Source of the DNA: Candidatus Gastranaerophilales bacterium
GTDB lineage: Bacteria; Cyanobacteriota; Vampirovibrionia; Gastranaerophilales; Gastranaerophilaceae
Assembly (NCBI GenBank): GCA_944324405.1
Contig: CALUWF010000001.1
Location: 186,001-250,000 of the forward strand
Direction of reading: 5' to 3'
DNA length: 64,000 nucleotides
Positions 1-64,000 of this stretch are shown here, in pieces (the stretch's first letter is position 1; the number at the start of each line of letters is the position of its first letter). The notes under the pieces are model-generated. The model was not told the origin of the DNA and searched no databases. It worked only from the letters and a program-made list of their open reading frames with translations. The position numbers and the translations under genes are program-made.

Positions 1-707
1 ATTATGGCGGAGATTTTTCTGCCCAAAAGTGCACCAGTTTCAATCATAAGCTCTGCAAGCTCCGCGGCTTCTTCTTTTGTTTTAATAAATGCGCCCGAGC
101 CGTATTTGACGTCTAATACTATTGAATTTGCGCCGCTTGCGATTTTTTTGGACACAACAGAGGCGCAAATTAAAGATTTATTATCTACCGTTGCCGTAAC
201 GTCGCGAAGCGCGTATATTTTGCCGTCTGCGGGGGTTAAATTTGGGCTTTGGGAAGATATTGCGGCATTTATCTCTTTAATTTGTTTCATAAACTCATCT
301 TTTGAAAGCTCGCAATTAAAGCCGGGGATTGATTCAAGCTTATCTACCGTACCGCCCGTGTAGCCCAATCCCCTGCCCGAGAGTTTGGCACAGGTAACAC
401 CCAGGGAAGCTAAAAGGGGAATTAAAACTATTGTTACCTTATCGCCCACCCCGCCTGTCGAGTGTTTATCCGCGACAAAAGAGCTTATGGAAGAAAAATC
501 CAAAACTTCGCCCGAATCTACAAAAGCCTGTGTCATCCAGGCTGTTTCTTCTTTATCCAGACCGCAAAAACACACCGCCATAAGCCATGCCGACATTTGA
601 TAATCTTCAACTTCGCCCCTTGTGTAGCCCTCAACAAGAAAATAAATTTCTTCTTTTGTGTGTTTTTTGCCTTCTTTTTTCTTTTGTATTAAATCGACGG
701 TTCTCAT
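1..707 (-). CDS. deoA: Pyrimidine-nucleoside (thymidine) phosphorylase, 3' end outside the window
   Basis: Phosphorolysis of pyrimidine nucleosides to free base and (deoxy)ribose-1-phosphate, for cytoplasmic nucleoside salvage. About 235 residues are visible, starting MRTVDLIQKKKEGKKHTKEE. The family signature SGRGLGYTGGTVDKLE is present, as are the phosphate-binding KHSTGGVGDK stretch and the conserved segment IVLDVKYGSGAF. The family is normally about 430 residues, so roughly the C-terminal half lies beyond position 1. The gene follows rlmH on the same strand with an 8-nt gap, so the two are probably co-transcribed. Pyrimidine-specific and thymidine-specific members cannot be told apart from this half. 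Confidence 0.9.
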   Translation of the reverse strand, partial: MRTVDLIQKKKEGKKHTKEEIYFLVEGYTRGEVEDYQMSAWLMAVCFCGLDKEETAWMTQAFVDSGEVLDFSSISSFVADKHSTGGVGDKVTIVLIPLLASLGVTCAKLSGRGLGYTGGTVDKLESIPGFNCELSKDEFMKQIKEINAAISSQSPNLTPADGKIYALRDVTATVDNKSLICASVVSKKIASGANSIVLDVKYGSGAFIKTKEEAAELAELMIETGALLGRKISAI

Positions 708-715
708 TTTTGCTC

Positions 716-1132
716 CTATTTGTGGTAAGGTTCGTTGTTTAAAATTTTATGTGCGCGATAAATTTGCTCAATTAAAATTAAAACTGCCTCCTGATGAAGA
801 AAGGTAAGTTTTGACATTGAAAATTTAAAATCCGACAAATTTTTCACCTTCCGGCTAAGGCCCTCCGAGCCGCCAACAAGAAAAAGAATTTCATTTGCAC
901 TGCCCGAAGTTTCAATTTCCCTTAACTTATTTGCAAATTCAATGCTTGATAACATTTTGCCCTCAATCTCAAGGGTTATCACATAAGAATTTGTTTTATT
1001 TTTCAAATATTCGTATATGTCGCTTATTTCAAGAATTTCAACCTTGTTTAAAAGTCTTTTTTTATATACTTCAATACCTAATTTAAAACAAGGTTCTTTT
1101 ATCTTGCCTTCAAGTACGATTTTGATATTCAT
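716..1132 (-). CDS. rlmH: 23S rRNA (pseudouridine-1915 N3) methyltransferase RlmH
   Basis: SPOUT-class methyltransferase that methylates pseudouridine 1915 in helix 69 of 23S rRNA. Its 138 residues fit the usual small size of about 155. The knotted SAM-binding part is visible as ILFLVGGSEGL, and the family C-terminus as HQEAVLILIEQIYRAHKILNNEPYHK-like sequence ending in the typical YHK. Its ATG overlaps the stop of the upstream symporter by one base (TAATG), which indicates translational coupling. The pyrimidine phosphorylase follows after 8 nt. Confidence 0.93.
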   Translation of the reverse strand: MNIKIVLEGKIKEPCFKLGIEVYKKRLLNKVEILEISDIYEYLKNKTNSYVITLEIEGKMLSSIEFANKLREIETSGSANEILFLVGGSEGLSRKVKNLSDFKFSMSKLTFLHQEAVLILIEQIYRAHKILNNEPYHK

Positions 1133-2454
1133 TAAACTATTTCTTTATAACCGTCAGGATTGTTCAGAAGGTCATAATTTATTTCGTTTTCATTATCAGC
1201 AATTATTGCCGCAACAACGGCATCTGACGCTACGTTAACAGTTGAGCGCAGCATATCCGCAAGACGTTCAAGCGCAAAGAGGAACGAGAAGCCTACAACA
1301 AGCTGATCGGGAGCAAGGCCGATACCGTTTAGTACAAGGGCAATAGTGATTAATCCTGCTCCGGGAATTCCCGCGGAAGTTGATGAAGCAATCATTGCAA
1401 GCACTGCAATTTGGATTATAAGACCTAAAGAAAGGTCGATGCCGTAAGCCTGTGTTAAAAATATTACCGCAACGGTTTGCACAAGGGCTGTTCCGTCCAT
1501 ATTAAGCGTTGCACCCAGAGGAAGTACAAAAGAGCAGATTTTGTTTGAAATGCCGCGTTTTTCGCAGCATGTAATAGTCAAAGGAAGCGTGGCAGAGCTT
1601 GAAGCGGTACCGAATGCAACCATGATGGCTTCCGTAATTGCGGTGTAGAGTTTTCCGACCGGAACTTTCGAGAATATTTTCATTAACAGCGGATAAACAA
1701 CGAAAAACTGAATTGCAAGTCCCAAAACAATTACAAAGAAATATTTCCAAACTTCGCTAAACATTTCCATACCAAAGCTTGCAACCGAACTTGCAGTCAG
1801 TGCAAAAACGCCCGGAGCCGCAAGGTACATAATCCAATCCGTTACTTTCATTGTGGCTGCAAAAACACTTTCAAAGAAAGACACAACAGGGCGGTTTATT
1901 TCGCCTACTTTAGCTAAAGCAATAGCAAAAGTTAAAACAAAAATGATAATGGGTATCATATTGCCGTTTGCAAGGGAGCTAAAAGGATTTGAAGGAATCA
2001 TATTCAAAATCATGCCTGCCATATTTGCCTTTTGCTCAGCTATTGCACCTGCAACATAGCCCTGCATTTGCGCTGCAACATCGGAGGCAATGAAGTTTTG
2101 CGCGCCCAGCCCGGGTTTAAAAATAAGAGCAAGGATTGCCCCTATTGCAACTGCGGCGGTTGTTATGATGAGGTAATAGAAAATCATTTTTTTGCCGAAT
2201 TTTGCGAGCTGTTTATTATCGCCGATGTTTGACACACCGATTACAATCGCGCTTATGACAAGCGGTATTACCACCATCTGAATAATGTTAATAAAGCCCT
2301 GACCTATAAAATTCAAAACTTTATGAATTGTAGGATAGCCGGATGAAGGAAACAAAATCCCCACGACAATACCTGCTACAAGTCCGAAAAATATATGCCA
2401 ATTCCTTTTTATACCCAGAAGTATGGCGATTAAAATCTGCATGTGTATTCCCAT
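1132..2454 (-). CDS. Dicarboxylate/amino acid:cation symporter (DAACS family)
   Basis: Inner-membrane sodium- or proton-coupled carrier of the glutamate/aspartate/C4-dicarboxylate family. About 440 residues with many hydrophobic segments. The serine-rich re-entrant loop FGTASSSATLPLT, the NMDGTAL substrate/cation motif and the second hairpin region SSTSAGIPGAG are all visible. I chose the ATG at 2454 (MGIHMQILIAILLG) because AAGGAT lies 7-13 nt upstream; a longer in-frame extension to 2526 has no such site. Glutamate/aspartate is the commonest substrate, but serine/threonine or dicarboxylates cannot be excluded. It begins the minus-strand group symporter-rlmH-phosphorylase. Confidence 0.92.
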   Translation of the reverse strand: MGIHMQILIAILLGIKRNWHIFFGLVAGIVVGILFPSSGYPTIHKVLNFIGQGFINIIQMVVIPLVISAIVIGVSNIGDNKQLAKFGKKMIFYYLIITTAAVAIGAILALIFKPGLGAQNFIASDVAAQMQGYVAGAIAEQKANMAGMILNMIPSNPFSSLANGNMIPIIIFVLTFAIALAKVGEINRPVVSFFESVFAATMKVTDWIMYLAAPGVFALTASSVASFGMEMFSEVWKYFFVIVLGLAIQFFVVYPLLMKIFSKVPVGKLYTAITEAIMVAFGTASSSATLPLTITCCEKRGISNKICSFVLPLGATLNMDGTALVQTVAVIFLTQAYGIDLSLGLIIQIAVLAMIASSTSAGIPGAGLITIALVLNGIGLAPDQLVVGFSFLFALERLADMLRSTVNVASDAVVAAIIADNENEINYDLLNNPDGYKEIV

Positions 2455-2681
2455 TATTATATCCTTATCCGCTTTTAAAAATATTAAACTAAAACTAATA
2501 TTACAACTATTTTTAAACTCTGACAATACATGTAAAGTTGTTTTTAGGCTCTCGGGGGTATTTTTGAAAAATAATATAAAAATTTCAACTTTTTAGATGA
2601 TTTTTATGGCTTACTTATAAAGCAAAATTCATGTAACCCGTTAAAATAAATTGTATATTTAAATTGACTCAAAGGAACGTC

Positions 2682-4340
2682 ATGTTCAAACAGAAAACTC
2701 CGCAAAATCCTCATTCCGGTTCAAAACAGGAACCGAACACCTCGATGCAGCTTGCGCAGGCTGCGCACCGCAGGTATCTTTTGCACCTTTCAAGCGAGGA
2801 TTTAACCGCGGCAATAAATTATTACATTGAAGCACTTAAATCAAACCCCGACACGCCAAGTGCCTATTTCAGACTTGCGAGTCTTTTACATGATAACGGA
2901 CAAATAGGAATAGACTCAGCCGTTGAACAGTGCAGAAAAGCTGTCGAAATTGACCCCAAAAACCCAAATGCGCACATGTATCTTGGGTATTTTCTCTCGC
3001 TTAAAGGAGATTTTGAAGAAGCCAAAGAAGAGTTTAAAACGGCAATTAAGCTAAAACCCCTTAAATCTTCAAGAACAAGGCTCGTGCTTGCGCTTACCCT
3101 TCTTGAAAAAACAAAAACAAAAAATAAATCTCTCATTGATTTTTCATCAGCGCTTTATTATATTTTCTCCGGCTCAATGCTCTTTTTGTTTGACAGCACA
3201 AACATAAAAATGTTTGTGCAAAACGTTTTAGATGATTTGAGCTTTATTAAATACCGCGCATTCGGAGAAATTCTTGAAAAAGCAAACAGAGATAAAAACG
3301 CATATAATCTTTATGCGGATGCTCTTGACAAAACGAAAAACAAATCTATATTCTATGAAAAAATGGCAGGCATTGCCATAAAGAAAAAACGTTACGATGT
3401 CGCACTTGAATGTTTTCAAAATTCCGTCGCACTGAGCGGCTCTGACCCTATGCGCGTTGTAAGTGCAATAGAATTTATTGAAGAATTTTTCCCCGAAAAA
3501 ACTGACGAACTCATAGATTTATACACGATTTTAATAAATAAAAACCCGCGCCTGCCCCGCTGTTATTATGAACTTGGGCATCTGTATCTCAAAAAAGAAG
3601 ACAAATTAAACGCTGTAAATGCTTTTAAACTTGCGCTCCAATACGACAGCGAAAATCCTTTTTATTTAAATTCCCTTGCTTTTGCCTATGTACAGCTTGA
3701 ACAGTACGACGGCGCAATTGAGCTTTATAAAAAAGCGCTTAGCCTAAACCCTGATAACGAATGGTCAGCCGTTGTCGCACAAGCACTTGCTGCTATTTAT
3801 CATCAAATAAAAGGAAATTCTGACGCGGCGATTTCAGTGCTTGAAAACGCTCTTTTGCTGACAAAGGATAAATCCCCGATTTACCAGGCAATAGCCGATA
3901 TTTATTACGACATTGAAGACCTTGACAGGGCTATAGAATTTTATAACCACGCGCTTGATTGCGATTGCAATAATCCTAAGGCGTATTCACGCCTTGCGAT
4001 GGCATATTGGGAAAAAGATTACATCGAAAAGGCAATAATTTATTATTCTAAAGCAATTGACCTTGACCCTGATTACGACATTGCCTACAACAATCTGGGT
4101 GTAATATTCCTGGATGGGCTGGGCGATGCCAAGCGTGCTCTTGCGTATTTTGAAAATGCCATAGATATTAACCCCAATTACGTTCTTGCGCATTTTAACA
4201 TTGCGCGCGCTTATGAAATTATGGGACAGAAAATCGACGCGGCAAAAAAATATCAAACAGCGCTAAACCTGAATAAAATCAACCCCGAAATTGATTCGCA
4301 AATGATTGAAGATATGCTCTATAAACTTTTTGAAGCATAA
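2682..4340 (+). CDS. Tetratricopeptide-repeat (TPR) protein
   Basis: About 552 residues made almost entirely of TPR helices, for example AYFRLASLLHDNGQ, PRCYYELGHLYLKKEDKLNA and AYNNLGVIFLDGLGDAKRAL. There is no signal peptide or convincing membrane span, so it is probably a cytoplasmic scaffold. The ATG at 2682 is preceded by AAAGGA at proper spacing; an upstream TTG is less likely. It leads a three-gene plus-strand run with a membrane-anchored TPR protein (8 nt later) and a diguanylate cyclase (no gap). That context suggests a role in assembling or controlling a surface or signalling complex, but the actual function is unknown. Confidence 0.88.
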   Translation: MFKQKTPQNPHSGSKQEPNTSMQLAQAAHRRYLLHLSSEDLTAAINYYIEALKSNPDTPSAYFRLASLLHDNGQIGIDSAVEQCRKAVEIDPKNPNAHMYLGYFLSLKGDFEEAKEEFKTAIKLKPLKSSRTRLVLALTLLEKTKTKNKSLIDFSSALYYIFSGSMLFLFDSTNIKMFVQNVLDDLSFIKYRAFGEILEKANRDKNAYNLYADALDKTKNKSIFYEKMAGIAIKKKRYDVALECFQNSVALSGSDPMRVVSAIEFIEEFFPEKTDELIDLYTILINKNPRLPRCYYELGHLYLKKEDKLNAVNAFKLALQYDSENPFYLNSLAFAYVQLEQYDGAIELYKKALSLNPDNEWSAVVAQALAAIYHQIKGNSDAAISVLENALLLTKDKSPIYQAIADIYYDIEDLDRAIEFYNHALDCDCNNPKAYSRLAMAYWEKDYIEKAIIYYSKAIDLDPDYDIAYNNLGVIFLDGLGDAKRALAYFENAIDINPNYVLAHFNIARAYEIMGQKIDAAKKYQTALNLNKINPEIDSQMIEDMLYKLFEA

Positions 4341-4348
4341 ATTGCCAT

Positions 4349-5431
4349 ATGAAGAAAAAAATTTTTGAATTCTTTAAAAATACAACAGTTAGAATAGTAA
4401 GCATTTTGCTGCTTATTCTTTTTTTGCTGAGTATATTTTTATTTTTCGATGCCTACGTAAGACAGGTAAAAAAAGGCATCAGTTTTTACTATGTTTACAG
4501 AGGGGATAAATATTACAAAAACAACAAAACCCAACGCGCAATCGACTGTTATAAAAAAGCTCTTTCTTATTACCCGGAGCACTACAGAGCAAGATACAAC
4601 CTTGCAAATATTTATGTAGTCTACGAAGACTACTACAGTGCACTTAGTGAATATGCAAAAGCCCTTCAATATAAGCCTGACTTTATGATAGCAAGAATTG
4701 ACTACGCACTTGTCCTTTCAAGCGCGACTTTTAACCATGACAGGGCTATTGAAGAATACCAAATTGCAATAGATAAAAAGCCAAAGTGGGTCTATATACC
4801 GTTTTTTATAAACAATAGAAAAACCTATAAATACAACACGGGAATTGCCTATTACAATATGGGTCTTGCATACCGCGCAAAATCCCTTCTTGTGGGCGAA
4901 AATAAATTCAGCGCCAGAGAATATCTCTACAGCGCAATTGACTCTTACAAAAAAGCGCTCAAAAGTCTTAAAAAATATGAAATATACTACAACCTGGCAC
5001 TTGCACACCAACTGTTAAAAAACAATGAAGAAGCAGGACTCAACTATTGCAAAGCAATAGAGCTTGCGCCGCTCAGATACGAAGCGCATTACAACCTTGC
5101 AATTTTACTTCGCGATATGAAATTATACCGCGACTCTCTTGAAGAATTTAAAAAAGCCGGGTTAATATTGGATGTGGACGGTGACAGCATTAAAACCCGC
5201 TATATTTATGATGTCCTCTCCGATGTCACGCAAAAAATGGTTCTTGCGGGAGATTACAACTATCTTGTGGAACACATTGACGAAAACAAGCACAAAGGCG
5301 GATACAGCGCAAACGAGCTTACTTATGTCGGAGGAAAGCTTGTGGTATCAGACGAATTTGACCGTGCGGTTTTAAAAAACTTCAAAACTTGCAGCGCAAA
5401 AGTACACTTTGAAAACACCTCCGAGGAATAA
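4349..5431 (+). CDS. Membrane-anchored TPR protein
   Basis: 360 residues with one N-terminal transmembrane segment (about residues 14-34, VRIVSILLLILFLLSIFLFF) followed by TPR units such as AIDCYKKALSYYPEHYRARY and AYYNMGLAYRAKSLL. The final 80 residues are not TPR-like. The topology suggests anchoring in the inner membrane with the repeats outside the cytoplasm or along its face. It sits 8 nt after another TPR gene and its stop abuts the ATG of a diguanylate cyclase (TAA then ATG with no intervening base), so translation of the three is likely coupled. No specific function can be assigned. Confidence 0.85.
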   Translation: MKKKIFEFFKNTTVRIVSILLLILFLLSIFLFFDAYVRQVKKGISFYYVYRGDKYYKNNKTQRAIDCYKKALSYYPEHYRARYNLANIYVVYEDYYSALSEYAKALQYKPDFMIARIDYALVLSSATFNHDRAIEEYQIAIDKKPKWVYIPFFINNRKTYKYNTGIAYYNMGLAYRAKSLLVGENKFSAREYLYSAIDSYKKALKSLKKYEIYYNLALAHQLLKNNEEAGLNYCKAIELAPLRYEAHYNLAILLRDMKLYRDSLEEFKKAGLILDVDGDSIKTRYIYDVLSDVTQKMVLAGDYNYLVEHIDENKHKGGYSANELTYVGGKLVVSDEFDRAVLKNFKTCSAKVHFENTSEE

Positions 5432-6826
5432 ATGGATTATAAAACACTCTACAATTTTATGCTAAAACTCACTTCCGCTTTTGAAAAATCAAAAAGCAGA
5501 AAAGATTTTATTTTGGGGCTGGAAGCTGCTTTTTCAAAGGTTTTGCGCATAGAAGGCATAAAAATATATACTCTTGATGAATTTTCATACGTTTTAAAAG
5601 ATTTTGAAAAGCCTTGGGAAAATTTAAGCGATGACGGGCAAAACAAAAAAATCCAAGACGTTCTCAATTCTTTTGTAGGTTCAAAAGAAAGCGCGAAACT
5701 TGACGATATAAATATATACATTCCGGTTTTTGAAGAAACAAAAATCCTCGGGCTGCTTGAAATTACTCTTGAAAGGCAAATAACCCCCGATAATGAATTT
5801 TTTGAAATTGTTCCCCTTGTACAAAGGCAGATTTCATACGCCGTTTTAAATTTTAAATCCGGCGAGAAAATGAAACTTAACACAAAATTCTATAAAACAA
5901 TCAGAAATATAGCAAAAATCATCGAAACCCAATATGAATTAAGCTATATCCTGCCGATTTTGGGCGAGATGATAGACAGCTTTATTTACGAACATTTAAT
6001 TTACATCTTTATAAAAAATAAAAATAAAAAAGAATTTAAACTTGTTTGGCCCGCCAATATTAAAGACTCAAAAATCTATTCTTACCTTGAACAGCTTAAT
6101 TCCAAATCCGGCGTTACTCTGGAGCGCGAAGGAAAAGTGGGCATTTTCCCGCTTATAAGCGAACAAAAGCTGCTTGGCGCCGTTGTTGCGTATAATCCTT
6201 TTGATAAATTAAACGAAAATGAAATAAATTATCTTGATGAAATTTCAAAACAGGCCTCTATTACAATTGAGCGGGCACTTGGGTATATGAAAATTTTAAA
6301 AGACGCAACGCTTGATGCGCTCACGGGGCTAAATAACCGCCATCAGTTTGCCATAAGGCTAAGGGAAGAAACGGCAAGCGCAAAAAGGCAAAATACTCCG
6401 CTTTGCTGCATTATGACGGATATTGATTTCTTTAAAAAAGTAAACGACACATATGGGCATGCCGTGGGCGACTGTGTATTAAAAAATGTTGCACGCACAA
6501 TTAAAAAAGAATTACGTGAAAATGATATTCCCGCGCGATACGGCGGTGAAGAATTTGCCATCCTACTTCCGCATACCACCCTTGAAGAAGCAACTTTGGT
6601 CGCACAAAGGCTCAGATGTGCAATTGAGAAGAAAAAAATAAATATTGAAGAATACAATATTGAAGGCACAAAACAGCTTAATGTAACAATTTCAATCGGC
6701 GTGAGCGCATATAATAAAGCGCAAAAAGAGCCGGAGCAGCTTTATCAAAACGCCGACAAAGCTCTTTATGAAGCAAAAGAAGGCGGCAGAAACAGGGTTG
6801 TTGTTTATAATCCCGATAAAAATTAA
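5432..6826 (+). CDS. GAF-like sensor / diguanylate cyclase (GGDEF domain)
   Basis: Predicted to make the second messenger cyclic di-GMP from two GTP. About 290 N-terminal residues look GAF-like, with an alternating pattern and a TIERAL helix before the catalytic part. The GGDEF domain follows (about residues 295-460) with LTGLNNRHQF, DIDFFKKVNDTYGHAVGD, the active-site motif GGEEF near residue 370, and the closing ADKALYEAKEGGRNRV. No RxxD inhibitory site is obvious ahead of GGEEF. There is no membrane segment, so it is cytosolic. It ends a three-gene operon with two TPR proteins, and its last 4 bases overlap the convergent S24-type repressor. PilZ and HD-GYP proteins elsewhere in the window are possible partners. 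Confidence 0.92.
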   Translation: MDYKTLYNFMLKLTSAFEKSKSRKDFILGLEAAFSKVLRIEGIKIYTLDEFSYVLKDFEKPWENLSDDGQNKKIQDVLNSFVGSKESAKLDDINIYIPVFEETKILGLLEITLERQITPDNEFFEIVPLVQRQISYAVLNFKSGEKMKLNTKFYKTIRNIAKIIETQYELSYILPILGEMIDSFIYEHLIYIFIKNKNKKEFKLVWPANIKDSKIYSYLEQLNSKSGVTLEREGKVGIFPLISEQKLLGAVVAYNPFDKLNENEINYLDEISKQASITIERALGYMKILKDATLDALTGLNNRHQFAIRLREETASAKRQNTPLCCIMTDIDFFKKVNDTYGHAVGDCVLKNVARTIKKELRENDIPARYGGEEFAILLPHTTLEEATLVAQRLRCAIEKKKINIEEYNIEGTKQLNVTISIGVSAYNKAQKEPEQLYQNADKALYEAKEGGRNRVVVYNPDKN

Positions 6827-7404
6827 TCAGCCTGCCTTACAAGGCAGTGAAACTTGCCTAAAATTTCCATATTATCTAAAAGTATCTCGCTGAGCGTAAT
6901 ATCGTTATAGTCTTTATTGTCGGATTTTAAAATCACACTGTTTAAATTATTCAATATTCTTTTTATAAAAAAATCTCCGCGATATTTTATTAAAAAGACT
7001 CTGCCATCCTCAATATCTCTGTATTCTCCGTCAAAAACCGCAAGATCGCCTTTGTTTATATATGGCGCCATAGAATCCGTATCCACTTTTATGGCAAGCG
7101 GCGCCTTGGGTTTTGATTTTGAAAAATCAGGCATAAAAATATAAGTAGGGTCTTTTTTAATTTTTAAATTTTCGTAATATGGAATTTTTATAAAATTTTC
7201 CGGTAAAAAATTATCTTCCTCGCTTAAATTTACCCCGAAAAATTCTTCTATCTTTCGTATTTTTTCTTCGCTCAATATTGAATTTTTTGAAAAAAGCTGC
7301 GACACGTTAGAACGCGTCGTATCTATCGCTTTTGCAATATCCCCTTGGGAAATATTAATATTTTTAATCCTGCGGAGTTTCTCCTGCACCTCTTTAATAT
7401 GCAT
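6823..7404 (-). CDS. XRE/S24-type transcriptional repressor (C1/LexA-like)
   Basis: 193 residues: an N-terminal helix-turn-helix (about residues 18-45, ISQGDIAKAIDTTRSNVSQL), a linker, and a C-terminal S24 peptidase-like domain. The Ser-Lys dyad appears intact as Ser111 in TDSMAPYINKGD and Lys148 in DFFIKRI. I see no clear Ala-Gly or Cys-Gly self-cleavage site in the linker, so autocleavage is uncertain. The gene is divergent from the giant prepilin-like gene at 7615. The gap holds a strong rightward promoter flooded with ATTAAG/CTTAAT inverted repeats, the natural operator candidates. It could be a domesticated phage-type repressor. Confidence 0.88.
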   Translation of the reverse strand: MHIKEVQEKLRRIKNINISQGDIAKAIDTTRSNVSQLFSKNSILSEEKIRKIEEFFGVNLSEEDNFLPENFIKIPYYENLKIKKDPTYIFMPDFSKSKPKAPLAIKVDTDSMAPYINKGDLAVFDGEYRDIEDGRVFLIKYRGDFFIKRILNNLNSVILKSDNKDYNDITLSEILLDNMEILGKFHCLVRQAD

Positions 7405-7413
7405 GGTTACTTT

Positions 7414-7465
7414 CTTAATATTTATTAAGTTTTAACTTGACATTTATTAAGCAATAACTTAATAT
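7414..7465 (+). promoter_or_regulatory. Rightward promoter with overlapping inverted-repeat operators
   Basis: TTGACA (7437-7442) and TAATAT (7460-7465) are separated by exactly 17 nt, a near-perfect housekeeping-sigma promoter reading toward the prepilin-like gene. Within and beside it lie four copies of the half-site CTTAAT/ATTAAG (7414, 7424, 7446, 7458), arranged as two inverted pairs with 4-nt and 6-nt spacers. There is also AAGTT-TT-AACTT at 7427-7438. The placement suits repression by the divergently encoded S24-type regulator and probably autoregulation. That the regulator binds here is inference. Confidence 0.65.
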
Positions 7466-7614
7466 GTTCATAGAAAACGAATAGTTAACTTATCGGGTCA
7501 TAAGGCACGCAAATTTTGCGCGCAGTATTTGCTGTTTATTTAAACATCATAAGGTGTTTGAGTAAATTAGTAAATAGAATGTTTATTTTTTTTAATTAAT
7601 CTGGAGTAATTAAG

Positions 7615-9990
7615 ATGCGAAACCTATTTTACGGCACTTCTGCCGCATTTTTTGGCGCACTTTTGCGCCCCAATATACATAAAAACCATCACAAGAAACC
7701 GCTTTTACATGCATTCACTCTTGCTGAATTACTTACGGCGGTTTTAATTATCTCGGTAATAATGGTAGCGCTCGCGCCGGTCATAACAAAGCGCATGAAA
7801 GATTCAATCTCCATTGAAACAGACAGAAAAAAAGGTGAGGAAATCTGGACAAACCCCGGCGCATACACCTTTCAAGTACCCGTTGGTATTAATATACTTG
7901 AAATCTCAGGCGCAGGAGGCGGAGGCGGCGGGGCAGGCGCTGTTTCAAAAAATTACTCTAAAAATTACCAAGGCGCGGGCACAAGGACAATCACCGTACC
8001 AAAAGGCGTTTCACAAATAACCTTTACCCTTGTCGGCGCAGGAGGCGGAGGAGGCGGGGCAAATGCCAAAACCGGAAACGACCCGTGTAAATTTCCCTTA
8101 ACAATTCCCTCGGCCGCTGACAGCGGAAAAGACCTCTGTGTTTCAAATATGGAACCTGCGGAAGGATATAATATTTATTTTGATGTTATAAATAACCCTG
8201 CAACAAGAGCCAGCCGCGAAACGGCATGCTGGCGTGCAATTGACGGTGCAACAGCAACAATTGGAGGTTGTTCTGAAACTTCCTGGCCTTCTGCTTCCCC
8301 TTATTTTGGCGGCGGGGGATGCAGAAAAACTCTCTGTACAGCCGAGGGCGCTTATCGATTTTGCGACAGAGTTTCCGAATGGAATGGCGAGGACTATGTG
8401 GGCGGCGTTGCATACAGGCTTATGAGCCAGAATGAAGTAAAATTATTGTATACAAACGGGTTAAATTCAAATCATAAATGGATATTCGGGCAGGGACTTG
8501 ACCTTGCAATGCACAAATACTGGGGCAGCGAAGTTGTCGGCAGCCGCTATACCCAGGGAAACGAAGCTTACGGGTGTCAATCTCCAATAACCTCTGTTTG
8601 CCAGCCATTCTGCTTTCATATAATCGATGGCGTCGGCTGTTTATATGACGCAGACTACTGGGGCTCAAACGGAGGAAAAAAACCAAGTTATGAAGCAATA
8701 GGAATTACTTTTTTTGACTCATCAAATAGCCGCTCTGGGCAGGTGCGCTGCGTGCGCGAGCTTAACAACTGGTATGCTTACTCTGGCGCAGGCGGTGCAA
8801 CCGGCGCAAAACTCACAAAAACAATAAATGTACAGCCGGGCGACACCCTTATTTTCACAATCGGAAAAGGCGGGAACGGAGGCTCTAAAGGAGGCGGCAC
8901 GGGCGTACAGGGCGGCTCAACATGCCTTGAACACAAAAGAAACGGAACACGTTATCAAGACAGTGAAATTCCTGAAAATAACGGATATTACTGCGCTTAT
9001 GGCGGATATGGCGGAGGCGGAGGCACAACAAGCGCAAACGGCAAATCTAACACCAATCTTGCAGGCTGCACACACAACAGCGGATGTACAAAATCAATAA
9101 ATGCACAGGAAAATACAAGCACCTATCAAGGCGGAGCAGGCGCGGGCGAAGGCGGCGGAGCAGGCGCAACACCTGACTTGGGAGAAAATAACACCCCCGG
9201 ACTTGGTTTTAATGCAACAGGCACAAGCTCGGGCGGAGGCGGAGGTTTTTGCCAAAGAGGCAACAGAACACCTTCTAACTGCCAAAAGGGCGGGAGCGGG
9301 AGCGACGGTAATTTTACAATATCATTTGACCAGTTTGCATCAGGCGGAGGCGGAGGCGGAGCAGGAGCCGCGGGCACGTCGCAAACCGGGGATTACAAAC
9401 CGATAAAAATAAAGGTAAGCGGCGGTGAAACAATTGTATTTACAATAGGTGCCGGAGGGCTTGGCGGCCAGATTGCAACAAACGGAGAAAACGGACAGGA
9501 TACCGTTATCGCAACAAAAAACAACCCGGAAATATTTACGTTTAAAGGCGGGTTGGGCGGCAAAACCGGAACATTTAATTCAAGCTGCGCATACGACACT
9601 CTTGGCTGTGCAAAGGGCGGACTTGGCGGAAGCGGCGGCAAACGTCCAAACCCCGCACTCACTCCGGGAAGTTATGTTTATGAGGCCGTCGCAAATGAAA
9701 TCAACGGCGGAAGCGGCGGAGGCGACACAAAGGGATTTTTCGGCGGCATGGGCGGCGCAACCGCGCTAATAAATACCGGCTCTTGCGGCGGATATGTCAC
9801 GGATAATGACAACACCTGCGCAAAATATGACCCGGACGGAAACAGCGGAGCAAAACACAATCCCATTACAAATCTCCTTGGCGGACAAGGCGGCGGAGGC
9901 GGAGGCACCGACGGCAAAGAAGGCGGACTTGGCGGAAGCGGCGGAAACGGTTTTGTGAGAATTAAATGGGATGAAGCAAATAACGAATAG
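7615..9990 (+). CDS. Giant glycine-rich prepilin-like surface protein 1
   Basis: 791 residues. A long leader (about 33 residues) ends at a type III (prepilin) signal A|FTLAELLTAVLIISVIM, with Glu at +5 of the mature protein and Ala rather than Gly at -1. Next come glycine-rich modules in which a beta-strand ends in a Gly run (ITFTLVGAGGGGGG, DTLIFTIGKGGNGG), as in glycine-rich domains of phage fibres and adhesins. Inserted in the first module is a Cys-rich domain (about residues 157-385). Its segments AYRLMSQNEVKLLY and SGQVRCVREL recall the C-type-lectin/FGE-like fold of FISUMP-type domains. The RBS GGAG precedes the ATG. Predicted to be a secreted minor pilin or adhesin. A paralogue lies at 56858-59440. 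Confidence 0.85.
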   Translation: MRNLFYGTSAAFFGALLRPNIHKNHHKKPLLHAFTLAELLTAVLIISVIMVALAPVITKRMKDSISIETDRKKGEEIWTNPGAYTFQVPVGINILEISGAGGGGGGAGAVSKNYSKNYQGAGTRTITVPKGVSQITFTLVGAGGGGGGANAKTGNDPCKFPLTIPSAADSGKDLCVSNMEPAEGYNIYFDVINNPATRASRETACWRAIDGATATIGGCSETSWPSASPYFGGGGCRKTLCTAEGAYRFCDRVSEWNGEDYVGGVAYRLMSQNEVKLLYTNGLNSNHKWIFGQGLDLAMHKYWGSEVVGSRYTQGNEAYGCQSPITSVCQPFCFHIIDGVGCLYDADYWGSNGGKKPSYEAIGITFFDSSNSRSGQVRCVRELNNWYAYSGAGGATGAKLTKTINVQPGDTLIFTIGKGGNGGSKGGGTGVQGGSTCLEHKRNGTRYQDSEIPENNGYYCAYGGYGGGGGTTSANGKSNTNLAGCTHNSGCTKSINAQENTSTYQGGAGAGEGGGAGATPDLGENNTPGLGFNATGTSSGGGGGFCQRGNRTPSNCQKGGSGSDGNFTISFDQFASGGGGGGAGAAGTSQTGDYKPIKIKVSGGETIVFTIGAGGLGGQIATNGENGQDTVIATKNNPEIFTFKGGLGGKTGTFNSSCAYDTLGCAKGGLGGSGGKRPNPALTPGSYVYEAVANEINGGSGGGDTKGFFGGMGGATALINTGSCGGYVTDNDNTCAKYDPDGNSGAKHNPITNLLGGQGGGGGGTDGKEGGLGGSGGNGFVRIKWDEANNE

Positions 9991-10027
9991 TTAATAGTAC
10001 GAAATTTATTTTCATTTTTCGTATCTT

Positions 10028-10058
10028 GGGGTGCGCTTCCAGGTATTGCACCCCTTTT
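10028..10058 (+). terminator. Intrinsic terminator after prepilin-like gene 1
   Basis: GGGGTGC (10028-10034) pairs with GCACCCC (10048-10054) and is followed by TTTT. The loop contains GCTTCCAGGTA, closely matching the loop of the terminator-like hairpin downstream of the paralogous prepilin gene (56511-56568). Confidence 0.8.
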
Positions 10059-10081
10059 CCTATTAAAATTGCAAAAGACAG

Positions 10082-10221
10082 CCGCGCATAACATATAACA
10101 AAAACCAAAGAGCAGCTTAAACGATTGCACGAACTTTTTAAATACCCTCTCTTTCAATCATTTCCATGCCTTCAACGCGGCCTTGGCGAGATGAAATATC
10201 ATCGATGATATCACCCTGATA
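10082..10221 (-). pseudogene. Degraded elongation factor G (domain V) fragment
   Basis: On the minus strand, 10215 down to about 10141 encodes [20 protein letters not shown] followed by EREGI. It then has a stop where the intact fusA in this window has Gln (CAA to TAA), followed by KVRAIV and another stop. Over 75 nt it differs from fusA (starting 15895) at about 10 positions by my hand alignment, including GVEGMEMIE-type coding identity. Farther on, a frameshifted trace of FGYATD...R may remain to about 10082. No other part of an EF-G gene is present, so this is a truncated remnant of a duplicated or foreign EF-G gene. Confidence 0.75.
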
Positions 10222-10228
10222 ACAGGCC

Positions 10229-10639
10229 TTATGCCATTATGCCATCAAGCCATGAATTTATTTTTTGTTCTATTTCCTTGGGGTTTTGTTCGTTGATTTC
10301 AAGCACGCTTATATTTCTTATAGGGTTTGTGCTTTTATTGTTGCTAAAATAGACAAGAAGCGGTTTTTTGGCCTTTGGCGCGTTTGTTTCCAAATCAATA
10401 TCCGCAACGCTTGAAATGTTTGCATTAAGCACCACCTCATCATTTGCGGGCATTCTTTCAAGTTTTGCTTTTATCTGCGGGTTTTTTGTCATAATGTCGT
10501 ATGTCTTTAGAGCACTGTATTTTGCCTCTTCAAGACTTGTTATATGGCTGTCGTAAATTTTTCTTAAACACTCTTTGCCGTTTGCCGGTTCGGAGTAAAA
10601 AGAAGCACAAAAAGGTGTGGTATTTGATGATATTTGCAT
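10229..10639 (-). CDS. Hypothetical protein
   Basis: 136 residues beginning MQISSNTTPFCASFYSEPAN; I do not recognise the family. The sequence is hydrophilic with helical stretches (EEAKYSALKTYDIMTKNPQIKAKL) and a strand-rich centre (VVLNANISSVADIDLE). It has no signal peptide or membrane segment. The N-terminus resembles short proteins of this lineage that start with MQISS-like Ser/Thr-rich tracts, but this is only an impression. It lies alone between a fusA fragment and a small exported protein on the same strand. Confidence 0.6.
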   Translation of the reverse strand: MQISSNTTPFCASFYSEPANGKECLRKIYDSHITSLEEAKYSALKTYDIMTKNPQIKAKLERMPANDEVVLNANISSVADIDLETNAPKAKKPLLVYFSNNKSTNPIRNISVLEINEQNPKEIEQKINSWLDGIMA

Positions 10640-10726
10640 TGTTTGTTTCCTTTTTTATTTTATTTATGACTTTATAATACCCAAAAATATTTTTTTTTGC
10701 GCGCCCTATTACCTGTTGTTTATGTT

Positions 10727-11137
10727 TCAATATGCTTTGATTTTAAATACCACAATGCGCTCATCCGCTTTTTGTATGCGCTTTATGTATTTTTCATCCT
10801 CCGGACTTTTCATAATGATTGCAACTGCGGGTTTCAAGCCTGTCATTTGTGCGTAATACAACGACTGCCCCACACTCTCGGCCCATTTTTGCGCCCAGTC
10901 GTATTCAATTGCATATTCATCCCAAACACAGTCTATACGCGTTTTATCGGGAAGAACATATTCTTTTGTGCCTTTGCAATATTTATTCACATAATCTTTT
11001 TCTTTCATGTTGTTTTTTTCAATATTGTTTACAGGCTTAAAGCCATCCTCAAAATCTGCGGTATTGGCGAAAAAATAACCGGCAACAACCATAATAAATC
11101 CTGCAATTATTTTAAATTTAAGTGTATTTTTTCTCAT
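10727..11137 (-). CDS. Membrane-anchored or exported protein with a possible PD-(D/E)XK nuclease-like core
   Basis: 136 residues with an N-terminal hydrophobic segment (about residues 8-25, FKIIAGFIMVVAGYFFA). The remainder holds YVLPDKTRIDCVWDEYAIEYD, then AQKWAESVGQSLYYAQMTGLKPAVAII. The spacing Asp...Glu-x-Asp...Lys-Trp followed by a G-Q-x-L-Y-Y helix resembles small restriction-fold (PD-(D/E)XK-like) proteins. This assignment comes from pattern recognition only. It sits immediately downstream of ispF on the same strand (no gap), so the two may share a transcript. Confidence 0.65.
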   Translation of the reverse strand: MRKNTLKFKIIAGFIMVVAGYFFANTADFEDGFKPVNNIEKNNMKEKDYVNKYCKGTKEYVLPDKTRIDCVWDEYAIEYDWAQKWAESVGQSLYYAQMTGLKPAVAIIMKSPEDEKYIKRIQKADERIVVFKIKAY

Positions 11138-11611
11138 CTAAACCTTTTCTATCAAACAAACGCACTGTGCGGCGATTGCTTCTCCTTCTCCTGTTGAATC
11201 AAGCCCTTCATTAGTTTTTGCCTTGATTGAAATATCACTTTCATCAATATTTAAAAGCGGGGCAAGATTTTCCTTCATTTTATCCATAAAGGGTAAAAGC
11301 TTGGGTTTTTCACAAATTATGTTTGAATCAATATTAACAATTTTATAACCGTTATTTTCCATAATCTGCATGGTTTTCTGAAGCAAGAGAGTGCTGCTTA
11401 TATTTTTAAAACTTATATCGGTATCGGGAAAATGCGTGCCTATGTCTTTTTCGCCCATTGCACCCAGAAGCGAATCTATTATCGCATGGGTGAGCACATC
11501 GGCATCAGAGTGACCCAGAAGCCCTTTTTCATATGGGATTTTAACTCCGCCCAAAATAAGCGCTCTGCCTTCGCATAATCTGTGTAAATCGTAGCCGGTG
11601 CCTATCCGCAT
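11138..11611 (-). CDS. ispF: 2-C-methyl-D-erythritol 2,4-cyclodiphosphate synthase
   Basis: Fifth step of the MEP isoprenoid pathway, forming MEcPP with loss of CMP. 157 residues, the usual size. Metal-binding DLH is in MRIGTGYDLHRL, and the signature LGHSDADVLTHAIIDSLLGA, the phosphate-contact KAKTNEGLDSTGEGEAIAAQ region and the end CLIEK are all present. The ATG at 11611 is preceded by AGAGGT and overlaps the stop of the upstream HAD gene by 10 nt. A prenyl diphosphate synthase later in the window (32948-33835) uses the products of this pathway. Confidence 0.95.
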   Translation of the reverse strand: MRIGTGYDLHRLCEGRALILGGVKIPYEKGLLGHSDADVLTHAIIDSLLGAMGEKDIGTHFPDTDISFKNISSTLLLQKTMQIMENNGYKIVNIDSNIICEKPKLLPFMDKMKENLAPLLNIDESDISIKAKTNEGLDSTGEGEAIAAQCVCLIEKV

Positions 11612-12405
11612 AATACATACCTCTCTATAATTTCGCAAACGCCGTCCTCTTTAACATCGGGACAAATTTCATCCGCAATCTCTTTTAATTTTTTTGAGGC
11701 ATTTTTCATTGCAATTTTTATTCCCGCATTTTTGAGCATTTCATAGTCATTATCCTGATCGCCGGTTGCAAGAACTTCTTCTTTTTTAATACCCCAATAA
11801 TCCTTTAAAAAGTTTAATGCTGCGCCTTTTGTAGCATTAGGGTCTGTTATTTCCATGTAGTACTTATTTGAACGCACAATACATAAAACGTCTTTGTATC
11901 GCTCCGTCATATCTTTAATCAGCTCCTGCATTTTATCCTCGTCATAAACAACGGCAAGAAGCTTATGTACGCTTTTAAGTTCAATTTCATCAAAGCTTTT
12001 GACTGCGCGGTAAGTCACAAAACGTCCCTGGCAATAATCGCGCATGATTTCTTTATTGTCATCTTCAACAATTAATTCGTCATTGTTATAAAGATTTGTG
12101 TGTATGCCTTTTTTTCTTAAAACTTCAATGACATCGCGTGCAAGCTCTTTTTTTACCGGAGATTGATGAAGAATTTTGCCGCCCTGTCTTACCATTGCAC
12201 CCTGATAACAAACAACCGGCGTATCAAGTCCTAAAAATTTTCTTACCCCGTCTGCGCCGTCAAACATTCTGCCCGTTGCAAGCACCATTTTTGTGTCTGT
12301 TTTCTTTACTTTTTCAATTGTTTCAAGCATCCTTTTTGAAAAAACATTTGTTTCATCAAGAATTGTTCCGTCAATGTCCGTTATCCAAAGTTTTACAGCG
12401 CCCAA
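11602..12405 (-). CDS. HAD-superfamily phosphatase, Cof type
   Basis: 267 residues. Motif I is WITDIDGTILDE with the two catalytic Asp, motif II ATGRM, then a C2-type cap. A Lys precedes the terminal motif ATGDQDNDYEML with the Mg-binding Asp residues. Cof-type HADs dephosphorylate sugar phosphates, flavin nucleotides or pyridoxal phosphate; the sequence does not say which. It overlaps ispF by 10 nt and is probably co-transcribed with it. The start MGAVKLWITDIDG lies 78 nt from the divergent glutamate synthase gene. Confidence 0.9.
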   Translation of the reverse strand: MGAVKLWITDIDGTILDETNVFSKRMLETIEKVKKTDTKMVLATGRMFDGADGVRKFLGLDTPVVCYQGAMVRQGGKILHQSPVKKELARDVIEVLRKKGIHTNLYNNDELIVEDDNKEIMRDYCQGRFVTYRAVKSFDEIELKSVHKLLAVVYDEDKMQELIKDMTERYKDVLCIVRSNKYYMEITDPNATKGAALNFLKDYWGIKKEEVLATGDQDNDYEMLKNAGIKIAMKNASKKLKEIADEICPDVKEDGVCEIIERYVLCG

Positions 12406-12483
12406 AAAAACCTCTTTTCACTTTTTTGTATTTTTATTATACAATAAAATAAAGAATGTTAAGTATGGAGAGAAGTTTTAAAT

Positions 12484-13866
12484 ATGAGCAAAGTAGAACG
12501 CCAAAGACCTTGCGAACAGGATGAAGTTAAAAGAAGGTCAAATTTTAATCCCGTGGAAGAAAATTTTACAGCAGAGCAGGCAGCACTTGAAGCTTCAAGA
12601 TGTTTAAACTGCAAAAACCCTTTGTGCAGAAAAGGCTGCCCCGTAAGCGTCAACATTCCGGGCTTTATTTCAAAAGTCAAAGAAGGCGACATTCAGGGCG
12701 CGGGCGAAATAATCCGCGATTCAAACATGCTCCCCTCTGTCTGCGGCAGAGTTTGCCCGCAGGAAAGACAGTGCGAGAGCAAATGTGTACTGGGGATTAA
12801 AGGCGACTCCGTTGCAATCGGCGCGCTTGAAAGATATGTCGGCGACAACAGCGCTCCCGTGAGAACTCAAATTAAAGAAAACGGCAAAAAAGTTGCGATA
12901 GTAGGCTCTGGCTGTGCGGGCATGTCGGCTGCGGCAGACCTTAGAAACGCGGGCTTTGAAGTAAGCGTATTTGAAGCGCTCCATGAACTCGGCGGCGTTT
13001 TAAGATACGGTATTCCGCCTTTCAGATTGCCAAGAACGGTCTTGGACAGAGAAATTGAAAGCTTAAAAGAAATCGGCGTTAAATTTTATAAAAACGTAAT
13101 TGTAGGCAAGTCAATCACCCTAAATCAACTAAAAGAAGAAGGATATGACGCAATTTTTATCTGCTCGGGCGCAGGACTTCCCAAAATGCTTAATGTTCCG
13201 GGTGAAAACCTCAACGGCGTATACAGCGCAAACGAATTTTTAACCCGCGTAAACTTAATGCATGCAAACGACCCTAATATGCCGACCCCTCTTAAAGTCG
13301 GCACAAGAGCAGCCATAATAGGCGGCGGAAACGTTGCGATGGACGCTGCAAGAACAGCTGTAAGAGTAGGCTACAAAGAAGTTTACATCGTCTACAGAAG
13401 AACGGAAGAAGAACTGCCCGCAAGGAAGGAAGAAATCCGCCACGCAAAAGAAGAAGGTATTATCTTTAAACTTCTTCACTCTCCGGTTGAAATTCTGGGT
13501 AAAGACGGCTGTGTAAACGGTATTAAACTTGAAGTTATGGAACTTGGCGAGCCTGACGACTCAGGCAGACGCCGTCCCGTTCCTACGGGTAAATATGATA
13601 CCATGGATGTTGATGCGGTAATTGTTTCTCTCGGCACGGGGCCAAATCCCATTATTCAGCAGAGCGCAACAAAAGAAAATATTAACATTGAAACAGATAA
13701 AAAAGGCTACATTATAATTAATGAAAACGGCGAAACTTCCGTTAAAGACATATACGCAGGCGGAGATGTCGCCCCCAGAGGCGAATCTACGGCAATTAAC
13801 GCCATGGGTGCCGGAAAAACAGCCGCCAAGGCAATTATTGAAGCGCTTTGTGCGCTGAAAGCGTAA
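12484..13866 (+). CDS. gltD: Glutamate synthase (NADPH) small subunit
   Basis: 460 residues. The N-terminal ferredoxin-like part carries two Cys clusters for [4Fe-4S] centres (RCLNCKNPLCRKGCPV and CGRVCPQERQCESKC). An FAD-binding Rossmann motif follows (AIVGSGCAGMSAAADL), then an NADPH-binding motif (AAIIGGGNVAMDAARTA) and the closing FAD segment YAGGDVAPRGESTAINAMGAGK. It delivers electrons from NADPH to the glutamate-forming large subunit, which is not in this window. Stand-alone homologues are sometimes NfnB or sulfide dehydrogenase subunits, so the electron partner is uncertain. GGAGAG lies just ahead of the ATG. Confidence 0.9.
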   Translation: MSKVERQRPCEQDEVKRRSNFNPVEENFTAEQAALEASRCLNCKNPLCRKGCPVSVNIPGFISKVKEGDIQGAGEIIRDSNMLPSVCGRVCPQERQCESKCVLGIKGDSVAIGALERYVGDNSAPVRTQIKENGKKVAIVGSGCAGMSAAADLRNAGFEVSVFEALHELGGVLRYGIPPFRLPRTVLDREIESLKEIGVKFYKNVIVGKSITLNQLKEEGYDAIFICSGAGLPKMLNVPGENLNGVYSANEFLTRVNLMHANDPNMPTPLKVGTRAAIIGGGNVAMDAARTAVRVGYKEVYIVYRRTEEELPARKEEIRHAKEEGIIFKLLHSPVEILGKDGCVNGIKLEVMELGEPDDSGRRRPVPTGKYDTMDVDAVIVSLGTGPNPIIQQSATKENINIETDKKGYIIINENGETSVKDIYAGGDVAPRGESTAINAMGAGKTAAKAIIEALCALKA

Positions 13867-13887
13867 AATTTAAATATATTTTATTTC

Positions 13888-13919
13888 TAAACCCTCTGTC
13901 ATATATTGACGGGGGTTTA
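13888..13919 (+). terminator. Likely terminator after gltD
   Basis: TAAACCC (13888-13894) pairs with GGGTTTA (13913-13919), extended by GTCA/TGAC inside. The following T-rich tract is interrupted, so termination strength is uncertain. Confidence 0.5.
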
Positions 13920-13990
13920 GAGTATTTAATTTTATTGCAAAATTTATCTGAAAATCGTTGTTAAGCCAAATTAACTTTTCCCTTGCCAAT

Positions 13991-14014
13991 GGTTATTTTT
14001 GTGCGAAAATAACC
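13991..14014 (+). promoter_or_regulatory. Perfect inverted repeat upstream of fusA
   Basis: GGTTATTTT and AAAATAACC flank a short loop about 40 nt before the fusA start codon. It could be an mRNA leader hairpin or an operator. No T tract follows, so it is not a terminator. Confidence 0.4.
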
Positions 14015-14051
14015 TTATAGAAGTAATTTAAAATTAGAAAAGGAAAAAAAT

Positions 14052-16136
14052 ATGCCAAGAAAGACACCTTTGGATAAAATCAGAAACATTGGTATCGCAG
14101 CGCACATTGACGCAGGTAAAACAACAACTACGGAACGTATTTTGTTCTATACCGGCAAAACTCACAAAATCGGTGAAGTACACGATGGTGCAGCAGTTAC
14201 CGACTTTATGGAACAGGAAAGAGAACGCGGTATTACAATCCAATCCGCTGCTGTTACATCATACTGGAAAGGTCACCAAATCAACATAATAGACACCCCC
14301 GGACACGTTGACTTTACAATTGAGGTTGAACGTTCTTTGCGTGTATTAGACGGTGTTGTAGCCGTTTTCTGCGCGGTCGGCGGTGTTCAATCACAGTCTG
14401 AAACGGTTTGGCGCCAGGCTAACCGCTACGAAGTTCCCCGTATGGTTTTTGTTAACAAAATGGACAGAACGGGTGCAAACTTCTACCGTGTAGTTGACCA
14501 AATCAGAAACAGATTAGGCGGAAATGCTCACCCAATCAGACTTCCAATCGGTGCTGAGGATCAATTCAAAGGTCTTGTTGACCTTCTTGAAATGAAAGCC
14601 TACATCTACACAAATGATTTGGGTACGGATATTAAAGAAGAAGAAATCCTGGCTGAAATGGTTGAGGATGCTAAAAAATATAGAGAAGCATTAGTTGAAG
14701 CAATCGCTGAAGTTGACGACGATTTAATGGAAAAATACCTTGAAGGTCAAGAGCTTTCAATTGAAGAATTGAAAAAAGGCCTAAGAAAAGGTGTTTGCGA
14801 CAACAAAATCGTTCCCGTTACCTGCGGTACGGCATTTAAAAACAAAGGTGTCCAATTACTTCTTGACTCCGTTGTGGAATTAATGCCCTCGCCCGTTGAC
14901 GTTAAAGCTATCGAAGGCGAACTTGAGGACGGTACAAAGGTTGAGCGCCACTCATCAGATGAAGAACCTTTTGCAGCTCTTGCTTTTAAAGTTATGACAG
15001 ACCCTTACGTTGGTCGTTTAACATTTATGAGAGTTTACTCAGGTAAATTGACATCAGGTTCATATGTTCTTAACGCTACAAACGGCAAAAAAGAACGTAT
15101 TTCAAGACTTGTTCAAATGCAAGCTGACCAAAGAAACGAAATCAGCGAAGTTTACGCTGGTGATATCTGTGCTGCGGTTGGTCTTAAAGATACAACAACA
15201 GGTGATACACTATGCGACGAAAAAGCTCCTATCATCCTTGAAAGAATGACATTCCCGACACCTGTTATTTCGGTTGCAATTGAGCCTAAAACAAAAGCAG
15301 ATCAGGATAAAATGGGTATCGCACTTCAAAAACTTGCCGAAGAAGATCCCTCATTCCAGGTTAAAACAGATAACGAAACGGGACAAACAATCATCTCCGG
15401 TATGGGCGAGCTTCACCTTGACATCATTGTTGACCGTTTGATGAGAGAATTTAAAGTTGATGCAAATGTCGGTAAACCTCAGGTTGCATACCGCGAAACA
15501 ATCAGAGGAACTGCGGATCAAGACTCTAAATTCATCCGTCAATCAGGCGGACGCGGTCAATACGGTCACGTTAAAGTTAAAATCGAACCGGCGGAAGAAA
15601 ATGCAGGATTTGTATTTGAAAACAAAATCGTCGGCGGTGCAATTCCTAAAGAATACATCGAACCTGCAAGAAAAGGTATGGAAGAAGCTCTTGAAGGCGG
15701 TATTATCGCAGGCTTCCCCGTAATCGACGTTAAAGTTACACTTTACGACGGTACTTACCACGATGTCGACTCATCTGAAATGGCGTTTAAAATCGCAGGT
15801 TCAATGGCGATGAAAGACGGTATCAAAAAAGCCCGCCCCTGCATACTTGAACCTATGATGAAAGTTGAAATCGAAGTTCCCGAGGAAAATACAGGTGATA
15901 TCATCGGCGATATTTCATCCCGCAGAGGCCGCGTTGAAGGTATGGAAATGATTGAAGGAACAGGTATTCAAAAAGTCCGTGCAATCGTTCCTCTGGCGGA
16001 AATGTTCGGCTATGCAACCGACATCCGCTCAAAAACTCAGGGACGCGGTACATTCTCTATGGAATTTTGCAAATATGAACAAGTTCCCGCTAACATTGAG
16101 GCTGAAATTATCTCTAAATCAGGCGTTAGCGCGTAA
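14052..16136 (+). CDS. fusA: Elongation factor G
   Basis: Translocase GTPase of protein synthesis; 694 residues, full length. G1 is [14 protein letters not shown], the switch I region has [10 protein letters not shown]3 is [10 protein letters not shown]4 is [10 protein letters not shown], and domain IV/V motifs include [19 protein letters not shown] and [20 protein letters not shown] precedes the ATG. Codon choice is cleaner and richer in preferred codons than in its neighbours, as expected for a highly expressed gene. A decayed domain V copy lies at about 10082-10221. Confidence 0.97.
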
Positions 16137-16157
16137 CTTGCACAATAACGGCATAAA

Positions 16158-16190
16158 AAACAGGGGACTTTTAAAGGTTCCCTGTTTTGT
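16158..16190 (+). terminator. Intrinsic terminator after fusA
   Basis: AACAGGGGAC pairs with GGTTCCCTGTT around a 7-nt A/T loop, followed by TTGTTTTG. It lies about 20 nt after the fusA stop. Confidence 0.85.
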
Positions 16191-16249
16191 TTTGAAATTT
16201 ATGTAAAAATTATCGCTTAATGCCTTTATAATAATACATTTTTCATGTA

Positions 16250-16496
16250 TTAGCGGTTCGGGTTTAATTCCAAATATTTCACATATTTTAAATCAAGCTC
16301 TTTGCATTTTTTCTCATAATCGGATTTTTTGTCCAATACACATTTTGCGCGGTGTAAAATTTTGGGGCTTGCCGTCGGGCAAATTGCGCAGATAAGTTTC
16401 GCCCTTAAATTCCAGACTCTTTTGAACCCGTGCGCCCGTACAGCCGCACAAAAATATTGCCGAACATAACATCAGCGCTGCAATTGCCTTTTTCAT
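16250..16496 (-). pseudogene. Small lipoprotein gene broken by a one-base frameshift
   Basis: The start MKKAIAALMLCSAIFLCGC is a lipoprotein signal with lipobox LCGC, and GGAG sits 8 nt ahead of the ATG at 16496. The reading frame ends early at 16314 (…TPRKMCIGQKIRL). Removing one A from the AAAA run at 16343-16346 (minus-strand sense) lets it continue as RKCVLDKKSDYEKKCKELDL, then KYVKYLELNPNR, to a stop at 16250. The second part has the Lys/Glu/Cys texture of a real C-terminus. This is either a genuine frameshift mutation or a sequencing/assembly error in a homopolymer. Intact, the product would be about 80 residues and would face the periplasm. Function unknown. Confidence 0.6.
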
Positions 16497-16539
16497 CTTT
16501 GTCTCCTTCAAAAATAAAAGCAATTATAGCATATGTTTA

Positions 16540-17958
16540 CTAAAACTTAAAATCTCTTTCCCCTTGTTCGATTTTTTTGAGATTTTCCTTTACGGTTTGT
16601 TTTATTTTTTCATTTTTAATAAGTTCAACTTCCTTTGCAATGAGTTTTTCGCCTATTGCCTTTGTTTCATCGGACGCATAGTCTTGAAGATATTCTTTTA
16701 GTGTCATAATTGCATTAGGCTCGCAAAAGTTATGTATCTGTTGACTTTTGCAGATTTCCATAAACCTTTCGCCCGTTCTTCCTTCCCTGTAGCAGGACGT
16801 GCAGAAGCTCGGCATATAGCCCAATTCCATAAGCCACCTTATAACCTCATCCAGAGGGCGCCTGTCCGAAACATCAAACTGCGAAGAGTCCTCGCTGTCG
16901 GGCATTGGTTTATAATATCCGCCAACGCTTGTTTTTGAGCCGCCCGAGATTTGCGAAACACCCAGACTTAAAAGCTTTTCCCTGCACTCTTTTGATTCTC
17001 TCGTTGAAATTATCATACCGACATAAGGAGCCGCAATTCTAATGCAGGCAACAATTTTGGCAAAAGTTTCATCGTCTATGCCGTTATCAAAAGCATCAGG
17101 GTCGATGTCATCGGCATGTTTAATCCTCGGCACGCTTATCGCATGCGGCCCTACGCCAAATGCGGCTTCCAGGTGTTCGGCATGCATTAAAAGCCCTGCA
17201 AATTCGTACCTGTATAGTTCAAGCCCGAACAAAACCCCTAAGCTGACATCGTCAATGCCCGCTTCCATCGCCCTGTCCATAGCTTCGGTGTGGTAGGCAT
17301 AGTTGTGTTTGGGGCCTGTGGGGTGAAGCTTTTCGTAGCTTTCTTTATTGTATGTTTCCTGAAATAAAATATATGTGCCGATTCCCGCATCATGCAATTT
17401 TTTGTAGTTCTCTACCGTTGTTGCGGCGATATTCACATTCACCCTTCTGATAGAACCGTTTTTGTGTTTAACGTCGTAAATTGTTTTAATAGAGTCCAAA
17501 ATATACTCAATAGGATTGTTAACGGGGTCCTCGCCCGATTCAATGGCGATACGCTTGTGTCCCATATCTTGCAGTGCTTCGACTTCTTTTCTTATTTCAT
17601 CCTGAGTCAGTTTTATACGCGGAATATGTTTGTTTTTAAGGTGATAAGGGCAGTAAACACAGCCGTTTACACAGTAATTTGAAAGGTATAAAGGCGCAAA
17701 AAGCACTATCCTGTTGCCGTAATAATCTTGCTTTATCTTTCTTGCCAACGCAAAAATTTCCTCGTTTTTCTCCGGTATTTCGCAATCAAGAAGAACTGCC
17801 GCTTCTCTGTGGCTTAAGCCTTTCTCAAGCCGTGCTTTTTTAAGAATTTCATCAATTACTTCAACATTATTTTTATTTTTTTGCGCATATTCAAGAGTGT
17901 CCAAAATTTCCTGATGGGAAATAAATTCTTCCGCCTTGTGTGATTTGGGATTATACAT
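16540..17958 (-). CDS. hydG: [FeFe]-hydrogenase maturase HydG (radical SAM tyrosine lyase)
   Basis: Cleaves tyrosine to give the CO and cyanide ligands of the hydrogenase H-cluster iron. 472 residues, the exact family size. The radical-SAM triad is CVNGCVYC (Cys96, Cys100, Cys103). The C-terminal auxiliary-cluster motif is CTSCYREGRTGERF... with the third Cys in HNFC 22 residues after the CxxC, which separates HydG from ThiH. GAGGT precedes the ATG. HydE, HydF and a hydrogenase large subunit are not in this window. Its presence implies fermentative H2 metabolism, consistent with an anaerobe. Confidence 0.95.
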   Translation of the reverse strand: MYNPKSHKAEEFISHQEILDTLEYAQKNKNNVEVIDEILKKARLEKGLSHREAAVLLDCEIPEKNEEIFALARKIKQDYYGNRIVLFAPLYLSNYCVNGCVYCPYHLKNKHIPRIKLTQDEIRKEVEALQDMGHKRIAIESGEDPVNNPIEYILDSIKTIYDVKHKNGSIRRVNVNIAATTVENYKKLHDAGIGTYILFQETYNKESYEKLHPTGPKHNYAYHTEAMDRAMEAGIDDVSLGVLFGLELYRYEFAGLLMHAEHLEAAFGVGPHAISVPRIKHADDIDPDAFDNGIDDETFAKIVACIRIAAPYVGMIISTRESKECREKLLSLGVSQISGGSKTSVGGYYKPMPDSEDSSQFDVSDRRPLDEVIRWLMELGYMPSFCTSCYREGRTGERFMEICKSQQIHNFCEPNAIMTLKEYLQDYASDETKAIGEKLIAKEVELIKNEKIKQTVKENLKKIEQGERDFKF

Positions 17959-18027
17959 TTTTATACCTCGCTTACAAAAATATTATAGCACTTAATAATT
18001 TTGTAAACACTTTGTTTTGATTTTACG

Positions 18028-18333
18028 CTATCTTTCGCGGCGGGTATAATTTATATAACCCGGATATTCCCAATTATCATACTTGCTTTCAAACTTCGAC
18101 TCTTTTTCACAAGGACAATTTTCATCATGGTAATGATATGCATACTCTCTATAATACCCGGGGTGATTATAAGGGCGTGAAATAGCATTTGCACTTACCG
18201 CTCCGGCTGTTATACCTGCCGCAACGCCGGCCGCTACCGACGGAGGTAATGCACTGAAATTCCCGCCCAAACCGTTAGCGTGCGCTGCCGATGTAAAAAA
18301 CAAAAGAAACATTATCACCGTATATTTTTTCAT
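18028..18333 (-). CDS. Small exported protein
   Basis: 101 residues: signal peptide (about residues 1-19, MKKYTVIMFLLFFTSAAHA, AHA|N cleavage). An Ala/Gly/Val-rich helix follows (SVAAGVAAGITAGAVSANA), then a Tyr/His-rich tail with YREYAYHYHDENCPCEKE. The small-residue helix could insert in a membrane, and the His/Cys-rich tail could bind metal, but no family is recognised. It lies between hydG and enolase on the same strand, with a terminator-like hairpin separating it from enolase. Confidence 0.65.
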   Translation of the reverse strand: MKKYTVIMFLLFFTSAAHANGLGGNFSALPPSVAAGVAAGITAGAVSANAISRPYNHPGYYREYAYHYHDENCPCEKESKFESKYDNWEYPGYINYTRRER

Positions 18334-18358
18334 AACTCAACCTCACACATCCAAATTA

Positions 18359-18400
18359 AAAAAGGATACACTTATATTATAAAGCGTACCCTTTATTTTT
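18359..18400 (-). terminator. Probable terminator downstream of enolase
   Basis: On the minus strand AAAGGGTAC pairs, with one mismatch, with GTATCCTTT, followed by TTTTAATTT, 17 nt after the enolase stop. The plus-strand side is also T-rich. Confidence 0.6.
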
Positions 18401-18416
18401 TAAAGATGTTCTGTTT

Positions 18417-19739
<1,323 letters not shown>

Positions 19740-19928
19740 TCATTATCGGTTATCTTCGGCTATATTATCACACATCAAAAAAGCCATGCAAGACATAACA
19801 GGGCGAGTTTTTATATATTTACGGACATTACAAAAAATATTAATATGCATATAAAGATTGTATAAACAAAACCGGTTTTTACATTTTTTTGGATTATACT
19901 TTAGAAAAAGTAAATCAGGAGAATAAAA

Positions 19929-20243
19929 ATGCAGGCAGTTTTAAATTCTACAAGACCTATCCAAACATCTGATAACGCAACAAAATTAGACACCTTATTA
20001 AAAATGCTTGTCGATGCCGACCAAAAAACAAAAAACGAAATTGAAAACCGAATTGTTAATATGGGCGAAGGCATTGCAAATCTCCTTGTTGACAGATTGC
20101 AAAAAGTAAAAGGTACACAAAGGGGTGTTATCGCAATGAGTCTTATAAGATTAGGCGAATGCTCAATTGCTCCCCTTAAAAGACTTGCTCTTAATTCAAA
20201 CGAGTTTCAATGGATTGCAAATTATCTTATTTCTGAAATTTAG
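19929..20243 (+). CDS. Small helical HEAT-like protein
   Basis: 104 residues, fully helical in appearance. Two units resemble HEAT repeats (EIENRIVNMGEGIANLLVDRL and GVIAMSLIRLGECSIAPLKRLAL). A good Shine-Dalgarno (CAGGAG) lies 6 nt ahead of the ATG. No signal peptide. Monocistronic, with a terminator before the SLH gene. Possibly a regulatory adaptor; function unknown. The HEAT-like protein at 31450-32172 has a similar texture. Confidence 0.7.
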   Translation: MQAVLNSTRPIQTSDNATKLDTLLKMLVDADQKTKNEIENRIVNMGEGIANLLVDRLQKVKGTQRGVIAMSLIRLGECSIAPLKRLALNSNEFQWIANYLISEI

Positions 20244-20318
20244 CAGGATTTTTGCCTAATAAAAACAGATACAAATAGTCCTTTCGGATAACCTTTTTTG
20301 GTAATGAAGATACAGATT

Positions 20319-20360
20319 AAAAAATGCATAATTCAAGAAAAATGAGTTATGCATTTTTTT
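20319..20360 (+). terminator. Intrinsic terminator before the SLH gene
   Basis: AAAAATGCATAA pairs with TTATGCATTTTT and a T7 run follows. Confidence 0.8.
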
Positions 20361-20399
20361 CATGTCTAAAATTACAACTTTTCGATAAAAGGAGGAAAG

Positions 20400-22292
20400 A
20401 TGACTATTAAAAAATTTGTACTCAGTGCAACGGTTGCCTCTGTATTTGCCTTCACTGTACCTGTCAGCTTCGCCGCATGCCCTATTGACAATAATTGCGG
20501 CTGTCCTGACCCGTGCATGGAAAAAGTAACTCCTGAAAATGCTACTTGCAGCAAATGCAAACAATCTCCCTGCAAATGCAAAAAACAAAAGAAAAACAAA
20601 TGTGACCCCTGTGAAACAGGTGCTGCGGCTCCTGCTCCCGATTGCGGATGCGAAGAACACAAAGACGACTGCGGCTGCGAAACAGGTGCTGCTTCAAGCT
20701 GTCTGCAATCACCTCAGCCAAAGGCCCAGGTGTATGCTTACCCTAATTCCGTTTATTCAAACGCAAATGCCGCTGTTGTGGGCGAAAGTACCAATGCTGC
20801 GGTTATTAACGACAATATGCTTGAAGCCTACAATGGCGTGCTTGTAGATAATTCATGCCCCACAGGCTGTGCGGCTCCCGTTATTGCAGACATCCCCAAA
20901 ACAGACTGCTGTCCTGCACCGAATGTATCTTCGCCTACTTGCATGGAAGCCAAAAAAATCATTAAAGAAGAAATCCCCAATAACTTAACCGGTATGGCAG
21001 CAGATATCGGCGAACAACATTATCCCGATGTGCCGGATAACTATTGGGCAAGCGCGGACATTAACCGCTTAACGGATCAATGTATAGTTGTAGGTTATCC
21101 GGACAATTACTTTAAACCCAACAAAAACGTATCCAGAGCCGAAATGGCAACAATGGTCGTAAAAGGATACAACCTTGAAGACCAATGCTTAACTGATGCC
21201 GGAAATTTCCCCGATGTACCAAGATCACACTGGGCTTATGAAGCCATTAACAAAGGTGTAGGTGCCGATATGATTGAAGGCTACGAAAACGGTCTGTTTA
21301 AACCTAACGGCAGTATTACAAGAACGGAAGCTCTTGCAATACTTTCAAAAGGCATAAACTGTCCGATGGATAACTGCAAAGCGGATGAAATTCTTTCTCA
21401 ATATACCGACGGAAACCAAGTCCCCGCTTGGGCAAGAGAATGTGTAGCCAAAGCCATAGACAACGGCGCGCTTAAAGATGAAGCAAGTTCAAAAATCCGA
21501 CCCAATCAAAAGGCAACACGTGCCGAAATCAGCTCCATGCTTCAGGGCGTAAGGGTAGCGGGCGGATATGATAATGAAGTTAAAACGGCATGCGAACCTT
21601 GCGAAAAAACGGAAAAAATGTTCATTGAAAAAGAGCAATGCGTAAAAATCCCTACTCTTGAACTTTCCATGAATGACATTATTAACGCGAAAAACGCAAA
21701 TGTCGGCGAACAATTTGCCGCAACAACGTTAAATGAAATTACAATCAACGGAACAACTTTCCCTTGCGGTTCTACCGTAAGAGGTAAAATAACCGAGGTT
21801 GTACGTCCTTCAAAATGCAACAGCGGCGCACTCAAACTGTCATTTAACGAAATTTCTTACGGAAAATGCAAGGAAACACTGCCAAAACAGGTGCACACCG
21901 CAATGGTACAAAAACAAAAAGACGTTAATTTCTTAGTCCGTGCAATTCAGTTCCCCTTCACAATGGTGGGCACTGTCTTAGGTACGGCAGGAAGAACTGT
22001 TGGCGGTGCCGCTATCGGTATAGCCAATGCGACTGAAGCGCTCTTTGACCAAGCGGGCGTCGGCACGGGAGAACTCTTCTCCGGTAAATTTAAGGCAGCA
22101 GGCAGAAGCTATCAAGACGGCCTAAAAACTGCTTTCAAAGCTCCTGTTGACCTTACAAGAACTGCTCTGTCAGGAACATTGGGTACTCTGCAAACTTCCG
22201 CAGACGAACTTACTTACCTTGTAGACCCCAACGGTATGGCTATTTCAAGGGTTAACCCCAAAGAAAAAGTTACTATCGCTTTTGGAGAATAG
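20400..22292 (+). CDS. Cys-rich S-layer-homology (SLH) envelope protein
   Basis: 630 residues. Signal peptide to about residue 25 (AFTVPVSFA|A). A remarkable Cys-rich segment follows (residues 26-100: CPIDNNCGCPDPC, CSKCKQSPCKCKK, DCGCEEHKDDCGCETG). Three SLH units lie at about residues 207-385 (YPDVPDNYWASADINRL, FPDVPRSHWAYEAINKG, and a divergent third with VPAWARECVAKAIDNGALKD). A beta-rich domain comes next (TLNEITINGTTFPCGSTVRGKI), then an amphipathic C-terminal region. SLH domains tether envelope proteins to pyruvylated cell-wall polymers. AGGAGG precedes the ATG. It is probably an abundant structural protein disulfide-linked outside the inner membrane; the C-terminal region could interact with the outer membrane. 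Confidence 0.88.
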   Translation: MTIKKFVLSATVASVFAFTVPVSFAACPIDNNCGCPDPCMEKVTPENATCSKCKQSPCKCKKQKKNKCDPCETGAAAPAPDCGCEEHKDDCGCETGAASSCLQSPQPKAQVYAYPNSVYSNANAAVVGESTNAAVINDNMLEAYNGVLVDNSCPTGCAAPVIADIPKTDCCPAPNVSSPTCMEAKKIIKEEIPNNLTGMAADIGEQHYPDVPDNYWASADINRLTDQCIVVGYPDNYFKPNKNVSRAEMATMVVKGYNLEDQCLTDAGNFPDVPRSHWAYEAINKGVGADMIEGYENGLFKPNGSITRTEALAILSKGINCPMDNCKADEILSQYTDGNQVPAWARECVAKAIDNGALKDEASSKIRPNQKATRAEISSMLQGVRVAGGYDNEVKTACEPCEKTEKMFIEKEQCVKIPTLELSMNDIINAKNANVGEQFAATTLNEITINGTTFPCGSTVRGKITEVVRPSKCNSGALKLSFNEISYGKCKETLPKQVHTAMVQKQKDVNFLVRAIQFPFTMVGTVLGTAGRTVGGAAIGIANATEALFDQAGVGTGELFSGKFKAAGRSYQDGLKTAFKAPVDLTRTALSGTLGTLQTSADELTYLVDPNGMAISRVNPKEKVTIAFGE

Positions 22293-22369
22293 GCAGATAA
22301 GATAATACACCGAGAACATAATTTACACTTGTGTCTTTTGACACTGTTGAAGCCTCACATTAAGAGGCA

Positions 22370-22399
22370 AGAGGGGTACGTTTAGCACCCCTCTTTTTT
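22370..22399 (+). terminator. Intrinsic terminator after the SLH gene
   Basis: AGAGGGGT pairs with ACCCCTCT around GTTTA and a T6 run follows. Confidence 0.85.
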
Positions 22400-22443
22400 A
22401 TGGTATATTATTAATAAATACATTTTGAAAGGGTTGAGTAATA

Positions 22444-22854
22444 ATGGAAAAATTAGCACAATTAGCGGCGGACAACTTTTTAAACAAGGGGTTTTCCTGC
22501 TCGGAGAGCGTTGTTATGGCCGCGGCCGAATTGGGCATAGTGCCTGATGAACTTGTAAGCGTTGCAACCTCATTTTCAGGCGGCATGGGCTCAGGCTGTC
22601 TTTGCGGCGCAATAGCGGGCTCACAGATTGTTTTGGGATATTTAAACGGCAAATATAAAACAAATACCGCACGTGCAATGGCAAAAGAGTTTGTTGAAGA
22701 ATTTAAAAAGTCACACAAAGCAACCTGTTGCAGAGTTTTAACCGCGGGTTTTGATTTTCATTCAAAAGAGCGCAAGCAGCACTGTGTAAATATGGTTCAA
22801 AATTGCTCGGATATACTTGAAAAAATGCTTGAGCGCAAAGAAGCAGGGGTATAA
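22444..22854 (+). CDS. C_GCAxxG_C_C family protein (putative redox protein)
   Basis: 136 residues carrying the defining Cys pattern: GFSCSESVVMAA, GGMGSGCLCGAIAG, CC in KATCCRVL, and a last Cys in KQHCVNMV. Members of this family (PF09719) are thought to bind a metal or cluster and are often linked to redox enzymes; the reaction is not established. Cytoplasmic, with no signal. It starts 45 nt after the SLH terminator and converges on a small HTH regulator with 1 nt between stops. Confidence 0.85.
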   Translation: MEKLAQLAADNFLNKGFSCSESVVMAAAELGIVPDELVSVATSFSGGMGSGCLCGAIAGSQIVLGYLNGKYKTNTARAMAKEFVEEFKKSHKATCCRVLTAGFDFHSKERKQHCVNMVQNCSDILEKMLERKEAGV

Positions 22855-22855
22855 A

Positions 22856-23086
22856 TTAAACAATATCTCTTAAATTAAGCTTATGCTGAATGGGTTCACA
22901 CTCCAGAAGGTCGGCAATAGTACACTCTAAAGCTTCACAGAGCCTGTCCATATTTTCATAAGAAGGCTGAGTTCTGCCGTTTGCCCAGGAATATACGGTT
23001 TGTTGCGGCAAATTTAATTCTTTTGCGAGTTTATACAGACTGTAGCCTTTTTTTTCTTTTGCCGTTTCTCTGATTTTAATCTTCAT
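22856..23086 (-). CDS. XRE-family HTH regulator
   Basis: 76 residues, essentially one Cro/C1-type helix-turn-helix (YSLYKLAKELNLPQQTVYSWANGRTQPSYENMDRLCEALECTI region). It is divergent from the TPR-fliW-csrA operon with a 217-nt gap, so it may regulate that operon or itself. No effector domain. AT-rich spacer; I could not pick out a convincing operator palindrome. Confidence 0.85.
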   Translation of the reverse strand: MKIKIRETAKEKKGYSLYKLAKELNLPQQTVYSWANGRTQPSYENMDRLCEALECTIADLLECEPIQHKLNLRDIV

Positions 23087-23303
23087 TTAGTTATTCCAAA
23101 AAATTATATACCATGCAAATTCATGTTATATTATATCTTTAGGGCAAAATTTAATACAGTGCTTTTAATTTTTTTACTCTTTTTGTATGAAAATTACAAA
23201 AAAACACTAAAAATAACGCCGAATAAAACGTTAATAATTATAAAATACTTGTCTTTTGACAATAAAACATTATAAAATAAAGAAAAAGAGGTTTGTTTAC
23301 TTT

Positions 23304-24113
23304 ATGAAAAAACTTGCAGTTTTATTAATATGCTTTTTAATATCAGGTTCGCTTTGCGCAAGCTTTGCAAAGACCCAAACAGTAAGCTCTCAGGTTTACT
23401 CGGGCATTGCAAACTATAAAAAAGCTAACTACACGGGCTGCATTCAGGATATGGAAGCGGCACTTAAGAAAAATCCCAATGATTTGCTTGCAAAATACTA
23501 TCTTGCACTTGTCTATACAAAAATAGGCATGGGCGAAGAAGCTAAAAAATACTATCAGGCAGTTGTCCAGCAGGGCGGCGAAAAAATGTTGAGCGATTAT
23601 GCAACAAAAGCGCTTACTTGCCTTGATAATCCCGAAAATCCGCTTTGCGGCTCCAAGGAAAAAGACGACAACGGCATGAGCGAATTTATTGAGTCGGGTG
23701 AATTTTTGCATCCGGATTTAATTAAAAACATGCAAAAAAGAGAGCTTAAAGACATAAAAGAAAACTTTAACGCGGATAAATTCCCCGATATGGAAGATTA
23801 CAGATTTATTAATGATGCAAAAGACGAAGTGCCTACCGATGCGCAAATTGCCGCCGCGGTTAAAGTGCTTGCAAAAGTGGGCTACAATCCCGCAGCGCAA
23901 ATTTACAACAACTCTTTTAACCCCTATACAAGCTCTCAGATGGCGCAGATGAGTATGTTTACAAACAATCAAAATGCAAACAATAATTTTGTAAATTTAT
24001 TGCCTTACCTTATGGCTCAAAAGAACGGTAACAATTCAAACTTAAGCCCCGAGTTAATCCAAACAATGCTTATGAATCAAGCAATGCCGGGATTTGGCTT
24101 TGGCGACAATTAG
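23304..24113 (+). CDS. Exported TPR protein
   Basis: About 269 residues. Signal peptide MKKLAVLLICFLISGSLCAS, possibly a lipoprotein-like Cys at 18 but without a classic lipobox. One to two TPR units follow (SGIANYKKANYTGCIQDMEAAL, LLAKYYLALVYTKIGMGEEAKKYY), then an Asn/Gln/Met-rich tail. I chose the ATG at 23304 because it directly yields the signal peptide. It heads a four-gene set with fliW 8 nt after its stop, which ties it to motility, perhaps as a periplasmic or envelope assembly factor. That role is inference. Confidence 0.82.
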   Translation: MKKLAVLLICFLISGSLCASFAKTQTVSSQVYSGIANYKKANYTGCIQDMEAALKKNPNDLLAKYYLALVYTKIGMGEEAKKYYQAVVQQGGEKMLSDYATKALTCLDNPENPLCGSKEKDDNGMSEFIESGEFLHPDLIKNMQKRELKDIKENFNADKFPDMEDYRFINDAKDEVPTDAQIAAAVKVLAKVGYNPAAQIYNNSFNPYTSSQMAQMSMFTNNQNANNNFVNLLPYLMAQKNGNNSNLSPELIQTMLMNQAMPGFGFGDN

Positions 24114-24121
24114 AGAAAACT

Positions 24122-24601
24122 ATGGAAAAAAATCTGGAAAAAATCAACACCACACGCTTTGGAGAAGTTGAAGTAGACAACAGCCTTTTATTTAATTTTG
24201 TATCACCGATAATCGGCTACAATGACAAAAAACGCTTTACCCTGATTGATTATCGCCCTGATTCGCCGTTTAAATGGCTGCAATCAATGGAAGATATGGA
24301 CTTGGCTTTTCCCGTTACACTTTGCAGTTATTTTGACATTGAATATCAATTTGAACTTGCGGATGAAGACGCGCAAAAGCTCGGCATAAAAACCGCGGAT
24401 GAAATTCTTGCGCTCAACATTGTAACCATACCGCAGATTAACCCGCAAGCTGCGACAATTAACCTGCTTGCACCGATTATTATAAACACGACAAATAACA
24501 ATGCCATGCAGGTAATCTTAAAAGATTCAAAACTTCCTGTCAGACATCCGCTTTTTGAAAAAGAGGAAAATAAAACCCCCAAACAAGAGGGCGCGCAATA
24601 A
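24122..24601 (+). CDS. fliW: Flagellar assembly factor FliW
   Basis: 159 residues; FliW binds flagellin and antagonises CsrA. Family features: TTRFGEVEVDNSLLFNF, the GYNDKKRFTLIDY strand, FKWLQSMEDMDLAFPV, and NLLAPIIINTTNNNAMQVIL near the C-terminus. The stop overlaps the csrA ATG (TAATG, 1 nt), the common fliW-csrA coupling. In other bacteria, free FliW releases CsrA repression of flagellin mRNA when flagellin is exported. Both flagellin genes lie about 1-3 kb downstream on the opposite strand. Confidence 0.95.
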   Translation: MEKNLEKINTTRFGEVEVDNSLLFNFVSPIIGYNDKKRFTLIDYRPDSPFKWLQSMEDMDLAFPVTLCSYFDIEYQFELADEDAQKLGIKTADEILALNIVTIPQINPQAATINLLAPIIINTTNNNAMQVILKDSKLPVRHPLFEKEENKTPKQEGAQ

Positions 24602-24867
24602 TGCTTATTTTAACAAGAAAACTTAATCAAAAACTAATAATAAATGACAACATTGAAATTGTCATACTTGAAACATACAAAAACGCAGTTAAAGTAGGCA
24701 TAAAAGCGCCTAACAACGTTCAGGTATTCAGGGAAGAAATCTACAGAGAAATTAAAAAAGCGAATGAAATGTCCAAAGGTGCTGACGTTAGGGCGCTTGA
24801 AGGGCTGAAGGCTCCGCATGCACAAGGATTTAATCTTGCGGATAAATTAAAACATAAAAACGATTAA
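24601..24867 (+). CDS. csrA: Carbon storage / flagellin translation regulator CsrA
   Basis: 88 residues. The RNA-binding protein dimer motifs are present: MLILTRKLNQKLIINDNIEI, KVGIKAPNNVQVFREEIYREI. The C-terminal extension is about 25 residues longer than in E. coli CsrA, as is usual in FliW-containing bacteria where FliW acts on the C-terminus. Likely targets are the ACAAGGAAGT motifs in both flagellin leaders (26490-26499, 27550-27559). Confidence 0.96.
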   Translation: MLILTRKLNQKLIINDNIEIVILETYKNAVKVGIKAPNNVQVFREEIYREIKKANEMSKGADVRALEGLKAPHAQGFNLADKLKHKND

Positions 24868-24875
24868 AAAATTAT

Positions 24876-24898
24876 GCCGGTTTTTTGTAAAAACCGGC
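24876..24898 (+). other. Strong hairpin between csrA and the downstream TPR gene
   Basis: GCCGGTTTTT and AAAAACCGGC form a perfect 10-bp stem with a short loop, 8 nt after the csrA stop. No T tract follows on the plus strand, so it is more likely an mRNA stability or processing element than a terminator. It occupies the region of the upstream-most possible start of the next gene. Confidence 0.6.
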
Positions 24899-24927
24899 AG
24901 GCAAGAGTAATTACCGTTGATTTTAAA

Positions 24928-25521
24928 ATGTTAAAAAAAGCGAAGGATTTATTTTACAAAGGGGATTTTAGAGGCGCTTTTGAGCTTTTTAAGGCAGAGA
25001 ACAAAAACTATGAAGCGGGGCTTTGTGCGCTTTTAGAGGGCGACGAGGAGTGCGCAAGGGCATTTTGGCAAAAAGAAAAAGACCCCGACACAGCGACCCA
25101 ATGGGGGCTGATTGTACTTGATATAATTCATCTTAAAATAAAAAAACGCCCGACATTTTTTCAGGTAAGGGCATTTTTAGAGGTTTATTTAAGCCTTTTT
25201 ATTGAAAGCAAACATTTAAGCTGGGCGGAAAATTTAATCAGCGCCTGTGATATTTTTGCCCGCTCAAACCCGGAAAGTTATAAATTTATCGCTCGTGCTC
25301 TTTTTGCAAACGGTTATCTGGTGCTTACACATAAATTCTTGAACGAATCAAAAAAACTTTTTTATTTCGATCCCGAGGCGCATTTTATTGATTCACAGGC
25401 TTATTTCCTGGAAGAAAAGTACGATTTGGCGCTAAAAAGTATTGATGAAACACTAAAAAGCGCACCGGAATACTATCCGGCACTTGAGTTTAAAAAAATT
25501 ATCCTGGCTCATATGAAATAA
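24928..25521 (+). CDS. TPR-like protein downstream of csrA
   Basis: About 197 residues with loosely TPR-like helices (AKDLFYKGDFRGAFELFKAENKN; ESKKLFYFDPEAHFIDSQAY; ALKSIDETLKSAPEYYPALEF). No signal peptide. The start is uncertain: an ATG at 24874 lies inside a hairpin, while the ATG at 24928 starts the repeat but has a poor Shine-Dalgarno. It closes the TPR-fliW-csrA-TPR group and may assist flagellin handling; function unknown. Confidence 0.7.
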   Translation: MLKKAKDLFYKGDFRGAFELFKAENKNYEAGLCALLEGDEECARAFWQKEKDPDTATQWGLIVLDIIHLKIKKRPTFFQVRAFLEVYLSLFIESKHLSWAENLISACDIFARSNPESYKFIARALFANGYLVLTHKFLNESKKLFYFDPEAHFIDSQAYFLEEKYDLALKSIDETLKSAPEYYPALEFKKIILAHMK

Positions 25522-25549
25522 TCGGGCTGATTTGCAAATTAAAATAAAA

Positions 25550-25575
25550 CCCCCTTAGCCAAAAGGCAAGGGGGT
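25550..25575 (-). terminator. Bidirectional terminator between the TPR gene and flagellin A
   Basis: ACCCCCTTAGCC pairs with GGCAAGGGGGT (one mismatch). The minus-strand side is followed by TTTTATTTT and lies about 25 nt past the flagellin stop; the plus-strand side serves the convergent TPR gene. Confidence 0.85.
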
Positions 25576-25599
25576 AAAAACTGATATGCATATGTCTTA

Positions 25600-26460
25600 T
25601 TATATTAACGACAATGCAATGTTGGGTTGTTGGTTTGCTTGCGTTAACAGCGAAGCTGATGCTTGTTGAAGGATTTGGTTTTTAATGTAGTTAGATGATT
25701 CTGTAGCTATATCAGCATCGGATATACGTGAATTTGCAGCTGATAAGTTTTCGTATTGAGTGTCTAACTGTTCAATTGCCGAATCCAATCTGTTTGAAAC
25801 AGCACCAATTGTACCACGTCTTGATGAAATTTCAGTAATTGCGACGTCTAATTGGTCTAATTGCTCTTGCATAGCAGCTAAATCTGAGCCGACAAATGCC
25901 GATGTGAAAGCTGCTTGTCCCGTCAGAGTTGATACGTGGGCATCGTTAAATACATCTGAAATTTCAATTGTGTTTGTAGCACCGTCAGAACCTGTACCGA
26001 TTTGAAGTGTAACTGTTTCATCGGCACCGTCGTGAGTTGCACCGCCAAACAAGTCAAATGTGTTGAACTTAGCACCTGTTGCAATTCTGTCGATTTCAGC
26101 TAAACGTGCAGTTGCTTCTTCTTGCATAGCTTGTAATTGGTCGTCAGTTTGACCGCCGTTCATTGCTTGCAAAGTCAAGTCACGAATACGCATAAAGTTG
26201 TCTTGCATAACCGCAAGGTTTCCTTCAGCTGTTTGCAAAAGGTTAATACCTTGTTGAGCATTGCTCTTTGCAACACTTGTACCGCGGGTTTGAACTTCAA
26301 TACCTTTTGAAATTACAAGACCTGCCGCGTCATCTGCCGCAGAGTTGATTTTTGAACCGGTGGTCATCCTTTCCATTGCCGTGTTCATTGCATCTGTAAC
26401 TTTGTTCAAGTTGTTTTGTACTTGAATAGATTGAACGTTTGTGTTAACCACAATAGCCAT
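25600..26460 (-). CDS. Flagellin A
   Basis: Filament subunit; 286 residues. The D0/D1 N-terminus (MAIVVNTNVQSIQVQNNLNK, RMTTGSKINSAADDAAGLVI) and C-terminus (RISDADIATESSNYIKNQIL, LTQANQQPNIALSLI) are canonical. The short variable centre (about residues 115-205) is the surface part. AAAGGAGA is the Shine-Dalgarno, with a CsrA-type ACAAGGAAGT 14 nt further upstream. The first 314 bases are identical to the neighbouring flagellin B, while the middle has diverged. Confidence 0.97.
   Translation of the reverse strand: MAIVVNTNVQSIQVQNNLNKVTDAMNTAMERMTTGSKINSAADDAAGLVISKGIEVQTRGTSVAKSNAQQGINLLQTAEGNLAVMQDNFMRIRDLTLQAMNGGQTDDQLQAMQEEATARLAEIDRIATGAKFNTFDLFGGATHDGADETVTLQIGTGSDGATNTIEISDVFNDAHVSTLTGQAAFTSAFVGSDLAAMQEQLDQLDVAITEISSRRGTIGAVSNRLDSAIEQLDTQYENLSAANSRISDADIATESSNYIKNQILQQASASLLTQANQQPNIALSLI
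26147..26460. repeat. 314-bp tract identical in flagellins A and B (copy A)
   Basis: By visual alignment this tract is the same, base for base, as 27211-27524, covering the first 104 codons of both genes. A further shared block of about 71 bp lies at the 3' ends (25610-25680 versus the matching part of flagellin B). The region between is diverged. Confidence 0.85.
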
Positions 26461-26489
26461 AATCTGAATCTCCTTTCGATTGACTAAAT

Positions 26490-26499
26490 ACTTCCTTGT
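26490..26499 (-). promoter_or_regulatory. Predicted CsrA-binding site in flagellin A leader
   Basis: ACAAGGAAGT on the minus strand matches the CsrA high-affinity consensus (ACARGGAnGT) at nearly all positions. It lies just upstream of the AAAGGAGA ribosome site (26469-26476), whose GGA could be the second contact. Confidence 0.65.
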
Positions 26500-26578
26500 G
26501 TATATTTAAGTAATTCACTAAATTAGTGTTTTACTAACGTTTTTCTTTTAAGTTTTTACAAAACTTAAAGATTTTTAT

Positions 26579-26620
26579 AAACTAAAAGCCCCTAAACCGG
26601 CTGGCTAGGAGGCTTTTAGT
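26579..26620 (-). terminator. Terminator after flagellin B
   Basis: AACTAAAAGCC pairs with GGCTTTTAGTT around a GC-rich inner hairpin (CCGGCTGG region). It stands about 25 nt beyond the flagellin B stop; T-rich on both sides. Confidence 0.8.
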
Positions 26621-26645
26621 TTTTTGTATACAGTTAATTTCTTAA

Positions 26646-27524
26646 CTATATGAGAGACAATGCAATGTTGGGTTGTTGGTTTGCTTGCGTTAACAGCGAA
26701 GCTGATGCTTGTTGAAGGATTTGGTTCTGGATATAGTTAGATGATTCTGTAGCTATATCAGCATCGGATATACGTGAATTTGCAGCAGAGAGGTTTTCAT
26801 ACTGAGTATCAAGCTGATCCATTGCAGAGTCGAGCCTGTTAATGGTCGAACCGATTGTACCTCTTCTTGTTGAAATTTCCGTAATTGCCACGTCAAGTGC
26901 ATCCAACTGTGCTTGCATATCCGCTAATTCGGAAGGATCCGCACCATCTATAAATTTAGATGTAAAAGCGGCAGTTCCCGTAAGAGCAGAAACCAATGCG
27001 CCGTCAAATACGCCCGAGATTGTAATCGTATCAACATCAGAATTTGAACCGGTACCGATTTGAAGCGTAACTTCCGTATCAGCACCTTCCAATGTGCCGT
27101 CAGCACCGCCGAACAGGTTAAATGTATTAAATTTTGCACCTGCTGCAATTCTGTCGATTTCAGCAAGGCGCGCTTGGGCTTCTTCCTGCATAGCGACGAG
27201 CTGATCGGTTGTTTGACCGCCGTTCATTGCTTGCAAAGTCAAGTCACGAATACGCATAAAGTTGTCTTGCATAACCGCAAGGTTTCCTTCAGCTGTTTGC
27301 AAAAGGTTAATACCTTGTTGAGCATTGCTCTTTGCAACACTTGTACCGCGGGTTTGAACTTCAATACCTTTTGAAATTACAAGACCTGCCGCGTCATCTG
27401 CCGCAGAGTTGATTTTTGAACCGGTGGTCATCCTTTCCATTGCCGTGTTCATTGCATCTGTAACTTTGTTCAAGTTGTTTTGTACTTGAATAGATTGAAC
27501 GTTTGTGTTAACCACAATAGCCAT
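26646..27524 (-). CDS. Flagellin B
   Basis: 292 residues. Same conserved termini as flagellin A, with a different surface segment (about residues 115-210, including GGADGTLEGADTEVTLQIGTG). The Shine-Dalgarno AAGGAGAT sits 7 nt ahead of the ATG, with ACAAGGAAGT upstream. It has its own terminator, so the two flagellins are separate transcription units or a read-through pair. They could be alternately used or form a composite filament. Confidence 0.97.
   Translation of the reverse strand: MAIVVNTNVQSIQVQNNLNKVTDAMNTAMERMTTGSKINSAADDAAGLVISKGIEVQTRGTSVAKSNAQQGINLLQTAEGNLAVMQDNFMRIRDLTLQAMNGGQTTDQLVAMQEEAQARLAEIDRIAAGAKFNTFNLFGGADGTLEGADTEVTLQIGTGSNSDVDTITISGVFDGALVSALTGTAAFTSKFIDGADPSELADMQAQLDALDVAITEISTRRGTIGSTINRLDSAMDQLDTQYENLSAANSRISDADIATESSNYIQNQILQQASASLLTQANQQPNIALSLI
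27211..27524. repeat. 314-bp tract identical in flagellins A and B (copy B)
   Basis: Partner of 26147-26460. Identity begins exactly at the GTTTGACCGCCG point in both genes and continues to the start codon. Confidence 0.85.
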
Positions 27525-27837
27525 AGTTTAAATCTCCTTATTTTTGTTTACTTCCTTGTTTTTTGGCAGCGCAACCTCTGTCAGAACCACAAATTGATGA
27601 GGTTTTAACAAAACCGATAACCGTTCATATTCAAAGGTTTTATGCCTTTTGACAGCAGGTTATTTCTTTGTGCCTAAAACACCGCTCAATCAAATAATTA
27701 AGGGGAAATAGTCATGGGGAAAATATTTACTGTCATCTTTGTCAAATACTAAAAATTGTCTTCCTTGTCTTTGACACTATTATATTAAATCTTTTTCAAT
27801 CTCAAATGTATTATAGCTGCGTTTGAAATTTCTTATA
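27525..27837 (-). promoter_or_regulatory. Flagellin B leader and upstream region with CsrA-type motifs
   Basis: A 313-nt non-coding stretch between flagellin B and cca. ACAAGGAAGT lies at 27550-27559 (minus strand), placed before the Shine-Dalgarno as in flagellin A. A third ACAAGGAAG occurs near 27760-27768. TTGACA-like boxes are seen (for example around 27738-27743, minus strand), but no -10 at proper spacing convinced me. I could not find a clear sigma-28 promoter. No gene is visible. Confidence 0.55.
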
Positions 27838-28977
27838 CTAAGGTATAAATGTTTTTCGCACATAGTCAATTTCATCTTCAAATGTAATAATAGTGCTGTT
27901 TTTAGCCAGTTTTTTACGCAATACTTTATCTAATATTTCACCTATTATTCTGCCCTTGCTAAATCCCAGCGCCAATAAGTCCCTGCCTGCAATATTCAAT
28001 TTAATATCTTTTAATTCCCTTTGGTACAAAAGTGCTTTTTTATCAAGCGTTAGGGCATAATAAAGACAAATGTCTTCCTGCGGCAAATTTTTAAAATGTT
28101 TATAAATTTCAAGACGCGAATTTGACATCTGCGCCTTAAGAGCTTCACCTGAAGGATTTTGCCCGATTTGAAGAATATATTTCACATAAACCTGTGCGGT
28201 ATTTTCAGGCGTAAAAATCCTAAACGCCTTTTTAATATTACTTTTTGAAGCCGGAAAATAATCAAAAAGGATTTTATAATACTCTTTGTCGACAAATTCG
28301 CAAAATGCTTTCTCTGCGCGGGATTTGTCACTAAACAATTTATTTAAGGTTAAAATTACTCTGTCTTTGCTCAAATGTTCTCTATTAGGGGTTTTAAGCG
28401 AATTTTTAATTAATTTTTTATCATTTTCGCTAAAATCAAAGCCTTTAAATCTTAATTTAAAATCAAGCCCCCTTAAAATACGCGTAGGGTCATCAATATA
28501 GCTTTTATCGTGCAAAACCTTTAGTGTGCGCTCTTTTATGTCCTTTTGACCAAAATAAGGGTCGATGATTTTAAAATCCAAATCGGGCGTAATTTCAAGG
28601 GCAACAGAGTTAATTGTAAAATCCCTCCTAATCAAGTCATCCTTAATATTGCAGCCTATTTTTTGAACCTTCGGCAGGCAGCCGGGGAAGGGATAAATTT
28701 CAACCCTTGTAGATGCAAAATCAATGTCAATGCCTTCAATTTGCGCTTTTATTGTGCCAAAGTCAAGATGTTGAGATTTAATTTGCGCAAAGTTAAGCGA
28801 TTTTACAAAATCTATAGCGTTTCCTTCGACCAGAATATCGATATCGCAAGGATTTATACCCATCAGGACATCTCTTGCCAAACCGCCTACAAAATAAATT
28901 TTAACCCCGAAGTTTTTTGCTTCAAGGGCTAAATTTTTAATTATTTTATTTATTTTCTCACTAAACTTTATCCGCAT
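27838..28977 (-). CDS. cca: CCA tRNA nucleotidyltransferase / poly(A) polymerase family
   Basis: Adds the 3'-CCA to tRNA, or poly(A). 379 residues, class II nucleotidyltransferase: [13 protein letters not shown], catalytic DIDILV, the [10 protein letters not shown] strand and [18 protein letters not shown]-binding helices. There is no HD domain at the C-terminus. Subfamily (CCA versus A-adding versus poly(A)) cannot be decided by eye; lineages related to cyanobacteria sometimes split the function. It overlaps the upstream accC by 17 nt on the same strand. Confidence 0.9.
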
Positions 28978-30328
28978 TTCTTTTGAAGCTTTTCTCCAAA
29001 AAGCTTGTATTAAAATTGCCGCTAATAAAGGTCTCGTCGTTTAAAATTTCGCGATGGAAAGGAATTGTAGTTTTAATTCCGGTTATTACATATTCGCTCA
29101 ATGCCCTTAGCATTCTAAGACGTGCTTCTTCGCGGTCTTTGCCCCAGCAGATTAATTTTCCGACCATCGAATCGTAATACGGCGGGATGGTATAACCCGT
29201 GTAAGCATGTGAATCTACCCTTACTCCAAAGCCGCCGGGCGTAATATAGCCTTCGATTTTACCCGCAAAGGGCATAAAATCTCTATCGGGGTCTTCCGCG
29301 TTAATTCTGCACTCTATTGCATGGCCTCTTAAACAAATATCTTCCTGTTTGACAGAGAGTCTTTGGCCTGCCGCGGCTCTTATTTGTTCTTTTACAATGT
29401 CCACGCCCGAAATCATCTCAGACACGCAGTGTTCAACCTGAATTCTGGTATTCATTTCCATAAAATACCATTTTTTGTTTTTGGAATCTGTTTCATCAAG
29501 CAGGAACTCTATTGTGCCCGCACCTTCGTAATTAATGGCCCTTGCGGCATTAACGGCTGCCTCGCCCATTGCTTTTCTTATATCTTCGCTGATAGCAGGC
29601 GATGGTGCTTCTTCGAGGAGTTTTTGATGGCGTCTTTGAATAGAGCAGTCCCTCTCGCCGAGGTGAACAACATTTCCAAAAGAATCTGCAAGTACCTGAA
29701 CTTCGATATGACGCGGATTTTCAAGGTATTTTTCAACGTAAACTTCCGGATTGCCAAAAGCATTTTTGGCTTCGTTTCTGCATAAATTAAACGCATCCTC
29801 AAGTTCATAGTCTTCTCTTACAATTCTCATGCCCTTTCCGCCGCCGCCGGCCGTTGCTTTTATTATAATCGGGTAGCCGACTTTATTAGCAAAAATGCGT
29901 ATATCATCAACAGATTCTATAAGCCCGGTGCCCGGAGTAACGGGAACTTTGCTTTTAATCATGGTGGCACGAGCTGATGCCTTATCGCCCATTGCACGCA
30001 TTGCTTCTGCGCTTGGGCCTATAAATTTTATATGGTGTTCGTTGCAAATGTCCACAAAGTCCGCACGCTCTGCCATAAAACCGTATCCCGGATGAATTGC
30101 GTCCGCGCCCGATGTAAGGGCGACAGAAATTATCGCGGGAATGTGAAGATAACTTTTTGCGCTTTGTGCAGGGCCTATGCAATATGCTTCATCTGCCATA
30201 GACACATGCAAACTCTGCGAATCTGCCTGTGAATAGACAGCAACCGTTGCAATACCAAGCTCTTTGCAAGCTCTTATAATTCTGAGGGCAATTTCTCCCC
30301 TGTTTGCTATTAATACTTTTTTAAACAT
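28961..30328 (-). CDS. accC: Acetyl-CoA carboxylase, biotin carboxylase subunit
   Basis: ATP-grasp enzyme that carboxylates biotin on AccB. 455 residues: [20 protein letters not shown] loop [64 protein letters not shown]. It follows accB after about 70 nt containing a terminator-like hairpin. accD and accA lie 4.6 kb away on the other strand, so all four subunits are in this window. Confidence 0.97.
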
Positions 30329-30361
30329 AACTTATAAACCTTAAAATAGGTGATAACATCA

Positions 30362-30402
30362 AAAAATTTAAGGCGCCCTAAAACATAAGGCACCTTAAAT
30401 TT
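30362..30402 (-). terminator. Terminator-like hairpin between accB and accC
   Basis: AAATTTAAGGTGCC pairs with GGCGCCTTAAATTT (13 of 14) in the minus-strand transcript, followed by TTT, immediately at the accB stop. Because accC continues on the same strand, it may be an attenuator that sets the AccB:AccC ratio. Confidence 0.65.
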
Positions 30403-30865
30403 ATTCTACATACATTAAAACCTGTCCGTATTCAACGCTTTGACCGTCTTCTACGCAGATTTGCGTAATTTTACCGGAAACATCAGACTCTATTTCATTC
30501 ATCAGCTTCATTGCTTCAACGATACATACAACCTGGCCGGCACTTACGGTATCGCCCACTTTTACAAAAGGTTTTGCTCCGGGGCTTGGTGCAGCGTAAA
30601 ATGCGCCGACCATAGGAGATGTTATGGGAGTACCCTTTGAAGTGCTCTGTGTTTGTGCGGGTGCTTCATCTTCATCTGCTTTAACTGCCGCCTGTTGCGG
30701 TATATAAGCAGCGCTAACCGAAGGAGCGCTTGCCTGCACCACTGTTTGGTTAATTTCTCGTCTGATGGTGATAGCCTGCTCGCCATCCTCAAGGATGATT
30801 TCACTTAATGAATTTTCATCAATGAGTTTTGCGAGCTTTTCAATGTAGTCTGTTTCAAAATTCAT
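30401..30865 (-). CDS. accB: Acetyl-CoA carboxylase, biotin carboxyl carrier protein
   Basis: 154 residues. N-terminal helical domain, an Ala/Pro/Gln-rich linker (about 45-75), and the biotinyl domain with [15 protein letters not shown]; Lys120 is the biotinylation site. The thumb region [13 protein letters not shown] is present. It follows efp by 11 nt, a frequent efp-accB-accC order. Confidence 0.96.
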
Positions 30866-30876
30866 ATTCTAAATTC

Positions 30877-31434
30877 CTATACTCTGTCAAGATATTCGTT
30901 AGTTCTGGTGTCAATTCTTAATTTATCGCCGATGTTAATAAAGAAAGGAACATTGACAACCGCGCCGCCTTCCAATGTAGCGGGCTTTGTACCGCCCTGT
31001 GCGGTATTTCCTTTTTCCGCAGGAGGCGTATCTACTACTTCAAGTTCTACAAAATTAGGCAGGTCAACACCTATAATTCTGCCGTCATGCATTAAAATCT
31101 GAACATTCATGTTTTCTTTTAAATATTTAATTCCGTCACCGATTGCAGAAGCGGGAACGGGAAGCTGTTCATAAGATTCTAAATCCATCATAACAAAGTC
31201 TGCACCTTCTTTGTAAAGGTATTGCATTTCGCGTCTGTCAAGCATTGCTTTTGCGACTTTTTCGCCTGCCCTGAAAGTTCTTTCAACAACTTGACCGGTT
31301 TCAACGTTTTTGAGTTTTGACCTTACAAAAGCTGCGCCTTTGCCGGGTTTTACGTGTAAGAACTCAACAACAGACCAAAGGCCGTTATCAAGCTGGAGTG
31401 TTAAACCGGTTTTTAAATCATTTACTGAAATCAT
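30877..31434 (-). CDS. efp: Elongation factor P
   Basis: Relieves ribosome stalling at polyproline. 185 residues in three OB/KOW domains. The N-terminal loop [16 protein letters not shown] carries the tip Lys (KPGKGAA), and the C-terminal signature has [16 protein letters not shown]. No modification enzyme is in this window. The glycine-rich giants here are not polyproline-rich, so no special link is claimed. Confidence 0.97.
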
Positions 31435-31449
31435 AAAGTATCCCTATTA

Positions 31450-32172
31450 TTAACTGTCTTTACAAATTTTATCATAAACCAGATTTTTTACATAAAAATT
31501 TTCATCATTTTTCAATTTCTGTAACAATTCTTTTGGAGGATTTTCCATTTTTGTAAGAATTTTCGCGGTTTTCTCCCTTATTGTATAATCAAGAAAATTA
31601 ACCGTATTTTGGCAAATTTCTATAATTTCATCTTCAAATTCACCCTCCATTGTTTCGCCAAGAGCCTCAAGACACCAATAAAGGTTAAAAAGCTTTTTAT
31701 TTTTGGCATGGTTTTTGCGATTTTTCATTTTATTTTCCCTGTGGGCGGCAAAAGTTTTTTCATAAATTTTAAAATCTTCAAGAATTTCATTGATTTTTTT
31801 AATATTAAGAGGGGTTATAAGCCTTGCTAAATCCGGATTTTTTACAAGAAGTCCTATTATTGCACGACAGATGTTGGGATTTATATCCGAAATTCCGTTC
31901 ATAAGGGCATTTAGCATATTTTTACTTTTTAAAAATCCGCTCCCGCAAATATCACTCAAAACAAGTGCACAGGCTTCGCGCACTGGGTTTGGATGATTTG
32001 TAAGATGCTCAATAATTAAATCCGCCTCATCCTGATTTTTTATTTTATCAATACACAGAAAAGCATAAGGTTTTTTTGTTTCGTCCTCTCCGGACAAAAT
32101 TTCAAAAGCTTCATTGCGCGTTAAGTTAATAGCATTTTGGACAGTTAAAAAATTATCATTAGACTTATTCAT
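31450..32172 (-). CDS. HEAT-repeat-like protein
   Basis: 240 residues, helical, with HEAT-like pairs (ADLIIEHLTNHPNPVREACALVLSD; NALMNGISDINPNICRAIIGLLVK; TVNFLDYTIREKTAKILTKMENP). No catalytic motif or signal. It is the first gene of the minus-strand run into efp (15-nt gap). Perhaps an adaptor or lyase-type HEAT protein; function unknown. Confidence 0.75.
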   Translation of the reverse strand: MNKSNDNFLTVQNAINLTRNEAFEILSGEDETKKPYAFLCIDKIKNQDEADLIIEHLTNHPNPVREACALVLSDICGSGFLKSKNMLNALMNGISDINPNICRAIIGLLVKNPDLARLITPLNIKKINEILEDFKIYEKTFAAHRENKMKNRKNHAKNKKLFNLYWCLEALGETMEGEFEDEIIEICQNTVNFLDYTIREKTAKILTKMENPPKELLQKLKNDENFYVKNLVYDKICKDS

Positions 32173-32251
32173 AGGATAAAATATAACACAAGAGGCAATT
32201 TAAAGGTAAAAACTTTAAATTAATATATTTATAAATTAAGCACATTTAGTG

Positions 32252-32257
32252 TATAAT
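32252..32257 (+). promoter_or_regulatory. -10 box for the small 55-aa gene
   Basis: TATAAT with a weak AT-rich -35 region, 32 nt ahead of the ATG at 32290. Confidence 0.4.
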
Positions 32258-32289
32258 AACGTATAACAAAACAGTAAGCAGGTGAAATT

Positions 32290-32457
32290 ATGAATTTTTT
32301 GAAAAAATTGTTGGGTTTAAACAATCAAGATGAAGGCTATATCGGCCTTTCAAGCTTTACAAATAATTCTCACTGCCTTGAAGACAAAAAGGAAGAAACC
32401 AAAAAGCACATCAAAAGGGAACCCACTTTAACGGAACTTTTAAAAAGAGCTAATTAA
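32290..32457 (+). CDS. Small hypothetical protein, 55 residues
   Basis: Reads MNFLKKLLGLNNQDEGYIGL, then a hydrophilic, Lys/Glu-rich centre, ending LTELLKRAN. An amphipathic N-terminal helix (MNFLKKLLGL) could associate with membranes. Shine-Dalgarno AGGTGA lies 5 nt before the ATG and a TATAAT box upstream. It is the only plus-strand gene in a minus-strand run, and its 3' end overlaps the convergent DUF212 gene by 18 nt. Function unknown; the clear expression signals support a real gene. Confidence 0.6.
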   Translation: MNFLKKLLGLNNQDEGYIGLSSFTNNSHCLEDKKEETKKHIKREPTLTELLKRAN

Positions 32458-32943
32458 AACAAGAAAAGCATTGAACGCTTCGACATTTATCAAAGAATGC
32501 ACGAAAAACGCCACAACAAACCCCAATGCCGCACCGCAAAAAACTTCAAAAGGAGTGTGTCCCAAAAGCTCTTTTAAAACTTCGTAAGGCTTTGTTTCAT
32601 GGTGCTCGACAAATTCCTGCACCACACGATTTAGCGTTGCTGCGGTTTTGCCGGCAGCACGTCTTAAGCCTGCCGCATCCTGCATAATGATAAGTGAAAA
32701 GCCAAGTGATATTGCAAATTCAACAGATGTCACTCCGCAAATTATCCCCACACTTGTGGCAAGGGCGATAACGCCTGCGGAATGAGATGATGGCATGCCG
32801 CCGGTTGTTGTAAAAATTTTAAAATTTATTTTTTTGTTTTTGATGTAGTGGAAAATTACTTTTAAAGTCTGCGCAATGCCGGCAGCCAAAAGCCCTGCGG
32901 CTAAAACTTCAAGACCCGTATTAAAAAATTGTATCACCTGCAC
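32440..32943 (-). CDS. Divergent PAP2-family membrane protein (DUF212)
   Basis: 167 residues, four or five membrane segments. The family motif TTTGGMPSSHSAGVIALAT resembles the acid phosphatase/vanadium haloperoxidase Ser-His core. Substrate is unknown; relatives are proposed lipid phosphatases, which would suit its position 4 nt after a prenyl diphosphate synthase (possible undecaprenyl or isoprenoid phosphate metabolism, inference). Confidence 0.85.
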   Translation of the reverse strand: MQVIQFFNTGLEVLAAGLLAAGIAQTLKVIFHYIKNKKINFKIFTTTGGMPSSHSAGVIALATSVGIICGVTSVEFAISLGFSLIIMQDAAGLRRAAGKTAATLNRVVQEFVEHHETKPYEVLKELLGHTPFEVFCGAALGFVVAFFVHSLINVEAFNAFLVLISSF

Positions 32944-32947
32944 CGCC

Positions 32948-33835
32948 TTATTTAACTCTTTCGCACATTTTATCTAAAATTTCCGTAAATATTTCGGAAC
33001 TAAATTCTTTATTAAGTATATCATGACATTTCAAATTTAATTCATTAAATTTTTCTTTTGCCCCTTCAAGAGAAAAAAGTGTAACATAGGTCGCTTTATT
33101 TTCTTTTGCATCTTTGCCTGCGGTTTTGCCAAGCTCTTTTGTGGTTGAGATAACATCTAAAATATCATCGTAAATCTGGAATAAAAGTCCGAAATTAAGT
33201 GCAAAATCCCTCACCGCATTAAGTTTATCGGCATTCGCGCCGCCTAAATATGCACCCGAGAGCATTGCAGCTTCAAAAAGAGCGGATGTTTTATAGGTGT
33301 GAATATATTTTAAATGCTGCGCACTTATTGCCTTTTCGCTTTTTTCCGCTTCAATATCGGCACATTGTCCCGCGACAATCCCAAAAGCACCGGCCGCCTT
33401 AAGATAACAGTTAACCACATTTAAAACAGTTTCCCTTTTAATCTCGCGCGGGGTTTTTTCAATTATAATTTGTGCACCGAGGCTTATGAGCGCATCTCCC
33501 GAAAGTACCGCCATCGCCTCACCAAAAACCTTATGATTGGAAGGCTTTCCGCGTCTTAAATCGTCATTATCCATACAGGGTAAATCATCGTGTATAAGGC
33601 TTTGGGCATGGAGCATTTCATAAGCGCATGCGCTTGGCAGGGCACATTCATAAAAACCCGAGAAGATGCGGCACATCTCAAGACAAAACACGCCCCTTAG
33701 CCTTTTGCCGCCCAAAAGAGTGGTATAGCTCATTGATTCAAAAAGAGTTTTTTCATATTGCGCATTTTTTTTGAAATCTTCAAAATACTCTTCCAATGTG
33801 TGATTTACAAGTTTTTTATATTCATCAAAAATCAT
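32948..33835 (-). CDS. ispA: Polyprenyl (farnesyl/geranylgeranyl) diphosphate synthase
   Basis: 295 residues. The two Asp-rich motifs are DDLPCMDNDDLRRGKP and QIYDDILD; GGKRLRGVFCLE is the N-terminal IPP site and AAGAFGIVAGQ a family block. The ATG at 33835 has GGGGAAG upstream and overlaps the rsgA stop by 11 nt. Chain length (C15 or C20) is uncertain. It takes IPP/DMAPP from the MEP pathway, of which ispF is also here. Confidence 0.92.
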   Translation of the reverse strand: MIFDEYKKLVNHTLEEYFEDFKKNAQYEKTLFESMSYTTLLGGKRLRGVFCLEMCRIFSGFYECALPSACAYEMLHAQSLIHDDLPCMDNDDLRRGKPSNHKVFGEAMAVLSGDALISLGAQIIIEKTPREIKRETVLNVVNCYLKAAGAFGIVAGQCADIEAEKSEKAISAQHLKYIHTYKTSALFEAAMLSGAYLGGANADKLNAVRDFALNFGLLFQIYDDILDVISTTKELGKTAGKDAKENKATYVTLFSLEGAKEKFNELNLKCHDILNKEFSSEIFTEILDKMCERVK

Positions 33836-34865
33836 TTTCTTCCCCGTTAAAATTATTAAAATCTTCAAAATTTTTTATTTTTTGTCTTTGCGTATTTCTG
33901 GAACTTTCGCGTTTTGCTCTGCTTATTTTTGCTCTTTGCGCGCCATGTGTTATTTTTTTTGCTTTTTCTTCTTTTGTGCCCGAATACGTCACCTTATGTT
34001 TATAATCTCTCGCTTCTTTTAAAAATTCAAGATAACTTTTGTATCTTTGCGGATTGATTTTATCGATATTTTCAAGGACAGCGCAGCCAATTGAGTGCTC
34101 ATCACCCTCTAAATGAAGGCAGTCGGAGAATTTGCAGTCTTTTGCAAAATTGTTGATATCATCAAAAAGCAAGTCCAAATCTTTTGGCAAAATAAAATCA
34201 AATTTTAAATTCGAAAATCCCGGAGTATCTATTATTCTAAATTCCTTAAAGTCAAGAATTTCACAGTGCCTTGTCGTGTGCCGGCCTCTCTGAGTGTTTT
34301 GGCTTATTGCAGATGTTCTGATGTTAAAATCAGGATTGAGTGCATTTATTAAAGAGCTTTTTCCGACTCCCGACAATCCGCACAAGACAATGGTTTTTCC
34401 CGTTATTTCTTTTTTTAAATCGCTCAATCCGTATTTTTCTTTTGCGGAAGTAAAAACTGTTTTATAGCCGAGAGGCTTATATATTTTTATAATTTCATCC
34501 GCCTGTTTTTTAAATTCGGATTTATCTGGTAAATCTTCCTTGTTAAAACAGAGCATGGTGTTTATTTTATGGTATTTTAAAAATGTTAAATACCTGTTTA
34601 GCTGAACATAATCAAGCTTCGGCTCAAGCAGGGAAGATACGACAACGGCCGTATCAATATTTGCAACTGCCGGTCTTAAGATAAAATTTTTTCTCTCTAA
34701 AATGCCGTTGATAACTCCCGTGTCGTCAAAATCAACAAAATCGCCCGTTAAAACTTTTTCATTCCGCTTTTTTAAAATTTCACGAAGTTTACATTCAAAA
34801 ACATCGCCGCATTTTAACTTAACATAGTAAAAATCCGAATGTATTTTAAAAACCTGCCCTTGCAT
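33825..34865 (-). CDS. rsgA: Ribosome small subunit-dependent GTPase A
   Basis: 30S maturation GTPase; 346 residues. OB fold first, then a circularly permuted G domain (G4 CFNKEDL, before G1 LCGLSGVGKSSLIN and G3 DTPGFS). The zinc site is CKFSDCLHLEGDEHSIGCAV. The C-terminus carries a basic extension (KKITHGAQRAKISRAKRESS) that probably touches rRNA. It is the first gene of the rsgA-ispA-DUF212 set. Confidence 0.95.
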   Translation of the reverse strand: MQGQVFKIHSDFYYVKLKCGDVFECKLREILKKRNEKVLTGDFVDFDDTGVINGILERKNFILRPAVANIDTAVVVSSLLEPKLDYVQLNRYLTFLKYHKINTMLCFNKEDLPDKSEFKKQADEIIKIYKPLGYKTVFTSAKEKYGLSDLKKEITGKTIVLCGLSGVGKSSLINALNPDFNIRTSAISQNTQRGRHTTRHCEILDFKEFRIIDTPGFSNLKFDFILPKDLDLLFDDINNFAKDCKFSDCLHLEGDEHSIGCAVLENIDKINPQRYKSYLEFLKEARDYKHKVTYSGTKEEKAKKITHGAQRAKISRAKRESSRNTQRQKIKNFEDFNNFNGEENDF

Positions 34866-34907
34866 ATATTAATAATAGTTAAAAAAAATTCTTTATTCAA
34901 TTCATTT

Positions 34908-34937
34908 TTGTACACATCAAAGTATTTATATTATAAT
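34908..34937 (+). promoter_or_regulatory. Promoter of the accD-accA-flagellar run
   Basis: TATAAT (34932-34937) with TTGTAC (34908-34913) 18 nt upstream, about 33 nt before the accD ATG. Confidence 0.55.
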
Positions 34938-34969
34938 GTAGTAAAAGATTTTGGTTGAGGATTTTAAAT

Positions 34970-35836
34970 ATGACACTAACCGATTGGTTTAACAAGAGAA
35001 AAATGCAGCAAATTGCCGCCCGCGCAAACGATGTAAAGATTGACGATTCAATATCAAAACTCTGGATGCTCTGTTACAATTGCAATTCGCAGCTTCCAAA
35101 AAAAGACCTTGAAAGAAACAATATGGTCTGTCCGAATTGCGACTATCACTTTAGAATCGGCGCAAGGGACAGAATTAAACTTATAATTGACGAAGGAACA
35201 TTTGTTGAAATGTTTCAAAATATTAAAGGCAAAGACCCTTTAAAATTTGTGGATACACAGCCCTACAGCGAAAGACAAAAAAGCGCAAAAGAAAAATCCG
35301 GACTTGACGAAGCGGTTATTTGCGGAGTTGGCGAAATAAACGGTCAAAAGGCTGCAATTGCGGTTATGGATTTTGATTACATGGGCGGCTCAATGGGCTC
35401 TGTCGTAGGCGAAAAGGTTACGCTTATTATGGAACATGCCTTAAAAGAAAGGCTTCCCGTGATAGCTTTTACATCCTCGGGCGGCGCAAGAATGCAGGAG
35501 AGCGCTCTGAGCCTTATGCAGATGGCAAAAACAAGCTGTGCCGTTGCAAAATTAAACGAAGCAAAAATTTTATACATAACGGTCTTAACGGAGCCGACTT
35601 TTGGCGGTGTAACGGCAAGCTTCGGTACGATAGGCGATATAATTATTGCCGAAAAGGGCGCAAGAATTGGTTTTGCGGGCAGAAGGGTAATTGAGCAGAC
35701 AATTAAACAAAAGCTCCCCGCAGATTTCCAAACGGCTGAGTACCTTTTAAAATACGGACAAATAGACCTTATTGTTACAAGAAAAGAAATGAAAGAAAAA
35801 CTTTCAAAACTTATTGAACTACATTCAAATAAATAA
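34970..35836 (+). CDS. accD: Acetyl-CoA carboxylase carboxyltransferase, beta subunit
   Basis: 288 residues. N-terminal zinc ribbon (CYNCNSQL...CPNCDYHFRI) and crotonase-type domain (GSMGSVVGEKV, TSSGGARMQESALSLMQMAK, EPTFGGVTASF). Transfers CO2 from carboxybiotin to acetyl-CoA with AccA. The ATG at 34970 follows TTGAGGA; a start 15 nt upstream is possible but less likely. First gene of a run that continues through the flagellar export genes. Confidence 0.96.
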   Translation: MTLTDWFNKRKMQQIAARANDVKIDDSISKLWMLCYNCNSQLPKKDLERNNMVCPNCDYHFRIGARDRIKLIIDEGTFVEMFQNIKGKDPLKFVDTQPYSERQKSAKEKSGLDEAVICGVGEINGQKAAIAVMDFDYMGGSMGSVVGEKVTLIMEHALKERLPVIAFTSSGGARMQESALSLMQMAKTSCAVAKLNEAKILYITVLTEPTFGGVTASFGTIGDIIIAEKGARIGFAGRRVIEQTIKQKLPADFQTAEYLLKYGQIDLIVTRKEMKEKLSKLIELHSNK

Positions 35837-35862
35837 AATACGGCAAAAGGAAAAACAAGACT

Positions 35863-36813
35863 ATGCAAATATTGGAATTTGAAAAACCGATTTATAAAAT
35901 GCAGGAAAAAATTGAAGAATTGAAAAAACTGAGTGCTGATACAAATATGGATTATAACGACGAAATAAAAAAGCTTGAAAACCAGACGGAAGAATACAAA
36001 AAAGAGCTTTATGAAAGCTTGCAGCCCTATCAAAAGCTCCAAATCGCGCGTCATCCGCAAAGACCCAATTTCCTTGACTACGTTCATTACATGTGCGAGG
36101 ACTTTATAGAATTCCACGGGGACAGAGCGGGAACGGACGACAGAGCCATAATCGGCGGAATAGCCAAAATTGATGGAAGAAGCGTTATGCTTGTGGGTAC
36201 TCAAAAAGGCAAAACAACAAAAGAAAACCTTGAGTATAATTTCGGCATGCCCCAGCCTCAAGGCTACAGAAAAGCTTTAAGACTTTTTGAGCATGCTTCA
36301 AAATTTAATCTGCCGATTATCACTCTTGTTGATACCATGGGAGCATATCCGGGTATGCAGGCGGAGCAAACGGGACAAGGCATTGCAATTGCCGTTAATT
36401 TAAAAGAAATGGCAAAACTCGAGGTGCCCGTCATTGCCGTAATTACGGGGGAAGGCTGCTCGGGCGGCGCTCTGGGGCTTGCCGTTGCAAATAAAGTAAT
36501 GATACTTGAACATGCTTACTATACGGTAATTTCGCCCGAAGGCTGTGCTTCAATCCTCTGGAGAGATGCAAACATGGCACGCGAAGCCGCAAATGCACTT
36601 AAAATAACAGGAAACGACCTTTTAAAATACGGAATAGTTGATGAAGTCATAAAAGAGCCCACCGGAGGTGCGCATTATGACCCTTGTGCCATGGCGGATG
36701 AACTTAAAAGAGTTCTTTTAAAATCGCTTGATGAGTATAAAAATATGAACGTACAGGAATTAAAAGACGACAGATACAATAAATTCAGACGCATGGGAGT
36801 TTTTGAACAGTAA
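35863..36813 (+). CDS. accA: Acetyl-CoA carboxylase carboxyltransferase, alpha subunit
   Basis: 316 residues: long N-terminal helix (YKMQEKIEELKKLS), RPNFLDYVHYMCEDFIEFHGDR, MPQPQGYRKALRLFEHA, DTMGAYPGMQAEQTGQG and EGCSGGALGLAVANK. Partner of AccD. fliP begins only 15 nt after the stop, so lipid synthesis and export-gate genes probably share a transcript. Confidence 0.97.
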   Translation: MQILEFEKPIYKMQEKIEELKKLSADTNMDYNDEIKKLENQTEEYKKELYESLQPYQKLQIARHPQRPNFLDYVHYMCEDFIEFHGDRAGTDDRAIIGGIAKIDGRSVMLVGTQKGKTTKENLEYNFGMPQPQGYRKALRLFEHASKFNLPIITLVDTMGAYPGMQAEQTGQGIAIAVNLKEMAKLEVPVIAVITGEGCSGGALGLAVANKVMILEHAYYTVISPEGCASILWRDANMAREAANALKITGNDLLKYGIVDEVIKEPTGGAHYDPCAMADELKRVLLKSLDEYKNMNVQELKDDRYNKFRRMGVFEQ

Positions 36814-36828
36814 AAAAGAAAGAAGTTT

Positions 36829-37593
36829 ATGGGGAGAGGTTTTAAAAATTTTATAAAAATTTTGGGCGCGTTTTGTCTTTTTTTGATGACAAACGCCCAA
36901 AGCTTTGCGGCGATTGCTTTTCCGAATATTAATATCGGCATGCAGGGGGCAAATACCCCGCAAGAATTCACCCAGGGTGTACAGGTTTTAATTCTTTTAA
37001 CCATTTTAACCCTTGCGCCCAGCATTATAATTATGACAACGGCGTTTGTGAGAATTGTAATCGTCTTAACTCTTACAAGACAGGCAATCGGCACGACGAC
37101 CCTTCCGCCTTCTCAGGTTATAATAGGGCTTGCGCTTATTCTGACATTTTTTGTAATGTCGCCGACTCTGTCAAAAATTAACGAAACGGCTTATCAGCCC
37201 TATATAAAAAACCAGATAACCCAGCAGGCGGCGCTTGATAACGCCATTAAGCCCGTGCGGACTTTTATGTTTAAACAAACGCACGACAAAGAGCTTGAAT
37301 TGTTTAGAAATCTTGCGAAATTACCGAAGTTTAAAAATCCCGACTCCGTGCCGACTTATGTTTTAATTCCGGCTTTTGTACTCTCGGAGCTGAAAACAGC
37401 GTTTAAAATCGGTTTTATTATATTTTTACCTTTTCTTGTAATAGATATTGTTGTGGCAAGTATACTTGTTTCAATGGGTATGCTGTTTTTGCCGCCGACA
37501 ACAATCGCCATGCCCTTTAAACTCATTATGTTTGTTATGGTCGACGGCTGGTATTTAATTACAAAATCGCTTATCGAAGGCTTTGTGATGTAG
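36829..37593 (+). CDS. fliP: Flagellar export gate protein FliP
   Basis: 254 residues. Cleavable-type signal (IKILGAFCLFLMTNAQSFA), then FliP hallmarks: QVLILLTILTLAPSIIIMTT, RIVIVLTLTRQAIGTTTLPPSQVIIGLALILTFF-type segment, and IPAFVLSELKTAFKIGF. Forms the export gate core with FliQ and FliR, which follow directly. Confidence 0.97.
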   Translation: MGRGFKNFIKILGAFCLFLMTNAQSFAAIAFPNINIGMQGANTPQEFTQGVQVLILLTILTLAPSIIIMTTAFVRIVIVLTLTRQAIGTTTLPPSQVIIGLALILTFFVMSPTLSKINETAYQPYIKNQITQQAALDNAIKPVRTFMFKQTHDKELELFRNLAKLPKFKNPDSVPTYVLIPAFVLSELKTAFKIGFIIFLPFLVIDIVVASILVSMGMLFLPPTTIAMPFKLIMFVMVDGWYLITKSLIEGFVM

Positions 37594-37606
37594 GAAGGAG
37601 CACAAG

Positions 37607-37876
37607 ATGGAAGAAGAAGTATTTTTAACTATTTTTCAAAAAGTCCTTGTGCTAACTATGGAAATGTGTGCGCCCGTTTTGATTACATCCATTGTAGTGG
37701 GTCTTTTGATAAGTATTGTGCAGTCCGTAACACAAATTCAAGAGTCGACCTTAACTTTTGTGCCAAAGATTTTTGCCTGCATTTTAGCTCTTATTGTCTG
37801 TATGCCCTGGATGCTGAATGTATTTGTTTCAAGGACAAACGAACTTTTTGATTACATGAGAACTTTTATCGGGTGA
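37607..37876 (+). CDS. fliQ: Flagellar export gate protein FliQ
   Basis: 89 residues, two membrane helices (VLTMEMCAPVLITSIVVGLL and KIFACILALIVCMPWML) with the linking motif SIVQSVTQIQESTLTF. AAGGAG precedes the ATG. Between fliP (13 nt) and fliR (8 nt). Confidence 0.97.
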   Translation: MEEEVFLTIFQKVLVLTMEMCAPVLITSIVVGLLISIVQSVTQIQESTLTFVPKIFACILALIVCMPWMLNVFVSRTNELFDYMRTFIG

Positions 37877-37884
37877 GGTAGCCT

Positions 37885-38676
37885 ATGCCTGATGCACCAA
37901 GCCTCTTAAATCTTTTTTCGCCAAAGAACATTGTTGTATTTATGCTTATTTTTACAAGAATGTCGGGGCTTTTTGCCACTGCGCCGTTTTTTTCCACCTT
38001 TCAAATGCCCGAACAGGTTAAAATATGGTTTTGCGCATTGATTTCTTTTATCTTATATCCGATTTTAAGCGCAAAAGCCCAGTTTATCATGCCGCATTCA
38101 ATGCCCGAATTTGCGATTTTAATAGGAATAGAATTTTGCATAGGTTTTGCAATAGGCTTCCTTGCAAACCTTTTGTTTGCGGGGGTTTCTATGGTCGGAG
38201 AACTTATAAGCATTCAAATGGGTTTATCTATGGCAAATGTACTTGACCCCGTGTCGGGCGAGAGTTCGACCGTTATGTCAAGTCTGTACACATACCTTGT
38301 AACCCTTGTATTTTTGGGGCTCGGGGCTTATGAGTACCTTTTTGCGGCGGTTTACAAAAGCTTTTTTGTCATGCCGACAGGTTTTGAAGGCTTATTTAAC
38401 GCAGGGGTTATTGAGGGCACAATGAAGCTTGCGGGACATATGTTTCAGATAGCCTTCGGGCTTGCAATGCCTATTTTCTCAGTCCTTCTGGTGTGCGATA
38501 TTTTGCTTGGCATGATGAGTAAAGTCATGCCGCAGATGAATATTTTTATGGTGTCGCTGCCTTTTAAAGTATTTTTGGGATTAGTGCTCATACTTCTATT
38601 CCTCAAAGGCTCGGTATCATATTTAACTGATGTCATAGCGCAGTATTTACAAGCAATTTTGGGTTTGTTTACATAG
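37885..38676 (+). CDS. fliR: Flagellar export gate protein FliR
   Basis: 263 residues, about six membrane helices. Recognisable FliR elements: FMLIFTRMSGLFATAPFF at the N-terminus, IGFAIGFLANLLFAGVSMVGELIS, the QMGLSMANVLDP block, and FLGLVLILLFLKGSVSYL near the end. It precedes flhB by 24 nt. Confidence 0.96.
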   Translation: MPDAPSLLNLFSPKNIVVFMLIFTRMSGLFATAPFFSTFQMPEQVKIWFCALISFILYPILSAKAQFIMPHSMPEFAILIGIEFCIGFAIGFLANLLFAGVSMVGELISIQMGLSMANVLDPVSGESSTVMSSLYTYLVTLVFLGLGAYEYLFAAVYKSFFVMPTGFEGLFNAGVIEGTMKLAGHMFQIAFGLAMPIFSVLLVCDILLGMMSKVMPQMNIFMVSLPFKVFLGLVLILLFLKGSVSYLTDVIAQYLQAILGLFT

Positions 38677-38700
38677 GGAGAAAAGTTTATAATATAGATT

Positions 38701-39771
38701 ATGGCAAACGAAGAAAGAACCGAAAGCGCCACCCCCAAGCGGCGGGAGAAGGAAAGAGAAAAGGGAAATATTGCAAAAAGCCAGGATTTTACATCCTCGC
38801 TTATGCTTGCGCTCGGGGTCGGACTTTTGTATATGCTCTCCTCCTCAATTCTTGAAAACCTTCAAAGCTCGCTGTATCAAACTTTTACCCATCTTGACCC
38901 CAATAATATAAACGAAGCAAACCCTATGGGAATTTTTGTGCCCTATGCCATTACAACGGGGCAAATCCTTGCTCCTTTTTTGTTTTTGCTCTGCGTCGGC
39001 GCCGCCTTTATTTTAAGACTGCAAACAGGCGCTCTTTTTGCAAAAGAGGCACTGAAGCCTAATTTTGAAAGGCTTATGCCGGGAAATATGATAAAAGCTC
39101 TTTTAAAAAAGTTTAACTTTTTTGAACCGAGAACTATGATGGAGCTTGTAAAATCCCTTGCAAAACTCGCCGTTGTGGGACTTGTGGGATTTAATGTAAT
39201 AAACAAAAGAAAAGGTGAGCTTTTTGCAACTATAGGCATGGATGTAAATACGAGCTTTATAGTTGTAGGTTCCGTTATTATGGAACTTATTGTTAACATT
39301 TGTGTAATACTTCTTATAATCGGTATTGCCGATAAAAAATTTCAGGATTATCAATATGAAAAATCCATAAAAATGACAAAACAGGAAGTAAAAGACGAGT
39401 GGAAAAACCTGGAAGGGGATCCCAAAATCAAAAGCAAAGTCAGGGCTTTTCAAATGCAGATTATGCAGCAGAAGATGATGTCCTCGGTAAAACAGGCGGA
39501 TGTTGTGGTTGTAAACCCGACTCACTATGCGGTTGCAATTAAATATGACCCGGACTCTACGCCCGTTCCGCAGGTTTTAGCTAAAGGCGTCGATTTTCTT
39601 GCTTTTAAGATAAGGGAAATAGCAAAAAATAATGATATTCCGATTGTCGAAAACAGACCGCTTGCACAAAGTTTGTACAAATTAGTGCCGATTGGTGGTA
39701 TAATACCACAAGAACTGTATGTGGCGGTTGCAGAAGTTCTAAGATATGTCTACTCGACAAAAGGGAAGTAG
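38701..39771 (+). CDS. flhB: Flagellar export switch protein FlhB
   Basis: 356 residues. N-terminal ERTESATPKRREKEREKGNI, four membrane segments, and the C-terminal autocleavage motif NPTH (VVVNPTHYAVAIKYDP, near residue 271) needed for the switch from rod/hook to filament export. The C-terminal cytoplasmic part is complete (GVDFLAFKIREIA, PLAQSLYKLV). Confidence 0.97.
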   Translation: MANEERTESATPKRREKEREKGNIAKSQDFTSSLMLALGVGLLYMLSSSILENLQSSLYQTFTHLDPNNINEANPMGIFVPYAITTGQILAPFLFLLCVGAAFILRLQTGALFAKEALKPNFERLMPGNMIKALLKKFNFFEPRTMMELVKSLAKLAVVGLVGFNVINKRKGELFATIGMDVNTSFIVVGSVIMELIVNICVILLIIGIADKKFQDYQYEKSIKMTKQEVKDEWKNLEGDPKIKSKVRAFQMQIMQQKMMSSVKQADVVVVNPTHYAVAIKYDPDSTPVPQVLAKGVDFLAFKIREIAKNNDIPIVENRPLAQSLYKLVPIGGIIPQELYVAVAEVLRYVYSTKGK

Positions 39772-39793
39772 AAACGGGGAGAAAGTATAACAG

Positions 39794-41905
39794 TTGGGCA
39801 AATTAGCACTGTTACTGAAAAATAACGATATAGTTTTTGCAATAGGTCTTGTTGTCATAGTACTTATGATGATACTCCCCATACCTGCGCAGCTTTTGGA
39901 CTTATTGCTTACAATTAACATATCTCTTTCCGTTTTAATACTTCTTGTCTGTCTTTATACAAAAGAGCCGCTTGATTACTCGTCCTTCCCTACAATTCTG
40001 CTTGTGGCAACGCTTTTCAGGTTAGGTCTTAACGTTACCTCTACACGTTTAATCCTTCTTGAAGCCCATGCCGGAAGCGTTATCGAGTCTTTCGGGCAAT
40101 TTGTCATCGGCGGCAATTACGTTGTGGGTTTTGTAATATTTGTAATCCTTGTAATTATCAACTTTATGGTAATCACGGGCGGCGCGGGAAGAGTCGCCGA
40201 AGTATCGGCAAGGTTTACATTGGACTCCATGCCCGGTAAACAGCTCTCAATTGACGCGGACTTAAATTCGGGTTTGATTGATGAGAAAGAGGCAAAATTA
40301 AGACGTAAAAAACTCGAGCGCGAAGCGGATTTCTACGGTACAATGGACGGTGCTTCAAAATTTGTCAAAGGAGACGCCACGGCAGGTATAATCATTACCG
40401 TTGTAAACATCATAGGCGGCTTGATTATAGGTATTTTACAGCTTAAAATGGATCCTGCGACCGCGCTTTCCACATACACCATTTTAACGGTCGGGGACGG
40501 TCTTGTATCTCAAATTCCGGCTCTTATTATCTCAACCGCCACAGGTCTTATAATAAGCCGTGCATCAGGTTCAGACCGCTCATTAAGCGAAGATATCGGG
40601 CTTGAGATGTTCTCAAATCCCAAAGTGTTGTTTATAGTGTCGGGTCTTTTGATGTTTATGGGTATAGTTCCCGGTATGCCGACAATTCCTTTTCTTGCGG
40701 TGTCTGCGGCTTCAGGATGGTTCGGCTGGAAAAAACACAAAGACTTGCAGGCAAAACAGGCCGAGGACTTAAAGGCTCAGGAGGACGCCAAAAAAGCGCA
40801 AAAACTGGGCAAAAAACGCAAAAAAGCCACGCGCGAAAGTGTGCTTGAACTTTTAAACGTTGAAACTCTGGAAATTGAAATCGGCTACAGGCTCGTAAGT
40901 CTTCTGGATGCCGAAAAAGGCGGGGATTTACTCGACAGAATTGCGCAAATAAGGCGCCAGAGCGCCCTTGACCTTGGTATTGTGCTTCCCTCAATTCGTG
41001 TACGCGACAATTTACAGCTGCCGCCAAATACTTATCAGGTAAAACTAAAAGGTGTTTCAATAGAATCGGGAGAAGTTTACCCTGACCGCTCGCTTGCGAT
41101 GAACTCCATGGGAGGTGCCGAGGATCCTAATATCAAAGGTATAAATACAATTGAGCCTGCTTTTAAACTTCCGGCGATATGGATTGAAGAAAAAGATAAA
41201 GAATACGCCGAAACGGTCGGCTATACGGTTGTAAGCCCCTCTGCCGTAATCTCAACCCACCTTACGGAAATTATCAGGAAAAACGCAAGCGAGATTATTA
41301 CCCGTGCGGATGTCCGCCAGCTTATTGATAACCTTAAAAAAGAAGTGTCGGATGATTATGTAAATGACCTTATGAAAGACCTTACAACCGCAGATGTCCA
41401 GCAGGTTATCCAAAATCTGCTCAAAGAGTGTGTTTCAATAAGGGATTTAAAAACAATTCTTGAAACAATGAGCCTTCAGGCGCGCACAAATAAAAACCAT
41501 AATACACTTACCGAATACTGCCGTCAGGCGCTTGCAAGAAATATATGCAAACAAAATCTGGCAGATACGGGCGAACTGCTCGCAATTACTCTTTCTCAGG
41601 ATGTCGAGCAGCAAATAGCTCAGGGTGTAAACCCTGACGGCGAAAGCTTGACGCTTAATCCCGATTTTGTAAGGAGGCTTATGGACAGTTTAAATTACGA
41701 ATTTACAAAAGCCGTCCAGCAGACGGGAAATCGCCCCGTAATTTTGTGCTCATCGCCCATAAGGTTGATTTTTAGAAGATTAATTGAGCGAACTTATCCA
41801 CAAATTGTTATAATGTCATATAATGAAGTAACAAACAATACTAAAGCAAAATCTATAGGAACAATACGCGCCGATTTAAAAACGACAAATGCGGCGACGG
41901 TATAA
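39794..41905 (+). CDS. flhA: Flagellar export protein FlhA
   Basis: 703 residues. Eight N-terminal membrane helices, the FHIPEP-region counterpart (RFTLDSMPGKQLSIDADLNS, EADFYGTMDGASKFVKGDA) and the cytoplasmic export platform domain. Start codon is TTG at 39794, chosen because GGGGAGA lies about 9 nt upstream and no ATG suits; the first residues read (M)GKLALLLKNNDIVFAIGL. A charged Lys/Ala-rich linker (KKAQKLGKKRKKATRES) joins the halves. Confidence 0.95.
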   Translation: MGKLALLLKNNDIVFAIGLVVIVLMMILPIPAQLLDLLLTINISLSVLILLVCLYTKEPLDYSSFPTILLVATLFRLGLNVTSTRLILLEAHAGSVIESFGQFVIGGNYVVGFVIFVILVIINFMVITGGAGRVAEVSARFTLDSMPGKQLSIDADLNSGLIDEKEAKLRRKKLEREADFYGTMDGASKFVKGDATAGIIITVVNIIGGLIIGILQLKMDPATALSTYTILTVGDGLVSQIPALIISTATGLIISRASGSDRSLSEDIGLEMFSNPKVLFIVSGLLMFMGIVPGMPTIPFLAVSAASGWFGWKKHKDLQAKQAEDLKAQEDAKKAQKLGKKRKKATRESVLELLNVETLEIEIGYRLVSLLDAEKGGDLLDRIAQIRRQSALDLGIVLPSIRVRDNLQLPPNTYQVKLKGVSIESGEVYPDRSLAMNSMGGAEDPNIKGINTIEPAFKLPAIWIEEKDKEYAETVGYTVVSPSAVISTHLTEIIRKNASEIITRADVRQLIDNLKKEVSDDYVNDLMKDLTTADVQQVIQNLLKECVSIRDLKTILETMSLQARTNKNHNTLTEYCRQALARNICKQNLADTGELLAITLSQDVEQQIAQGVNPDGESLTLNPDFVRRLMDSLNYEFTKAVQQTGNRPVILCSSPIRLIFRRLIERTYPQIVIMSYNEVTNNTKAKSIGTIRADLKTTNAATV

Positions 41906-41919
41906 AAGAAGGAAAAAAT

Positions 41920-42540
41920 ATGCGCGAAATAATTAAAAACAGTCATGACTTCAGAATAATTCCCGAAAATTTCGAAAGTGCAACAATTTTTGAAGTAAAA
42001 AACATCGGAAATGATGACTTTGAAATAGAACTCACAAGAGCCGGGGACGATGAACTTAAAGACTACGGCGCAGATACCGATGTTGAAATCTTCGGCTCCG
42101 GTACGCAGGGTTTAATATTTTTTGAAACAAAAATAAAAGAGCAAAACGGCAAAACACTGCGCGTAAGCATTCCGCAAAATTACAAAAACATTCAAAGACG
42201 CGAATATTCACGTGTTAAATTTATGGGTGAAATTGATATTGAAGGACAAAACGACAATATCGTATCTATTGAAGATATTTCGGCGGGCGGCATGAAAATA
42301 ATTACAAAACAACCGCTTGAAGCTGCCAAAAATTACAAAATTACCATAAAACTCATTAACAATCTGACAATTCAATGTCTTTTACATCCCATAAGAATTG
42401 AAGAGCAGACAGACGCTGCTGGTACAACCTATGTAATATCAGGCTGCTATAAAGATATTTCAAACATAGACAGGATTGCACTTGTCCAGTATTCATTTAA
42501 AGTATTAATGGAAACAGAAAACAAAGAAAATGAGCGATAA
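41920..42540 (+). CDS. PilZ-domain c-di-GMP-binding protein (YcgR-like)
   Basis: 206 residues. N-terminal YcgR-like beta domain (about 1-95) and PilZ domain with the ligand motif QRREYSRVKF and EDISAGGMKII. Binds cyclic di-GMP and in related systems slows or alters the flagellar motor. It directly follows flhA (14 nt) and overlaps the next membrane protein gene by 11 nt. Likely to respond to GGDEF proteins such as that at 5432-6826. Confidence 0.9.
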   Translation: MREIIKNSHDFRIIPENFESATIFEVKNIGNDDFEIELTRAGDDELKDYGADTDVEIFGSGTQGLIFFETKIKEQNGKTLRVSIPQNYKNIQRREYSRVKFMGEIDIEGQNDNIVSIEDISAGGMKIITKQPLEAAKNYKITIKLINNLTIQCLLHPIRIEEQTDAAGTTYVISGCYKDISNIDRIALVQYSFKVLMETENKENER

Positions 42541-42913
42541 CGCAGAAGAAAAAATTTCCTATCAAAAAACCTTAAGCGCGCTTTTTGCTTCATCCTCAAT
42601 GTTGGCTTTCGGCGCTTTGAGCCTTTTGAACAACTTTGCAATGGATTACTACAGCATAATGTTTATGCTCTCTATTGTGGTGCCGGTAACGCTTTCAATG
42701 GGTTTTATAGGTTTTGTCATAGGGAGAATTTTTGACCAAGGGGAAGATTTTCACCCTTTTAAAAAGAAAGTCAAAAAAGCAGCCCCGACTGTGGATAACG
42801 CTTATAAAATTCAAAGCATGTTTTCAGCAGATGCAAATGATGAAAGTATGCAGAGCATGTTTGAAATGAGTGACGAAACGGAAGAAAACGGCGAAGTTGA
42901 AGAAAATGAATAA
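42530..42913 (+). CDS. Small membrane protein in the flagellar run
   Basis: 127 residues with two membrane helices (SMLAFGALSLLNNFAMDYYS region and IMFMLSIVVPVTLSMGFIGF) and an acidic C-terminal tail (MSDETEENGEVEENE). No recognised family. Overlaps the PilZ gene by 11 nt and the histidine kinase by 8 nt, so it is tightly coupled and probably functions with one of them. Confidence 0.8.
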   Translation: MSDNAEEKISYQKTLSALFASSSMLAFGALSLLNNFAMDYYSIMFMLSIVVPVTLSMGFIGFVIGRIFDQGEDFHPFKKKVKKAAPTVDNAYKIQSMFSADANDESMQSMFEMSDETEENGEVEENE

Positions 42914-44558
42914 ACAGATAAAAAGCTCCGATAAAAATCAAAATAAAAATCAGAAAAGAGTAAAAAACCTTGCAAAAAGGCGCCTAAGCTCCTATTTTGC
43001 CTATATGACAAGTATTCTGATTGCAGCAATAATGATACTTACCATGAGCTATGTTTTTAACCACATTAAAAACCTTGCTATGGAATATGACACAAATTTA
43101 AAATCGTTTAATTATTCCCTCTCTTCGCTTCTCGGCGAAACTTTTGAGGAGGCCTACAGCCAGGATTCCACCTATAAAATGACAAAAATGCTTAACAATT
43201 TAAAAGCAAGGGGAATGATTTTATATCTTTATGCCGTAAAAACCGATAACAACAGAGTATTTTTTACAACCATGCCCGAAATTATGAATAAAAACGGGGT
43301 AATTGCAAAAGGTGATATATTCTTGCGGTACCAGGGCAAGGAAATTATGGAAACAAGTTCCGGCACAAAAAATTATACGCTCTACATCGGCATGCCCGTT
43401 GAAAAAATCGCCCTTACTCACCTTAATGCTCTGCTTGAAAAAGTAAAAATCTTTATTGCCATATTCCTTTTTATAGGTGTGTTTGCAAGCGCCATTATGT
43501 CACGCATTGTCATAAATCCGCTTGATGAACTTACAAAAGGCGTTAAAGAATTTGCAAAAGGAAATTTTGATTTCAGGTTAAAAGAATCTAAATTCATTGA
43601 AATAAATGAACTTGTAAACGCTTATAACTACATGGCTTTTCAGCTCCATGACCTTTATGACTCTCTTGAACTTAAAGTACAAGAGCGTACACTTGCGCTT
43701 GAGCGGGCTAATCAGGAAATAAAAGAAACCCAGGCTATGATGGTGCATTCCGAGAAAATGCGCTCTCTGGGCGAACTTGTTGCGGGTATTGCCCATGAGA
43801 TAAACAACCCCGTTAATTTTATCCACGGCAACATTATAATTCTCGATAATTACGTAAAAGATATGCTCGCGCTTATTGATTTGTACATTGCAAACGAATC
43901 GTCAATATCTGAAGATGAATTGAAAAAAATTAACAAGAAAAAAGCCGATATGGATTTAGACTTCATAAGGGACGATGTCAAAGACCTTATTAAAAGCTGT
44001 ATGGAAGGTACGGAGAGAACAAAAAATATCGTTTTAGACCTCAAAAACTTCTCCAGAATGGAAGAGATGGTCTTAACGCAGTTTAATATACCAAAAGAAA
44101 TAGATACAACATTAAACATTTTAAACAACAAATACAAAAACAGAATAACCGTTGTAAAAAATTACGATCCCGATGTTCCAAAGATTGAAGCCTTCGGCGG
44201 ACAGCTTAATCAGGTATTTATGAATATTCTTGACAACGCGCAATATGCCATAAAAGGAGAAGGAACAGTCACAATAAGTGTTAAGCGGGAAGGTGAAAAA
44301 GTCGTTATTAAATTCTCCGACACGGGCGAAGGCATTAAAAAAGAAGACATAAGAAAAGTTTTTGAACCTTTCTATACGACAAAACCCGTAGGACAAGGTA
44401 CAGGGCTTGGTATGTCAATAACATATCGCGTAATAAAAAATCATAACGGCGAGATAAGTGTTGATTCCGAGCTTGGAAAAGGAACAACTTTTACGATTAA
44501 ATTGCCGATAAATTACGAAAAAACTGGAGAAAACAGCGGAAAAACGCAGGAGTGTTGA
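42906..44558 (+). CDS. Membrane sensor histidine kinase
   Basis: About 550 residues. Two membrane helices (ASYFAYMTSILIAAIMILTM region; IFIAIFLFIGVFASAIMS) bracket a roughly 130-residue external sensor. HAMP follows (NPLDELTKGVKEFAKGNFDF), then a coiled coil, the H-box ELVAGIAHEINNPVNFIHGN, N-box NQVFMNILDNAQYA, and G-boxes FSDTGEGIKKED and GQGTGLGMSIT. I prefer the ATG at 42906 over an upstream GTG because it gives the usual short N-terminus. Its partner is probably the response regulator 3 nt downstream. Confidence 0.93.
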   Translation: MNKQIKSSDKNQNKNQKRVKNLAKRRLSSYFAYMTSILIAAIMILTMSYVFNHIKNLAMEYDTNLKSFNYSLSSLLGETFEEAYSQDSTYKMTKMLNNLKARGMILYLYAVKTDNNRVFFTTMPEIMNKNGVIAKGDIFLRYQGKEIMETSSGTKNYTLYIGMPVEKIALTHLNALLEKVKIFIAIFLFIGVFASAIMSRIVINPLDELTKGVKEFAKGNFDFRLKESKFIEINELVNAYNYMAFQLHDLYDSLELKVQERTLALERANQEIKETQAMMVHSEKMRSLGELVAGIAHEINNPVNFIHGNIIILDNYVKDMLALIDLYIANESSISEDELKKINKKKADMDLDFIRDDVKDLIKSCMEGTERTKNIVLDLKNFSRMEEMVLTQFNIPKEIDTTLNILNNKYKNRITVVKNYDPDVPKIEAFGGQLNQVFMNILDNAQYAIKGEGTVTISVKREGEKVVIKFSDTGEGIKKEDIRKVFEPFYTTKPVGQGTGLGMSITYRVIKNHNGEISVDSELGKGTTFTIKLPINYEKTGENSGKTQEC

Positions 44559-44561
44559 TAA

Positions 44562-45623
44562 ATGGAAGAAGAAAAAAAGTATAAAATTTTAATAGTAGAT
44601 GATGAGCCTGACAATTTAGCCCTTTTATACAGAACACTGAGGGGCAAATACGATATTACAAAAGCATCAAGCGCTGTTGAAGCACTTGAAATACTTAAAA
44701 ATAAAGAATTTAACTGCATTTTATCAGACCACAAAATGCCCCAGATGGACGGCGTTGAATTTTTAAGAAGAACATATGAAGTCTGTCCTAATACTACGCG
44801 TCTTCTTGTTACGGCATATTCGGACGTTAAAATTTTAATTGACGCCATTAACTATGCAAAAATTTACCGCTACATAAAAAAACCTTTTAACCCGGATGAA
44901 CTTTTGCATATCGTGGAAGCAAGCCTTGAATATCACCAGCTCAAAGTTGATAATGAAAACCTTATAAAAGATTTAAAAGAGCTTTTCTCCGGCACGGTAA
45001 AAGCCATTATCGAAGCGCTTGATGCCAAGGACTCTTTTACTCTGGGCAGAAGCAGAAGGGTTACTTTTTACTCTCTTAAAATGGCGGACAAACTGCATAT
45101 AAACAACGCGGAAAAAGGAAGAATAGAGCTTGCGGGATTATTGCATGACATTGGCATGATAGGCGTTGCCGAAGATATTTTAAATAAAAGCCAAAAACTC
45201 ACAAAAGAAGAATTTGAAGAAATTAAAAAACACGTTCACCACTCCGTAAAAATTCTTGAAGATATTAAACAGCTCTACGAAGTAATTGAGATAATTAAGT
45301 ATCACCATGAATACTATGACGGAAACGGCTACCCCTACGGGCTTAAGGGTGATGAAATTCCTCTCGGTTCGCGCGTGATTGCAGTTGCGGACGCTTACGA
45401 CTCAATGGTTTCACACCGCGCTTACAGACCTTCTCTAAGTTCCGATGAGGCGCTTAAAATTATTGAAGAACGCGCAGGCACTCAGTTTGACCCGGCGCTT
45501 GTAAAACTCTTCAAAGATATTCTTCCCGATGCACTCAAAGAAGTGCGTGAGTATGAAGAAAAAATGAAATTCAAAGAAAATATTCATGCTAATGTTGAAG
45601 TTAAAACAGAGGGAAAAAATTGA
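44562..45623 (+). CDS. Response regulator with HD-GYP phosphodiesterase domain
   Basis: 353 residues. Receiver domain (DDEPDNLALLYRTL, phospho-acceptor Asp in ILSDHKMPQMDG, Lys in YIKKPF) and HD-GYP domain (LLHDIGMIGVAEDIL, HHEYYDGNGYPYGLKGDEIP, ADAYDSMVSHRAYR). The GYP triad is preserved as NGYPYG. Predicted to hydrolyse c-di-GMP when phosphorylated by the adjacent kinase, thus opposing GGDEF proteins and feeding the PilZ effector. Confidence 0.93.
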   Translation: MEEEKKYKILIVDDEPDNLALLYRTLRGKYDITKASSAVEALEILKNKEFNCILSDHKMPQMDGVEFLRRTYEVCPNTTRLLVTAYSDVKILIDAINYAKIYRYIKKPFNPDELLHIVEASLEYHQLKVDNENLIKDLKELFSGTVKAIIEALDAKDSFTLGRSRRVTFYSLKMADKLHINNAEKGRIELAGLLHDIGMIGVAEDILNKSQKLTKEEFEEIKKHVHHSVKILEDIKQLYEVIEIIKYHHEYYDGNGYPYGLKGDEIPLGSRVIAVADAYDSMVSHRAYRPSLSSDEALKIIEERAGTQFDPALVKLFKDILPDALKEVREYEEKMKFKENIHANVEVKTEGKN

Positions 45624-46303
45624 CAAGAAAAGTTGAAGTATTTACGGGCGCATACGCCTCGGGCAAAAGCGAAACATCGATAAACAGGGCACTTCAATAC
45701 GTTAGCAGGGGTAAAAACATCACCCTTGTTGATCTTGATACGGTTGAGCCTGCGTATTGCATGCGCCCCATTATAGGCGAGCTTGAAAGCAGAGGGATTA
45801 AAGTAATTGCGCAGAGTGATTACTTCGGGCTTGGCGAAGCGGGAAGCTATGTAACGGGCGAGCAGATTAACTGCTTAAAATCAACATCCGATGATATTAT
45901 AATAGATGTGGGATACGGTGCAACGGGGCTTGATACGCTTGATATTTTAAACGGCATTTCGGATGAAGAAAATCTTAAAATCTATCTTGTCGTAAATACT
46001 TCAAAATTTGAAACACGCGATAAAGAGAGCATTTTAGAGTACATTGAATTTTCATCCGGCTTAAATAAAACCCCCTGGAAAAAGTTCTCGGGTTTTATTT
46101 CAAATACGCACCTCTCGCATGAAACAACGGTAAACGACATCATACGCGGTTATGAGCTTTTAAAGACGGTATCTTCGGAAACAAAAATCCCTATTGCTGC
46201 AATAGGTGCGGATGAAAAATTTAAATATGACTTTAAAAGCGGCTTTTATGATAATGTTGAAATTTGGTTTTATGAAAGGCTTATGCCGCACGCACTGTGG
46301 TAG
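45620..46303 (+). CDS. P-loop NTPase of unknown function
   Basis: 227 residues. Walker A FTGAYASGKSETSINRAL, then VDLDTVEPAYCMRP (a MinD/SIMIBI-like switch) and IIDVGYGATGLDTLDIL (Walker B). Starts with TTG in a TTGA overlap: the TGA is the stop of the HD-GYP gene, so translation is coupled. Such proteins are common in anaerobes, but I cannot name a substrate. It ends the 11-kb plus-strand run; the phage-like cluster converges on it. Confidence 0.8.
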   Translation: MTRKVEVFTGAYASGKSETSINRALQYVSRGKNITLVDLDTVEPAYCMRPIIGELESRGIKVIAQSDYFGLGEAGSYVTGEQINCLKSTSDDIIIDVGYGATGLDTLDILNGISDEENLKIYLVVNTSKFETRDKESILEYIEFSSGLNKTPWKKFSGFISNTHLSHETTVNDIIRGYELLKTVSSETKIPIAAIGADEKFKYDFKSGFYDNVEIWFYERLMPHALW

Positions 46304-46321
46304 TTTTAAATACCTCAACCT

Positions 46322-46564
46322 TTAATCTCCGTGGCTTTGAAGGAAATAATCGTAAATTTTGTCAATTTTTTCCTTTATTTCGCCCCACTGGTTTTTAAGC
46401 TCTTCAATATAAATAACCGAGGCAAAACGTTTCTGGCATTCGTTCATAATTTCTCTGTGTTTTTTCTCGAGCAACTCAGGTGTTACAAAAATCTTCATTT
46501 GCAGGGCAAAAATAATAACAGCGATTAAAATAGGCGCAAATTCAATGTATTGTTCAATATTCAT
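46322..46564 (-). CDS. Small membrane protein at the end of the phage-like cluster (possible lysis/holin-related)
   Basis: 80 residues: a single N-terminal membrane helix (FAPILIAVIIFALQMKIFV) then a coiled coil with many Lys/Glu (EKKHREIMNECQKRF, KNQWGEIKEKIDKIYDY). This layout suits a membrane-anchored lysis accessory protein, but homology is not proven. It follows the large terminase gene by 13 nt. Confidence 0.65.
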   Translation of the reverse strand: MNIEQYIEFAPILIAVIIFALQMKIFVTPELLEKKHREIMNECQKRFASVIYIEELKNQWGEIKEKIDKIYDYFLQSHGD

Positions 46565-46577
46565 TTTTTATCCTTTC

Positions 46578-47867
46578 TTATGTAATGGGAAAATAGTATT
46601 CAACAAGATAGCTTGCAGCATCAAAAGGGTGAGAGAGAAATTTCAATTCTTTATTATTTTTTATTGCATAATAAGTGGGAATATCAATAACAGAAGCCCC
46701 TTCGCGATATTTTAGATTATTCAGGTTATAAATTAATTTCTCGCATTTGGGATCAATTAAAATTCTTACCTGCCCCTCCATAGACTTTATCATGGAACAA
46801 AAAGCCGCTACTCTGTTTTTAATCGGAGGATTAAAGCGCCTCAGATGAAATTCTACATTTCTTTTCATTTTTTGCTCAAAAAAACTGCGAATAATCATAT
46901 AATTTGTGTACTCACTCACACATGTGCGATTGTCGCCTGAGGCATCACCGTTTATAATAATTTTTCCTTTATGATAAGGGTATCTGCGCGCAAACTCCTC
47001 GCAAGTATGAAAAGTTGTAGTATTTTCAAGGACAATTTCATCAAAAAAATAAACTTTATGGTTGTCAATATGCGCTAAAATCCAACACATCGGATCCACG
47101 TTAAAATCACATGTAATATGAAGGTCGCACATATCAAGATAATTAACCTTTCGGATATTTTCCTCGCTGAAATTAGGCACCACAAGCGGGCAGTTATCCT
47201 CCTCAAATTCCCCCAACACATTCTTTTTATAGTAATTTTCATCGTATGCGCTTTTTAAATTTTCGCAAAAACCCTCGGGCAGATAAATATTTTCGGTTGA
47301 AGGCGCGTAAACAATACGATAATTTTGCTTTTTATTATCGTAAAAATTTTTGTAAATCCAGCCGCGCCTGCTCTGCGGGTTTGTATGCCCAAAAATTCTG
47401 TATTTAAAATCCTTCCAATATTTTTTCTTTTTCTGGCGCATACGTCCCAAAAGCATTTTAAAAGTAGCCTCGGGTATGTCGGACATCTCTTCGATTTCGG
47501 CAAAGCCCAAATTAAGCGATTTTAGTTTATTTGGTTCGTCAAAATGACGAAAAAGAATATTTGAGCCGTTTTTAAAGACAATTTTTTGTTCGGATTTTAT
47601 AAACTGCCAGTCGCTGCCTTCCTTAAGTCCGAAATTTTCAAAATGCTCAAAATAACTCAAAAGTGTTGTATCACGCACGAGAGTATATGTTTGCGCGCCG
47701 CAAAGTCCGTTTATACCCGGAAATTTAAGACATAAAAGTGTCCCCAAAAGCGACCCGGCCCAGGTTTTACCCGAGCCGAATCCTCCTTGATATACACACA
47801 CGTCTAATTCCTCATTATGCGGGACTTCAAGAAACTTTTTCTGTGTTTTAAGGAGTTTGTACTTCAT
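46578..47867 (-). CDS. Phage terminase large subunit
   Basis: 429 residues; DNA-packaging motor. Walker A is QGGFGSGKTWAGSLLG, Walker B GFAEIEEMSD, a C-motif-like FGHTNPQS, and the nuclease Asp residues lie in CDFNVDPMCW and INGDASGDNR. The ATG at 47867 has AGGAGGT upstream and overlaps the portal gene by 20 nt. Full length with no stops, so probably functional. Confidence 0.92.
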   Translation of the reverse strand: MKYKLLKTQKKFLEVPHNEELDVCVYQGGFGSGKTWAGSLLGTLLCLKFPGINGLCGAQTYTLVRDTTLLSYFEHFENFGLKEGSDWQFIKSEQKIVFKNGSNILFRHFDEPNKLKSLNLGFAEIEEMSDIPEATFKMLLGRMRQKKKKYWKDFKYRIFGHTNPQSRRGWIYKNFYDNKKQNYRIVYAPSTENIYLPEGFCENLKSAYDENYYKKNVLGEFEEDNCPLVVPNFSEENIRKVNYLDMCDLHITCDFNVDPMCWILAHIDNHKVYFFDEIVLENTTTFHTCEEFARRYPYHKGKIIINGDASGDNRTCVSEYTNYMIIRSFFEQKMKRNVEFHLRRFNPPIKNRVAAFCSMIKSMEGQVRILIDPKCEKLIYNLNNLKYREGASVIDIPTYYAIKNNKELKFLSHPFDAASYLVEYYFPIT

Positions 47868-49533
47868 TTTGCACACCTCCTGAAATTTGAGTATCATCTA
47901 TTAGAAATTTTGAAGTATTTTCGACACCCAAACTTAAAAGCGCATATTTAAAGCATTCCTGCCAGTTTATTTTTTGTGCAACACTTTGAATTTTTGAAAA
48001 TTCTGAAATTGTTTTTTGAATTTCTCTGTATTTATTTTCCCGCGCAAGGCTTGTTTTTCTGTCTGAGTATTTATATATAAAATTGCCTTCGCGAACATCC
48101 GGTGTAATTTCAAGTACAACCGGTTTGCCCTCGCTTATGGTGCTTATTTTGCTTGTGCCCATCATAAAATTTGCATACGTTGCGGCTGTTTTTTCAAGAA
48201 GAGGGATAATTACTTTTCTGTTGATGGCGTCAACAAAACTGTTAAGGCGCGCATTTTGCCCGCTTGCCGTATAGTTTAACTCCGTTGCGGTGCGCTCGCC
48301 TGCCTGCTGCACGCTTCCTGCCATATTGTCAAAAACTCCCGTTGCGCGCTCAATTTGGCTTTTAAAAAATTTTATAAATTCCCATCCGCCAAGCATTGCG
48401 CTAAAGTTAAGGGGCTGAGGCATTTGAGGCAAAAGTGCCGAATCGTATTCAATAATTTTGCCCGGTTTAACTTCGATTTCACCCCTAAAAGCACCTTTTG
48501 GCGCAAGGAAAGGAGGATTTGAAACAAGCTTGTGTCCTAAAATCTGAGTCTGCATAATATCACATGCCGCACTAAGAACGGGGATAACAGGAGCAAGAGG
48601 GCTTAATCCGCGCTTTGTCAAAGGGTCGCAGATAATATTTGCATAGATATAAGGACAGCTTACATAAGGATTGGGTTCGTTTTGGATTACGGCAGTTCTT
48701 CCCGCCACAACAACAAGACGATTTTTGAGTATTTTACCGCTTTCAAGCCTTATATCGCCAAAGTATTTCAAAACTTCAACAAGCCCGTCCGAAATTCCCG
48801 TTGTATCCTTGTCTTTTTTTGAACGCTCAAGCAGAGTGTCAAGCTCGTCTTTTGTCTCTTTTGTCATGGTAAAATTCTCTTTATTTTCAAGAATTTCGTT
48901 TATTTCCATATAGCTTCTTTGAATTTTCGGACAATTATCCCACCTTTTTGCCCTTTTTGTGTCAAAAACAAAATCACTTGATGAAATAACCTTTAAAGAA
49001 GCGCCTTCATAGGTTTTTTCTTTTATGATTTTAAAAGGATTTAAAAGAGGGTTTTGAATTTTCTCATAAAGCGATGTTGCACATCTTTTCTTGCGCCATC
49101 TTGTTTCCCAGCCCACAAAAAGCACAACTTCGCCCGTGAGGATTAATTTGTCTATAATTTCTTCCAACTTGTCCGAAAATTTCATCTTCTCAAGCGAATT
49201 GCACAAAAAAAGCTTATGGGCATTTGCGCGCTGCGAATTTGAATTATCTAATTCGCACACATCAAAAAGCCCCTCCGGATAGGATGCGATAGCCTCAAGC
49301 AGATGTGCTTTTAAAGTTGCCGCCTGTTCCCAGCAGTCAGGCAGATTTAACTTTTTTGAACCGAGTTCGCCATGAGAATAAGAGCCAAAAATAGCATCGT
49401 TAACGCTTTTTATATGTGTAAGCTGATTTCTCCTCGCTTCGTTTAATTTGTCAAATTTCTCACAAATTTTATTTTTAATTTCTTCAAGTTCATCGCCGCT
49501 TAATTTTACGGGCTCAAAATCGTCATATTTCAT
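47848..49533 (-). CDS. Phage portal / head-tail connector protein
   Basis: 561 residues. Portal features: long alpha-beta stem with DPLTKRGLSPLAPVIP, an N-terminal CWEQAATLKAHLLEAIA, and the C-terminal wing/crown with QQAGERTATELNYTASGQNARLNSF, typical of podovirus connectors. ATG at 49533 with AAAGGT upstream, 13 nt after the small terminase stop. Confidence 0.85.
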   Translation of the reverse strand: MKYDDFEPVKLSGDELEEIKNKICEKFDKLNEARRNQLTHIKSVNDAIFGSYSHGELGSKKLNLPDCWEQAATLKAHLLEAIASYPEGLFDVCELDNSNSQRANAHKLFLCNSLEKMKFSDKLEEIIDKLILTGEVVLFVGWETRWRKKRCATSLYEKIQNPLLNPFKIIKEKTYEGASLKVISSSDFVFDTKRAKRWDNCPKIQRSYMEINEILENKENFTMTKETKDELDTLLERSKKDKDTTGISDGLVEVLKYFGDIRLESGKILKNRLVVVAGRTAVIQNEPNPYVSCPYIYANIICDPLTKRGLSPLAPVIPVLSAACDIMQTQILGHKLVSNPPFLAPKGAFRGEIEVKPGKIIEYDSALLPQMPQPLNFSAMLGGWEFIKFFKSQIERATGVFDNMAGSVQQAGERTATELNYTASGQNARLNSFVDAINRKVIIPLLEKTAATYANFMMGTSKISTISEGKPVVLEITPDVREGNFIYKYSDRKTSLARENKYREIQKTISEFSKIQSVAQKINWQECFKYALLSLGVENTSKFLIDDTQISGGVQNEVQTP

Positions 49534-49546
49534 AGTAAAACCTTTC

Positions 49547-49951
49547 TTAAATTTTATCCGGGTCCAGCCCTTCAATGCTTTCAAATATTGATTTTTTCGT
49601 CTTAATTTCTTCATATTTACTTGTACCGAGCTGCTTACAAAGACCGTCAAGTGCCCTTAGCGCAAGCTGCGGCTCTCTCAGACCGTTTTCATCCTCAAAA
49701 AAAGCGTACTCTATTATTTTTAAATACTTTTGCACAACGAATGCTTTTGTGATTTCCAATTTTTTAACGCTTTTTTTGATAATCTCGTCAAGAACTTTAA
49801 GACATTTTGGGTCATCCAAAATTTTCTTTACATTTGTAACAGAAGCTTGATTTGTATATCCTGCAAGCTGCGCACTCAGCGCACAGTCAAGAGTTTTGGC
49901 ATAATTTTCAAGAAATTTTTTTTGATTAATATTAATATTTTCTTTATTCAT
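49547..49951 (-). CDS. Phage terminase small subunit
   Basis: 134 residues. N-terminal DNA-binding helices typical of terminase small subunits (NQKKFLENYAKTLDCALSAQLAGYTNQASV) and a helical oligomerisation part. Its leader, about 200 nt, contains the predicted plus-strand antisense RNA at 50012-50062. First gene of the terS-portal-terL set. Confidence 0.85.
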   Translation of the reverse strand: MNKENININQKKFLENYAKTLDCALSAQLAGYTNQASVTNVKKILDDPKCLKVLDEIIKKSVKKLEITKAFVVQKYLKIIEYAFFEDENGLREPQLALRALDGLCKQLGTSKYEEIKTKKSIFESIEGLDPDKI

Positions 49952-49976
49952 TTTTTAATATTTCTTAATAAAGTCA

Positions 49977-50005
49977 TTGCAATTTATGAATTAATTATGT
50001 ACAAT
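49977..50005 (+). promoter_or_regulatory. Plus-strand promoter inside the phage-like cluster
   Basis: TTGCAA (49977-49982), 17-nt spacer, TACAAT (50000-50005). No open reading frame follows; the transcript would meet a strong terminator after about 50 nt. Confidence 0.5.
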
Positions 50006-50011
50006 AAAGGT

Positions 50012-50062
50012 GTTGTTAATGCTTCGGCTAGTATGCGAATGGGGTTTCGACCCCTTTTTTTT
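50012..50062 (+). ncRNA. Predicted short antisense RNA (about 50 nt)
   Basis: A plus-strand promoter at 49977-50005 and an intrinsic terminator GGGG-TTTCGA-CCCC plus T8 at 50041-50062 define a transcript of about 51 nt. It is complementary to the leader of the small terminase mRNA. The region also has TGCGAAT (50034-50040) inverted at 50080-50086. Existence is inferred from signals only. Confidence 0.4.
50041..50062 (+). terminator. Plus-strand terminator of the predicted antisense RNA
   Basis: GGGG (50041-50044) pairs with CCCC (50051-50054); loop TTTCGA; T8 follows. Confidence 0.75.
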
Positions 50063-50100
50063 GTCCGGTTCTTAAGGTAATTCGCACAACAAAAGCAATA

Positions 50101-50137
50101 AAAGCCCCGGCACGGCTTTATTGGAGCGCACCGGGGT
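50101..50137 (-). terminator. Terminator after the capsid/scaffold genes
   Basis: On the minus strand CCCCGGTGCG pairs with CGTGCCGGGG (one wobble-type mismatch) and is followed by CTTTTATT, about 10 nt past the stop of the scaffold-like gene. Confidence 0.8.
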
Positions 50138-50146
50138 AAAATAATC

Positions 50147-50794
50147 TCAGCTGTTTTTTATGAGGTTTAATATTTGTGCGTCAATTTCGTCTTTGTGCTT
50201 TAAAAATTCCTCATTTGACATTTTATCTATGTCGCTTGCGCTGTAAAAAGGCGTGCTTTTAAGAGTGCCTTCAACTCCTTGGTCTGCCGAATTTTCAAGT
50301 TTATTTAAAAATTTGGAATTTTCATTCATGAGAAATTGCGAATATTTTGGATTTTTAGCACAAAAACGCTTAATTGCCGCTTCTTCTACAGCTTTTGTGA
50401 GCTTCGCTATTTTTGCAAGCTCATCCGCGTCAAAATCGGTGTTTATAGAGTTTAAATATTCAAAAAGAATTTCGCGTTCTTTAAAAAAATCAGGATTTTC
50501 ACTCATAAATTTTTCAAAGACCTGCGGCATGCTGTTTTCTTTTTGAATTTGCCCGTTGTTTAAAGCAGGTTTTATTTGATTTAAATTATTTACATTTTTA
50601 ATGTTAGAAGCCGCAAGGTTCTGGGCATTATTTAAATACAAGGACTTTAAGAGAGCTTCCAAGGATTCTCTCAAGCCGGGCATACTATTCGATGTTGTTT
50701 GACGTTGGTATGGGCTTGCCTGTGCCGATAAGGTGTTGGGTCTTTGCCCCAAAAGCGCCTTCATTAAAAGTTCTTGAACCATATTATCTTTCAT
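50147..50794 (-). CDS. Probable scaffold-like phage protein
   Basis: 215 residues: hydrophilic, Asn/Gln-rich N-terminal third (PNTLSAQASPYQRQTTSNS) and charged helical C-terminal part (KFMSENPDFFKEREILFEYL, DELAKIAKLTKAVEEAA). No hydrophobic core or known motif. Size, composition and position next to the coat protein suggest an internal scaffold; assignment is contextual. Confidence 0.6.
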   Translation of the reverse strand: MKDNMVQELLMKALLGQRPNTLSAQASPYQRQTTSNSMPGLRESLEALLKSLYLNNAQNLAASNIKNVNNLNQIKPALNNGQIQKENSMPQVFEKFMSENPDFFKEREILFEYLNSINTDFDADELAKIAKLTKAVEEAAIKRFCAKNPKYSQFLMNENSKFLNKLENSADQGVEGTLKSTPFYSASDIDKMSNEEFLKHKDEIDAQILNLIKNS

Positions 50795-50826
50795 CTTATC
50801 CCTTCCTTTAACCTAGTTTTACGTAC

Positions 50827-50847
50827 GTCCCTTCGGGGACTTTTTTT
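50827..50847 (+). terminator. Plus-strand terminator between scaffold and coat genes
   Basis: GTCCC-TTCG-GGGAC with T7 after it; the UUCG tetraloop is very stable. It faces against the minus-strand phage genes. Confidence 0.7.
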
Positions 50848-50918
50848 ATGGGGTTTTTGCAAATTTGCAGGGGCAAAACTACAGCCTGTATTTTTAATGT
50901 CCGGCTGCAAAAAGCCTC

Positions 50919-51791
50919 TTACAGTTCGCATTTTAAAACCGCAAGCGCTTTTGGATTAACCGCAAGAGCACCAAAGGTATAAAGACCTCTTACAATTGTG
51001 TCAAAGGATTGCTCTGCTCTTATTTGTTCGAATTTTTTCAATTGGGAAGCGTAAGTAATCCCCTCTGTTGTGCCTGCCATAATCGTATAGCTGTCATCTT
51101 CTTCATCTTTTCCGACATTGTTGCTTACAAATACATCAAGCCCTGCTATTCTGCCGATTGAGCCTTCCTTTTTAGCTTTGTCCGATTCATTTGAGGCACC
51201 CGAGAACTGTTCGCACAAAAGTAAAATCTCTTCCACATCAGGATGCACCACAACCCAGCCGTGTTTTTGAGCTGTTAGTGCGCCTGAATTTTTCAACAGT
51301 TTTGCAAGGGAAACAAACTGAGAATAAACATTGGATGAGCTTAATGTCAGGGGTGTTGAAGACTGTCCTTGAATAATGTTATCGCTGTCAACTTTAGAGT
51401 TAAGGGAGAAAATGTATTTATCAATCGCTTCATCGATTGACTTTTGTGCTTTCTCAAGAATTGTTTCACCAAGGGCAATGTTGGTCTGCGCCTGTGTAAT
51501 ATCAGGCACACTGAAAGCAAAATAAAGACTTTGGTCAAGTTTTAAAACATCACTTGAAAAACTTGCCGCACTGTAAGCGGGAAGGGTTCCCGTATAAGTG
51601 CCCGTTGCAACGCTTTTAGGTGTTGCAATTTTAATTTCCGCCGTTCCTTTGTCTGCATCTGCCTGATAATCGCGATTTACACACTGTAGCATGGTGCAGG
51701 TTTTGTCAAGGCCCGAGTTAATTTTTTTGCTCCAAGTTGAAACAATTAAACTTGCGTAATTTTGTGCAGGTGTTGTTTGTTGTTCTGACAT
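50919..51791 (-). CDS. Major capsid (coat) protein
   Basis: 290 residues. Coat-like texture: AEIKIATPKSVATGTYTGTLPAYS (N-terminal arm and strand), DITQAQTNIALGETILEKAQKSIDEAIDKYIF (spine helix), WVVVHPDVEEILLLCEQF, IAGLDVFVSNNVG and GITYASQLKKFEQIRAEQSFDTIVRGLYTFGALAVNP. These fit P22/T7-type HK97-fold coat proteins by pattern. Good Shine-Dalgarno; the scaffold-like gene is downstream. Confidence 0.82.
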   Translation of the reverse strand: MSEQQTTPAQNYASLIVSTWSKKINSGLDKTCTMLQCVNRDYQADADKGTAEIKIATPKSVATGTYTGTLPAYSAASFSSDVLKLDQSLYFAFSVPDITQAQTNIALGETILEKAQKSIDEAIDKYIFSLNSKVDSDNIIQGQSSTPLTLSSSNVYSQFVSLAKLLKNSGALTAQKHGWVVVHPDVEEILLLCEQFSGASNESDKAKKEGSIGRIAGLDVFVSNNVGKDEEDDSYTIMAGTTEGITYASQLKKFEQIRAEQSFDTIVRGLYTFGALAVNPKALAVLKCEL

Positions 51792-51828
51792 AATTTTTCC
51801 TTTCTTTTCTTATGCGCCCCCGCAGGCT

Positions 51829-52368
51829 TTATAATTCAAATGCGGGATTAAATTTTGTAAATAAGTATAAATCCTCTGTTTTTTCACCTCTGAAACATTC
51901 ATCTTTTAAAACGGCTTCAAGCTCAAAGCCGAGCTTTTGTATCAGCCTTCTTGCGCAGCTTTTGTTGCCGACCGTTTCAACGGTTAATTTTCTTACTTTC
52001 ATTTCTTCAAATAAAAACCTGATTGCGCGTTTTGCCATAACGTAAGAGCCAAAACCCCAGTACGGGCGGCATATGCAAAATGTCACCTTTGTATCAAAAA
52101 AACCTTTCGGCGCGGGCCTTGTTTCATAAAGATATAAAAAGCCCGCAAATTTTTCTTCATTATTTAAAAGTACAAAATAAATATGGTTTTTGAATCTGTG
52201 TATGAAACGCAAAAAGCGCTCTACGCTTGAAAAATTCAATTTGAAAAAATCCGGGTCAAAAAGCATTGTATGATATTTCAAACAGAGTCTGAAAAAATCA
52301 ACGAGTTCTTTTTGTCTTATTTTCTTAAAATTTATTTCAAATAAATCACTCAATTTATCTATTTTCAT
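51829..52368 (-). CDS. GNAT-family acetyltransferase within the phage-like cluster
   Basis: 179 residues. GNAT fold with acetyl-CoA loop PYWGFGSYVMAKRAIRFLFEE and VETVGNKSCARRLIQKLGFELEAV. Substrate unknown. Podoviruses often carry a GNAT-like virion-associated protein near the capsid gene, and RimJ-type modification is another option. It follows the same direction as the coat gene with a 37-nt gap. Confidence 0.8.
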   Translation of the reverse strand: MKIDKLSDLFEINFKKIRQKELVDFFRLCLKYHTMLFDPDFFKLNFSSVERFLRFIHRFKNHIYFVLLNNEEKFAGFLYLYETRPAPKGFFDTKVTFCICRPYWGFGSYVMAKRAIRFLFEEMKVRKLTVETVGNKSCARRLIQKLGFELEAVLKDECFRGEKTEDLYLFTKFNPAFEL

Positions 52369-52389
52369 TCTTGCCTCAATTGTAAATTT

Positions 52390-52902
52390 ATGGTATTTTT
52401 AACTTGTTTATATTGGAGAATGTGCATTATGCAAAATGATGAAAAATTTCTTGTTTTAGAACAGTACAGAATATACTCGGAAGCCAAAGAAGCTTTTACG
52501 ACAAGGAATTTTCAAACAAACAGATTTTATCTTATACTTTCCCTTGTACTGTTTTTGCTTTTATATGTATTTTATGCACTTACTCCGTCCCTTATGCCGC
52601 TTATTGTCGGTTCTATCATCGGCATGTCGGTGTGTGTAATGTGGTGGCTCAATTTGGACAGTTATCAATTTTTAATTAAAATAAAATACGCCAAAGTCTT
52701 GGAAGAAATCGAAAATCTTTTGCCCACAAACCCTTACAAAAAAGAGTTTGAAGCATTTTGCGAAGCCAAAAAGAATAAAAGAGCGGTTGTGTTTTCGGAT
52801 TTCCAAAAACTCCTCGTAATAGTTCTTTTCTGCGTATTTTTTGTAATTTTCTCAAATAACGTGACTACTTTTGCGCTGAATTTCTTCAAAGCAGGTTTTT
52901 AG
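52390..52902 (+). CDS. Plus-strand membrane protein inside the phage-like cluster
   Basis: 170 residues, three membrane segments (FYLILSLVLFLLLYVFYALT, SLMPLIVGSIIGMSVCVMWW, LLVIVLFCVFFVIFSNNVTT). It is transcribed against all neighbouring phage genes; its last 4 bases overlap the end of the tail adaptor gene. In placement it resembles a 'moron' (accessory cargo gene). The ATG at 52390 or 52432 (MQNDEKF, closer to a GGAG) are both possible. Resembles small conserved membrane proteins of unknown role. Confidence 0.75.
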   Translation: MVFLTCLYWRMCIMQNDEKFLVLEQYRIYSEAKEAFTTRNFQTNRFYLILSLVLFLLLYVFYALTPSLMPLIVGSIIGMSVCVMWWLNLDSYQFLIKIKYAKVLEEIENLLPTNPYKKEFEAFCEAKKNKRAVVFSDFQKLLVIVLFCVFFVIFSNNVTTFALNFFKAGF

Positions 52903-53561
52903 CCAAAAGTAATCATAGGTGAATTTTCATAAGATGCTCCGCTCTGCGTCCTTAAATTCGCAAGAGCATTAAAGTAAAGCGTTCTCCAGTAGCCGAATTT
53001 TGCAAAAGAAGGATTTGCTTTCACTTTTATAAGTGTGCCATACACAAGGACAGGCTCAATGTGCGAAGCAGGGATAATACTTGTGTCTTGTTTTTCCTCC
53101 ATTTTTATTTTTCTCTTGCCTGACGCATCGCGCGCAAAAAGATTTCTTGTATAAACAACATTAAGCTCTCTTGACTGTTCAAAAGGAAGCGTAACTATTT
53201 TATTTTCGACATTTGAATAAACATTTGCAAAGTTCATTTTGCATCTTAAAAAAACGGCGGGAGGAATAAATTTGTATTTTTTATTTCCTTCAAATATTGA
53301 TATTATTTTCCCGTCAAAATTATCAAATATCGTATCTTGGTTCATATCAAGAGTGATTATGCTCCGCTCAAGCAAAAAATCCCATATACACGAGCTTAAA
53401 ACCTCCGCATTTACAATATTTATAAGATTTAAAATTCTTTTATGCTCGCTTTTCACAATTTCATCAAAATCGCTGACTTCCCTCCAATTAAGTTCGTTTA
53501 AAACTTTTGTGAAAATTTCAAAATAATTTGGTTTTGGTACTTCCGCAATGTTCTGACTCAT
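52899..53561 (-). CDS. Podovirus-type tail adaptor (head-completion) protein
   Basis: 220 residues: N-terminal helices (VLNELNWREVSDFDEIVKSEHKRIL, INIVNAEVLSSCIWDFLL) then beta-rich segments and a C-terminal helix (FGYWRTLYFNALANL). This is the layout of T7 gp11/P22 gp4 adaptors that join portal to tail nozzle. AGGAGG precedes the ATG. By pattern and position. Confidence 0.65.
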   Translation of the reverse strand: MSQNIAEVPKPNYFEIFTKVLNELNWREVSDFDEIVKSEHKRILNLINIVNAEVLSSCIWDFLLERSIITLDMNQDTIFDNFDGKIISIFEGNKKYKFIPPAVFLRCKMNFANVYSNVENKIVTLPFEQSRELNVVYTRNLFARDASGKRKIKMEEKQDTSIIPASHIEPVLVYGTLIKVKANPSFAKFGYWRTLYFNALANLRTQSGASYENSPMITFG

Positions 53562-53570
53562 TATTCCTCC

Positions 53571-53801
53571 TTAAATAAATCCTAAAAATTCATATTTAAA
53601 TCCGCAGTATACAAACCTATCCAGGCCTTCAAGATATATTTTTGAAGCAAGTTTCTTCCCGCGAAGGCTGCATTTTAAATCTTCCAACAGTTTATTTGAA
53701 CGGATTTTAATTTTAAAATTAGTGTGCAGAGAGCTTTTTATCCATATTGCACGCTCTTTCAGCATTTGTTCGTATTCAAAGTTGCCATGCTTAAAAGTCA
53801 T
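53571..53801 (-). CDS. Small hypothetical phage protein
   Basis: 76 basic residues (KSSLHTNFKIKIRSNKLLEDLKCSLRGKK segment). Overlaps the tail nozzle gene by 11 nt and is 9 nt ahead of the adaptor gene, so it is translated with them. No motif recognised. Confidence 0.6.
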   Translation of the reverse strand: MTFKHGNFEYEQMLKERAIWIKSSLHTNFKIKIRSNKLLEDLKCSLRGKKLASKIYLEGLDRFVYCGFKYEFLGFI

Positions 53802-55323
53802 TTAAAAGCTCCTTAAATTCAATTCCCACAAGCCTAAAGCCATCATTTTGTTCTTTTCCTTCCAAATGAAGTGCGACGCTTAAATTAGAATCAAAAATTT
53901 GAATGGCGACCGTACTTTGATAAGAATTTGCCCAAAATGGCGAGTAGGCGCTTTCAAAACAGTTGTACCTGTCTTTTGGCTCTTCCTCGGATGCCCAGGT
54001 CAGCGTTCCTATCTGAGTTGTTTTGATATATTCATGGTCACTCCTTATTTCTTTTACAAAATCTTTTGAAACGCTGAACTGAAAACGATTTTCTCCGCTT
54101 TCATCAAGCAAAAGCGCAAAATCTTCAATAATTTTTCTCTCGGAAGGCTTGCCCAGATGGAAAAAAGGAGTAGAAAAACTGAATTCTATTGTATCTCCGT
54201 CAAATGTCGAGCCTGTGTTTTCAAGCAAAATTTTGCCGTTTGAACAACCGGAAAAAATCTGTGTGTTTATACAAGCGGCAGATGTAATTTCTTGCGTTTC
54301 AATTCTTTTCATCCAGCATTCATGTGAAAAATCATAAATCCAAATTGTATTAAAATATTCGCTGTCATTTTGAGGCAGATAAAACCATATTTGATTTTTA
54401 CGCTCGTAAGGAACACAAAATGCCCTGTTAAATCCCGCTCTGTCCGAATTTTTAAAAGCTTCTTCCACATTTGAAGCAATATTCCCGCTCATCATAATCT
54501 GAGAAAGCTCTCCGACCTGAGAAAGCGCAAAAAGCCCGTCCGGATTGAAAAAATATTGTTTATTATTACAGGTACATACCGCTTTTGACCCCATCGTACC
54601 TTTATCCGCAAATTTTATAATTGCAAAATTATCAGGGGACGAACCGGAAAGCAGAAAAACCCCGTCTTCCTTAAAAATTGCAAGGTTCCCGCAGTACAAA
54701 GCAAGAGCGGAGATTTTTGTGACAGATGAATGAAAATTTGCAATATAACCCGCATCGTTTTGACTTTCCCAGTCATCAAACCTGCCAAGCGCACTATAAT
54801 AAAGAACTGAATTTGAGCCTATCCAAAGTCTTCCCGCAAAATTGCACATGGCATCAGGTATTATGTCGTTATCATCGCTATCTTTTGCACTGAGCGGGTT
54901 TAATTTTGTTTGAAGATTTTTATTGTAATAATATCCCTCGCAATCGCGTGCAAAAAATGCAATGCCATCAAGATAAAGTGTAAAATCAGCCGATGTAATC
55001 GGCTTTTCATAATCGTGTATTGTGGTTGTATTTCTTGTCACATTATCAAAATATTTTATTTTTCCGTCAGAGCGCGCGTATAAAAAGCCCTCGCTGTTTT
55101 TTGGATACTCGCAAAGACCGACAATTTCACAATCGTCTTCAACATCGACATCCAAAAATGTCTGATTTCCCATCATACGCTCGACGCCTTGATTTTTATA
55201 AAGTTCCACATTATAACTGTCATCCCAGTATAGCTTTTTTGCACCATAGCCAAGCATTACCTGCGTGGCATTTGTTTTTATTCCGCCGGAAAAATCATAA
55301 AACGCTAATTTTTTATCGCTCAT
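53791..55323 (-). CDS. Tail nozzle/stabilisation-type protein (T7 gp12 / P22 gp10-like)
   Basis: 510 residues, beta-rich, with propeller-like repeats. The stretch MCNFAGRLWIGSNSVLYYSA then LGRFDDWE is typical of podovirus nozzle or DNA-stabilisation proteins, and repeated strand blocks (YFFNPDGLFALSQVGE, WIYDFSHECWMKRI) follow. Overlaps the amidase gene by 11 nt. No separate tail-fibre gene was found. Confidence 0.72.
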   Translation of the reverse strand: MSDKKLAFYDFSGGIKTNATQVMLGYGAKKLYWDDSYNVELYKNQGVERMMGNQTFLDVDVEDDCEIVGLCEYPKNSEGFLYARSDGKIKYFDNVTRNTTTIHDYEKPITSADFTLYLDGIAFFARDCEGYYYNKNLQTKLNPLSAKDSDDNDIIPDAMCNFAGRLWIGSNSVLYYSALGRFDDWESQNDAGYIANFHSSVTKISALALYCGNLAIFKEDGVFLLSGSSPDNFAIIKFADKGTMGSKAVCTCNNKQYFFNPDGLFALSQVGELSQIMMSGNIASNVEEAFKNSDRAGFNRAFCVPYERKNQIWFYLPQNDSEYFNTIWIYDFSHECWMKRIETQEITSAACINTQIFSGCSNGKILLENTGSTFDGDTIEFSFSTPFFHLGKPSERKIIEDFALLLDESGENRFQFSVSKDFVKEIRSDHEYIKTTQIGTLTWASEEEPKDRYNCFESAYSPFWANSYQSTVAIQIFDSNLSVALHLEGKEQNDGFRLVGIEFKELLNDF

Positions 55324-55798
55324 AATACCACCTTACTTTGTTTCTTATGTAATCACCCGCTTCATCTGCCGTTATCAAAGGTTCATAAGGAATAAAGCTT
55401 ATATCAATTTTGCCTGCGCTTGTTGAATTTGGCAGCATCTTGCCGACTTCATAATGGGTTAAAACCGTGTCTTTTAAAGGTTTTAAGCCATATTTTTTTA
55501 ACAGAGTTGCGCAATATGCCCACATTGCCTCGCCCTGAACCCTTAAAAAAGGGTAATTTCCCGGGTTTTTAGGATTTTTATAGCCATACATTGCACATAA
55601 TGCAATGCCGATGGAGCCAGTATTAAAACCGCCGGTGTGAGCGGCATAGTGCCCGTCATTACAGTTTAGGTTATCCTCCGGCGTATACTTACCTTTGAGA
55701 ATATCTCCATTTTTAAGCACCAGAAAATGATAATGCTCAAAATCAACCTGTGACGGAGTATAGCCGCCCGCGCTCCAATGTAAAATTATCCTCTTCAT
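55313..55798 (-). CDS. Peptidoglycan amidase / endolysin (amidase-2 type)
   Basis: 161 residues. Zinc-ligand and active-site pattern: ILHWSAGGYTPSQVDFEHYHFLVLKNG (first His and substrate loop), AHTGGFNTGSIGIALCAM, LTHYEVGKMLPNSTSAGKIDISF (second His and Lys/Asp). Predicted to cut the muramoyl-alanine bond for lysis or virion entry. SD CAGGAG is 7 nt ahead. The start lies inside the upstream LuxR-type gene (56-nt overlap). Confidence 0.85.
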   Translation of the reverse strand: MKRIILHWSAGGYTPSQVDFEHYHFLVLKNGDILKGKYTPEDNLNCNDGHYAAHTGGFNTGSIGIALCAMYGYKNPKNPGNYPFLRVQGEAMWAYCATLLKKYGLKPLKDTVLTHYEVGKMLPNSTSAGKIDISFIPYEPLITADEAGDYIRNKVRWYYER

Positions 55799-56018
55799 AT
55801 GTAGCTCCTGAAATTAAATCAAATGCAAATTGTCCGTAAATATCTAAAAATTTTGATATAGCCTGTACTCTGTTCTTTGCACGAAATTTAAGATATATTC
55901 TTGAAAGATGGTTTTGTACCGTGCGCACGCTTACACTCAAAGTATTTGCAATGGAACGATCTTTTAAACCAAGGCAAAGCAGGGACATAACTTGCATTTC
56001 ACGCTTCGTCAAATTCAT
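55743..56018 (-). CDS. Stand-alone LuxR/GerE-type HTH regulator
   Basis: About 91 residues, only the DNA-binding domain: LTKREMQVMSLLCLGLKDRSIANTLSVSVRTVQNHLSRIYLK. No sensor or receiver. ATG at 56018 has GAGGAAG upstream. It is the first gene of the phage-like cluster, transcribed toward amidase and tail genes, so it is the best candidate controller of the cluster. Confidence 0.85.
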   Translation of the reverse strand: MNLTKREMQVMSLLCLGLKDRSIANTLSVSVRTVQNHLSRIYLKFRAKNRVQAISKFLDIYGQFAFDLISGATYEEDNFTLERGRLYSVTG

Positions 56019-56243
56019 TTTTCTTCCTCGTATGGGGCTGGAATTATTCATATCAGCAAACAGGGCAAAAAATATAAATGTATTTTCCGCAGTTAATTTA
56101 TAATTTTCGACGGCAGACTTTTTGGATAAAAAAATTGATAAAAATTGCGCAAAGCCTTGCGGGGGCAGTTTTTTTCAAAGTGAAAAAAATTAATAAAAAT
56201 TTGAACAGATTTATCACTTTTATCCTCAATCAAATTGCCGTAA

Positions 56244-56273
56244 GCTCGCTAATTCGGGGAATTCGAGCTTTTT
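56244..56273 (+). terminator. Plus-strand terminator upstream of the phage-like cluster
   Basis: GCTCG/CGAGC and AATTC/GAATT stems with a CT bulge, followed by T5. No plus-strand gene ends here, so it may insulate the cluster. Confidence 0.55.
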
Positions 56274-56510
56274 GTTTACGATATATTCACATAATAGCAG
56301 ACAAAATTTTTTTGAAAATTACCGTAAATACCTGAGTAATTTTAGTTATCAGACATATTAACACCTTAAAAAATTCAGACACGAAAAGGACTTTTAAGGT
56401 TTTAAAAAATAAAAATATATTTTTTAATAAATATTATTTTACAAAATTTAATAACAACAAAATGACTAAAGGCGAAAATAGAATATCTGCAAGGGTTTTA
56501 AACAAGGCAT

Positions 56511-56568
56511 AAAAAAACGGGGCACTGTTGCTAGATATTTTTTGTATACCTACCTGGAGCGCGCCCCG
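56511..56568 (-). terminator. Terminator-like hairpin downstream of giant prepilin gene 2
   Basis: On the minus strand CGGGGCGC pairs with GTGCCCCG (one wobble), then T7. Its 5' arm and loop (GCGCTCCAGGTA) and the preceding TTCGTATCTT match the terminator of prepilin gene 1. The loop is about 40 nt, larger than in copy 1. Confidence 0.6.
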
Positions 56569-56628
56569 AAAGAATTAAGATACGAAATTGGTTTTAATGT
56601 CATTAGAGCAAATATTCTTTTGTTAACC

Positions 56629-56710
56629 TGTCATCCTGAACTGGCTGGAAAATCCGTTGAGGCAAAGCCGAAACGAGATTTTACGCCCCTACTTGGTGTT
56701 TCAGGATCTT
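56629..56710. repeat. REP-like palindromic element
   Basis: TGTCATCCTGAAC at the left and GTTTCAGGATCTT at the right bracket an inner hairpin CGTT-GA-GGC-aaa-GCC-GA-AACG (56655-56675, extended by AAAAT/ATTTT). The outer arms match the short palindrome embedded in the giant prepilin gene at 59333-59359. Confidence 0.65.
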
Positions 56711-56736
56711 ACTAATAGTGTATGTTAGTATGTTCT

Positions 56737-56853
56737 GGCTCACGCATTGCTCCTGTGGAGTTTTGGAACAAAACTCCTACGTCGCCTATCGATGGTTGAG
56801 CCTTACGGTCTTGCTCATCGCAAGCCCTTAAGGCTCACCCCGGCTCACGCATT
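56737..56853. repeat. Cluster of inverted and direct repeats
   Basis: GGAGTTTTG-GAA-CAAAACTCC (56757-56777) and GAGCCTTA…TAAGGCTC (56798-56836, with inner CTTGC/GCAAG) are perfect hairpins. The direct repeat GGCTCACGCATT (56737-56748 and 56842-56853) flanks them, like ends of a small mobile or repetitive unit. Confidence 0.65.
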
Positions 56854-56857
56854 CACT

Positions 56858-59440
56858 TCACTCTTGTTCGCTTGCATCCCATCTTATCCTCAGATATCCT
56901 GAGGACCCTGAACCTCCTGATCCGAGTTCAAAGGAGTCATCAACAACTCCTCCTCCCCCTCCTCCTGATCCTCCGAATTCATTGTTTGCCGCATCATGGG
57001 ATTTAGCGTTATTACCGTTGATATTTCCTGTTGTACAGATATATTGCTGCGGGTCGGTCTGCACTCCGTTATTACCGCTTAGTCCACCGCCGCAGGTTAT
57101 TGCCACAATTACATTGTTTTGTAAAATTCCAAAAGGCGAAGCGCCCGCACCGCCGTCAAATCCGTAAATAAACGGTGCAATACCCCTGCTCTGCGAGCCT
57201 TGTTTGCCATCATCGCCTTTATACTTTGTATTAGCTACGGTATAACTTACATTACTTGTGTTTACATCAAGACCCAGTGCGTTTGAACCGCTGTAACTTT
57301 TATATTCCGTTGTTATATAAGAGCCAAGCCCTCCCTTACTTTTGTAATTTGTATTATCAATACAATTTGCAATAGCTGTTGATGAAATATTTGTACCGAT
57401 ACAGGAATTTAGCGAGTCTTTTTGTGTCTGGGTCACAGCCTTTGCGCCTTCTCCTGCAAGAAAAATAATCTCTTCATCGCCAATTACCGTCGGCATGCCG
57501 TTTGCGCCGTCCTGAGCAGCGGCACCGCCCGCACCGCCTGCACCCACTTCAAATACAATCCTTGAACCTTCTTTTACCTTGTATTTAATCTCATGTGCAA
57601 CCCCCATAGAATTTACACCCCCGACTCGGGTTCCCGCGCCGCCGCCTGCACCTGGCAGCATAACGGTGTATTTGATTTCAATTTTACCATCAGCACCGCT
57701 GCCGCCTTTTTCACAAGATGTTTTACCCCTTGCACAAAAGCCTCCGCCGCCGCCAAAGCCGCTTTGTGTCGCGCTGTAGCCCCTTCCGTTTACGGTATCA
57801 CCGCTATCTAAAGCAGCTCCCTTTGCTGCACTGCCTTCATTTTTAAATTTTCCGCCTTCTCCTGCATAAACTATCGCTTTATATCTGTCAATTGTATTTC
57901 CGTCATCTCCGTCTTTACCGGCATAGGATAATATACTACAGGTTTTGCTTGTTGTATAAGTGCTATCCTGTACTTTATTTTTAAATTTTGCATAACAAGT
58001 GTCATCGGATGTTGCTTCGGCGGTGTTTACGCCTGAAGAACCCGATTTTGCCCCTTCTCCGCCGAGTCCGCCCTTAACATAATAAGTGCCAAGCACATTT
58101 GAGCCGCGTTTATGCACAAGCTGCGTCGTGCCGCCCTGTTTCCCGGCACCTCCCTGCGATGAACCCCCTTCGCCGCCTTTGCCGATTGTTATCTCGAGTT
58201 TATCATCAGGCAAAACATTAATTGATTTTTCAAATCCTGCACCGCTGTAACCGCCTGCGCCCGAATATAATTCACGCACAGTCAGATTTCTGACACACAA
58301 AACAGAATAGGCATGGGTAGTTCTATCGCCCGTATGCGCTTCATCATACCAACCTTGATTGTGTACATAGCCGGCATCTAAATATATGCCAAGGTTATAA
58401 CAGTAATTATTTGAAGAACCGGTACAAAAATTTGCAAAACTACAGCGCGGAAAAGCAATAGGTGTTGTATTTAAATTTACATCAGCATGTTCCCAAAAAC
58501 ACAAATCAAGACCGTTTGCACCAAGATATTGAGGCGCAAATTTAACAATATTATTATATTCGTTTTTAGACAGCAGTCTGCCCATCGCAATATTTTTTGT
58601 ATTATTAGGAAGTGCAGCGACAGATTCAAAAGGAAAATTGGGATCATGCCCCTTTGCATAACCGCACCACATATTATTCGCCGCACGTGTACATTGGATT
58701 GCACCGCATTCATAACCTTTGTTGTAAATATTTTTGTTGCAGCCCGTATATGTATAGTTACTTATCCAACAACAGCTATCACCCGAGCATTGCTCATTTT
58801 TGCCTTTGACAATCCAGGTATACTGAGATGTTTCCGGCGCCATTTTTGTGACACAAAGGTCTTGGCCGTTTAGTGCCATATATGGAATTCTGTTTGAGCC
58901 CGGCTGACAGCTTCCGTAATAGTCCGAGGCCGTTTTGTAGTACCCGCCGCCTCCGCCGCCTCCTGCGCCTGTTATTGTGAAAGTTAGTTTATTCACTCCT
59001 TTTGGCACTGTCCAAGTTGTATTTGATGTAATGGTAATTGATTTATCTATTGATGTGGCTCCTGCTCCTCCACCGCCACCTCCTGAGCCTTGAAGGAAGA
59101 GAGTATTAATACCGATTGGGACATCAAAAGTATAAGTACCGGGGTTTGTAAATATTTCTAAACCTTTTTTGTTGTCTGTTGTTACTGATACTGTATCTTT
59201 CATTCTTTTTGTAATAACAGGGGCTAAGGCTACCATGATAACAGAGATAATAAGAATTGCCGTTAGAAGTTCGGCAAGGGTAAAAGCGGGTGTTTTATGC
59301 TGTTTATTATTGTTTTTCAGCGTGCACTTATAAGACCCTGAAACCGGTTCAGGGTGACAGCTGAGCGTTAAATTGTTGTTATTTGCAAGAGTGAAAGCGC
59401 TTTTATGCGTGCGATTATTATAATTAATTGCCTCTTTCAT
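56858..59440 (-). CDS. Giant glycine-rich prepilin-like surface protein 2
   Basis: About 860 residues. Same architecture as the protein at 7615: a type III signal A|FTLAELLTAILIISVIM after a very long leader (about 52 residues), glycine-rich beta modules (KLEITIGKGGEGG, IVFEVGAGGAGG), and a Cys-rich inserted domain (about residues 165-400) ending SVLCVRNL. The leader contains an earlier AFTLA copy followed by residues encoded by a palindromic repeat (SCHPEPVSGSYK). ATG at 59440 has TGGGGA upstream. Predicted secreted minor pilin/adhesin. Confidence 0.82.
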   Translation of the reverse strand: MKEAINYNNRTHKSAFTLANNNNLTLSCHPEPVSGSYKCTLKNNNKQHKTPAFTLAELLTAILIISVIMVALAPVITKRMKDTVSVTTDNKKGLEIFTNPGTYTFDVPIGINTLFLQGSGGGGGGAGATSIDKSITITSNTTWTVPKGVNKLTFTITGAGGGGGGGYYKTASDYYGSCQPGSNRIPYMALNGQDLCVTKMAPETSQYTWIVKGKNEQCSGDSCCWISNYTYTGCNKNIYNKGYECGAIQCTRAANNMWCGYAKGHDPNFPFESVAALPNNTKNIAMGRLLSKNEYNNIVKFAPQYLGANGLDLCFWEHADVNLNTTPIAFPRCSFANFCTGSSNNYCYNLGIYLDAGYVHNQGWYDEAHTGDRTTHAYSVLCVRNLTVRELYSGAGGYSGAGFEKSINVLPDDKLEITIGKGGEGGSSQGGAGKQGGTTQLVHKRGSNVLGTYYVKGGLGGEGAKSGSSGVNTAEATSDDTCYAKFKNKVQDSTYTTSKTCSILSYAGKDGDDGNTIDRYKAIVYAGEGGKFKNEGSAAKGAALDSGDTVNGRGYSATQSGFGGGGGFCARGKTSCEKGGSGADGKIEIKYTVMLPGAGGGAGTRVGGVNSMGVAHEIKYKVKEGSRIVFEVGAGGAGGAAAQDGANGMPTVIGDEEIIFLAGEGAKAVTQTQKDSLNSCIGTNISSTAIANCIDNTNYKSKGGLGSYITTEYKSYSGSNALGLDVNTSNVSYTVANTKYKGDDGKQGSQSRGIAPFIYGFDGGAGASPFGILQNNVIVAITCGGGLSGNNGVQTDPQQYICTTGNINGNNAKSHDAANNEFGGSGGGGGGVVDDSFELGSGGSGSSGYLRIRWDASEQE
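59333..59359. repeat. Palindromic repeat inside the prepilin leader coding sequence
   Basis: ACCCTGAA-ACC-GGTTCAGGGT is a near-perfect palindrome, translated in frame as HPEPVSGS. Its ends (TGTCACCCTGAAC / TTTCAGGGTCTT) match the element at 56629-56710. The AFTLA codons occur on both sides. Confidence 0.75.
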
Positions 59441-59468
59441 GTAAATTCCCCATTTGTAATAAGTAACA

Positions 59469-59484
59469 TGTCTATATATAGACA
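59469..59484. promoter_or_regulatory. 16-bp palindrome between prepilin gene 2 and its HTH gene
   Basis: TGTCTATATATAGACA is a perfect dyad 30 nt from the prepilin start and 34 nt from the HTH start. AACATGTC occurs just at its side (59466) and again at 59522. It is the best operator candidate for the adjacent regulator. Confidence 0.55.
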
Positions 59485-59517
59485 ACCCTAAAATATTTTA
59501 TCATTAGAATTCTATAT

Positions 59518-59790
59518 ATGCAACATGTCAATTTTGAAAATTCGGGGCAAATTTTTCAGGCTCTTGCAAAAGTAATCCGCACAAGGCGCGAAAGCCTTGG
59601 CAAATCGCAACGGGTACTTGCCGATGAGTTCGCTTTTCAGCGCTCATTGCTCTCCAGGCTTGAAAACGGGGTAAATGAGCCCAAACTCGTTTCTATTTGG
59701 ACGGTGTCGGAGGCTCTGGGGCTTAAACCTTCCGAACTTATTAAAATGGTGGAGGATGAGCTTCCAAAAGATTTCAGTTTGATAGATTAA
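59518..59790 (+). CDS. XRE-family HTH regulator divergent from prepilin gene 2
   Basis: 90 residues. Cro/C1 HTH (VIRTRRESLGKSQRVLADEFAFQRSLLSRLENGVNEPKLVSIW). No peptidase domain, unlike the S24 regulator of prepilin locus 1. The ATG has no clear Shine-Dalgarno, suggesting a short leader or leaderless mRNA. Its 3' end overlaps the next minus-strand gene by 4 nt. Confidence 0.85.
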   Translation: MQHVNFENSGQIFQALAKVIRTRRESLGKSQRVLADEFAFQRSLLSRLENGVNEPKLVSIWTVSEALGLKPSELIKMVEDELPKDFSLID

Positions 59791-60068
59791 AAAGGTACGG
59801 TATTTTCCTGAATAAATCTGAATAATTGATATTCATCCTGTTCAATGGGGACATTCTTTTCTCTTTCGCGCCTTTCGATATCTTCTTTTGTTTCGGATTT
59901 TAATTCAATCATTTTTTCGCCTTCGCGCCTGCCAAAGACGTTAAATTTAAAGCCGTCAATAAGGCCGTAGTCCGTTTCGGATTTATACGTACCTATATTA
60001 AGCGCGTAGGCCGCACTTAGGGAAGATAAAAAGAAAAGAAATAAAAAAATAGCTTTAATCTTATTCAT
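59787..60068 (-). CDS. Small exported protein
   Basis: 93 residues. Signal peptide (KAIFLFLFFLSSLSAAYA|L), then a charged chain (ELKSETKEDIERREREKNV) ending FRFIQENTVPF. No family recognised. Convergent with the HTH gene (4-nt overlap); its start is 36 nt from the divergent wHTH-like gene. Confidence 0.65.
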   Translation of the reverse strand: MNKIKAIFLFLFFLSSLSAAYALNIGTYKSETDYGLIDGFKFNVFGRREGEKMIELKSETKEDIERREREKNVPIEQDEYQLFRFIQENTVPF

Positions 60069-60103
60069 AATTGCATTTTAGCACACAAGGCTCATTATAA
60101 CAA

Positions 60104-60466
60104 ATGATGAAAAAAAAGCATTTTGGGTATTTAATATATTGTATGTATGATTATGATTTCGACAGCGAAGATAAGGAACTTAAGCAAGTAGGGCTTGAAC
60201 TTATGTTTATGACTCCGGAGAAATGTTCTTCCGATGAGGGCATAAGCGCTGTCGAGCTGTCCAAGCTTTTGGGCATACATTTAGATATAGTTAAAAAAAA
60301 GCTTAAAATTTTATATGACCACAATATCGTAAGAGCAATCGGCATAAATCCGAAATTGTGGAAATTTGACGAATACAGTTTTCAAAGAATGGATGAGGAT
60401 GATCCGGTTTATCAGCTTCTTTGCTCTTTTGACGATGTGGATTTTGACAGGTATTTTCAATATTGA
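60104..60466 (+). CDS. Putative winged-helix protein
   Basis: 120 residues. Central helix-turn-helix-like stretch AVELSKLLGIHLDIVKKKLKILYDHNIVRAIG with a following strand LWKFDEYSF as wing; acidic ends. Start could be M1 or M2. Its stop TGA is part of TTGA where rlmD begins, so they are coupled. Role unknown. Confidence 0.72.
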   Translation: MMKKKHFGYLIYCMYDYDFDSEDKELKQVGLELMFMTPEKCSSDEGISAVELSKLLGIHLDIVKKKLKILYDHNIVRAIGINPKLWKFDEYSFQRMDEDDPVYQLLCSFDDVDFDRYFQY

Positions 60467-61851
60467 TTAAAAAAAACGAGATAATAGAACTTAATATAGA
60501 AAAGCTTACTTATGAAGGAAGTGCGCTCGGACGTTATTATAGTGATGACTGTCCGGGGGGCTTTGTTGTTTTTGTAAAAAATGCCGTTTCGGGAGATAAA
60601 TTAAAAGTAAAAATTACAAATATAAACAAAAGCTTTGCAAGGGGCGAAATTGTTGAGATTTTAGAGCCTTCCAGGCACCGAACAAAGCCTTTTTGCCCGC
60701 TTTTTAATGCCTGCGGGGGCTGCTGTTACCAATACATTAATTACGATTTTTTACTGAAAGAAAAAAATAACATGCTAAAAGAGGCATTCGGGGAACTTAA
60801 AGAAAATTCTCCGGAGTTTTTAGAGCCGCAAAAAAGCCCGCAGGATAGAGAATTCAGACATAAAATACAGTATAGAATATCGCAGACAAAAAACTCAAAA
60901 AGGCTTCTTGCCGGTTATTACAGGGAAAAAAGCCACGATATCGTAAATATTAAATACTGCCCCATACAGCCGCCTTTGGCTGATAAAATGGTGCAATATC
61001 TGCGTGATAATTGGACTTTTGGAGGTTACAGGGAAGAAAACCACAAAGGTCTTTTGAGAAGTTTTATTATAAGATTTTCATCAGACCTAAAAAATGCGCT
61101 TTTGACTTTTGTTTTAAATGTTTCAAGTGCTGATTATTCAAAAATCGAGCCTGATTTGGCTGAGTTTTTCTCTGTAATGGGAAGCGAGTTTGAATGTGTA
61201 AAGGGAATAAGTGTAAATTTTAACCCTGATAAAACAAATAAAATAACATCGGATGACTATAAAACGGTTGCGGGGGATGATTACATTTATGAAACGCTTG
61301 AAGATGAGCACACAAAAAGGATTTACAAGATTTCTCCCGCAAGTTTTTTTCAGGTTAACCCGAAATGCGCGCTAAAAATATTTAACGAAGTAAAAGAAAA
61401 CACTTTGCAAGGCTCCCCTGTACTTGATGCTTACGGAGGTGTGGGCGCAATAGGCATATGGCTGAGTGATAAAGCGGGTAAAATCTGTCTTGTGGAAGAA
61501 AATAAACAGGCAGTTGACGATGCGAAGGTAAATTTTAAATTAAACGGGTGTAAAAATTACGAAGTGTTTTTGGGAGATGCAAAAGAGCAGTTTAGAAAAT
61601 TTTTAAAAGAAAAGAGAAAATTCGGCTGTGTAATTATCGACCCGCCGAGGAAAGGGGCGGATACAGATGCGCTTGAAGCACTCTCCAAGCTTAGCAATAA
61701 AATAATTTATGTAAGCTGCAACCCGAAAACTCTTGTAAGGGATGTAAAATATTTGCAGACACTTGGCTTTAGGGCAAAGACCACGCGCGCATTTGATATG
61801 TTTCCATACTCTTATCACATAGAATCGGTGACGGTGATAGAGCATGAATAG
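60463..61851 (+). CDS. rlmD: 23S rRNA (uracil-1939 C5)-methyltransferase, RlmD/TrmA family
   Basis: 462 residues. TRAM domain at the N-terminus (IIELNIEKLTYEGSALGRY), an Fe-S Cys set CPLFNACGGCC plus CPIQPP, the SAM site LDAYGGVGAIGIWL and catalytic IDPPRKGAD...YVSCNPKTLVRDV. TTG start at 60463. Whether U1939 or U747 is the target is not certain. mtaB overlaps its end by 8 nt. Confidence 0.92.
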   Translation: MIKKNEIIELNIEKLTYEGSALGRYYSDDCPGGFVVFVKNAVSGDKLKVKITNINKSFARGEIVEILEPSRHRTKPFCPLFNACGGCCYQYINYDFLLKEKNNMLKEAFGELKENSPEFLEPQKSPQDREFRHKIQYRISQTKNSKRLLAGYYREKSHDIVNIKYCPIQPPLADKMVQYLRDNWTFGGYREENHKGLLRSFIIRFSSDLKNALLTFVLNVSSADYSKIEPDLAEFFSVMGSEFECVKGISVNFNPDKTNKITSDDYKTVAGDDYIYETLEDEHTKRIYKISPASFFQVNPKCALKIFNEVKENTLQGSPVLDAYGGVGAIGIWLSDKAGKICLVEENKQAVDDAKVNFKLNGCKNYEVFLGDAKEQFRKFLKEKRKFGCVIIDPPRKGADTDALEALSKLSNKIIYVSCNPKTLVRDVKYLQTLGFRAKTTRAFDMFPYSYHIESVTVIEHE

Positions 61852-63121
61852 GAAATTTTTTATAAAAACTCTCGGCTGCAAGACAAACGCCATAGAGGAG
61901 CAGATAATAATTGAGCAAATGGAAAAAAACGGCTGGCAAAAAGCGCAAAGCTGCCCAGAGGCTGATATTTTTATACTCAATTCGTGTTCGGTTACATCGC
62001 ACAGCGACTCGCAGAGCGCATATCTGCTGAATAAAGCAAAGAGGGAAAATCCGCGGATTATAAATATATTAACGGGCTGCTGCGCACAGACCATTGATTT
62101 ACACAAAAATTTTAATACGGATAATATTGATTTAATTTTAGGGAATAACGAAAAACTTGATATATATAATTATATAGATAAATATTTTAAAGAACACACT
62201 AAAAAGTGTGTCGGGGATATTTTTAAAGTAGATGAATTTAACTGTAAAATCGTTGAAAACCCTCATCAGACGCGGGTAAGCATTAAAATACAGGAGGGCT
62301 GCAACAACAGATGTTCATACTGTATTATTCCTTATGCCAGAGGAAATTCGCGCTCAAACAGTGTGGGGAATATTTTAAGTCAGATTAAGCGCCTTGTTGA
62401 ATTCGGCACAAAAGAAATCGTATTAACGGGTATTCACATCGGGCAGTGGGGAAGCGAGAATAATTCAGGGCTTATTGATTTGCTTTGCGAGATAGAAAAA
62501 ACGGAAATTGCGCGCTACCGCTTGGGTTCATTGTATATAAACGAGCTTGACGATAATATGATTGATTTTTTAAAAAAATCAAAAAAATTCTGTGCGCATT
62601 TTCACCTTTCGCTACAGTCGCTCTGCGATAAGACTTTAAAAAATATGAACAGGAACTACTGTGCAAATGAGGCTGTTTTACTTGTGAATAAATTATATAA
62701 GACTTTTGACGAGCCGTTTTTAGGGTGCGATATTATAGCGGGATTTCCCGATGAGAGCGAGGAAGATTTTAAAATTACATATGACAATCTTAATTTGCTG
62801 CCAATAAGCTATATTCACGCCTTCCCCTACTCGGCACGCGAAGGCACGGCCGCATTTAATATGAAAAATCAAATACAAGATGCCGTTAAGACCGGGCGGG
62901 TTAAGATGTTGAATGAACTTTGTACAAAGAAGCATAAAGAATTTTTAAAACGCAACAAAAACAGGGTTGAAGAACTGCTGTATGAAAAAAAATCCCCAAA
63001 AACAGGGGCTTACAGTGCAATCACAAGAAATTACATTAAAGTGTATATAAAAGATAAAAGAGATGATTTGAGAAATACTTTAAAAGTGGTTAATTTGGGC
63101 GAATTTGAAGAGTTATATTAA
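61844..63121 (+). CDS. mtaB: tRNA t6A37 methylthiotransferase MtaB
   Basis: 425 residues. Radical SAM methylthiotransferase making ms2t6A37. N-terminal cluster Cys in KTLGCKTNAIE, LNSCSVTS and TGCCAQT; radical triad CNNRCSYC followed by IIPYARGNSRSN (MtaB-type). Ends in a short TRAM-like part (YIKVYIKDKRDDLR). Coupled to rlmD by an 8-nt overlap. Confidence 0.93.
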   Translation: MNRKFFIKTLGCKTNAIEEQIIIEQMEKNGWQKAQSCPEADIFILNSCSVTSHSDSQSAYLLNKAKRENPRIINILTGCCAQTIDLHKNFNTDNIDLILGNNEKLDIYNYIDKYFKEHTKKCVGDIFKVDEFNCKIVENPHQTRVSIKIQEGCNNRCSYCIIPYARGNSRSNSVGNILSQIKRLVEFGTKEIVLTGIHIGQWGSENNSGLIDLLCEIEKTEIARYRLGSLYINELDDNMIDFLKKSKKFCAHFHLSLQSLCDKTLKNMNRNYCANEAVLLVNKLYKTFDEPFLGCDIIAGFPDESEEDFKITYDNLNLLPISYIHAFPYSAREGTAAFNMKNQIQDAVKTGRVKMLNELCTKKHKEFLKRNKNRVEELLYEKKSPKTGAYSAITRNYIKVYIKDKRDDLRNTLKVVNLGEFEELY

Positions 63122-63227
63122 GAAATATTAACAAAAGTATATATTTTTTATTGAAAAAAGCAATATTTTCAATGCAGTTTTTTTTATTAATGTAAGAGGA
63201 ATTATTTTTTTAAAGGAATGAGAGAAA

Positions 63228-63431
63228 ATGTTGACACAGGCTCAAATTAACGAAAACATTGAAAACTTTTTCATAGTAAATTCGGCACTAAGCGAGTACA
63301 AAGAAACAAAGGCCGCAATAACGGATGCTATTAAGCCGCCAAAGAAAAAAGTTTATCGCAGCATGGAAAAACTTCTTAAAGAATGCTATTTTATAGGCTC
63401 ACTAAAATACGGAAATAACTTTATAGCTTAG
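63228..63431 (+). CDS. Small hypothetical protein
   Basis: 67 residues: MLTQAQINENIENFFIVNSA start, a basic centre (IKPPKKKVYRSMEKLLKEC). AAGGAATGAGAG lies ahead of the ATG. Helical, no signal. Its last 4 nt overlap the convergent zinc-ribbon gene. Function unknown. Confidence 0.6.
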   Translation: MLTQAQINENIENFFIVNSALSEYKETKAAITDAIKPPKKKVYRSMEKLLKECYFIGSLKYGNNFIA

Positions 63432-63901
63432 AGGTCATAGTTTTGAATAAAGCCGCAGCGGCTTTTTGACCCTTGCGAAAAAGTCCTTCTGACTCTTTTT
63501 TCGCCGATTTCTTTTTGCTGCTGTTCTTCTTTCAAAGCGTTAATTTTTGCCAAATCGCCCTTCGGGCTGAATTTATTTAAACATTTCGTACATACAAAAC
63601 TCGATTTTTGGTCGTCTTCAATTTCAATACCGCAAAAACGACATTTTATAATGAGTTTGGGCATAACGGAGAATAATCTGCCTTTTTCAATTAAATCTTC
63701 AAGTTCATTTCGATTTATGCCAAGCTCTGAAACAATTTCTTCAAGGGTTGTCTTGGGATTGGGATTTTTATTTATAAATGATTTAATTTTTTCCACAACT
63801 TCAAGCTCTGCTTTAAAACAATTATCGCAGATATCCCTTGAGCCCTTGATAAATAAGGAGCCGCACTTTTTACAATTAATTAAACCGCCCTGTTGATTCA
63901 T
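63428..63901 (-). CDS. YvyF-like zinc-ribbon flagellar-operon-type protein
   Basis: 157 residues. Two Cys4-type ribbons: INCKKCGSLF…ICDNC and CRFCGIEIE…FVCTKC. A helical part between them (EIVSELGINRNELEDLIEKGRLFS) resembles the TIGR03826/YvyF family found in flagellar operons. Proposed link to flagellar regulation is inference. Confidence 0.7.
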   Translation of the reverse strand: MNQQGGLINCKKCGSLFIKGSRDICDNCFKAELEVVEKIKSFINKNPNPKTTLEEIVSELGINRNELEDLIEKGRLFSVMPKLIIKCRFCGIEIEDDQKSSFVCTKCLNKFSPKGDLAKINALKEEQQQKEIGEKRVRRTFSQGSKSRCGFIQNYDL

Positions 63902-64000
63902 AATAATATACTAACACACAATAAAAATAAATTAATACTTGTATTAATTGAATTTTAATTATAAAATAAAGTAGTATAAGCCAGATTTATTTTTTAATTA

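Follow-up and report, generated by a model that had tools for sequence, protein, structure and literature searches.

Silent-cassette gene conversion operates in the pilE/pilS system of Neisseria and the vlsE/vls system of Borrelia, where promoterless partial cassettes stand beside an expressed surface gene. At the locus described here, promoterless partial cassettes likewise share the frame of an expressed gene and have conserved flanking anchors, and the gene holds a copy of one of them. The locus differs from those systems in that its array lies at a diversity-generating retroelement (DGR) with an intact reverse transcriptase (RT) and Avd and in that the gene encodes a glycine-rich giant pseudopilin. 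With DGRs, both those of the Bordetella phage BPP-1 type and cellular ones, the genome under study (G000) shares an RT with DGR-type motifs, Avd, and a target at the end of a putatively CLec/Lcl_C-like domain, and its congeners further share a template lying on the strand of the RT, with substitutions directed at adenines. Unlike these DGRs, G000 and a genome of a second genus (G037) contain no detected adenine-rich template but instead a silent array of cassettes resembling variable regions (VRs), and the match between cassette and gene is nonmutagenic. Remote DGR targets are known from other bacteria (PMC10907252, PMC7517822). The accessible part of the report by Yan et al. 2019 (PMC6642488) describes highly repetitive TR/VR DGRs with high-identity TR-VR pairs and few A-to-N changes; these resemble the present case in having many TR-VR pairs in one genome, but that part describes no silent VR-like cassette library. 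Our literature search, in which subscription papers and preprints were thinly covered, returned remote DGR targets and no DGR with silent VR cassettes. The giant proteins themselves are like type IV prepilins and pseudopilins in their FTLAELL-type N terminus and hydrophobic helix but unlike them in their length of 800 to 1,000 residues, their glycine-rich shaft with an inserted domain, and, for those of the window, N_methyl scores below the cutoff.

The window is the whole 64,000-nucleotide stretch of DNA that was analyzed, and G000, a genome of Candidatus Gastranaerophilales, is its own genome. An initial annotation had described an S24-type regulator diverging from a giant prepilin-like gene, and both open reading frames were recovered at the coordinates given there, with their Pfam domains and a prepilin-like N terminus (Table 1). 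The regulator scored 61.3 bits for Peptidase_S24 and 32.8 bits for HTH_3, both above the cutoff; the HTH and S24 domain composition of a LexA/CI-type repressor is present. The giant protein scored 43.8 bits for Gly_rich_2, also above the cutoff. Its N_methyl score of 13.8 bits was under the cutoff of 21.2, yet FTLAELLTAVLIISVIMVALAPVITKRMKD is a clear prepilin-like N terminus; the second window gene reached 17.9 bits and the DGR-adjacent paralog discussed below 24.3 bits. The promoter of this unit is a consensus match of a class that is no more common than expected from shuffled sequence. Orthologous intergenic regions keep TTGACA amid flanking repeats similar to TATTAAGTT and AACTTAATA, and the inverted repeats over the promoter are likely to be an operator, for which they are the candidate. 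The repressor may switch its neighbor, in keeping with the "switchable adhesin" of the initial annotation, and the giants are presumably displayed at the cell surface. A switch operated by DNA damage was not borne out, as direct reading of the linker in the window S24 protein and two orthologs found neither an Ala-Gly nor a Cys-Gly cleavage dipeptide.

Table 1. Positions of the features discussed (window coordinates unless a contig or locus is named)
Feature	Position	Strand	Basis or remark
HTH_3 + Peptidase_S24 repressor, unit 1	6823..7404	-	193-aa ORF, Pfam
Promoter TTGACA-17-TAATAT (7437-7465) with overlapping inverted repeats TATTAAGTT...AACTTAATA	7420..7470	+	Consensus match
Giant prepilin-like protein, unit 1	7615..9990	+	791-aa ORF; diverges from S24 gene
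Prepilin signal and hydrophobic helix FTLAELLTAVLIISVIMVALAPVITKRMKD	7714..7803	+	Nearly invariant in 14 window-type paralogs
Inserted Cys-rich domain, residues 157-385	8083..8769	+	Fast evolving; ortholog comparison
Glycine-rich shaft, Gly_rich_2	8770..9987	+	Pfam
Family-type intrinsic terminator, unit 1: TTCGTATC, GGGGTGC-loop-GCACCCC, T run	10018..10058	+	Hairpin GGGGTGC...GCACCCC-TTTT at 10028-10058
Family-type terminator, unit 2	56511..56586	-	Motif match
Giant prepilin-like protein, unit 2	56858..59485	-	875-aa ORF, Pfam
HTH_3 regulator, unit 2	59518..59790	+	Pfam; ortholog kept at site in congeners
DGR-type reverse transcriptase	C1:337047-338216		RVT_1 above cutoff; motifs YVDD and GNLTSQF
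Type-B giant, DGR-adjacent	C1:338360-340830	-	Opposite RT
Array of 32 silent cassettes	C1:341.25-350.0 kb	RT strand	Beyond 5' end of DGR-adjacent giant
Deletion sites TCGGTTCGC -> TCGGTCGC	L031:9673-9690, L109:8360-8380		Two species and four cassettes; truncates giant protein

A second unit of the same plan (HTH gene, giant gene, and terminator of the same type), which had been placed at 56.5 to 59.8 kb, was confirmed at positions 56511-59790. The terminator combination TTCGTATC-N-CTCCAGGTA occurs at seven exact places in the whole genome, and the reversed control gave none. Three of the seven come after a giant, namely that of window unit 2 and two of type B, and the remaining four are near contig starts; the copy at window unit 1 is a one-base variant (CTTCCAGGTA). 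This terminator type is specific to the family. The loop of both window terminators contains CTCCAGG, which is complementary to the CTGGAG stretch of the ribosome-binding site before the giant start (intergenic positions 7597-7615) and is a possible site of regulatory RNA-RNA contact. Rfam searches of the window and the DGR loci returned no RNA family other than tRNA in two congeners. As in many giants, long repeat leaders precede the prepilin helix in the unit-2 giant and at L038:7001-7620 and L041:6157-6640; their repeats, e.g., KKSAFTLA and CHPELVSGSYK, are a dispersed genomic repeat translated in frame.

The initial annotation had spoken of a "duplicated" unit and had proposed a genome-wide search for further copies next to HTH genes. 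The duplication is real, but the word is too small, as the search found about 21 giant-prepilin loci in this 1.8-Mb genome, many of them interrupted by contig ends. Fourteen are of the window type (type A) and at least five of a second type (type B). The 14 type-A paralogs have nearly the same prepilin head and first glycine-rich collar, while their inserted domain is hypervariable. At 17 loci (13 of the 14 type A and 4 type B) a small partner gene diverges from the giant; none is present at C46 or at the DGR-adjacent gene. Most of the partners are unlike one another across the giant copies; 14 of the 17 passed a Pfam cutoff (mostly HTH_3, with one MerR and one S24), 1 gave a weak match, and 2 gave none. 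Because most members sit behind their own divergent HTH repressor, the pilin displayed is probably set locus by locus. Two gene-conversion-like tracts were found within the family. One, between the middle two of four type-B giants that stand in tandem at L048:3588-13329, extends over 933 nt at 94.5% and spans the inserted domain, the remainder of the genes being more divergent; the other covers 140 nt at 98.6%, where the 3' end of window unit 2 matches that of the C24 gene.

The pairing of regulator and giant holds in relatives. The window-1 site adjoins a GGDEF gene, and the S24 gene and the giant are both present in G149 (L233) and G066 (L234) and both missing in seven congeners with the same flanking gene (G154, G115, G153, G152, G036, G095, and G133). 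Most congeners have the same HTH gene at the window-2 site, and the giant beside it is of type A in G000, G149, and G066 and of type B in G154 and G095. The HTH gene marks this locus, and it is the allele of the giant that is exchanged. A cluster of phage structural genes (terminase large and small subunits, head-tail adaptor/portal, major head protein, and endolysin) occupies window positions 46578-56051 and adjoins the unit-2 HTH gene at the same site in congeners (L238, L241, L246), with no integrase noted; it resembles a prophage remnant retained by vertical descent, or else a gene-transfer-agent-like cluster.

Across three unit-1 orthologs, amino acid identity is.43 to.64 in the inserted domain versus.66 to.94 in the other segments, with first- and second-codon-position change raised in the domain and third-position change ordinary. 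Judged from these alignments, diversification of the window genes is fast yet ordinary in spectrum and not adenine directed. The initial annotation had proposed a Cys-rich domain, possibly of C-type-lectin fold, inserted in a glycine-rich module, and had suggested comparison with FGE folds as well. The insertion, which lies in the Gly_rich_2 shaft, stands; the fold was not demonstrated, as AlphaFold models of both domain types were of low confidence (16 sequences, pLDDT 62) and Foldseek returned nothing significant. The type-B domain matched Pfam Lcl_C (formerly DUF1566) at an E value of about 6e-6, below the cutoff, and its top Foldseek matches, at nonsignificant E values of.13 to.8, were EgtB, OvsA, and ToxD, all FGE-fold enzymes. 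A C-type-lectin fold is a plausible conjecture.

Elsewhere in the genome, a DGR-type RT lies opposite one of the type-B giants. The RT shares 59 to 72% identity with its counterparts at loci that have TR/VR pairs and is preceded by Avd, which passed the PF22296 bAvd cutoff (45.8 bits versus 40) and scored 44.1 bits for NF033474, under that model's own cutoff. The 32 cassettes of the array all lie inside a single 9-kb stretch of the genome. A cassette encodes no more than the latter half of the inserted domain, bounded by the anchors ACTTTGTGAC...CTCCTCCGCT and TCGGYTCGCTGTGTCC; outside the array, the genome has the anchor only in the DGR-adjacent gene. Cassette lengths vary in steps of three, and 31 of the 32 are open in the frame of the gene, versus 1.8 expected from shuffles; the two remaining frames are open in 0 and 3 cassettes. 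The array closes with a terminator hairpin at C1:350.03 kb. Cassettes c17 and c22 are one base apart with differing spacers. Cassette c24 is internally deleted and clearly decayed and has a template-like 3' flank; it is probably a relic of the original template. Leader-like sequence stands before c00 and before c24, and weak matches to it adjoin the templates of two congeners. This element (..AAACTCGTTT.AGGTAGC..) was seen at L031:11073-11150 and 17649-17725 and near the template in L108 and L109, that is, before array segments and beside single templates, and had no Rfam match at the gathering threshold. As assembled, the DGR-adjacent gene is truncated by a 1-nt deletion (TCGGTTCGC -> TCGGTCGC) at the 3' terminus of the variable region. 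The same deletion is present in the G095 gene and in c06, c24, c26, and a terminal partial copy at C1:349998, and is absent from the G036 gene; it may represent an off state, a homing junction error, or assembly noise. The second RT of the genome (L032:894-3400) is retron-like (best model retron_St85, below the cutoff) and adjoins a phosphoribosyltransferase-like gene with a weak match to an anti-phage family. L119 was considered as a second array and rejected, its repeats being intergenic promoter/hairpin sequence rather than cassettes.

One cassette, c27, matches the variable region of the DGR-adjacent gene at 98.6% over 215 nt; the next best cassette reaches 76%. The inner 187 nt are identical; a single substitution lies close to either edge, and the 3' edge also has a 1-nt deletion. 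All 46 inner adenines of c27 stand unmutated in the gene, for which P is about 5e-7 to 1e-8 when computed at the 27 to 33% per-adenine rates of canonical TR/VR pairs. Because these adenines were carried over unmutated, the copying is unlike DGR mutagenesis; its direction would be from cassette to gene. The cassettes also differ from templates in composition. Asn content is.254 in templates,.053 in VRs, and.046 in the G000 cassettes (p 3e-6 against templates),.042 in those of G037 (n = 119), and.137 in those of G067 (n = 31). Changes between related G000 cassettes affect every codon position and include in-frame indels, with no adenine bias seen among them, and no adenine-rich template with adenine-specific TR-to-VR substitutions was found in G000. 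In these assemblies, all of metagenome type, c27 is the only full-length cassette/gene copy, to which one 61-nt match at a contig edge in G037 can be added. Neither window gene had a cassette or template match, the cassette profile did not match the window, and a genome search in which the window-type domain alignment was used to look for silent cassettes of type A returned only known genes; no test used here marks either of the two window genes as a present-day recipient of cassettes.

At the syntenic locus, congeners carry one adenine-rich template where G000 has the array, and G036 carries a second template at another site. Substitutions fall at template A in 20/21 cases in G095, 14/14 in G036, and 19/20 in G251. 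Several dispersed giants of G095 are A biased, among them the giant of the window-2 locus (34/54 with an A fraction of.29), and therefore the DGR acts in trans there. Arrays were also found in a second genus (g37), with about 119 cassettes on a dozen contigs in G037 and 31 cassettes in short groups in G067. The RT-adjacent gene of G037, cut by a contig end within the variable region, is identical to a cassette at 60 of 61 nt. The cassette profile detected no further arrays among 54 named DGR RT loci, several of which have canonical single templates; the relatives that carry a name are Candidatus Gastranaerophilales. In other genera, the neighbors of related DGR RTs are small type IV prepilins (FTMAEILLSLTIIGVVAAITLPSLTG) that carry a Cys-end domain (L114, L116), which suggests that pilin targeting is common in the order.

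We consider it probable that the window locus belongs to a repertoire of about 21 giant-pseudopilin adhesins in which separate repressors are combined with silent-cassette conversion derived from a DGR. Each giant would be a glycine-rich shaft bearing a Cys-rich binding-type domain, and the repertoire would historically have been the target set of one DGR. In the congeners, the adenine-rich template, Avd, and DGR RT mutate the inserted-domain end of several dispersed giants. In G000 and the second genus, the template site would have become at least one array of silent, in-frame, partial-domain cassettes of VR-like composition, from which content would pass to the DGR-adjacent gene by templated, nonmutagenic transfer. 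The simplest route would be homologous gene conversion between the conserved anchors, in which RecA-type recombination may take part, and the RT may retain a role. It is conceivable, if on balance doubtful, that the RT itself builds and edits the library, with template copies multiplying and A-mutated cDNAs homing into templates and genes until adenines are exhausted; the Asn series from.25 in the template through.14 in the G067 arrays to.04 in those of G037 and G000 would then be stages. If true, a hypermutation device would have become a heritable archive of tested binding domains, read out by nonmutagenic conversion.

Other readings give the array or the window units a different origin. The cassettes might be the many TRs of a multi-template DGR, copied into the gene by the RT through ordinary mutagenic retrohoming. 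The array lies where synteny places the template, on the same strand and adjacent to an intact avd and RT, and a terminator closes it; it may therefore be transcribed. Moreover, c27 and the gene differ by just two base substitutions, each at an adenine of c27, and the G067 cassettes are intermediate in Asn content. We nevertheless regard this reading as unlikely, since the cassettes are VR-like rather than adenine rich, vary among themselves by in-frame indels and at every codon position instead of at adenines, and include one whose 46 inner adenines were copied unchanged. That the array is a functionless graveyard of duplicated pieces, and the window genes an ordinary pilin/adhesin family shaped only by point mutation and selection, would fit the fast domain evolution with normal third-position change in these genes, the decay of c24, and the frameshift in the DGR-adjacent gene; it is improbable in view of the reading frame kept in nearly every cassette, the near-exact match of c27, which no other cassette approaches, and the similar arrays in a second genus. 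Very improbable, and disfavored here, is a phage origin of the units, with the S24 repressor and a tail-fiber-like gene forming a prophage remnant or lysogenic-conversion cassette. The CI-like repressor and the conserved phage structural cluster beside unit 2 would agree with such an origin, but a prepilin N terminus and hydrophobic helix are present in 14/14 window-type members, the partners are XRE, MerR, or S24 depending on the copy, and other copies lie amid housekeeping genes without phage genes.

If the repertoire with DGR-derived cassette conversion is the correct reading, targeted hypermutation by DGRs and antigenic variation from silent cassettes, hitherto seen as unrelated inventions, would meet at one syntenic locus. 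With single-template congeners on one side and similar arrays in a second genus on the other, the passage from DGR to cassettes may be directly open to study. For the uncultured gut Gastranaerophilales, it would be a candidate route for varying about 20 giant surface proteins, most of them with a repressor of their own.
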